Below are positions 1 to 30,521 of a stretch of DNA of 30,521 nt, one piece after another. Position 1 is the stretch's first letter. Each line of letters opens with the position of its first letter. Origin of the DNA: a virus. The stretch spans positions 16,131-46,651 of the IMG/VR virus record IMGVR_UViG_3300002518_000014; one strand, written 5' to 3'. The position numbers and the translations under genes are program-made. The notes beneath the pieces were generated by a model. That model was given only the letters and a program-made list of their open reading frames with translations, was not told the DNA's origin and did no database searches.

Positions 1-3000
1 CCATCAGAGCTTAAATAATCTTCCATTAATTCGCTAATTCTATACTCAGGAACAATAGTATGATCCTTCCCAGCTAGACGAACCAACTCTGCGTATTCAT
101 CATAAGGGCGATAGGGGTCTATATTTTCTTGAAGAGGGGCAACCCACGGGTGAAACCCAATTAAAGACGCGCGAGTGTCGGGGCCCCTAAAGGTAGGATA
201 GCCAGCGCCCCATGGTGAGGCTAAGTCTGTCTGCCCCACTTCCAATACCGGCATAACATAACAAGCGCCAGGATGAATGGTGCCGCTCATTCCTGGAGTC
301 GCGTTGGTACTGACTACGTTGCTGAGGGATCCGACGCGTCCCTGCTGGCCAAACCGAGTGTACGTATTTTGAAGCTCGCCGGCGCCGGAGCCCGTGGTGG
401 GCTCGATGTTGTTGAGTACTACAGTAAATATAGATCCGCTAGGTAATTGAAGTGTTGTACTAAAGCCAGGAGGACTGGCCCCCGTTAACTCAGAGGCCGT
501 GACGGCGCCGGTCATATTAAATCCATACGCAAATCGAATCTTGGATGCGCTGTTGCCGTTGTATATACTATTAAATCCCTGTGAATTTGTCAGCTGTGTG
601 TACCACATCGGGGCATCAAGTGGCCACGGGCTGGCGTTGTCGTTTCTGGATTCCATAGCTCCGGAATCCCAATATCCCTGTGAATTAGTGACTGGAAATT
701 TCCGGTTTGTACGCGAAGAGACCCACACATCCTCTGTCTTGTATTCCGATCGAGTTCGAATTATGTCTTGATAAACATTTTTTTCGGACGGAAAAACTCT
801 TTCTGTGTAAGCCGCATATACCGAAAGCTCTGACTTGTCGATAAAATCTTGTAACTCTGCATAAGCCTGATTCTCTCTCGTATTAATCTGAATATTCAAC
901 TTACTATTCAAACCTTCATTGGAGAAATACGTTATATTGTTGCCGTATGAAATCCGTGCTACCGCATTATTAGTAGGATCTGGGGTGTCAGTGTTGTCCT
1001 CAAACGCCGCCACAAAAGGCCTGTATTTGGTGCTGAAGGGTTGTTCAACATAGTCAGTAAAGGTGGTGGATGATTTGCCGCGAACCACATTAACAGGATC
1101 GGCGGCGCCGGATATATAAACCGGAACCATGGGCGGTGGATTGAGGACCGAGATTCTATTGGTCTCCCTTAGACGTCGAGCCACTGGGTGTTCCCCGGTC
1201 CTAATTTGCTTCCACGTGGGGTGCTGATACGGGCCGTTCAGGTTAAGAGTTGACTGATTAAAAGTTATAAATGAGTGTTGCCACAATGACCCCGAATTAT
1301 CCTCATAGAGAGTAGAGCCGGACGCACTCGAACCGCTAGTAGGGCCATATGGAGAAATTACAGCCAAATCAGCCGAGGATGTCAGTCCGTTGGCGCCTCC
1401 TGAAGTGTACTGCGCAAGCGCGGCTACTTGATACAGGTCTGCATTCCCCTGCTGATCTCTAATGTACGAAGTTGAATCTTCCGGAAGATTCCCGAATCGA
1501 TACCAGGATAGTAAATAACACGGTAGCTGGCTTCCTCCGGCCGGAACTGTTCCCATACTGCTCGTGGCGACGGGCGTAAACCCAAACATATTGGTATTTC
1601 GGCGCCGATAGAGATCAGCTACAGACTCCGGGTTCAGGGCGCCGGCGTAGATTTGAAGTTCGTCCAACTCTCCAATGAAACAATTATCATAGGTGCGAAC
1701 ATAGGAGTTTCCCACACAAAATGCGCCATCTATACCAAGGGCCTCGCCCAACTCATCGGTCTGCGTGGCGCCCGCATCTGTGCCGTTGATATATACCTTC
1801 ATTACGGCTTCGGTGCCCTCTTTGGAGGGCCACGCACTTGCATTCCCGGGGAAAGGCGCGAGAATAGGATCGTCGCTGCCATCCCGCTGACCTTGTTCAC
1901 CATCGTATGTAACCACCACGTGCTGCCAAACCCCGTTTTTGATGCTGCCGATGAAGGGGTTCGCGCCTGCGCCGCCGGGGTCTTTGTCGGTGTAAGTTCC
2001 CGAGACGGCGACCTGGCCGTCTTCGTTGGAGTTTCCGTCTACACACCACTCCATATTCCAGGAACTAGGAGAATCAACTGAGGATGAGGGTACTGTATCG
2101 CCCGAACCCGTGGGGGATAGGACTACTTCTCGGCGCCATCGGTCACGAATCCGGGAAGAAAAGTGCCACGGTCGCATGTACGCCGCGTGGCCGTTGTCGT
2201 TGGTTCCGGTACCGTCGCTGCTCTGCGCGTAGCTTCCGGTGTAGTTGGGCTTCATCCACCAAGAAACCGACATTGCTCGCTTGCCATCGTGGGCCGCGTG
2301 CCAATTACCACCGATGGGGCGCCAGGGGGTGGCCTGGCCTCTGTTTACAAAAGTAACAGCTCCATAACCATTTGTCGACTCGTTCGCAGAGCCAGAAAAA
2401 ATATAGGAGAATTTATTTGGTGTATAATTTGGAGGCTCAAGAATATGAGTACTCAAATCAACATATCTCGATGCATAATTTGAATATGCAAATCCAGCGA
2501 AATTAATATTTCCGCTTTCAATTAAAGTAGTATAAGGGGGCTCATACTGCCCTTGTGCACTTGGTGCGGACTGGCTTCCATATGGATAGGCGCCCGTAAC
2601 AAAAGCCGAGCCAGAAGAGCCAGAGGGGCCGGCCTGGACTGCAACGGAAAGCTCCGGGACGCGGACTGCAGATCTAGGATTGGACAGAACCATCTGATCA
2701 AATCCATAGAAGTTGGCGCCGTCGGTTAGAGAAGACGTAATCCACATATAGTTGCGATCGGATTGAGGTATCGAATGCTGGACAAAAGCATTATCATATG
2801 TTGAGCTGGTTGAAAAGGTGCCGCCGCTAGCTTCTAAAATTGGATCGGCGTCACTGCTCGTTATCTCCAGGCGCGTTCTGGTATTCCTTTGAATCTTGTG
2901 GTAGGACGGCTCTGTAACCGTCAGAGAGGCGTTTGCTGCCACTTCGGCAAGCGTAACCTCCCCGTAGGTGGCATCGGCCCCAAAAGGCCCGCAGTGGAGC

Positions 3001-6000
3001 TTGTTGTTCGTCTGGAAGCCACGTGGCTTATCAAGCTGATCTCGGACCTGGATAGAGTCAGCTGGCAGGCCGCCAGATCCCATGAGGCCAAAGTTGCGGA
3101 AAGGCATCGCATTGTAAACCGATAGCTCTTCATGAGCCGGGTCCATATAGCCGCGGCTTCGAACGGTATAACTACCGGGTGCGCCGAAGCGGTTAACAAT
3201 GATTGTCTGATTGGAGTCCGATCCCGTGCGTGCGGGAACCGGGAATTCCTCCGCTGTAAGGACACAGGCAAATGGGGCCATATCGACGCCGGCCCAGGCG
3301 ATCGAACTAGACCCACCGCCGACCACCGGATAGGCAGACTCACTAATGTAAGACAGTTCTGCATTACCAACGTTAAAGGTGTACGATGCTGAGTAGGCGC
3401 CGACGTATGACGATTGGGCGCCTCCGCGTTCTAGCGTCCCGCCGGCGACGATGGCCGAATAGGTAGCGACGTCAAAAATTACGTCGTGAGAACCAGTTGT
3501 CGTGACGCCGTCGTAGAAATTGGCTCCCTCTCCTCCGCCCTCGAAGTAGACGTCGAGCATATTTTTGCCCCACGAGTAAAGCGCAGAGGCCGACATAGAA
3601 CCCATTCTCCACCACGCTACGATGGCTCCGGTTGCATAGTTGTTGCTTGCTCCCGAAATAGAAATAAGACTTAAATCCTGGGCTCCAGGGGAATAATCCC
3701 ACCGGACAGGAGGACAATCGATGACCGAACCCGTTCTGCCATGAACCAGCTCAACGTTATCGGCAGAGAGGTCCACATTCCAATAGGACACGTCGGCCAA
3801 AGATATTCCCCGGGCCTTATCGAAAGGAGTGTTATCTGGAACATTGAAGAAACGGCCTCCTCCATTAATAGTCTTGAATAAGCCGGCGGTGGCGAAAGTG
3901 TCGCTGGTGCTCATCCCAACACTGTTATCTCCGTTAACATAAAGTCTTACTGCCGGATTCGAGGCAGACGTAAAAGTCATACAAATATGGGACCACCCAG
4001 TATCATGAAGGACAGCGGCCGCGGAGGTCCAAGTTATATCGCTGTGCTCCATCTTCATCACGAAAACAAGTTTGCCGTTGTCGGCGCTGCCGGAACTGCC
4101 ATTATTTTTGATATACCACTTACGGACACCATCTGTAAAACTATTCGAAGGTGCATCAGGCGTATTCATTTGCAAGTAGGATCCCAAATGAAGTATTGTT
4201 TGGTTACTATAGGTCTCCAAACTGTCCATTGATCTAGATATCCAAAAACTAAAACTGAAGTTATCGTGCGCCCATCGCTTCACAGACGGCTTGGTGATAG
4301 TTCGCTCGTAGCCCGTCATTCCGAAGTTCGCATAGTCTGTGGCAATTCCCAACTCATAGGCCGTCGCGACGGCTGCTCCTGCCCGATAAGCTTGCCACGC
4401 ATATGGTATTTGATCAGATTGCGTTACATGTGCAAAGGGATAGCGACCCTCTTGACGAGGGACGGGCACCTGAGGATTTAAAGAAAAATCAAATGACTGA
4501 TCCTGGAAGAAGGGATCATTTTGAGTTCGGCCAGAAGTCTGAACCACTTCGTAGTTCTTCGTGTAGTTACCAATTCGATTGTGATCAAGGGCTCCTGACA
4601 TCGACGCGCTCAGAGAGGCCGTCGTCATCATGATGTTCTTGATGTTTACGGGGCGCTTGGCATATTCTTCTCGCGGAAGGTTTGCTTTCGGCCTGTCATA
4701 AAGGTTTGTGGTCCCCGGCGCCGTATCCAACTCAGGATACTGCGGTGAGACCACCTGTAGGTGGCCGGAGGATGCCTTCCAGGGGCTTCCAGTGTTCGAG
4801 CCCGTGAACTCATGGCCCATCTGGACTCGGAAGCCTTCAGGGCGATTTGCGCGCGTGTCAAGACCATTGAAGTTATTGTCCATGGAGAGACTATCGTCGG
4901 AAGATCGGGACTGGTTCAGTTCAATATGGCGGTGCTGGCGGCCTCCAACAAACTTCTCAGTGAAGGGGCCCTGCATCGGGACGTCTGTTTGATCCGAAGT
5001 GAGATCGGCATGCATATTGGTGATAATTGTGCTGCCGGTGAAGTTCGACATCTCGCTCGATATCGCATCACTAATAGATGAACTATAGAGGCTGAAGGGT
5101 GCAACAGTTGCACCATCGGAGTCTCTTTCGTATACTTCGTAACTTGCCGACTGGACTCCCATTCCAAATCCATAACGAACCTTCTGAAATGGGAAGTAAA
5201 CATCGGATGAACTTATCAAGCTCTCTACATCTGCTGACTTAGCCACCATGATGTCGCTTGGCACTGCTCCATAGGTTCCTTGGCCCACCGTTGGGCCCGC
5301 TGGTGCCGTCGCCTCATACACAACGCCCTTGCGCTGGCTGGGGTGTCTAGCGACGCCTCCAAGGACCACAGAGCCTCCCCCGCTGAAACGGTAAGGACGG
5401 CCTAGGGTTCGGTTATTGGAGGCTTCAATAGCGTTGAGCAGGACTTGTCTATCGGCTAATGCGCCGGAAGGCATTCCGCCGGTAGCATTTAGAATCTGGA
5501 GTTGTGAGAGGCCGCCGCGTTCAGCACGATTTTGCCACCAAGCCCGAGAACCCGAAAGTCCATTTTGTTCGGGGCGGGCGCCGGCGGCCCACGAAGCAGT
5601 AGGAAGGGGAGCATGGTCATACTTCCAACTATTAAGCAGTGAAGTGTTGGGCATTCCCGTGACACGCTTGGTAGGTGCCTGGGCTGATTCGATTCCTGTT
5701 CCTTGCGCGTCATTAATAATAGAGTTGACCGTGATCGGCGTAGCAATCGTTCCGATGGTTCCGGATAAATCTGGTTCGGACTCAGCAAGGAATGGGAACT
5801 TATTCTGATACTTACTTCTCTCAAGAATGTGACTTTCGATTAAAGTTCGAATGTTTGGATCGAAATCCAAAGATATTGGCGCCAGCTGCCCCAATATCGT
5901 GCTTAAGGCGCCGTCAATCCATTTGTAATACTCAAAAAACTTCTCGAAATCGATCTCGCTATTTGAAACAGTTTCATAAAATCGCTGTCGCAAGAATTTT

Positions 6001-9000
6001 AGCCCCTTATATTCGGACCGATAACGATTAACGGGCGCGCCAATAAGAGTATTCAAATCACTCAAAGAGGCGAAGTAGTTGATCATTTGTTCAGAAACAG
6101 CCTGTTGCATGCTCTTCTCAAATGCAAGGAAATAATTTTGAGGACGTGAATCCTGCGTAAACTCCACCTCGTCTTGTTGAGATAGTACCGTAATCATATC
6201 AGAAGATTCGATAGCCTCGGGAAGGTTCTGCTTAGACGCTACTAAATATGTCTTGTCCGTTACTGTGGTGGTGCTAGGACGGAATCCTGACCCGGAGCCA
6301 GGATGCTGATAATATAAAATATTTCCGAGCCAAGCATTCTGGGCGGCGGCCATTGTAGCCGAGCCCGAAGAAATGTCCGCGACCCTAAAATCTCCTAGGG
6401 CGCTCGAACCGGTATTTTGATTGAAGTTCCAATTAAGCGCCAAAGTGTTTATGGCAGGAAGGTTCCCGTAACTAGCAGACGAATCAAATGGGAAGGGGTA
6501 TAACCCAGCATCGGCGCGCCCATAGTTTTCAGGATCATACGCATGCGCCTCCATATCTTCGGTTGTTAGGCGATCTAACCAGAAACGACAAGATCCAATC
6601 TTGGTGTCGCTATATTGCAAGAGGCCGCCCGTAATATTTGTTTTGTGTGCGCCGATGTAAACGCGGCGCGAGCCCGTAATAAAAGAATCTGATGTTCCGG
6701 CCGGTGTAGACCCTGTAACATTAAACCTGTCTAAAATTATTCCCGAATCGACATGAATGCCCTCGAACTCAATTATATAGGTGTCACTGCCCGCGTCCGG
6801 GATCTCGCCCGTCCAGGGATAGCGCTGCTGGTAAACCTTAACAGCCAAATTCCATTTAGAGTTATTATAAACATCTAAAAACAGGGAGCTCGTCAATTTA
6901 GGAATATAGCCGCCTGCCGAACTTGTCAGCACAAATTGAACATTTGGTGATTCAATATCATCTCTTACGGCATAAACCTGGAAGTTGACCCCATCATCAT
7001 CTGGGACTGTGGTATTGCTTTGCGCGGTTTCGGAGCCCGCGGTTTCCGATGGTTGGACTGTCGTAGAGTGCACCCCAAACAACGAGGAGGAAATTATATT
7101 GGTGTTTTGATAAAAATTGTCGGTTTTATCAAATTTGAGAGGGAACATAACTTCCGACTGCAGGGTAAATGCAAATCCCCCCGTCAGCTCAGCGCTTGAA
7201 GAAATAAAACCATAAGTATTAGCAGTGTCGCCGGGATCCTGGAACTGATATACGGTACCGGCGCGGTTCCAAAGAGTATTAAAATCAACGTACTTCTTAG
7301 TAGAAACCTGATTTTTTCTATTTGTAGTAAAATCAAACTCCACATTGTTTGCGTACATATTAATCTTGATTAATTCGTCATCAACTCCAAAACACCGAAT
7401 AGCATTTCTAAAGGCCTTTTCGGTACCCTTCGACTTATAGATATAAGTTAGATTATTGTAAAGATTTTGATATATAAGGTTCTTAACCTCAGAAAGGTTT
7501 TTTTCATAAACCCTGTTTTCGCTACGATCTCCTAATTTTTCAATAATCGATGCATCAATGAACAGCTCCGGAGCAATAAGGCCCTGCGACGCGAGCATTT
7601 TCTCAGCAAAAATTGTGGGCTTATTCGAGCCACTAACATAATCAATGTCTTTAAGTTTATTGAGTGCTTCGATTTGTAAATGAAGGGTGTCCAAATAGCT
7701 GGCCATAATTTGCGTAAGATTTTGAAGTTCAGATCCTTCTTCGTCATCTTCTTCTGTGATCCAGCTCGGTATCGAGCCATAGATCATCGCCGTGTTTTCA
7801 ACATCGTAGGCCGATCCGGATGTAATTAAGTTCGCCCGGACGGTCGACACGCTGGGACTAAAGGGGTAAATAATTGGATCTTCGAATTCTTTTATCGCAG
7901 CACTAGACGATATAATGGCCGAACCAGTGTTTCTCGAATTAGAACTATAACCGGTCCAGGTCCCGTTTGTAACACGTCCGGAATAGTCTAAAACTGTTGA
8001 GAATGCGCTATCTAAATCAGCCGAAGCGGTGCTTGTTATGCCCTCATTAAACTTATAGTAAACACCCAATTTAGTATTGGCTACTTCTAAAGTGTTGATA
8101 AAGGGCATTGGATCTTTGTTTGTGCCACCGCCTACTTGAGTAAACCAAAAACGTCCGATGTCTTGGCTGCTTCTCTGGGTCTTCCAGTACCGGAATTCAT
8201 CAAGGGAGCCTGATAGTCTGCCGCCGCCCGGGCCTTCGTCCGGGAAGACTACGCCGTCAACAGGGTGGGTGCCAAGCGCGCCGAGCCACCCCTGTAGGGC
8301 GCCCGTGACCTCGGAAAAGCCGGTACCGCTAGTAGAAGAGTCGTTTAAATTACCATCAACATACAACCGTGTTTCGATACCACTAGAAGCCGACATCAGA
8401 GAAACAGCATAATGGTGCCAGCTACCATCTGCTATCGTAAGGGAGGAGCCCATAGCCAGTTCAGTGATACCTGTCGTGCCAGACAGAGCGGTAATACTAA
8501 ATGGCGACGATCCCTCATTTGAAGAATCCAAAGATATGCGAAGGCGTCCATATTGACTCACACTGAAGTCAGTGACACCATTCCACATGTCAAAGATTCC
8601 TTCTCTGGTAGTAAGGCTCGCTATCCACTCATCCTTCTTTAGCCAAAATTCAACTGTTACTCCCGAACCGGATAGATCATATTTAAGGTTAGAAGTCCGA
8701 TTAGAGTCGGTATCGTAATAGTTAGACCCAGTAAACTGAAGGTAGAGCGGGGACATACCATCGGGGTTTGGGTGTGGCCCTCCCTTTAAATAAATATATT
8801 CTAGACTGGACGGCCATCCATAGCCGCTCTTTTCGGTGACCTGGGTACCCCACCCGTCTGCGGACATAATGGCATATCCTGTGGAACGAGGATACAGGGT
8901 TTCATAAATATGAAGATCAATCTCGGTAGATTCGTTCTCCCACTCTAGGCGTTCGCGAAGCGACCCGTCGTAAGGATAAGTTTTATATATTCTATCAATG

Positions 9001-9206
9001 GAATCGCGATAATATCTCTCTGCTGAGCCATAGCGCGCAAAATTAGAGGCAGTAGAATAGTCCACCGCAGGAAGGAATCTGCGCTCCTTAATGATATCTT
9101 GACTCTGAAATTCTGATGATTCAATTGTTGAACCAATTTCAGCGGCCGACTTGTTCGACAGAGATTTAAGAGTCTGTGCTTTATCAAATAAGTGTTTAAA
9201 ACTCAT
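1..9206 (-). CDS. Giant LamG-repeat tail/fibre protein, 3' end outside window
   Basis: I read this frame as open from ATG at 9206 to the left edge: 3068 complete codons and no stop. The frame at the edge (codon 5..3) is in phase with the ATG, so no frameshift is needed. Four stretches look like LamG/concanavalin A-like jelly-roll domains, at roughly residues 120-345, 676-893, 1640-1825 and 2305-2535. Typical pieces are 'VTVEFWLKKDEW', 'SWHHYAVSL', 'FSFSFWISRS' and 'WQHVVVTYDG', followed by 'LDEFRYW'- or 'LDELQIYAG'-type ends. Residues about 577-612 contain 'YKSKGTEKAFRNAIRCFG', which resembles the 'KGT' motif of P2 gpI-like tail proteins. Residues 1083-1128 hold 'YYKWIDGALSTI' and 'IESHILERSKYQ'. 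The protein is rich in Ser, Gly, Thr and Asn, as fibre proteins are. It starts 7 bp after the 519-aa gene, with an AGGA just before the ATG. Likely role: host-glycan binding on the virion. The fold calls come from motif reading, not a search. Confidence 0.85.
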   Translation of the reverse strand, partial: MSFKHLFDKAQTLKSLSNKSAAEIGSTIESSEFQSQDIIKERRFLPAVDYSTASNFARYGSAERYYRDSIDRIYKTYPYDGSLRERLEWENESTEIDLHIYETLYPRSTGYAIMSADGWGTQVTEKSGYGWPSSLEYIYLKGGPHPNPDGMSPLYLQFTGSNYYDTDSNRTSNLKYDLSGSGVTVEFWLKKDEWIASLTTREGIFDMWNGVTDFSVSQYGRLRISLDSSNEGSSPFSITALSGTTGITELAMGSSLTIADGSWHHYAVSLMSASSGIETRLYVDGNLNDSSTSGTGFSEVTGALQGWLGALGTHPVDGVVFPDEGPGGGRLSGSLDEFRYWKTQRSSQDIGRFWFTQVGGGTNKDPMPFINTLEVANTKLGVYYKFNEGITSTASADLDSAFSTVLDYSGRVTNGTWTGYSSNSRNTGSAIISSSAAIKEFEDPIIYPFSPSVSTVRANLITSGSAYDVENTAMIYGSIPSWITEEDDEEGSELQNLTQIMASYLDTLHLQIEALNKLKDIDYVSGSNKPTIFAEKMLASQGLIAPELFIDASIIEKLGDRSENRVYEKNLSEVKNLIYQNLYNNLTYIYKSKGTEKAFRNAIRCFGVDDELIKINMYANNVEFDFTTNRKNQVSTKKYVDFNTLWNRAGTVYQFQDPGDTANTYGFISSSAELTGGFAFTLQSEVMFPLKFDKTDNFYQNTNIISSSLFGVHSTTVQPSETAGSETAQSNTTVPDDDGVNFQVYAVRDDIESPNVQFVLTSSAGGYIPKLTSSLFLDVYNNSKWNLAVKVYQQRYPWTGEIPDAGSDTYIIEFEGIHVDSGIILDRFNVTGSTPAGTSDSFITGSRRVYIGAHKTNITGGLLQYSDTKIGSCRFWLDRLTTEDMEAHAYDPENYGRADAGLYPFPFDSSASYGNLPAINTLALNWNFNQNTGSSALGDFRVADISSGSATMAAAQNAWLGNILYYQHPGSGSGFRPSTTTVTDKTYLVASKQNLPEAIESSDMITVLSQQDEVEFTQDSRPQNYFLAFEKSMQQAVSEQMINYFASLSDLNTLIGAPVNRYRSEYKGLKFLRQRFYETVSNSEIDFEKFFEYYKWIDGALSTILGQLAPISLDFDPNIRTLIESHILERSKYQNKFPFLAESEPDLSGTIGTIATPITVNSIINDAQGTGIESAQAPTKRVTGMPNTSLLNSWKYDHAPLPTASWAAGARPEQNGLSGSRAWWQNRAERGGLSQLQILNATGGMPSGALADRQVLLNAIEASNNRTLGRPYRFSGGGSVVLGGVARHPSQRKGVVYEATAPAGPTVGQGTYGAVPSDIMVAKSADVESLISSSDVYFPFQKVRYGFGMGVQSASYEVYERDSDGATVAPFSLYSSSISDAISSEMSNFTGSTIITNMHADLTSDQTDVPMQGPFTEKFVGGRQHRHIELNQSRSSDDSLSMDNNFNGLDTRANRPEGFRVQMGHEFTGSNTGSPWKASSGHLQVVSPQYPELDTAPGTTNLYDRPKANLPREEYAKRPVNIKNIMMTTASLSASMSGALDHNRIGNYTKNYEVVQTSGRTQNDPFFQDQSFDFSLNPQVPVPRQEGRYPFAHVTQSDQIPYAWQAYRAGAAVATAYELGIATDYANFGMTGYERTITKPSVKRWAHDNFSFSFWISRSMDSLETYSNQTILHLGSYLQMNTPDAPSNSFTDGVRKWYIKNNGSSGSADNGKLVFVMKMEHSDITWTSAAAVLHDTGWSHICMTFTSASNPAVRLYVNGDNSVGMSTSDTFATAGLFKTINGGGRFFNVPDNTPFDKARGISLADVSYWNVDLSADNVELVHGRTGSVIDCPPVRWDYSPGAQDLSLISISGASNNYATGAIVAWWRMGSMSASALYSWGKNMLDVYFEGGGEGANFYDGVTTTGSHDVIFDVATYSAIVAGGTLERGGAQSSYVGAYSASYTFNVGNAELSYISESAYPVVGGGSSSIAWAGVDMAPFACVLTAEEFPVPARTGSDSNQTIIVNRFGAPGSYTVRSRGYMDPAHEELSVYNAMPFRNFGLMGSGGLPADSIQVRDQLDKPRGFQTNNKLHCGPFGADATYGEVTLAEVAANASLTVTEPSYHKIQRNTRTRLEITSSDADPILEASGGTFSTSSTYDNAFVQHSIPQSDRNYMWITSSLTDGANFYGFDQMVLSNPRSAVRVPELSVAVQAGPSGSSGSAFVTGAYPYGSQSAPSAQGQYEPPYTTLIESGNINFAGFAYSNYASRYVDLSTHILEPPNYTPNKFSYIFSGSANESTNGYGAVTFVNRGQATPWRPIGGNWHAAHDGKRAMSVSWWMKPNYTGSYAQSSDGTGTNDNGHAAYMRPWHFSSRIRDRWRREVVLSPTGSGDTVPSSSVDSPSSWNMEWCVDGNSNEDGQVAVSGTYTDKDPGGAGANPFIGSIKNGVWQHVVVTYDGEQGQRDGSDDPILAPFPGNASAWPSKEGTEAVMKVYINGTDAGATQTDELGEALGIDGAFCVGNSYVRTYDNCFIGELDELQIYAGALNPESVADLYRRRNTNMFGFTPVATSSMGTVPAGGSQLPCYLLSWYRFGNLPEDSTSYIRDQQGNADLYQVAALAQYTSGGANGLTSSADLAVISPYGPTSGSSASGSTLYEDNSGSLWQHSFITFNQSTLNLNGPYQHPTWKQIRTGEHPVARRLRETNRISVLNPPPMVPVYISGAADPVNVVRGKSSTTFTDYVEQPFSTKYRPFVAAFEDNTDTPDPTNNAVARISYGNNITYFSNEGLNSKLNIQINTRENQAYAELQDFIDKSELSVYAAYTERVFPSEKNVYQDIIRTRSEYKTEDVWVSSRTNRKFPVTNSQGYWDSGAMESRNDNASPWPLDAPMWYTQLTNSQGFNSIYNGNSASKIRFAYGFNMTGAVTASELTGASPPGFSTTLQLPSGSIFTVVLNNIEPTTGSGAGELQNTYTRFGQQGRVGSLSNVVSTNATPGMSGTIHPGACYVMPVLEVGQTDLASPWGAGYPTFRGPDTRASLIGFHPWVAPLQENIDPYRPYDEYAELVRLAGKDHTIVPEYRISELMEDYLSSD

Positions 9207-9213
9207 GTCCTAA

Positions 9214-10773
9214 TTATTCTTCTACCCTAAATTTAAACGTTTCTGGTTGTTCTATCCAGCTAGAGATACTATCATTGTAGTAAGTTAGCTTAATCCCATA
9301 CATATATCCGCCCTCTAGCGCGCGGAGGTTGAGATCAAAATAGTTCCCAGTTACATCAAAAGATAAAAAGGTAGAATACTCACTCCCTGTCCCATATGGA
9401 ATTACTTCCAGGTTATCCACCATTCTAATAATTTTGAACGAGGCGCTATCGATAACTTCGGTGGGGTTAACGTTGGTAGCTACCGTGTAGATAGTGGGGC
9501 TCCAATTGCGGTCTCTTACAAAAGTTCTAAACCGAACCGTTTGCTTCTGCCCATAGGTCGTCTGCATATTTTTAATTGAGGTAATTCGATCAAAGGTGGG
9601 GGCCCCCTCAAACGAACGGAATGCGTTTGTGATTATCGAGCCAGTTTTATATTGTGTCGAACCAGTAGGAGTTAGGGACCACACATCAAACAGCTTAGTG
9701 GGTGCTGCCGTAGACGACGAGGTCATACACAAAGAAGCAGAGTAAATGCCGGTACTTACCCAGCCTCCTGTCACTGCCGTATTGGTGGATAAGTTTCCTA
9801 AATCATAAACCAGCTGGGCACTGTTGGTTGTGGGTAGAGTATTGGCATTGTTGCCCGAGAACAATGAAACATAAACAAATCCTTCCCCGATGGCCGGAAT
9901 ATTGGACAGCTTACCCCTAACATAGTTATAAAGGTACAAAGTGTTAACGTTGTCAATCGCCGGTGCGACGGAAGAGCTATAATAAAAATTTCCTCGATCA
10001 TCTTGAATGCGGGAGTCCCAGCGCGCTTCGATATGGGGGCGCCTAAAAAAGAACTCAGTAGAGCGCGCAAAAAACTTTTTAGTATAATAAGAAGTGTCGG
10101 CGCCGCCGGTATTCTCCAAAATACCCCCCACAGTTGTCGAGGCAGCGTACGCTTCTTCGCTAGATGTTAAGTGAATCCCAAAACCATAATTATCAATGTG
10201 TAGAGCAGTGCCAGAGGTTTGCATCCATCGTTCTACGGTGGGCGTCACATCTATTTCAAGGTCCTCATATCCCAACGGAAAAGTTTGACGATACACGGGC
10301 GCGCCCGAACTATCATCATCATCGCGGTAGTCACCGCCCAAAGAAGTCCAAGCAGCCGTACTTGATGCCGACATCCAATTTGCGGCGCCGGGATCTGAGT
10401 ATTGGCCCATATCGAGCCCAGTTCCTTCGGCCCACGAAGTAGAAACTGCGGAAACAACAAGAGTGAAATCTTGTGGCAACGTCCAGGGGTGCCTTGCATT
10501 AAACATCTTAAGATAAAACTTAACACTACCGCTAGCTGGAATGTTTCCCGCGCTGCGGTCGGCACTAACAGATGAAGCCGGAAATTTAATCAAGGTCCGA
10601 GATAATTCTTGTGCCTGTCCTTCGGTAGAACTAGAATTTTGACCGTAGATAGAAAAAATTTCTACTGAGTCTGCATAACCCATATTGGAACCGGTTCCAC
10701 GCGTTATTAAATTTGCCTTAAAAGCATTAGTAATAGTAGTGTCGGCGCTGGCTGTGTACCTTTTGAAGCCCAT
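9214..10773 (-). CDS. Phage structural protein, DNRLRE-like, 519 aa
   Basis: A 519-aa protein whose ATG directly follows the TAA of the gp6-like gene, with GGGGAG as ribosome binding site. The N-terminal half has the look of a DNRLRE/carbohydrate-binding-like beta domain. It opens with 'SADTTITNAFK', then 'SRTLIKFP', a 'FYLKMFNARHPWTLP' segment, 'SWAEGTGLDM', and 'IDVTPTVERWM' near residue 175. Such domains are common in surface and fibre proteins. The middle ('KKFFARSTEFFFRRPHIEA', then 'DDRGNFYYSSS') and a beta-rich C-terminus are of no function I know. I recall similar proteins from uncultured marine phages, but cannot check this. Its place between gp6 and the giant fibre protein suggests a connector, a collar or a fibre base. 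It is certainly coding and very probably a virion component; the exact role is unknown. Confidence 0.85.
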   Translation of the reverse strand: MGFKRYTASADTTITNAFKANLITRGTGSNMGYADSVEIFSIYGQNSSSTEGQAQELSRTLIKFPASSVSADRSAGNIPASGSVKFYLKMFNARHPWTLPQDFTLVVSAVSTSWAEGTGLDMGQYSDPGAANWMSASSTAAWTSLGGDYRDDDDSSGAPVYRQTFPLGYEDLEIDVTPTVERWMQTSGTALHIDNYGFGIHLTSSEEAYAASTTVGGILENTGGADTSYYTKKFFARSTEFFFRRPHIEARWDSRIQDDRGNFYYSSSVAPAIDNVNTLYLYNYVRGKLSNIPAIGEGFVYVSLFSGNNANTLPTTNSAQLVYDLGNLSTNTAVTGGWVSTGIYSASLCMTSSSTAAPTKLFDVWSLTPTGSTQYKTGSIITNAFRSFEGAPTFDRITSIKNMQTTYGQKQTVRFRTFVRDRNWSPTIYTVATNVNPTEVIDSASFKIIRMVDNLEVIPYGTGSEYSTFLSFDVTGNYFDLNLRALEGGYMYGIKLTYYNDSISSWIEQPETFKFRVEE

Positions 10774-12564
10774 TTACTTAATACTCCCCTTAATATCTGA
10801 AGAGGGGAATTTGAGTTCAAATACCACATTTTCGTGCGCCAAAATTCTACGGTTATCGGTGCTTAAATTGGCAACAAAATCATATGAATCACCACTATAG
10901 TTTGCTCCAGTTTTCTCCACGATCTTAACATCAATTACATCCATTACACCCTCAACCTTATTTAAAGTTTTATATACATCAGATATTTGAATAGGTTCCC
11001 CAATATCATAAGTCATAGAAAATTTATCGGCTAGAGCGCTCGAGGCCTGATTAATAACAGTATATTTGTTGGAACCAAGGTCTAGTGTTATCTCATATTC
11101 AATCCCAAAATTAACTATTTTAGCACTTAGTATATCCACCGTATCATTAATCATTTTATACTGAGATAACCAATTTTTAAGATTATTCTTCAGAGTAGAG
11201 TTTGGCAGCGTGAGTTTCCCACTGTTGTCCTGGGAAACTACATACAGATTTAAATTTCTTTTAAAGGCATCAAAATCGCGGGTGATGGTCACGCGTTTAA
11301 CAGACCCGAATTTTCCGGGCATTCCATAGCAGATAGCTTTATAATCTTCCGCTGTAACCGCCCGATTTTGTGTAGCAAAATAACTAAAGGTGCGCTGTTT
11401 AATCTCGTCTGAATTCGGTAATGTAATGCTTCCTACGAACTGTTCTTCATTAACGACCTGTAATGAACTAACAACTCCCGACTGTTTGCCGCGGGTTAAT
11501 ACGCTTGGTTGTTCAAATTCTATTTGGGGACGCGTAATACTTGTGATGGAATTCACGGGGGCATTAACATCTTTAGTAGTATTATAGCGATATGCTATAC
11601 GAAGTATTGTGTTGGCCGGCGCAATTCCAAACTTATCTGTGTCCAAGAGTTTCGTAGGATCGAAATCAGCATCAGTGGTATAATCTCGGCCATTCATGTC
11701 CAGCATCAAGTTAGATGGATCCACAACGGCCGGACTAGATAACTCTGAGTCTGAGCCATACCCAAACTGTAAGTAAGTGCCGCCATTTTCAAACTCAACC
11801 GTAAACCTTCTGGCCACCGGGACTGGCTTTAGAATGTTCGGAACCGTGGCGCGGGTCGCAGTAGTGTTGCGGATGGCCTTATAAATAACATCTTGCGAAA
11901 GATTGTCCACCTGATAATATCGATGGCCATCGGAATCATAAACGCTTACTACATTATTAATCCTGGAAACAGACAGCGGGATGCGCCGGAATCGAACGAA
12001 CTCGGCTATTGTAAAAGTATCTAGCCCTAGTCGGCCCGAGACAGCGCGGCCTTGGGCACGAATTACAAAAAAGGTGGGGGTACCGTTCGAGTTTACATCA
12101 CTAACGACAATTTGGTTTTGTTCTTTCTTAAAATCTATGTCATCCACCAACGTAAAAAACCCCCCAGTATCGGAACTAAACTCAGTACCCGTCTTAAGAA
12201 CGGGAATGTAATCGGTGTCGGGGCCCTGAGTTGAAGTAGACGCAGGAATTTTTATATACACTGTTACGATTCCATAGGAAGACGGACTTGGGTTAAGACG
12301 ATAGCCCATCTGGCGCGCTAGTCTAACTACATTGTTATACTCTATAGCTGTGTCTAAAAAGCTTTCATTCGCTTGATAGTCTAGATAAAATGAAAGAATA
12401 TCTCCTACATAGGAGACAGTGTCAAGCATTAATGACCCAAAGCTTGCCTGGTTGAAATCTTTGTAACTATTCGGATAATACCTTTTAGCAAAGTTTTCTA
12501 GATCCCGACGAATGGTGGCAAAATCTCTACTTGTATAATCAATCGCTTCTATTTTCTTCGACAT
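10774..12564 (-). CDS. gp6: Baseplate wedge protein, T4 gp6 / P2 gpJ-like
   Basis: A 596-aa protein matching the T4 gp6/baseplate J class in length, position and motifs. The N-terminus reads 'IDYTSRDFATIRRDLENFA', then 'FGSLMLDTVSYVGDILSFYLDYQANE' (split across residues 45-70) and 'RLARQMGYRLNPSPS'. That is the characteristic start of gp6-like wedges in marine T4-like phages. Near residue 400 'VTAEDYKAICYGMPGKFG' is the second conserved block. In T4, gp6 dimers form the ring of the baseplate inner wedge and tie wedges together. The gene follows gp25 by 20 bp with a GAGG upstream of the ATG, the same gp25-then-gp6 (W-then-J) order seen in many contractile tails. Its stop TAA abuts the next ATG. 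I see no truncation. Confidence 0.92.
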   Translation of the reverse strand: MSKKIEAIDYTSRDFATIRRDLENFAKRYYPNSYKDFNQASFGSLMLDTVSYVGDILSFYLDYQANESFLDTAIEYNNVVRLARQMGYRLNPSPSSYGIVTVYIKIPASTSTQGPDTDYIPVLKTGTEFSSDTGGFFTLVDDIDFKKEQNQIVVSDVNSNGTPTFFVIRAQGRAVSGRLGLDTFTIAEFVRFRRIPLSVSRINNVVSVYDSDGHRYYQVDNLSQDVIYKAIRNTTATRATVPNILKPVPVARRFTVEFENGGTYLQFGYGSDSELSSPAVVDPSNLMLDMNGRDYTTDADFDPTKLLDTDKFGIAPANTILRIAYRYNTTKDVNAPVNSITSITRPQIEFEQPSVLTRGKQSGVVSSLQVVNEEQFVGSITLPNSDEIKQRTFSYFATQNRAVTAEDYKAICYGMPGKFGSVKRVTITRDFDAFKRNLNLYVVSQDNSGKLTLPNSTLKNNLKNWLSQYKMINDTVDILSAKIVNFGIEYEITLDLGSNKYTVINQASSALADKFSMTYDIGEPIQISDVYKTLNKVEGVMDVIDVKIVEKTGANYSGDSYDFVANLSTDNRRILAHENVVFELKFPSSDIKGSIK

Positions 12565-12584
12565 GGGCGCCTACCTCGGTATAA

Positions 12585-12968
12585 TTAGTCCGTATTTGTA
12601 TCAATCTGCAGCGTCCCTCGCATCTGGAGGGGCGTTATTGTATAATTTATTACAACATTTATTGTGTTGGGAAATAAATCAGGATTATTTTCGGGAGTCC
12701 TGTATTCTATTTTATCTATACTGAGAAAGGGCATATACTTCTTTACTTGTTTTATAATTTCACTATTTATTTGCGCATAAGTTACGCTGTCATTCATTTC
12801 GAATAAAAATCTTCTTAGGCCTACTCCAAAATCGGTCAACATCATCCGCTCTCCCGGATTGGTAAGAAGCAGATTTTTAAGATTTTGAGATGCAAGTGTA
12901 ACGTAATCTTGTATCAGTTCATATCTGCTTGATTTCAACGGAAGCAGTGGTGCCAGTCCAGTACTCAT
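12585..12968 (-). CDS. gp25: Baseplate wedge protein, gp25/GpW lysozyme-like family
   Basis: A 127-aa protein of the usual length for the T4 gp25/P2 gpW family. The signature block is 'NLLLTNPGERMMLTDFG' followed by 'VGLRRFLFE', including the conserved P-G-E-R turn. The C-terminus is the expected amphipathic alpha/beta end, 'INVVINYTI'. Despite the family name 'lysozyme-like', gp25 is a structural sheath-initiating part of the baseplate wedge and has no proven lysozyme activity in T4. The start at 12968 is supported by a strong AGGAGG (12976-12981). The gene sits between the 2003-aa protein and the gp6-like gene. Confidence 0.95.
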   Translation of the reverse strand: MSTGLAPLLPLKSSRYELIQDYVTLASQNLKNLLLTNPGERMMLTDFGVGLRRFLFEMNDSVTYAQINSEIIKQVKKYMPFLSIDKIEYRTPENNPDLFPNTINVVINYTITPLQMRGTLQIDTNTD

Positions 12969-13007
12969 GATAACTCCTCCTAATAATTATAAAAAAGATC
13001 TATTTTT
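12969..13007 (-). promoter_or_regulatory. Longest intergenic gap: strong SD, A/T-rich, possible weak promoter
   Basis: This 39-bp gap between the 2003-aa gene and gp25 is the largest in the window. On the minus strand it holds an A-run, AGATCT, a T-run, then TATAATTA (12984-12991) and AGGAGGAG (12974-12981). The TATAATTA matches a sigma70 -10 and 6 of 8 bases of the T4 late box TATAAATA. However, transcription from it would begin inside the Shine-Dalgarno, so a useful promoter is doubtful. The A-run/T-run could form only a weak all-A/T hairpin. The Shine-Dalgarno is solid; the rest is speculative. Confidence 0.3.
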
Positions 13008-16000
13008 TTAACAAACATTCGAGTTCTGACCGTCGGAAACATTAGCCTGAGAGTTTTCATCCGTGTCTGCTTCTGCTTCCTCGTTGTTCATTTGATCCAA
13101 AAGCATCAAAAGAATATAAATAATTCCGAAAGGTGTTGGGGGCATCATAAAGAGGCCCGAAATGGTTCCCGTAAAGTCTATGCCGTTCAAAGTCATACGT
13201 GGACCAAGAAGGGGCGCGTCCATCCCCTTAATGCCCCCAGGTATCTTATCAGAGGCCTGTGCATTTAAAGTGTTTAGACCACAGAAACCCAGCGCCAACA
13301 GGTCTTCTCCGGTGATTGCTTTAAGAATCGGCAGCATCGGAGATGCATCCGGCTGCGTGGATTCTGCGTAGTCAATTCCTGTGTCAATTATGCGAGTAAC
13401 ATTCCCAAAGAGTTCTCCGGTAATGTCCCGAATTATCTTTGAGATAGCGACGTGAGGATCAATAAGTTCTACAACTCCCTTCAGAATTTTAATAGGTGTT
13501 TCTCGAATGGCCTTAAGAATAAATTCACGAATATTCATATCGAGATTTGATTGTCCGTCAGACGCAAGCTCATTATTTAAGGCCGTCGCGGTGTCCTGAT
13601 TTGCCAATGGTGTGGGGCGCTGTGTGCGCGAAACCATATTAAATAAATCTAGAATAACCTGTTTTGTAGTTTCAAAATCTTTTTCAATGCCGGGGAAAAA
13701 GAAGCTCGTAAGTCCCAAATTATACAAAACCGGTATCATCATCGCAAGTTCTGGATTAAAGGTTTGAGTAATAAAGCGCTGGTATTCTTGGTTATCTAGT
13801 ATGCGACGGACATGTTTGTCTGGATTCGTCTTTCGAAAGCGCCGAATATTAGCAATCTTCGTCTCTGTGGATAAGGTCGCTTCGTCGTTAGGATTGTTCA
13901 GCTGAGCAGTACCCATGGAAGGAATTCCGGGGCCATTATTGTCAGAGGGAGGAGGCGAAGTATTGGCTATATCTGCTAACTGATTGGGATCAAACTCCCC
14001 AATCGCGCGGATGTCAACAGTAAGCATTTCCCCTAATATTTGTGGACCCTCGTTTTCGGCATCAAGATCAGACATTGCTGAATCTAAAATGGAATCCATC
14101 CCTACTGCGCGTCCCTGCAGCCTCAGCGCTGTTTGAATTACGTTGCGGGCGGCGCCAGGGCGGAACGACTGCACAAAGGGAGAATTACTCTGATCCCAGT
14201 CGGCGGCCTGATAGCTGGCGCCCCTGTACGAAGGAAAGTTAAAGATTAATTTATAGCCGCACTTAACATTTTCAAAACTTGGTCGGGGGCCATCCGTTAG
14301 TTCGATCATATCTATGAAGTCAACTGCTGTGGTCGTTCTAATAGGCATAGCTCCTGGCCCGGCTGAACCAAAAACATTTTGAATAGATAGTTTGTGTCGC
14401 GGGACCTCCATCACCGGTCGTTCACCGTGAGTTTCTACAAATTGTTCTATTGCCGCTTCTCGTAGAGCATCAGCAGTGTATGTTGAGGGGTCGGTGGGGA
14501 CCGCCGCTAGCATCGTGGCATAGGCAGCATCGTATTCAGTCTGAACTGGTTCGAGCTCTCTTGCGTCCCAAGGGACTAATATTTCTGACGATGCCACATC
14601 ATTCCAATTAGAGATGGCGTCCCAATAAACATATTTAACAAAAACCAATCTTCCGTCGGAGTGTTTCATTGGGGCATTTCTCTTACCATAAGGCGCGCCA
14701 TATATTCCTAATATTTCTTTAATAAAGATTTCATCGAATGTTTTGCTGGCGCCGGCCGAACGAAGAACATTGTTGATAGAACCCATAGTTGTTACCGTTT
14801 GACCACAAGCCTGATACGTATGACCAAACCTTTCTTCTACTAGGAATCTTACTAATTTACTAAATTCCATTTTCTCCATATCAGCTTCTGGGGTCAAGTA
14901 TGGGACGATATTCTTTTTATCGTAGGAATGGGCGATTCCTCCGGCCTCTATAACAGGCTCACGCGCGAGTTTGGTTTCAAAATGCTCATAAATATATTCT
15001 TTAACGGTTCCGCCGGCCAATCCTAGACGAGTAGTTAGCTCACTTGTCAGACTTGTTAAAATTAAATCAGTAAAAACTTTCTTCTCAAAGACTTCATCAA
15101 ACCTAAATGCACTAAAAACAAAAATATTTTTAATTAAAATTTCGACAATACACACCTGTATCAGAAGTTGAAGTAATGCATACTTGAGGGCTGCTTCAAC
15201 CAGTTCCTGAGGTGTGCCGTCATCGTTACACGACGATTGAAGAAATTCTTCTTTAACTTGGTTTAGGATTCCCCGCACATCAAGCAAATCTCCAACCTGT
15301 GATGGTTCACAATTAGTATTGTCTTTAAACAAGTTTAGCCGGTTGAGACCCACCATATCAAATATCCCATTACGTTGGATATAAGCAAAAGTACGTTTTA
15401 TGATCCCGTTAAAAGCCGTAGGGTATACTTGCTTTTGAAGTTTATTTTGGAGATATTTTTTATTCGTGGAGTTCAGGGGCCCCAGAGACTCTAACTGTTT
15501 TTGGAGAGGATATGTAAAGTTAAATATATAGGGGTTAAAATCGCTCTCCGATCCATAGGAGGCCAAAAGGCCATCCGGAGAAGTGCCGCCCTTGGCCCAG
15601 TCAAAGAGCGGTGTAAATGAATCATCGGCCACATTAATATTAATCCACCCGTTTTTAACCCCGGGGAGCAGCTTGCTGGGATATCCCAGCCTGGCCGCGG
15701 GCCGGCGGCCTGAGGATATATCATTATTAGAATAGAATTCCAGCCTAATGGGGTCGACCTGCCGCGGCGATCCGCCTGGGTTGATGGGCGATAAGAACTG
15801 ATATTGCATTCTAAGGCGGCCGTATCGTTTGGTAGTGCGGTCTAATAACATCTTAGAATAATATGTTCTTTTGCCCCCTGGCGAGTTAGTAGTTGTAAGC
15901 CATACGTCCGGCACCGTTCCTTGAATATTTTCATAGCTAGGGGGGCCCTGATGTGCCATGGCGCGAAAGTGATTATAAAACTGGGTTGGAAAAACATATG

Positions 16001-19000
16001 TCACATAGGGAACGTTGACTCCTCCCGATTCGATGTTATCTTTTAGGTTTCCAACGCTGGCTTCAAGTTGGCCTAGTTCGCCTTTGGACGCTTTCAGCGC
16101 ATCTTGCAAAATATTATTTAAAATAGGCAAAGCTTCGATAAACTCATCAATAGTCGTCCCAAATTTACTCATATCAATATCGGGACATATCGCCGGGTCG
16201 ATCTTAAAATCTGGGTCTTGTAGTTTTTCAAAAATGGTAGTTAGAATAGTTAAAAAGGCCGTATCTATCTCGGGTGGATCCGGCAGAGCGTTAGTGTGGG
16301 TCAGGGCTGCAATAACGGCCGGGTTTGGATTAGCATCAACCTGAGGCTCCAAAATCGTTGTTCGGGTCGCTTCGATAGAGTATGTAAACTGCATCCTTAC
16401 ATTCTCGATTAGTGTATCAAAAAGTTGGGGAATGATTCGGCTTACAATAGGGTTTGGAACAAACTTATCGTTTTCCGGACATAAAAAGTCAATAGGCGGA
16501 ATCTCTACTGGTACACCATCGTTTAGGTAGTCGGCCAATTTTTGAATAGATGCCTGATCTGCCAAAGTTGCTTTATCGGCCTCCTTCAAGCAGAAATTTT
16601 CAATACTAGCTCGCACATCTTGATCGATGTATTCATTACATACTCGACTGATGTCGCACAGCTGGCTCATACTGTTGAAAAGTGACAAAATTTGATTGCG
16701 ACTCTGCATTTTCTTAATGATCTCGTCGGAATAACTCTTATTGAACACAGCTATCTTTCGAATCGTTTCGTCGGTTACATCAGCCGGAGACATGTATAAA
16801 CGACAAATTTCTAGAGGACTGAGTACTCCCGAGACAGCACTTATATAATTAAAGCCCCTGTCCTGATCTAAACCATGTTTCCGAAAGGCATCATCTATCA
16901 GGTCTTGCATATTAGGAAGATTAATCGGCTCTACCGTATTATCTTTCATTGCATCCGCTGCATCTAGAGCCCCAATGTCCCGGTCGGCCAAGTTATCGCA
17001 ATTATGCTTGATTAGTTCGCAGATCCCCTTGATTATATCAAAAGCAACCTCGGCCAAGGTCTGTAGAACTATATCCAGAATTTGCTGCCAAAGGGGCGGG
17101 TCACCCGTAATATTAAAAATTGCCGGGAGTTTGGGCCAATCGGGAATAACAATTAAGGGAGGCGGGATAGTAGGCTTTTCATAATCTTCAATAAACTCGG
17201 CGATACTAAATCCAAAATCAATCGCATGATTAATTCTAGCTAACGAAAAACTTGAGCCCATTGTTAAACAAATGAGGGCTTCATTAATCAAATCCGCGAT
17301 GCCCAGCATCTCCAGCACCTTGTTGACTATTTCTAACACGTCGCGGGCTTCGCTAGCGGGGCCACCTTCTGCTCTATCGGCGCTAAGTTTTTCCTCGGCA
17401 TCCTCAAGCTTGCCTCGCCAATGGGTTATCTCTTCTTCGGTTCCGGTTTCTTCTGCAATCTCCAACTCCAGCTGTGCATCGCGCTTCTCTTCTAATAGGG
17501 CCGTGCGTTCCTCTGCCGCGGCGTTCACCCCCTTCGCTTCCTCAACTAATTTAATAACCTCATCTATCATATCCTTTAGGGGGAAGGTGGCTGAAAATTT
17601 TTCCTGTGCAGCTGAATTATACATTTGTGCTAGCATCTTTGGATCCTGCATCGCCTGCTGCATCTGAGCGGCTTGGGGAGACGTCATAAAAGTAGAGATA
17701 CCTTCCACTAGCTTCGATGGATTCAGAACATCCAGAGGATGCGAGGTACCTTTAAACACCATGTGATACTGATGGGGGTCGATCCCGGGCGGTACCGGGG
17801 CCGCTAAATCTAATGGTAGGTCCGCCAATTCGGCGTCGGCTTTGACTTTTGCTAGCTCCGGATTTGCTGCTATTTCTTCCGGTGTTGCGTATAGAACTCC
17901 GGGGGGCCTCAGAAGGGGGCCATATGTCCTATGAATGAACCCTAGCAGATTCGTTAGGCCTCGGCCGGAGCGGCCATCGGCTCCCCTTTCTATAACTTTG
18001 TCCACAATTTCTTGTGCGCGGAGCAACGTAATCATTACCCACTCATCATTTAGTGCCGGATTGTGTTTGACTAAAGAGAAATAGCCAATTTTAAGGGGTC
18101 GCGGCATAACTCCCGGGCCTGCACTATAAGTTATGGATTGAACTTTGTACTTGTCGGTGACATCAATGGATAGATGATCATTTGTGCTAAATGGATTTAG
18201 ATCTATACCAGATAAATTCATATCGCGGCGCGCCATATTGGTTAACAAGCTTATTAGACCAGTTACATCTTCTTTAACCGCACTCAGATCAAGCGGAATT
18301 CTAAGTGGTGCGGGGAATCTCTGGATATCAGTATGGTAGGCTGTCAATATCTCCCGTAGGTTAGCCGAGGTTTGGGGGGCTAGGCCCAGATTGAAGCTAC
18401 CGTCGTCGAAGTGGCCGACACTCTTCGTGAGGAGTTCTTGTTGAGCGGTGAAAAATTCTAAGGCTATTGGGAATGGAGGAAAGCCCGAACTATAAGAAGG
18501 CAATTCTCTTTCTTCATAGGGAGGAGGAGGGCAGTCCTGGTCGCCCTTGACGCGAGATTTTAATTCATCTAAAACGCGCTCCTTGGTCTCCGCGTCGGCA
18601 TCATAAACATATAATCCCAGACGAACGTCTTTAAAATTTATAGAGCCCGCGGTTGATTCATATAAATACTTGGGCGCAGTGGCGGCCGATTTAGGATCTG
18701 ACTTGATCTGCTTAATGCTAGCTTTTATCTGTGTGCGCAAGGTAGCATAGGTATCTCGATAGCCGCCATCAGGGAGCGTGATGCCGAGGCGCTTTGCGTC
18801 TCCGCCATAAATATAAGGATAAAACTCTGGTAAATAAAACTCAATAAAGGCATCAGCGGCTTTGTGATCAAGGAGTTCTGGGTCTAGCAGATCAGTGGAG
18901 CCTTCCGGAAGGGCTGCCGGTTGTACGATGACCGCATACACCCCCTTTTTTGGATTATACCATGGTATATTCGGAGGAAATTTTTGAAATATATTTAAGC

Positions 19001-19019
19001 TGTCAAAATCAATAGTCAT
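13008..19019 (-). CDS. 2003-aa probable virion structural protein, unknown fold
   Basis: I do not recognise a family. The open frame encodes 2003 aa, with ATG 2 bp after the stop of the spike-associated gene. Features: an N-terminal region with Pro-rich strings and 'LGLYVYDADAETKERVLDELK'. A charged helical/coiled-coil stretch spans about residues 495-555 ('RTALLEEKRDAQLELEIAEE' inside it). Alpha-helical segments with scattered Cys lie between 600 and 850 ('LCDISRVCNEYI'). A Pro/Asn linker occurs around 1690 ('SPPPSDNNGPGIPSMG'). A hydrophobic run near residues 1963-1975 ('FGIIYILLMLL') is followed by an acidic, Asn/Gln-rich tail. It lies between the hub/spike genes and gp25, a position where T4-like marine phages often carry a very large structural protein. 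A role in baseplate wedge or periphery (gp7-like in scale) is inference only. Coding status is certain because it is uninterrupted for 6 kb. Confidence 0.8.
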   Translation of the reverse strand: MTIDFDSLNIFQKFPPNIPWYNPKKGVYAVIVQPAALPEGSTDLLDPELLDHKAADAFIEFYLPEFYPYIYGGDAKRLGITLPDGGYRDTYATLRTQIKASIKQIKSDPKSAATAPKYLYESTAGSINFKDVRLGLYVYDADAETKERVLDELKSRVKGDQDCPPPPYEERELPSYSSGFPPFPIALEFFTAQQELLTKSVGHFDDGSFNLGLAPQTSANLREILTAYHTDIQRFPAPLRIPLDLSAVKEDVTGLISLLTNMARRDMNLSGIDLNPFSTNDHLSIDVTDKYKVQSITYSAGPGVMPRPLKIGYFSLVKHNPALNDEWVMITLLRAQEIVDKVIERGADGRSGRGLTNLLGFIHRTYGPLLRPPGVLYATPEEIAANPELAKVKADAELADLPLDLAAPVPPGIDPHQYHMVFKGTSHPLDVLNPSKLVEGISTFMTSPQAAQMQQAMQDPKMLAQMYNSAAQEKFSATFPLKDMIDEVIKLVEEAKGVNAAAEERTALLEEKRDAQLELEIAEETGTEEEITHWRGKLEDAEEKLSADRAEGGPASEARDVLEIVNKVLEMLGIADLINEALICLTMGSSFSLARINHAIDFGFSIAEFIEDYEKPTIPPPLIVIPDWPKLPAIFNITGDPPLWQQILDIVLQTLAEVAFDIIKGICELIKHNCDNLADRDIGALDAADAMKDNTVEPINLPNMQDLIDDAFRKHGLDQDRGFNYISAVSGVLSPLEICRLYMSPADVTDETIRKIAVFNKSYSDEIIKKMQSRNQILSLFNSMSQLCDISRVCNEYIDQDVRASIENFCLKEADKATLADQASIQKLADYLNDGVPVEIPPIDFLCPENDKFVPNPIVSRIIPQLFDTLIENVRMQFTYSIEATRTTILEPQVDANPNPAVIAALTHTNALPDPPEIDTAFLTILTTIFEKLQDPDFKIDPAICPDIDMSKFGTTIDEFIEALPILNNILQDALKASKGELGQLEASVGNLKDNIESGGVNVPYVTYVFPTQFYNHFRAMAHQGPPSYENIQGTVPDVWLTTTNSPGGKRTYYSKMLLDRTTKRYGRLRMQYQFLSPINPGGSPRQVDPIRLEFYSNNDISSGRRPAARLGYPSKLLPGVKNGWININVADDSFTPLFDWAKGGTSPDGLLASYGSESDFNPYIFNFTYPLQKQLESLGPLNSTNKKYLQNKLQKQVYPTAFNGIIKRTFAYIQRNGIFDMVGLNRLNLFKDNTNCEPSQVGDLLDVRGILNQVKEEFLQSSCNDDGTPQELVEAALKYALLQLLIQVCIVEILIKNIFVFSAFRFDEVFEKKVFTDLILTSLTSELTTRLGLAGGTVKEYIYEHFETKLAREPVIEAGGIAHSYDKKNIVPYLTPEADMEKMEFSKLVRFLVEERFGHTYQACGQTVTTMGSINNVLRSAGASKTFDEIFIKEILGIYGAPYGKRNAPMKHSDGRLVFVKYVYWDAISNWNDVASSEILVPWDARELEPVQTEYDAAYATMLAAVPTDPSTYTADALREAAIEQFVETHGERPVMEVPRHKLSIQNVFGSAGPGAMPIRTTTAVDFIDMIELTDGPRPSFENVKCGYKLIFNFPSYRGASYQAADWDQSNSPFVQSFRPGAARNVIQTALRLQGRAVGMDSILDSAMSDLDAENEGPQILGEMLTVDIRAIGEFDPNQLADIANTSPPPSDNNGPGIPSMGTAQLNNPNDEATLSTETKIANIRRFRKTNPDKHVRRILDNQEYQRFITQTFNPELAMMIPVLYNLGLTSFFFPGIEKDFETTKQVILDLFNMVSRTQRPTPLANQDTATALNNELASDGQSNLDMNIREFILKAIRETPIKILKGVVELIDPHVAISKIIRDITGELFGNVTRIIDTGIDYAESTQPDASPMLPILKAITGEDLLALGFCGLNTLNAQASDKIPGGIKGMDAPLLGPRMTLNGIDFTGTISGLFMMPPTPFGIIYILLMLLDQMNNEEAEADTDENSQANVSDGQNSNVC

Positions 19020-19021
19020 AT

Positions 19022-20026
19022 CTAATTCAAATTATTGTACTTACTCAAAATATAGCGCTTTCCTTTAAGCCCACCGGGGTTTTGAAGATATTTCGTACTA
19101 AGGGCAGCTCCCTGCTCTTTCCCTTTTTTGCCATTCATATTATCTAGCGCCATGAGAGGAACTTCCACGTTTAAGGCGGAGTGAATAATGCACTCTGCTG
19201 TTTTCTGAGCAACGGAAATTGACGGAGCTGACGGGAGGCCGTAAAAAGAGGTGTTATGAACATGAAAAGCCAACGAAAGGTTGATTTGTCGTTGATAGTC
19301 CAATGCTGTAGTAAGCCGAGTCGATAAAGTAGCAATATTCGCCATCATTGCTATCAAGCAGGCTTTCAAATTGTCCCCCTTAACCATCGGCTGCATATCA
19401 CTAGAGTCGTTCATCCCGATTAGGTCAATTCCATATTGTTTCGTGCTGCCGGCGCCTTGTTTGCCTCCCTGAGAATTTTTCTTGTCAGTACGAGTAACGA
19501 ACTTAATGTTCTCGCGCGCTACGAAGCGTAAAGTATCGGCCTTTAATACAATAGTGGAGCGCGGTGTTGCGCGCGTAACTTTTCCGACTGTACCAGCCGG
19601 AAGATCAAAATAGTGTACTCCATCGACACCAGCCTTTTGGCTTATGTATATCCGGGCTGCATCTTTTGTAAAGTTGGGGTCACAAACAACTTCTGTTACG
19701 CCGTCTAGTCCAACCTTTTCGTGTGACTTCGCCTCCTTTCCTAGGCGCCCCGCAACGATATCAACAGAGGAACATCGGATGTGGCCTTTGCCGCCAAATC
19801 CAGATGGCGGCTTGTGAGTCCGGTCATATCCCAGAACAATCCATGAATTGCCATTGCTCATAACCATTTCATCTTGTGTGGAATTATACTTAGGACAATC
19901 ATAAACCTGACGGCCCATTCCCATTATCCCTGTCACTCGGGCTTTGCCCTCAGGAGGCAAGCTTAAATATTTTTCAAGTTCTGGTTCCGGAAGTACCTCT
20001 TCAATTTCATTAATACCGTCTGCCAT
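19022..20026 (-). CDS. Probable baseplate hub/spike-associated protein, 334 aa
   Basis: A 334-aa protein resembling the baseplate spike/hub partners of marine T4-like phages. Residues 117-145 read 'NFTKDAARIYISQKAGVDG', followed by 'HYFDLPAG'. Residues 155-180 contain an 'STIVLKADTLRFVARENIKF' segment, like the alternating-strand repeat of gp5/VgrG-type spikes. Residues 216-256 are a long helix ('MVKGDNLKACLIAMMANIAT') ending in 'AFHVHNT', then 'PSAPS', similar to the 'H-H...PS' end of gp5-like proteins. A family-level guess of a hub/spike component follows from motifs and neighbours: the hub-like hydrolases precede it and the wedge genes follow. It contains no enzyme motif I can see. The RBS is AAGGA ahead of the ATG; the stop is 2 bp before the next gene. 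Confidence 0.65.
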   Translation of the reverse strand: MADGINEIEEVLPEPELEKYLSLPPEGKARVTGIMGMGRQVYDCPKYNSTQDEMVMSNGNSWIVLGYDRTHKPPSGFGGKGHIRCSSVDIVAGRLGKEAKSHEKVGLDGVTEVVCDPNFTKDAARIYISQKAGVDGVHYFDLPAGTVGKVTRATPRSTIVLKADTLRFVARENIKFVTRTDKKNSQGGKQGAGSTKQYGIDLIGMNDSSDMQPMVKGDNLKACLIAMMANIATLSTRLTTALDYQRQINLSLAFHVHNTSFYGLPSAPSISVAQKTAECIIHSALNVEVPLMALDNMNGKKGKEQGAALSTKYLQNPGGLKGKRYILSKYNNLN

Positions 20027-20035
20027 ATTTTATCC

Positions 20036-21331
20036 TTACGCTTTCACATCCTTGAGCGGTCCATCAAGAAGTCTTTGTGCCCACTTTTTGTACGAAGCTG
20101 ATACAAAGTGAACGGGAGTTGTCTCTTCTTTATGTTGTAAATCTTGTGTTAGTGGTTTCATATTATACCATGGTATTCCGGCCGACGTTAAATACTCCTG
20201 CTGATAGGCTGCGATTACTTCTCTCTTTTTCTGATATGAAGGTTTTCCGGAGAAGGAAGGACCAAACCATATTAACTGCGCACCCAAATCTTTGACCGTC
20301 TTTACCCACAAGGCAAGCTGTTCTTGATAAACCGCCTTCTTGCTTGATGACGAATATGAATTTGAGTCATTACCTCCTAGTTCTACTATAACTAGTCCTG
20401 GACGAAAACTCTTCATATACGAAACCAAATGACCGTTCTCCTTATTCACCCCAAAGTAGTCCGCTTTAGAGCCGGCGGATGTTGCTTCTGGGCCGGAGGA
20501 TCCTCCCTTGGCTTTCATACCAGATAAAACTCCTTGACCATACTTCGCCAGAAGCTTTACATCGATGCCCCTTTCTTTTAGCTTTGCTTTGATGGTCCTA
20601 GTTAAATAAGTGTTGTCCGATTGGCTGTCGCCGAGCCACAGTACACGATTGGTTTTAACTTCTGGAAGAGGGGAGGGCCACGATGGAAGATTTGTTGGGA
20701 TCGGGCTGGGCGTCTGCCCTCCGCCCCCGGAACCGCCAAGTATTGTGGGCGCGCCATGGGTTCCCAACACAAATTGGTTCCCGGGGGGATCCGGGAATAT
20801 CGTGCTTATGTCGAAGATCTTTTCTCCTACCCGAACAATGCTTGCTCCCTTTAATTTGGGAAGAGCCGGCGCGCGCACAATTACAAAGGCGCCGGGGGGA
20901 ATGGCGCCCTGAAAATCACTTACCGAAATAGAGACTGCCAATCCCCCGGCAGGGGAAAGGGTTGCAACACGTTTTTGAAACTTTTCGGGAGACTCAAAGT
21001 CTGCACTTGTTAAATTAGATTGTATGCAGGGGGCCCATACTTTATAAGTGAAATTAAAAGCAGTAAAATGTGTGCGTCCGGATTTTTCATAACGTGCTTT
21101 ATCAGCCGCTGAACTCAGCTGAGGGTAAGTTTTTGCTTCATAGGCAACTACAATGCCGGGAATATGATCTGGATATTTTAAAATCGACGAATATTTACTC
21201 TTATTCGTCGCCCAGAGGGCCATTGCGGAGGAGGCGGTAGTGGTCCGGGACGAAAATGTGGCGCCGCCGGATCCTTCCCAATCGCCGGTAAACAAAAAGC
21301 TGCAATCAACATCTTTAACGGTAAAGGCCAT
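20036..21331 (-). CDS. Hub-like adaptor fused to SGNH/GDSL hydrolase
   Basis: A 431-aa two-part protein. Residues about 58-195 are a close paralogue of the same region in the upstream gene (shared 'SGRTHFTAFNFTYKVW', 'VSDFQGAIPPG' and 'FPDPPGN'). After a Gly/Pro linker (197-225), residues 228-425 look like an SGNH hydrolase. Block I is 'VLWLGDSQSDN' with the nucleophile Ser236, the oxyanion Gly is in 'KYGQGVLSG', block III is 'VELGGNDSN' (Gly319, Asn321), and the catalytic His408 is in 'TPVHF'. The usual Asp three residues before that His is Thr here, so the triad may be a Ser-His dyad or use another acid. Such enzymes deacylate esters; in a tail they could de-O-acetylate surface glycan or peptidoglycan. 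The substrate is unknown. The ATG overlaps the previous stop as TAATG. Confidence 0.82.
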   Translation of the reverse strand: MAFTVKDVDCSFLFTGDWEGSGGATFSSRTTTASSAMALWATNKSKYSSILKYPDHIPGIVVAYEAKTYPQLSSAADKARYEKSGRTHFTAFNFTYKVWAPCIQSNLTSADFESPEKFQKRVATLSPAGGLAVSISVSDFQGAIPPGAFVIVRAPALPKLKGASIVRVGEKIFDISTIFPDPPGNQFVLGTHGAPTILGGSGGGGQTPSPIPTNLPSWPSPLPEVKTNRVLWLGDSQSDNTYLTRTIKAKLKERGIDVKLLAKYGQGVLSGMKAKGGSSGPEATSAGSKADYFGVNKENGHLVSYMKSFRPGLVIVELGGNDSNSYSSSSKKAVYQEQLALWVKTVKDLGAQLIWFGPSFSGKPSYQKKREVIAAYQQEYLTSAGIPWYNMKPLTQDLQHKEETTPVHFVSASYKKWAQRLLDGPLKDVKA

Positions 21332-22752
21332 TAGGAATGGTAGCCCTTCTTTTTAAGAAGTTCAACAGCGGCGGAGTCAGCTAGGACAAGTGCGCGGGCT
21401 TGTTTCAGAATGTCAACTGTCTCTTGCGGCTTGTGTCCAAGAGGTTTTGAAGAGTTCGCGCCGCCCTTGCAATATGCTCCATAACCTCGCTGGCAGCCAT
21501 TGCGTTTTCGCTCATATTGAAGCGGAATCGAGGCCCATTCTAGAGCGGCCTCCTGTGCGGCTCGTCCAACATTACTGTGAATTCCTACAAGGAATTTTCC
21601 TAGTTCTTTACGTTTCATTAATAATAGATAAACTCCCAAAGTTTCTTGTACGTCGGGCGAAAATTTCAAAGATTTAGAAGTTTTTGTATCTCTAATAGCT
21701 CCATCAAAAGTATCGGGGATAAATTGAGATTTTCCAACCGCTAACAAGCCCGGATTGCCAGGGGGGGAAGACATTGGGCGATGTCCTTGCAAAACGTGGC
21801 CCGCGTTGGAGCCTTTCTTCATATAAGATCGCAGCATCTTGATTGTCATCTCGGTAATATTTTTTCCTTTGGCCGGACCGCCTAAAATATAAGTAGAACT
21901 ACGCTTAGTATCACCAGCGACGCCTCGATTAACAGAAGTATATTTTCCTTCATGTGCACCAATCCAGTCTAGCAATGGCTGCAGCGGCTTTCTTAAAATT
22001 TTTAGTTCATTAAAAGTAAATTTAAGCCGGGCAGGCGATTTTGGTATATTATCGTTACATAGGCCTTCCCGTCCTTGAGGGGTGCACCCTGAGGGCGCTG
22101 GTCCGACGCCCGGGGCGGGGGCCCCTCCGCCAGATGACTGAGTATATCCTCCTACGGTCCCCCCCGCGCCCATCACAAATTTATTACCGGGTGGGTCAGG
22201 AAACTGTATACTAATATCAAATATTTTATCCCCAACATACATTATCTGTCCGGTCTTAACCTCACCCAGATTGCTAAATTTAACTGTTACAAAAGTACCC
22301 GGGGGAATAGCACCCTGAAAATCACTAACGTCAATAGATACGGGATAGCCGCCGGCTGGGGACATCCCGGCTACTTTTTTTTGAAATTTCTTTGGGTCGA
22401 GTGCGAAATCTTCCACTGTTAAATCTGCATAGATACAGGGAAGCCACACTTTATAAGTAAAATTAAAAGCAGTAAAGTGAGTACGTCCGGATTCCTCGTA
22501 GCGCGCCTTTTGTACAGCAGATTTTAACTCAGGGTGGGTCTTTGCTTCGTATCCTACAACAAGGCCGGGCTGGGGATTTTGTAACTTGAGCTGCACTTCC
22601 CAAGCTTCGCTATTAAGCATCTTCATCCTATAGGCATCGCTATTTCTAAGCGTGCGGCGATCCGCGACGGGGCCCGGGGGAAGAAGGTCCTCTTGTTCAA
22701 GTCCCGAAAAAAACAGGGCCGGATTCTTAATCTCTTTGATTTCGAACGCCAT
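21331..22752 (-). CDS. Hub-like adaptor fused to lysozyme-like domain
   Basis: A 473-aa protein with the same N-terminal module (about 60-195) as its downstream neighbour, then a Gly/Ala/Pro linker (200-222). Residues about 245-392 have the pattern of a tail-associated lysozyme/transglycosylase. 'LLDWIGAHEGKYTSVNRGVA' carries a candidate catalytic Glu268, 'ITEMTIKML' follows, and then 'LAVGKSQFIPDTFDGAI', like the 'GRYQ-I-P-T' block of phage muralytic enzymes, and 'FSPDVQETLGVYLLL'. The last 80 residues, including Cys420 and Cys428, are an extra segment of unknown role. The likely job is local peptidoglycan cleavage during DNA injection, analogous to T4 gp5 lysozyme but with a different domain arrangement. 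Start and stop overlap neighbours as TGATG and TAATG, implying translational coupling. Fold assignment is by eye. Confidence 0.78.
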   Translation of the reverse strand: MAFEIKEIKNPALFFSGLEQEDLLPPGPVADRRTLRNSDAYRMKMLNSEAWEVQLKLQNPQPGLVVGYEAKTHPELKSAVQKARYEESGRTHFTAFNFTYKVWLPCIYADLTVEDFALDPKKFQKKVAGMSPAGGYPVSIDVSDFQGAIPPGTFVTVKFSNLGEVKTGQIMYVGDKIFDISIQFPDPPGNKFVMGAGGTVGGYTQSSGGGAPAPGVGPAPSGCTPQGREGLCNDNIPKSPARLKFTFNELKILRKPLQPLLDWIGAHEGKYTSVNRGVAGDTKRSSTYILGGPAKGKNITEMTIKMLRSYMKKGSNAGHVLQGHRPMSSPPGNPGLLAVGKSQFIPDTFDGAIRDTKTSKSLKFSPDVQETLGVYLLLMKRKELGKFLVGIHSNVGRAAQEAALEWASIPLQYERKRNGCQRGYGAYCKGGANSSKPLGHKPQETVDILKQARALVLADSAAVELLKKKGYHS

Positions 22753-23057
22753 CAGCTCTCCTCGGGCTTATTCAGTAAATCGAATATTTGTTCCTTGTCA
22801 TCGCTAGTTAGACCAAACTGCGTTGTCTTTTGCTTTTGTAGCAAGCTCGCTAATTTGACCAGTTGCTCATTAGAGCGCTGTAGATTTTCCACATACTTGG
22901 CGGCGATCGATCCCAATTCGCGGCGCGCGGAGTCAGACATTTTCATATCCTGGATAGCATCCATAAGAAGAGACTTGGCCATTGCGCGATCTTCGCGGAT
23001 ATTGGTGGTTGTTTCTTCTATATAATCATCTAGATTTAGATTGCGCCGCTTTCCCAT
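22752..23057 (-). CDS. Small helical protein of unknown function, 101 aa
   Basis: A 101-aa, strongly helical, charged protein with no recognised domain. It begins 'MGKRRNLNLDDYIEETTTNI' and contains a long amphipathic helix region (35-75) with 'ENLQRSNEQLVKLASLLQKQ'. Its start lies inside the end of the sigma gene (22-nt overlap) and its stop overlaps the lysozyme-fusion ATG, so it sits in a translationally coupled set. Small proteins of this look occur next to gp55 in T4-like marine phages, as I recall, without known function. I keep it because of spacing and length, not because of a motif. Confidence 0.75.
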   Translation of the reverse strand: MGKRRNLNLDDYIEETTTNIREDRAMAKSLLMDAIQDMKMSDSARRELGSIAAKYVENLQRSNEQLVKLASLLQKQKTTQFGLTSDDKEQIFDLLNKPEES

Positions 23058-23734
23058 TTTTCCTTAAAAGTCCTATATCGTTTTCTTAGCTTATTGAGAT
23101 TATTAACGACTTGTTTGGTGTTGAGTCCTGTTATCTCTCTTAAGTATAGATAAATAGCTTTTTTGTTAAAAATTTCGATTGTGTCAGCAGAATCCATTAA
23201 TATACGAACAGCCATTAAAACCTTTTTTTCATTTTCTTTGAGCATAAATGAATCCCACGTTTTCATCTCCGAATTAAAAGAAACCCAGAATTCAACGTCT
23301 TCTCGCCGGGTTTCATAACTGGGCTCAGTAGATATTAGGTCATTATCCAGCTGATTGACCACATCTTCCAAATAGACTTCTGTGCGATTCTGTTTTTGAA
23401 CTTTTTTAACTTTATGAATGAACCAGTTTTTAGTTACTACAGAAAAGTAGGAAAAAGCCTTAGACCCTTTGGTGGGATCATATTTATTGAGGATCGTTGT
23501 GAGCCAAATTTTACACTCATCTTTTAAAGAATCTATATTTGGCAAACTTGTAAATCGATACGTATAAATGATTTTATCGACCATTTGATCAAATGCCGGC
23601 TGAATATACTCTATGTATAATTTAGTTCGAAGTTCACGGTCTTCGGTGTTGGCGTACTTAACTATCGCATTTTCATGGACCTTCGTGAAATAATGGTTCT
23701 TCGTGCTTTTCTTCCGCCGCGGTTTCGATCTCAT
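23036..23734 (-). CDS. gp55: Late-transcription sigma factor, T4 gp55-like
   Basis: A 232-aa sigma-70-related protein close in size to T4 gp55 (185 aa), with the N-terminus 'KNHYFTKVHENAIVKYANT'. Residues 70-110 match the gp55 region-2 core: 'LKDECKIWLTTILNKYDPTK', then 'AFSYFSVVTKNWFIHKVKK'. In T4, gp55 binds host RNA polymerase, recognises TATAAATA late promoters, and works with gp33 and the sliding clamp. It has no full region 4. The last 50 residues ('LREITGLNTKQVVNNLNKLR') are helical, like the C-terminal end in these proteins. The ATG lies 62 nt inside the preceding membrane-protein gene; no later Met gives the conserved 'HYFTK' start, so I accept the overlap. It implies that most structural genes here are late genes. 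Confidence 0.92.
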   Translation of the reverse strand: MRSKPRRKKSTKNHYFTKVHENAIVKYANTEDRELRTKLYIEYIQPAFDQMVDKIIYTYRFTSLPNIDSLKDECKIWLTTILNKYDPTKGSKAFSYFSVVTKNWFIHKVKKVQKQNRTEVYLEDVVNQLDNDLISTEPSYETRREDVEFWVSFNSEMKTWDSFMLKENEKKVLMAVRILMDSADTIEIFNKKAIYLYLREITGLNTKQVVNNLNKLRKRYRTFKEKWESGAI

Positions 23735-24029
23735 TTAATTCTTCCTCTATTTCTTCATCGAGGGTATATTCAAACGTGTCTCTAAATCTTTCTACCTCTT
23801 CAAGTACTACTTTGCTTTTTTGAATTAGTTCCTGTATTATTGGCTCGCCATAAAACATATCCATATTATATAGAGATTTAGTGAACACTTCAAAAGATCT
23901 AAAAGTTAAGTATAAATCCGATAAAGCTTCAGAAATAAATAGAAATTTACGTAGTATCTTCACCAGATACCAGACTAAAAATATATTTAAGATTGTTGAT
24001 ACAGTTGCTATTATTACCAAGGGTGTCAT
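23673..24029 (-). CDS. Membrane-anchored acidic protein, 118 aa
   Basis: Residues 3-25 form one hydrophobic segment ('PLVIIATVSTILNIFLVWYL') followed by 'KILRK', so the protein is probably anchored at the N-terminus, with the body in the cytoplasm by the positive-inside rule. The rest is helical and ends in a very acidic tail ('LDEEIEEELNEIETAAEEK'). No family was recognised beyond the impression that T4-like marine phages have a similar small gene next to gp55. The ATG overlaps the zinc-ribbon stop as ATGA, and its end overlaps the sigma gene by 62 nt. Confidence 0.8.
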   Translation of the reverse strand: MTPLVIIATVSTILNIFLVWYLVKILRKFLFISEALSDLYLTFRSFEVFTKSLYNMDMFYGEPIIQELIQKSKVVLEEVERFRDTFEYTLDEEIEEELNEIETAAEEKHEEPLFHEGP

Positions 24030-24277
24030 CTCTCTTCGTCTAAATCCTCTTTTTGCTGTTTGAGTTCCCCGCGCGCATTTTTAATGAAGTCTTCAGTGAC
24101 GCGCCCGACTTCTTTTTTAATTATTTTTGGTGACCCGGTGGTTCTAAATAAAGTTAGTTTCTTGGTGAGTTCTCCTTCCACTAAACACTCCGGACACTTA
24201 GTTGCGTTTTCGGTTGATAAATGCTGTAGAACAACATTGCTGCTACACGAGCTACAGTAATATTCATACCGTGGCAA
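24026..24277 (-). CDS. FmdB-like zinc-ribbon protein, TTG start
   Basis: An 83-aa protein with the FmdB/Zn-ribbon pattern. It starts 'MPRYEYYCSSC', and two CxxC knuckles, Cys8/Cys11 and Cys28/Cys31 ('CPEC'), could bind one zinc. The first codon is TTG; GGAGG lies 7 nt upstream and the family start 'MPxYEYxC' fits exactly, while the only nearby ATG is in another frame. FmdB-like ribbons are widespread regulators or small binding proteins, also in phages. The C-terminal half is charged ('KKEVGRVTEDFIKNA'). It overlaps the next gene by ATGA. The function is not known. Confidence 0.85.
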   Translation of the reverse strand: MPRYEYYCSSCSSNVVLQHLSTENATKCPECLVEGELTKKLTLFRTTGSPKIIKKEVGRVTEDFIKNARGELKQQKEDLDEER

Positions 24278-24279
24278 CC

Positions 24280-24492
24280 CTATTCCTCCAAGGATTCAGC
24301 GAAATCTTCTAAAACAGTATTTTCTAAACTTACGACTGGGGGGTTTGTGATTACCAGTGCACTATGGCTTGGATCCTCAGGATCAACTTGAAAATTCATT
24401 TCTGTTAGAAGAGGTACAATATCAGTTTGTTCCAATAATGACTTCTGAAGAGCTAGCATCAATGCTCCTAGAGCTTGGTTGCTAAGTTTCAT
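24280..24492 (-). CDS. Small acidic protein of unknown function, 70 aa
   Basis: A 70-aa, acidic protein with no recognised domain. It reads as a helix ('QALGALMLALQKSLLEQTDI'), a short strand/loop part ('FQVDPEDPSHSALVITNPP') and an acidic helical end ('FAESLEE'). The ATG overlaps the 58-aa ORF stop (ATGA) and its stop is 2 nt before the TTG of the zinc-ribbon gene, so coupling with neighbours is clear. The only support is arrangement, codon openness and the ribosome-binding context. Confidence 0.7.
   Translation of the reverse strand: MKLSNQALGALMLALQKSLLEQTDIVPLLTEMNFQVDPEDPSHSALVITNPPVVSLENTVLEDFAESLEE
24285..24289 (-). promoter_or_regulatory. Shine-Dalgarno fixing the TTG start of the zinc-ribbon gene
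   Basis: GGAGG on the minus strand, 7 nt before TTG at 24277. It overlaps the last codons of the 70-aa gene. Confidence 0.8.
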
Positions 24493-24665
24493 CTCTTCTT
24501 TGTTTCTAGAGTTGTGAGCCGTGTGTCAATGTCTTTTAGATGACCTTCCATGTCGCGCGAGAGGCTTCTAAATGCGACTCGCAACATCTGGTCGATCACC
24601 TCCCTCACCTCTTGTTCTGTAAGTGGCGAGTCTAGTCCACTCGATCTTTTTGATGATTTTTTCAT
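24489..24665 (-). CDS. Small charged protein, 58 aa
   Basis: A short gene easily missed by length cut-offs. ATG at 24665 follows GGAGG (24673-24677) by 7 nt, and the 58-aa frame ends at TGA (24491-24489), which overlaps the next ATG as ATGA. The start codon also overlaps the stop of the GDP-mannose dehydratase gene (ATGA). The product is very polar: it starts 'MKKSSKRSSGLDSPLTEQEV' and has a helical middle ('VIDQMLRVAFRSLSRDMEGH') and a coiled-coil-like end. Without it there would be a 169-nt gap in a region with no other gaps. Function unknown. Confidence 0.8.
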   Translation of the reverse strand: MKKSSKRSSGLDSPLTEQEVREVIDQMLRVAFRSLSRDMEGHLKDIDTRLTTLETKKR

Positions 24666-25645
24666 TTTGGTACCTCCGTATTTTTGACCAACTTGTAGTC
24701 AGCATCATACATCATTTCTGCCAACTGTTTAAAATTTATTTTAGGCTTCCATCCCAAATTTTCTTGTGCTTTTGTGGGGTTTCCCAATAAATAAGGGACT
24801 TCGTGAGGCCTAAACAATCTAGAATCTATCTTAACATACTTTTCAACATCGTTTAAACCCGCATATTCAAACACATACTTTAAAAACTCACGTACCGTAT
24901 ATGACTTGCCAGTAGCAATCACATAGTCGTCTGGTTTTTTTTGTTGCATCATTAACCACATTGCCTTCACATAGTCGCCGGCGAAGCCCCAATCGCGTTT
25001 AGCGTCGAGATTGCCTAAAAATAATTCTTCTTGAAGCCCCAGCTTTATGCGGGCGGCCGCTATAGTAATTTTTCGTGTCACGAATGTTTCACCTCGCCGT
25101 GGGGATTCATGATTAAATAAGATACCACTAGATGCATGCAGTCCGTAACTTTCCCTATAGTTCCTCATAAGATTGTGTGAAAAAACTTTAGCGCATGCGT
25201 ACGGGGAAGCGGGACGCAGTCTGGATTCTTCATCAAATGGAATATTTAAGTTGTCTCCGAACATCTCCGAAGACGAAGCTTGATAAAATTTAGCCGTCGG
25301 ACATAATTCTTTATATGCATTCATTAGTCGTAGCGTCCCCATAACAATAGAATCTACAGTTTCCTCAGGGACACTAAAGGAGACTCGAACGTGAGACTGG
25401 GCTGCTAAGTTGTAGATCTCATCGGGCTGGTATTTGTTTAGCAACTTCCAAAAACAACCAGCGTCGTGAAGGCTGCCGTACTCTAATATCAAATTAGGAT
25501 GAGTAAAAATTGTGTCAATACGATCGGTAGTAATAAGTGATGTGCGCCTTTTAACACCAACTACCCTATACCCCTTAGAAAGAAGTAACTCAGCCAAATA
25601 AGAGCCGTCTTGACCGGTGATTCCAGTAATTAATGCTGTTTTCAT
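24662..25645 (-). CDS. gmd: GDP-mannose 4,6-dehydratase
   Basis: An extended SDR enzyme converting GDP-D-mannose to GDP-4-keto-6-deoxy-D-mannose. I chose ATG 25645 (327 aa) because it gives the family start 'MKTALITGITGQDGSYLAEL' and has an AAGGA upstream; a longer frame would run 85 nt into the previous gene. Visible: NAD(P)-binding G8xxG11xxG14 motif, 'NLAAQSHV', the catalytic segment 'QASSSEMFG' (Ser125, Glu127), Tyr149xxxLys153 ('SPYACAK'), and the GMD signature 'FNHESPRRGETFVTRKIT'. The Tyr-to-Glu spacing (22) equals that of E. coli GMD. Length is close to the bacterial norm (about 345-370, slightly short). It follows the fucose-synthase-like gene by 13 bp, so both steps to a GDP-6-deoxyhexose are adjacent. 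Confidence 0.93.
   Translation of the reverse strand: MKTALITGITGQDGSYLAELLLSKGYRVVGVKRRTSLITTDRIDTIFTHPNLILEYGSLHDAGCFWKLLNKYQPDEIYNLAAQSHVRVSFSVPEETVDSIVMGTLRLMNAYKELCPTAKFYQASSSEMFGDNLNIPFDEESRLRPASPYACAKVFSHNLMRNYRESYGLHASSGILFNHESPRRGETFVTRKITIAAARIKLGLQEELFLGNLDAKRDWGFAGDYVKAMWLMMQQKKPDDYVIATGKSYTVREFLKYVFEYAGLNDVEKYVKIDSRLFRPHEVPYLLGNPTKAQENLGWKPKINFKQLAEMMYDADYKLVKNTEVPK
24673..24677 (-). promoter_or_regulatory. Shine-Dalgarno for the 58-aa gene
   Basis: GGAGG lies 7 nt before ATG 24665, inside the last codons of gmd. It is the main evidence that the 58-aa frame is a real gene. Confidence 0.75.
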
Positions 25646-25658
25646 TATAAATTCCTTT

Positions 25659-26552
25659 TTAGAAGGGCCTGTACCAATTATAAGTCTGTGCAACACCTTT
25701 GTCAAATGGTGTGAAGGTGTAGGGGCCAATAGTCTTCTTTAACAACTCATTTGCTCCGTCTTTACGATGTTGCCCCTCTAGTTTCTTATTATAAACAATG
25801 TTTATATCAATGTTTAAGTGTGAGATCAAAATTTTTGCCATCTCATTAATACTTAAATTCTCATTGGGAGCTACGATAATAGGTTCTGGCCCGTGATGGT
25901 TCTGGACGAGAAGAGGAATTATCTCGCAGAGATCATCCACATAAAGCTGCTGGCGCAATGGTTCGCCGGTGCCCCACAAAGATAAGGTGTCACCATCTTT
26001 AAGGTTGGCTAGCTTTGTAATAAGGGCGGCTATAAAGTGCGAATTTTCACTATCGAAATGATCATCGGGCCCATACACGTTGGAGGGACTAAAAGTAGAA
26101 TAGTTAACTCCATACTGCTTTCGGTACGACAAAACTAATGCATGCAAGAGGCGCTTTGAATAACCGTAGGAAAAATTTGTCTCCGCACAGGGGCCGCTAA
26201 AAATGTTTTCCTCAGTAAACGGATAGTGATCTACTACATCGGGAAAGGCACATGTACTGATGGCTGCTAGGACCCGGTGAACGCCGGCCTCGTAGGCAGC
26301 CCTCAGTACGTTGATATTCATTAATACATTCTGCTCAAAAAATTCTACTTGATTAGAATTGTTATCTTTAATGCCGCCCACCCGGGCGGCTAAGTGTACC
26401 ACTGTGTTGGGTCTAATATCCTTAAACATCTGTTTGGTGGCTGCGGGGTCTAATAAATTATAATCTTTGGAAGAAGTATACACCCAATCCGGTTGTTGAA
26501 GCCTTAGGCGCCTCGCAATAAATCCGGAACCTCCCGTTACAAGTGTTGTCAT
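25659..26552 (-). CDS. fcl: GDP-L-fucose synthase-like epimerase/reductase
   Basis: A 297-aa SDR protein of the GDP-L-fucose synthase (WcaG/Fcl) type, which would use the GMD product in an epimerase-reductase step. Motifs: 'LVTGGSGFIARR' (G7xxG10xxA13), 'HLAARVGGI', active-site 'STCAFP' (Ser99, Cys101), Tyr129xxxLys133, 'SPSNVYGPDDHFD' and His172 ('SHFIAAL'). The His172-Tyr129 spacing (43) matches Tyr136/His179 of the E. coli enzyme. The third glycine of the nucleotide loop is Ala. Start ATG 26552 is 3 bp after the previous TGA, with an in-phase TAA between. Alternative products are possible: enzymes of this family also act as ColC-type epimerase/reductases in colitose synthesis, which would fit a deoxyhexose pathway. 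Overall confidence in the family is high, in the exact product moderate. Confidence 0.85.
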   Translation of the reverse strand: MTTLVTGGSGFIARRLRLQQPDWVYTSSKDYNLLDPAATKQMFKDIRPNTVVHLAARVGGIKDNNSNQVEFFEQNVLMNINVLRAAYEAGVHRVLAAISTCAFPDVVDHYPFTEENIFSGPCAETNFSYGYSKRLLHALVLSYRKQYGVNYSTFSPSNVYGPDDHFDSENSHFIAALITKLANLKDGDTLSLWGTGEPLRQQLYVDDLCEIIPLLVQNHHGPEPIIVAPNENLSINEMAKILISHLNIDINIVYNKKLEGQHRKDGANELLKKTIGPYTFTPFDKGVAQTYNWYRPF

Positions 26553-26555
26553 TTA

Positions 26556-27506
26556 TCACCAAATGAAATTGTTTTTATAAAATTCCACAATTTTAGGAAT
26601 CTCTTCATCAAAATTTTTCTTAGGAGCCCAGCCTAGGGCTCTTAGCTTAGTATCGTCTAAAGCATATCGTACATCCTGGCCCGGGCGGTGACACGATAAA
26701 TCCAAATATTTCTCCCAATCGTTATCGGTTCCATAAAAGGCCCCAATTGTTTTTCGAATCGTTTCTTTGTTTGTTTGTTCAAATCCGCCTGCAACATTAT
26801 AGATTTGGTTAGTTTGACCGCTCTCTATAATCGTCATTACGGCTGCAGCGGTATCATCAGCATGAAGCCAGTTTCTTATCGGCGTCCCATTATTATGTAG
26901 GCGAATTTTCTTCTCCCTAAGGAGATTCTTGATTGCCAAAGGAATAAGCTTTTCAGGATATTGACCAATTCCATAATTATTGGTGGGTCGAAGGATAAGG
27001 TAGTCGATGCCATAGGTTCGGGCCCACGCGTGAATCAGCATATCGCCAGCAGCCTTTGCCGCAGAATAGGGATTGCTTGGCTTAAGAAGGTCTTTTTCGG
27101 TGTGGGTACCACTAACTATATCCCCATACACCTCATCGGTGCTTATATGAAAAAATGTAGGGCGCTCATTACAATTAATTGGTTTAAACCTCACCAAATC
27201 TAACAAATTTCTTACAGCAATAATGTTGCTACTAATAAACTCGTCACTATTAATAATACTATTTCCCACGTGGGATTCGGCCGCAAAATTTATAAGATAA
27301 TCGCAATCATATAAGCGATCTAAATCTTTAATATCTTTTTGTTCGAACTCAAAATTAGGATATTCTCGAAATTCATCTAATAGGCTGGGATTGGCCGCAT
27401 ATGTCATCTTATCAACTCCGCGGACCTTCCACCCGAGATCTAAGGCTTTCCGTACCACATAGGAGGCCATAAACCCCAGACATCCCGTGATGTAAACTAT
27501 TTTCAC
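26556..27506 (-). CDS. rfbB: RmlB-like dTDP-glucose 4,6-dehydratase family SDR
   Basis: An extended SDR with the RmlB pattern: 'ITGCLGFMAS' (G8xxG11xxA14), 'INFAAESHVGNSI', the catalytic loop 'HISTDEVYG' (Thr123, Asp124, Glu125), Tyr147xxxLys151 ('NPYSAAK'), 'TNNYGIGQYPEKLIPLAI' and 'IRNWLHADD'. These are diagnostic of NDP-glucose 4,6-dehydratases, which make the 4-keto-6-deoxy sugar. I start at GTG 27506, giving 'VKIVYITG' and a GTGA overlap with the RfbH stop; a GTG 36 nt upstream is possible but adds an unlikely leader. The nucleotide (dTDP or CDP) cannot be told. The family normally has Gly at position 14 and 'GGAGFIGS'; here it is 'GCLGFMAS'. It sits between the RfbH-like and fucose-synthase-like genes; no nucleotidylyltransferase is visible to supply the substrate. 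Confidence 0.85.
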   Translation of the reverse strand: MKIVYITGCLGFMASYVVRKALDLGWKVRGVDKMTYAANPSLLDEFREYPNFEFEQKDIKDLDRLYDCDYLINFAAESHVGNSIINSDEFISSNIIAVRNLLDLVRFKPINCNERPTFFHISTDEVYGDIVSGTHTEKDLLKPSNPYSAAKAAGDMLIHAWARTYGIDYLILRPTNNYGIGQYPEKLIPLAIKNLLREKKIRLHNNGTPIRNWLHADDTAAAVMTIIESGQTNQIYNVAGGFEQTNKETIRKTIGAFYGTDNDWEKYLDLSCHRPGQDVRYALDDTKLRALGWAPKKNFDEEIPKIVEFYKNNFIW

Positions 27507-28846
27507 ATTAGCACCCGAAAGTTGAAAAATTCTTTTACACACTTCTCGATATAATCAAGTTTTTCATCGGTAAGTCCGTAATAGGTTCCCAAAAAGAAAC
27601 TATCTTGAGTTACTTTGGCAGCCACCGGGAAGGTTTCTTCTAGAACCCCATATGGCTCCGCCAAATGGATGTAGCCCGGGTGTGCCAACACAAGACCTGT
27701 GAAATATGACCTGGTCTGTATTTTTTTGCTTTCCATAAAATCAACAAAATCCTGTCTCCCAATTGAAGATCCATCGCGGACTGTCAGTAAAAACCCGAAC
27801 CAGCAAGGATCTGCCTTATGGGTAGGCTCTGGAAGGTGAAAGTAGGTCTCGTACGGAGCAAAAATTTCCTTAAGCCTATTGAAGTTCTTTCGGCGCGCCG
27901 AGTCTAGCATCGGCAATTTCTTAATCTGTTCTAGACCCATTGCTGCTGCAAGATCCAACGGCTTTAAATTATAACCAATTTCATCAAAAACATATCGATG
28001 ATCAAAAGTAGTGGTCTTCATTCCTGGAAGCCATTGTTGAAACCTATTACCACAAGCGGTTCCGCTAGTTACCGAGCCCGGCTTGGCCGTATTACAGTAG
28101 CAGGCTCGTCCCCAGTCACGATAACTAGCGAGAACCATTCGTTTGACAGTGCTGTCGGTGGCTACAAAGCCACCCTCGCCCATCGTCATGTGGTGTGCTG
28201 GAAAGAATGAGCACGTTGAGATCGTCCCAAAAGAGCCTAGCTTCTTTCCATCGTAGTAGGAGCCTAAGGCATCGCAAGCGTCCTCAACAAAAATTAGATT
28301 GTATTTCTTAACTAAAAACATTAAGCGGTCCATATCGGGAGGGTTTCCCAATACGTGCGCAAACATAATACCTTGAATTTCTGGGTCTGCTTCTAGGGCA
28401 GCTTCCACTTGATCCAGGTCTAAATTTAAGTCCGGTAACGTTACGTCAACAAACACCGGAACAAATCCATTTTGGATAAGAGGGTTAATAGTAGTAGGAA
28501 AGCAAACAACGGGAGTGATGAATTTAGCTCCCTCTTTAAGATTAAACCATTTCCGAGACTTAAGAGCGCTGACCGCCAGTAAATTTGCGGAGGATCCCGA
28601 ATTCGTTAGTATGCCTGCTTTCTTTCCCAGATGTTCAGCAAACTGAAGCTCGAATTGGCGGCCGTTCTGGCCGAAAATTAACCACTCACCCAATAAACTA
28701 TCAATAGCGGCCACATACTCTTTGTCATCAAAGATGGGGCCCGAATATGAAACCCAATCCTCCCCGGCGGTCCACTCTTCACTCTCTCGTTTTTCAATGA
28801 TATATTCTTTAACCAGATCAAGAATCTGTTGTCTTTTTTGGTTCAT
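27503..28846 (-). CDS. rfbH: RfbH/E1-type NDP-4-keto-6-deoxyglucose 3-dehydrase
   Basis: A 447-aa member of the DegT fold, the E1 enzyme of 3,6-dideoxyhexose formation (CDP-4-keto-6-deoxyglucose 3-dehydrase). Decisive is 'SFFPAHHMTMGEGG': His218 takes the place of the PLP-binding Lys of aminotransferases, as in E1 (His220), so it should use PMP for C3 dehydration. The four [2Fe-2S] ligands of E1 (Cys193, 251, 253, 261) are present as Cys191, 249, 251 and 265; the third-to-fourth spacing is 13 instead of 7 residues. The N-terminal 'SYSGPIFDDKEY' and the C-terminal 'SRKIQTR'-type block ('SKKIQTRSYFTG') also match. E1 works with a reductase (E3), which is not visible here. It is 3 bp after iscU and overlaps the next start by GTGA. 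Confidence 0.93.
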   Translation of the reverse strand: MNQKRQQILDLVKEYIIEKRESEEWTAGEDWVSYSGPIFDDKEYVAAIDSLLGEWLIFGQNGRQFELQFAEHLGKKAGILTNSGSSANLLAVSALKSRKWFNLKEGAKFITPVVCFPTTINPLIQNGFVPVFVDVTLPDLNLDLDQVEAALEADPEIQGIMFAHVLGNPPDMDRLMFLVKKYNLIFVEDACDALGSYYDGKKLGSFGTISTCSFFPAHHMTMGEGGFVATDSTVKRMVLASYRDWGRACYCNTAKPGSVTSGTACGNRFQQWLPGMKTTTFDHRYVFDEIGYNLKPLDLAAAMGLEQIKKLPMLDSARRKNFNRLKEIFAPYETYFHLPEPTHKADPCWFGFLLTVRDGSSIGRQDFVDFMESKKIQTRSYFTGLVLAHPGYIHLAEPYGVLEETFPVAAKVTQDSFFLGTYYGLTDEKLDYIEKCVKEFFNFRVLM

Positions 28847-28849
28847 TCT

Positions 28850-29239
28850 TTATTCTTTCTGGGAGCCCTTAATTTCCAAATCTTCAATGGCTGCTTTAAT
28901 AGCTTCTTCGGCTAACACAGAACAATGAATTTTAACGGGAGGAAGAGACAACTCCTCTACAATCTGCATATTATTAATTTCAGCAGCTTCTTTTAGGGTC
29001 TTGCCCTTGAGCCACTCGGTAGCCAAAGAAGATGCGGCGATGGCTGACCCGCATCCAAAAGTCTTAAACTTTGTGTCACAAATACAGCTCTTATCATCTA
29101 CTTTAATCTGAAGTTTCATGACATCGCCACATTCTGGCGCGCCGACGATGCCCGTCCCCACCCTACTGTCGTTCTTATCCAGAGACCCGACATTTCGCGG
29201 GTTATCAAAATGATCAATTACTTTTTTAGTATACGCCAT
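28850..29239 (-). CDS. iscU: IscU-type Fe-S cluster scaffold protein
   Basis: A 129-aa IscU, nearly the same length as the E. coli protein and with similar text throughout. The start ATG 29239 gives 'MAYTKKVIDHFDNPRNVG', and AGGAG (29248-29252) sits 8 nt upstream. Cluster ligands Cys37 ('APECGDV', with Asp39), Cys63 ('FGCGSAIAASSL') and Cys106 ('KIHCSVLAEEAI') are all present, and the chaperone-binding LPPVK motif is intact at 99-103. It should assemble a [2Fe-2S] cluster with sulfur from a cysteine desulfurase, which is not visible and would come from the host. An IscU scaffold is uncommon in phages, whereas IscA/HesB-like proteins are frequent. It is placed just before the cluster-dependent RfbH gene and after iscA. 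Confidence 0.95.
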   Translation of the reverse strand: MAYTKKVIDHFDNPRNVGSLDKNDSRVGTGIVGAPECGDVMKLQIKVDDKSCICDTKFKTFGCGSAIAASSLATEWLKGKTLKEAAEINNMQIVEELSLPPVKIHCSVLAEEAIKAAIEDLEIKGSQKE

Positions 29240-29247
29240 AATATTTT

Positions 29248-29252
29248 CTCCT
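29248..29252 (-). promoter_or_regulatory. Shine-Dalgarno fixing the IscU start
   Basis: AGGAG on the minus strand lies 8 nt before ATG 29239 and overlaps the iscA stop codon. It supports the short start over a longer frame that would add 13 residues inside iscA. Confidence 0.8.
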
Positions 29253-29559
29253 AAGAAAACGAAGACCCACAGCCACAAGTAGTATTTGCATTAGGATTGT
29301 TAAAACTAAATCCTTGCTGTTGTAATGTCACCACATAGTCTACTGTTGTATCGTTTAAAATAAATGAACTGTGAGGATCTACATAAACCTTTACGTTACC
29401 ATATTCTATAAGAATATCCTCCTCGTCGAATTCGTCTTCTATGCTCAGCGAATATGACATTCCAGAGCAGCCGCCGCCCTTTACAGCGACCCTTATCACG
29501 TCACCCTCTTCTAGGGCGCCCCTAAGATGAGTCACGGCTGCTTCTGTGAATGTAACCAT
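29251..29559 (-). CDS. iscA: IscA/HesB/ErpA-family Fe-S carrier
   Basis: A 102-aa A-type carrier. The three conserved cysteines are Cys31 ('GGGCSGMSY'), Cys95 and Cys97 ('TTCGCGSSFS', the family's C-terminal signature). A-type carriers pass Fe-S clusters from scaffold to target enzymes. The start ATG 29559 is 5 bp after the radical SAM stop, with a GGAG upstream; length is normal for the family. IscA/HesB homologues recur in marine T4-like phages, a known pattern; having IscU next door is the unusual part. The end runs to 12 nt before iscU, so the two are likely co-translated. Confidence 0.93.
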   Translation of the reverse strand: MVTFTEAAVTHLRGALEEGDVIRVAVKGGGCSGMSYSLSIEDEFDEEDILIEYGNVKVYVDPHSSFILNDTTVDYVVTLQQQGFSFNNPNANTTCGCGSSFS

Positions 29560-29564
29560 TTATC

Positions 29565-30521
29565 TTATGCTCCGGTGTCGTCGACAAAGTTGTGATCTTT
29601 CATTTTCTTCCCACGCAGGGTGATTAGCGGAGCGTTCTTCCAGGTGTCTACTTCTAGACCGCGACCACTTCCTAATTGTACATCACCCATGTTACCTTTG
29701 TCAAGGAAATCATCGTCAGTAAATACGCGGTCATATCTTACCGGCACCTCGTTGTCTCCATAGGTCTGAGATATAACGTTCTTAATGAATCCTTTGTCAA
29801 CCCCACAAATGCAAGGCATATTCTTCTTTGGATCAAACCACTTAATGTTAAGGCCGCGGTTGATAATATCTGCCAAAGGCTCCTCGAAGAAATTTCCGAG
29901 AGATACGTGCTGGTAAGGGCACGGCATAACATCTCCATAACGAGAGATTGGAACCATTCTCTTCACAGCAATGCATCCGATATCTCGGCCATACGAGGGA
30001 GTCATATGAGTAAAGATATCGTACTCTTCCTCAAATTTCTGGAGTATCTTTCCTTCCTTCTCGGTCATCATCGCGTCGGTCTGTCCTTCATAGGCGCCGA
30101 CCGGTTTTGCGTAGACAATGTAGGTCCCCACCTCCTTTTCTTTTGCAAAGTCTAAAAACTTTACCCATTCATCTGTATAAATACGGTCTTTCCAGATTAC
30201 AGTAGAAAGAATAATGTGAAGGCCTGCTTCCTTGCAGGCGTCGATTGCGCGCATTGCATTCCGAAAAGCGCCGGGTTTTCGTCTAAATGTATCGTGGGCT
30301 TCCGCTGTGATCCCATCTAGACTAAGTTGAACTTTGTCTAGCCCAATCTTTTTGAGATGAACCGCTTTCTTATAATCTAGGTTCCATCCGTTTGAATCGC
30401 TAACAAGATAAAACTTTGACGGGTCAATAGCCTCAATAAGTTCATCGAACTCTTTCATGATAAGAGGCTCGCCGCCAGTAATAACAAAGTTTGCGAGACC
30501 CATCTCATCAGCCTGTCGTGA
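29565..30521 (-). CDS. Radical SAM/SPASM-like enzyme, N-terminus outside window
   Basis: The frame is open at the right edge ('SRQADEMGLANFVITGGEP'), so the first Met seen is probably internal and the radical SAM CxxxCxxC loop lies outside the window. The visible part has the radical SAM core: 'GGEP' SAM-binding motif, 'LSLDG' strand, and 'GLHIILSTVIWKD'. The C-terminal part has SPASM/Twitch-like cysteines that would hold an auxiliary cluster: a Cys in 'GCIAVKRM', 'MPCPYQHVSLGNF', and 'MPCICGVD'. Fe-S clusters would be needed for it to function, in keeping with the IscA/IscU genes downstream. The substrate cannot be inferred; SPASM enzymes modify peptides, tRNA or other molecules. Its stop is 5 bp before iscA. 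Confidence 0.88.
   Translation of the reverse strand, partial: SRQADEMGLANFVITGGEPLIMKEFDELIEAIDPSKFYLVSDSNGWNLDYKKAVHLKKIGLDKVQLSLDGITAEAHDTFRRKPGAFRNAMRAIDACKEAGLHIILSTVIWKDRIYTDEWVKFLDFAKEKEVGTYIVYAKPVGAYEGQTDAMMTEKEGKILQKFEEEYDIFTHMTPSYGRDIGCIAVKRMVPISRYGDVMPCPYQHVSLGNFFEEPLADIINRGLNIKWFDPKKNMPCICGVDKGFIKNVISQTYGDNEVPVRYDRVFTDDDFLDKGNMGDVQLGSGRGLEVDTWKNAPLITLRGKKMKDHNFVDDTGA

Follow-up and report, generated by a model that had tools for sequence, protein, structure and literature searches.

In phage T4, the matured form of the tail-associated lysozyme (gp5*, an OB-fold followed by a lysozyme) enters the periplasm (PMC3004832). The baseplate hub protein gp15 of cyanophage A-1(L) combines a lysozyme, an endoglucanase and a peptidase domain in a single polypeptide (PMC10966104), and in specialised VgrGs one effector end can be swapped for another (PMC10433429). 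The locus described here comes from an uncultivated-virus fragment of 46.7 kb (IMG/VR record IMGVR_UViG_3300002518_000014), of which positions 16,131 to 46,651 were analysed; this whole stretch of 30,521 nucleotides is called the window, and its numbering is used throughout. It holds two neighbouring minus-strand genes, hubA (21331-22752, 473 aa) and hubB (20036-21331, 431 aa), each of which would encode an OB-fold hub module, a linker and a C-terminal domain: lysozyme-like in hubA, of the SGNH hydrolase type in hubB. We think it probable that the two are tandem hub paralogues of the gp5* type with swappable wall enzymes (a lysozyme and an SGNH esterase) that are delivered together for a two-step attack on the wall.

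An earlier note on this DNA had described two adjacent paralogous genes with a common N-terminal module, and both ORFs bear this out. BLASTP aligns the two proteins over 198 residues (107 identical, or 54%; E 4e-65); the alignment ends at residue 198 of hubA and residue 193 of hubB, past which the same comparison found no meaningful alignment. The shared module accordingly covers residues 1-198 of hubA (22159-22752, minus strand; OB core at about 56-183) and residues 1-193 of hubB (20753-21331, minus strand), the latter also recognised by the module HMM and placed in the module tree. Conservation is strongest at residues ~57-193, in agreement with the module of about 135 residues given in that note, and the long identical run SGRTHFTAFNFTYKVW is exact. 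The Gly/Pro linkers are likewise present (about residues 199-242 in hubA and 194-222 in hubB) and have AlphaFold2 pLDDT values mostly below 45. hubA is read first and hubB second, with one base common to both ORFs (TAATG), which suggests translational coupling. At the DNA level the modules are only 55% identical: different codons are used at 59% of the identical residues and 65% of fourfold sites differ, so that the identity of the module proteins is kept by selection and does not reflect a recent copy, and purifying selection acts on both modules. The same codon differences rule out that the identical runs stem from a duplication or gene conversion of recent date.

The pair lies within a contractile-tail baseplate cluster, all of it on the minus strand. 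Upstream are a T4 gp55-like late sigma factor that marks this side of the slot (23036-23734; phrog_234, E 2e-5) and an ORF of about 100 aa that is conserved in relatives (22752-23057). Downstream are a conserved 334-aa gene (19022-20026), a giant protein of 2003 aa whose position is conserved in relatives (13008-19019), a gp25-like baseplate wedge protein (12585-12968; phrog_261, E 4e-15) and a gp6-like one (10774-12564; phrog_219, E 1e-21). The 334-aa gene had no match in Pfam, PHROGs, PDB or a cultivated-phage collection; its fixed position directly after the hub slot, in a group with 481 relatives in IMG/VR, points to a putative separate central-spike protein, and we refer to it as the spike-like gene. 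With that many relatives it is also a good marker gene for this phage group. In the cultivated-phage collection the module and the SGNH protein, like the spike-like gene, had no relative, and sequence profile searches found no significant PDB relative for the module, the spike-like protein, the SGNH domain or the lysozyme. A 63-kb IMG/VR contig represents practically the same virus (99.99% over 17.8 kb, with both hub genes in agreement). Beyond the gp6-like gene, a giant ORF of at least 3068 aa (3-9206, minus strand) extends out of the window; a supposed 9-kb geneless region there was an artefact, as this ORF leaves the window at that point. On the other side, upstream of the late sigma factor, 24662-30503 (minus strand) holds three nucleotide-sugar epimerase/dehydratase genes (one of them a GDP-mannose 4,6-dehydratase), an aminotransferase and a NifU-like gene; the three sugar genes also occur in one of the nearest relatives (L006).

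The shared module had been proposed to dock on the baseplate, and its predicted fold and its position adjoining the gp25 and gp6 cluster support this well. In the AlphaFold2 model of hubA (mean pLDDT 72.6, with a confident C-terminal domain), residues 56-183 form a five-stranded OB-fold (strands at 61-70, 98-103, 136-140, 153-161 and 166-176) with moderate pLDDT, 64-88. It resembles the spikes of contractile injection systems: PVC spike (Z 7.3), Anabaena CIS (7.1), phage P1 baseplate (7.0), VgrG1 (6.7) and phage Mu (6.7). The comparison with gp5 that the earlier note had recommended aligned the module to residues 6-120 of T4 gp5 (1k28_A, Z 6.6), though the match is a generic one, with IF1 (Z 7.9) scoring above gp5. 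Matches among predicted viral structures (BFVD) include Gp5 N-terminal OB-fold proteins and the baseplate hub of Sinorhizobium phage phiM12. Neither chain has a C-terminal triple-stranded beta-helix, as both end with the enzyme domain, and for this reason we call hubA and hubB gp5*-like rather than gp5. The gp5-type trait of a lysozyme after the OB-fold belongs to hubA only, an SGNH domain taking its place in hubB; the specialised-VgrG trait of a gp27-like part fused to a gp5-like spike is absent, the module being a single OB-fold of fewer than 200 residues. On this structural and positional evidence, hubA and hubB are probably located in the virion at the tail hub.

The same slot recurs in about 90 relatives, all uncultivated-virus contigs. 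Wherever the loci read contain enough sequence, gp55 is followed in turn by the small ORF, the hub slot, the spike-like gene and the giant gene, the exceptions being a few extra ORFs inserted in single loci. An iterated module HMM matched 92 of the 113 slot ORFs, in almost every case at the N-terminus. Most module groups are linked by profile comparison through the largest group (probability 80-98%, controls at most 1%); the group of L093 links only in the iterated HMM search. The C-terminal ends vary. Pfam assignments over 82 slot proteins comprised VanY (23), Amidase_2 (7), GDSL_2 (6), M23 (5), M15_4 (4), DUF459 (4), Phage_lysozyme2 (3), GH19 (3) and SLT (2), with one each of Muramidase, M74, Phage_lysozyme and CHAP. 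A survey for further enzymes on the same module, suggested in the earlier note, therefore returned VanY/M15, amidase, M23, M74, GH19, SLT, lysozyme, CHAP and SGNH ends, or none. The window's nearest relatives have a single hub gene with a GH19-like end (L006, L019, L020) or a VanY end (L009). Four slots hold a module of about 195 residues and no enzyme (L043:3860-4447, L064:3854-4432, L065:3874-4455 and L080:328-960); their spike-like genes form one clade, so the enzyme there seems to have been lost or never gained. At the other extreme, L022:847-4452 and L105:302-4303 combine several enzymes, fused in a slot of 1201 aa or adjacent in two ORFs; the domains are VanY, amidase-like and, apparently, alpha/beta-hydrolase.

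The two ends in the window differ as had been noted, a lysozyme fold in hubA and an SGNH fold in hubB. The hubA domain (residues 243-473; 21334-22026, minus strand) has its best structural matches in the baseplate hub of cyanophage A-1(L) (8kea_A, Z 11.8) and in lambda lysozyme (3d3d, Z 9.8), and its homologues occur in cyanophage tail-region proteins. The proposed catalytic Glu268 (codon 21949-21951) is kept across aligned homologues. By its fold and this glutamate, the domain is predicted to be a lambda-type lysozyme or lytic transglycosylase, with hydrolase or transglycosylase chemistry a matter of prediction. The hubB domain (residues 223-431; 20039-20665, minus strand) was modelled at modest confidence (pLDDT 63.9 for hubB). 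Its first six structural matches are all PatB and Ape1 (Z 17.5-16.2; PatB 8tlb 17.5, Ape1 4k3u 16.2), which add or take off the O-acetyl groups of peptidoglycan, and it matches Pfam DUF459 above the cut-off (E 4e-9).

The active site of hubB is less orthodox. It keeps Ser236 of block I, Gly265 of block II, Asn321 of block III and His408 of block V, but the position three residues before the catalytic histidine is Thr405 (ACT, codon 20117-20119) rather than Asp, at least two base changes away from GAY; block V also has Pro406 in place of Gly and a two-residue insertion. (This reading leaves out a MAFFT alignment in which block V of distant SGNH domains was misplaced.) In gonococcal Ape the corresponding residue, Asp366, is indispensable (PMC6174289), so the hubB esterase may be impaired, and we class hubB as having an SGNH-fold domain, not an active SGNH hydrolase, because of the replaced aspartate. 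It is quite possible, if not the reading we prefer, that the SGNH end of the window phage is decayed or has been repurposed, for example for wall binding, without esterase activity. Relatives that carry the same family (L194, L195 and L196) keep TDGVH at block V; in hubB the other four motif residues have survived, however, the frame is intact, and residual activity from a Ser-His dyad is conceivable.

If the domain is active, its substrate may plausibly be acetyl groups on peptidoglycan, as the structural neighbours suggest. An enzyme acting instead on lipids (as a TesA-like lysophospholipase or arylesterase) or on O-acetylated surface polysaccharide seems to us rather unlikely. The bacterial sequence relatives retrieved by the SGNH motif do resemble TesA esterases, two reports describe SGNH hydrolase or deacetylase domains on phage tail fibres and tailspikes (PMC11058221, PMC8471582), and nucleotide-sugar genes lie in the window region. 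TesA itself, however, ranks below PatB and Ape1 in structure (Z 14.7, a gap of about 1.5-3 Z units), and the sequence profile matches, which are weak, are level (Ape1 E 0.036, TesA E 0.061). A hub enzyme would moreover be released in the periplasm, behind capsule and O-antigen, and its slot partners are wall enzymes.

A wall-directed role for both ends gains from the way the pair recurs. Two or three module genes in the slot were found in exactly six phages of the set, with about five origins. Besides the window phage (lysozyme and SGNH), L195 and L196 have SGNH and lysozyme in the reverse order, L194 has an M23, lysozyme and SGNH triple, L093 has M74 and M23 ends on modules that are 69% identical, and L027 (1488-4196) has a lysozyme (phrog_27932) and an M23 end on modules that are 91% identical in protein with half of the fourfold sites different, an independent tandem pair. 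The three hub paralogues of L194 (129-4136) share one module, three being also the subunit number of a gp5-type trimer. Other slots with two ORFs, such as L048, L068, L087, L101, L105 and L112, are left out of this count, their second ORF having no detectable module. Mapped on the tree of the spike-like gene, the tandem state requires five changes, at least four of them by well supported branches; as L194-L197 were retrieved through the SGNH domain and not through the spike-like gene, the sample is no guide to how common tandem slots are in the group. The proposal that a gene was duplicated and its enzymatic end then exchanged is strongly supported: most relatives have a single module gene, the enzyme varies by phage, and tandem copies arose about five times.

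The lysozyme and SGNH families of the window sit on three divergent module lineages, those of L194, of L195/L196 and of the window. Among the window, L194 and L195, identity is ~50-68% for the lysozyme domains and ~40-61% for the SGNH domains, while the modules of the three lineages gave no mutual BLAST matches. Modules group by phage and enzymes by type. The window's hubA and hubB modules form a clade in the module tree (support 99/99), and constraining the lysozyme-bearing or the SGNH-bearing modules to group together is rejected (AU p 3e-46 and 5e-39). A single ancestral lysozyme/SGNH duplication common to all carriers, without later homogenisation of modules, is ruled out by these tests; it follows that enzyme ends moved between module lineages or that modules were homogenised within phages. 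In either case the lysozyme-SGNH pair has stayed intact across three module lineages. Every locus in which this SGNH family was found (L193-L197; L193 represents the window's virus, and L196 and L197 a single phage) has this lysozyme family next door. The two other SGNH slots recognised also have companions: in L072, SGNH is paired with a phage lysozyme (PF00959) and M23. In L112, where Pfam matches neither ORF and both ends are read by eye, the partner is a module protein that seems to end in a SleB-type wall hydrolase. The recurrence of the lysozyme-SGNH pair suggests teamwork between the two enzymes in opening bacterial walls.

How such a team might act can be outlined. Each protein would begin with a disordered stretch, followed by an OB-fold docked at the baseplate centre, a flexible Gly/Pro linker and a wall-active enzyme, with the OB module as the fixed part of the slot and the enzyme as its swappable end, duplicated in this lineage so that the copies bear different ends. 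Tail contraction would carry both enzymes into the periplasm. There, in phages that retain the catalytic acid, the SGNH enzyme would take O-acetyl groups off MurNAc C6 and so free the hydroxyl needed by a lytic transglycosylase, and the lysozyme would then cut the glycan. Lytic transglycosylases require a free MurNAc C6 hydroxyl (PMC5077204), so an SGNH de-acetylase would be a natural helper. The docking of both enzymes on one hub and the order in which they act are what we infer from these comparisons, and the window phage itself may have little or no esterase step left. The two-step attack put forward in the earlier note is plausible: the nearness of the SGNH fold to PatB and Ape1 and the pair's presence on three module lineages speak for it. 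The missing aspartate, needed by Ape, speaks against it in the window phage and is where the model is weakest for that phage.

More tentatively, the paralogues (two, or three as in L194) could dock around one spike, so that a single virion delivers complementary wall enzymes. Mixed docking is conceivable since the OB-enzyme protein and the spike seem to have separate genes, and type VI secretion, where heterotrimers have been proposed, offers a precedent (PMC10433429). On such a mixed hub, the modules within a phage would stay alike because they must fit each other and the same site. The converse, in which hubA and hubB never meet in one virion and separate homotrimeric hubs give two kinds of particle as bet-hedging across hosts or wall states, we consider improbable. 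T4 gp5 forms homotrimers, with its own beta-helix driving their assembly (PMC3004832), Serratia VgrG1 and VgrG2 form no heterotrimers (PMC4924876), and the purifying selection on both modules is what would be expected if each can stand alone; but the same enzyme pair on three lineages suggests joint action, and other slots reach two or three enzymes by fusion in one chain or by an extra ORF, which implies co-delivery. Least credible is that hubA and hubB are endolysin-type lysis enzymes that lie near tail genes by chance, since, for all that the hubA lysozyme domain matches phage endolysins (phrog_90, E 1e-9) and lambda endolysin, the OB module is present even in the four enzyme-less slots and always adjoins the spike-like gene, and one relative matches phrog_27932, 'baseplate hub subunit and tail lysozyme'. 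We therefore retain the reading of tandem gp5*-type paralogues that act together on the wall, for which the comparative evidence is solid and the enzymatic roles are predicted.

What the slot offers, then, is a constant OB module with an interchangeable wall enzyme at the tail hub, where duplication gives one phage two or three. From the recurring lysozyme-SGNH pair one would predict that phages overcome O-acetylation or other esterification of the wall as they enter, by the same chemistry through which bacteria make their own walls accessible to lytic transglycosylases. The matched wall enzymes of the slot form a natural library, and the slot is a clear test case for heteromeric phage hubs.

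Set beside the known systems, the locus resembles each in part. T4 gp5 has an N-terminal OB-fold, a linker and a lysozyme at the centre of a contractile-tail baseplate, and hubA has the same order; unlike gp5, the chain has no C-terminal beta-helix of its own (the spike may come from the next gene), there are two paralogues, one with an SGNH end, and the lysozyme is of the lambda/A-1(L) type. A-1(L) gp15 is likewise a multi-enzyme hub, and its lysozyme domain is the best structural match of hubA, but all of its enzymes sit in one polypeptide on a barrel hub domain (PMC10966104), whereas the window phage has its enzymes on separate OB-fold paralogues. Specialised ('evolved') VgrGs of type VI secretion are also spike or hub proteins with swappable C-terminal domains and several paralogues per system; they differ in fusing gp27 to gp5 and in having toxins as effectors, where the phage scaffold described here consists of a short OB module. 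Ape1 (an O-acetylesterase) and PatB (an O-acetyltransferase) share the SGNH fold and are the top structural matches of hubB (Z ~15-17.5), yet they are cellular periplasmic enzymes with an intact Asp-His-Ser triad, and hubB lacks the Asp and any significant sequence match to them. A hub slot with an OB socket, tandem duplication and a lysozyme-SGNH pair was not found described in the open-access literature searched. Multi-enzyme hubs are already known; new here are the short OB module as a socket, its repeated tandem duplication and the recurrent pairing of lysozyme and SGNH ends.
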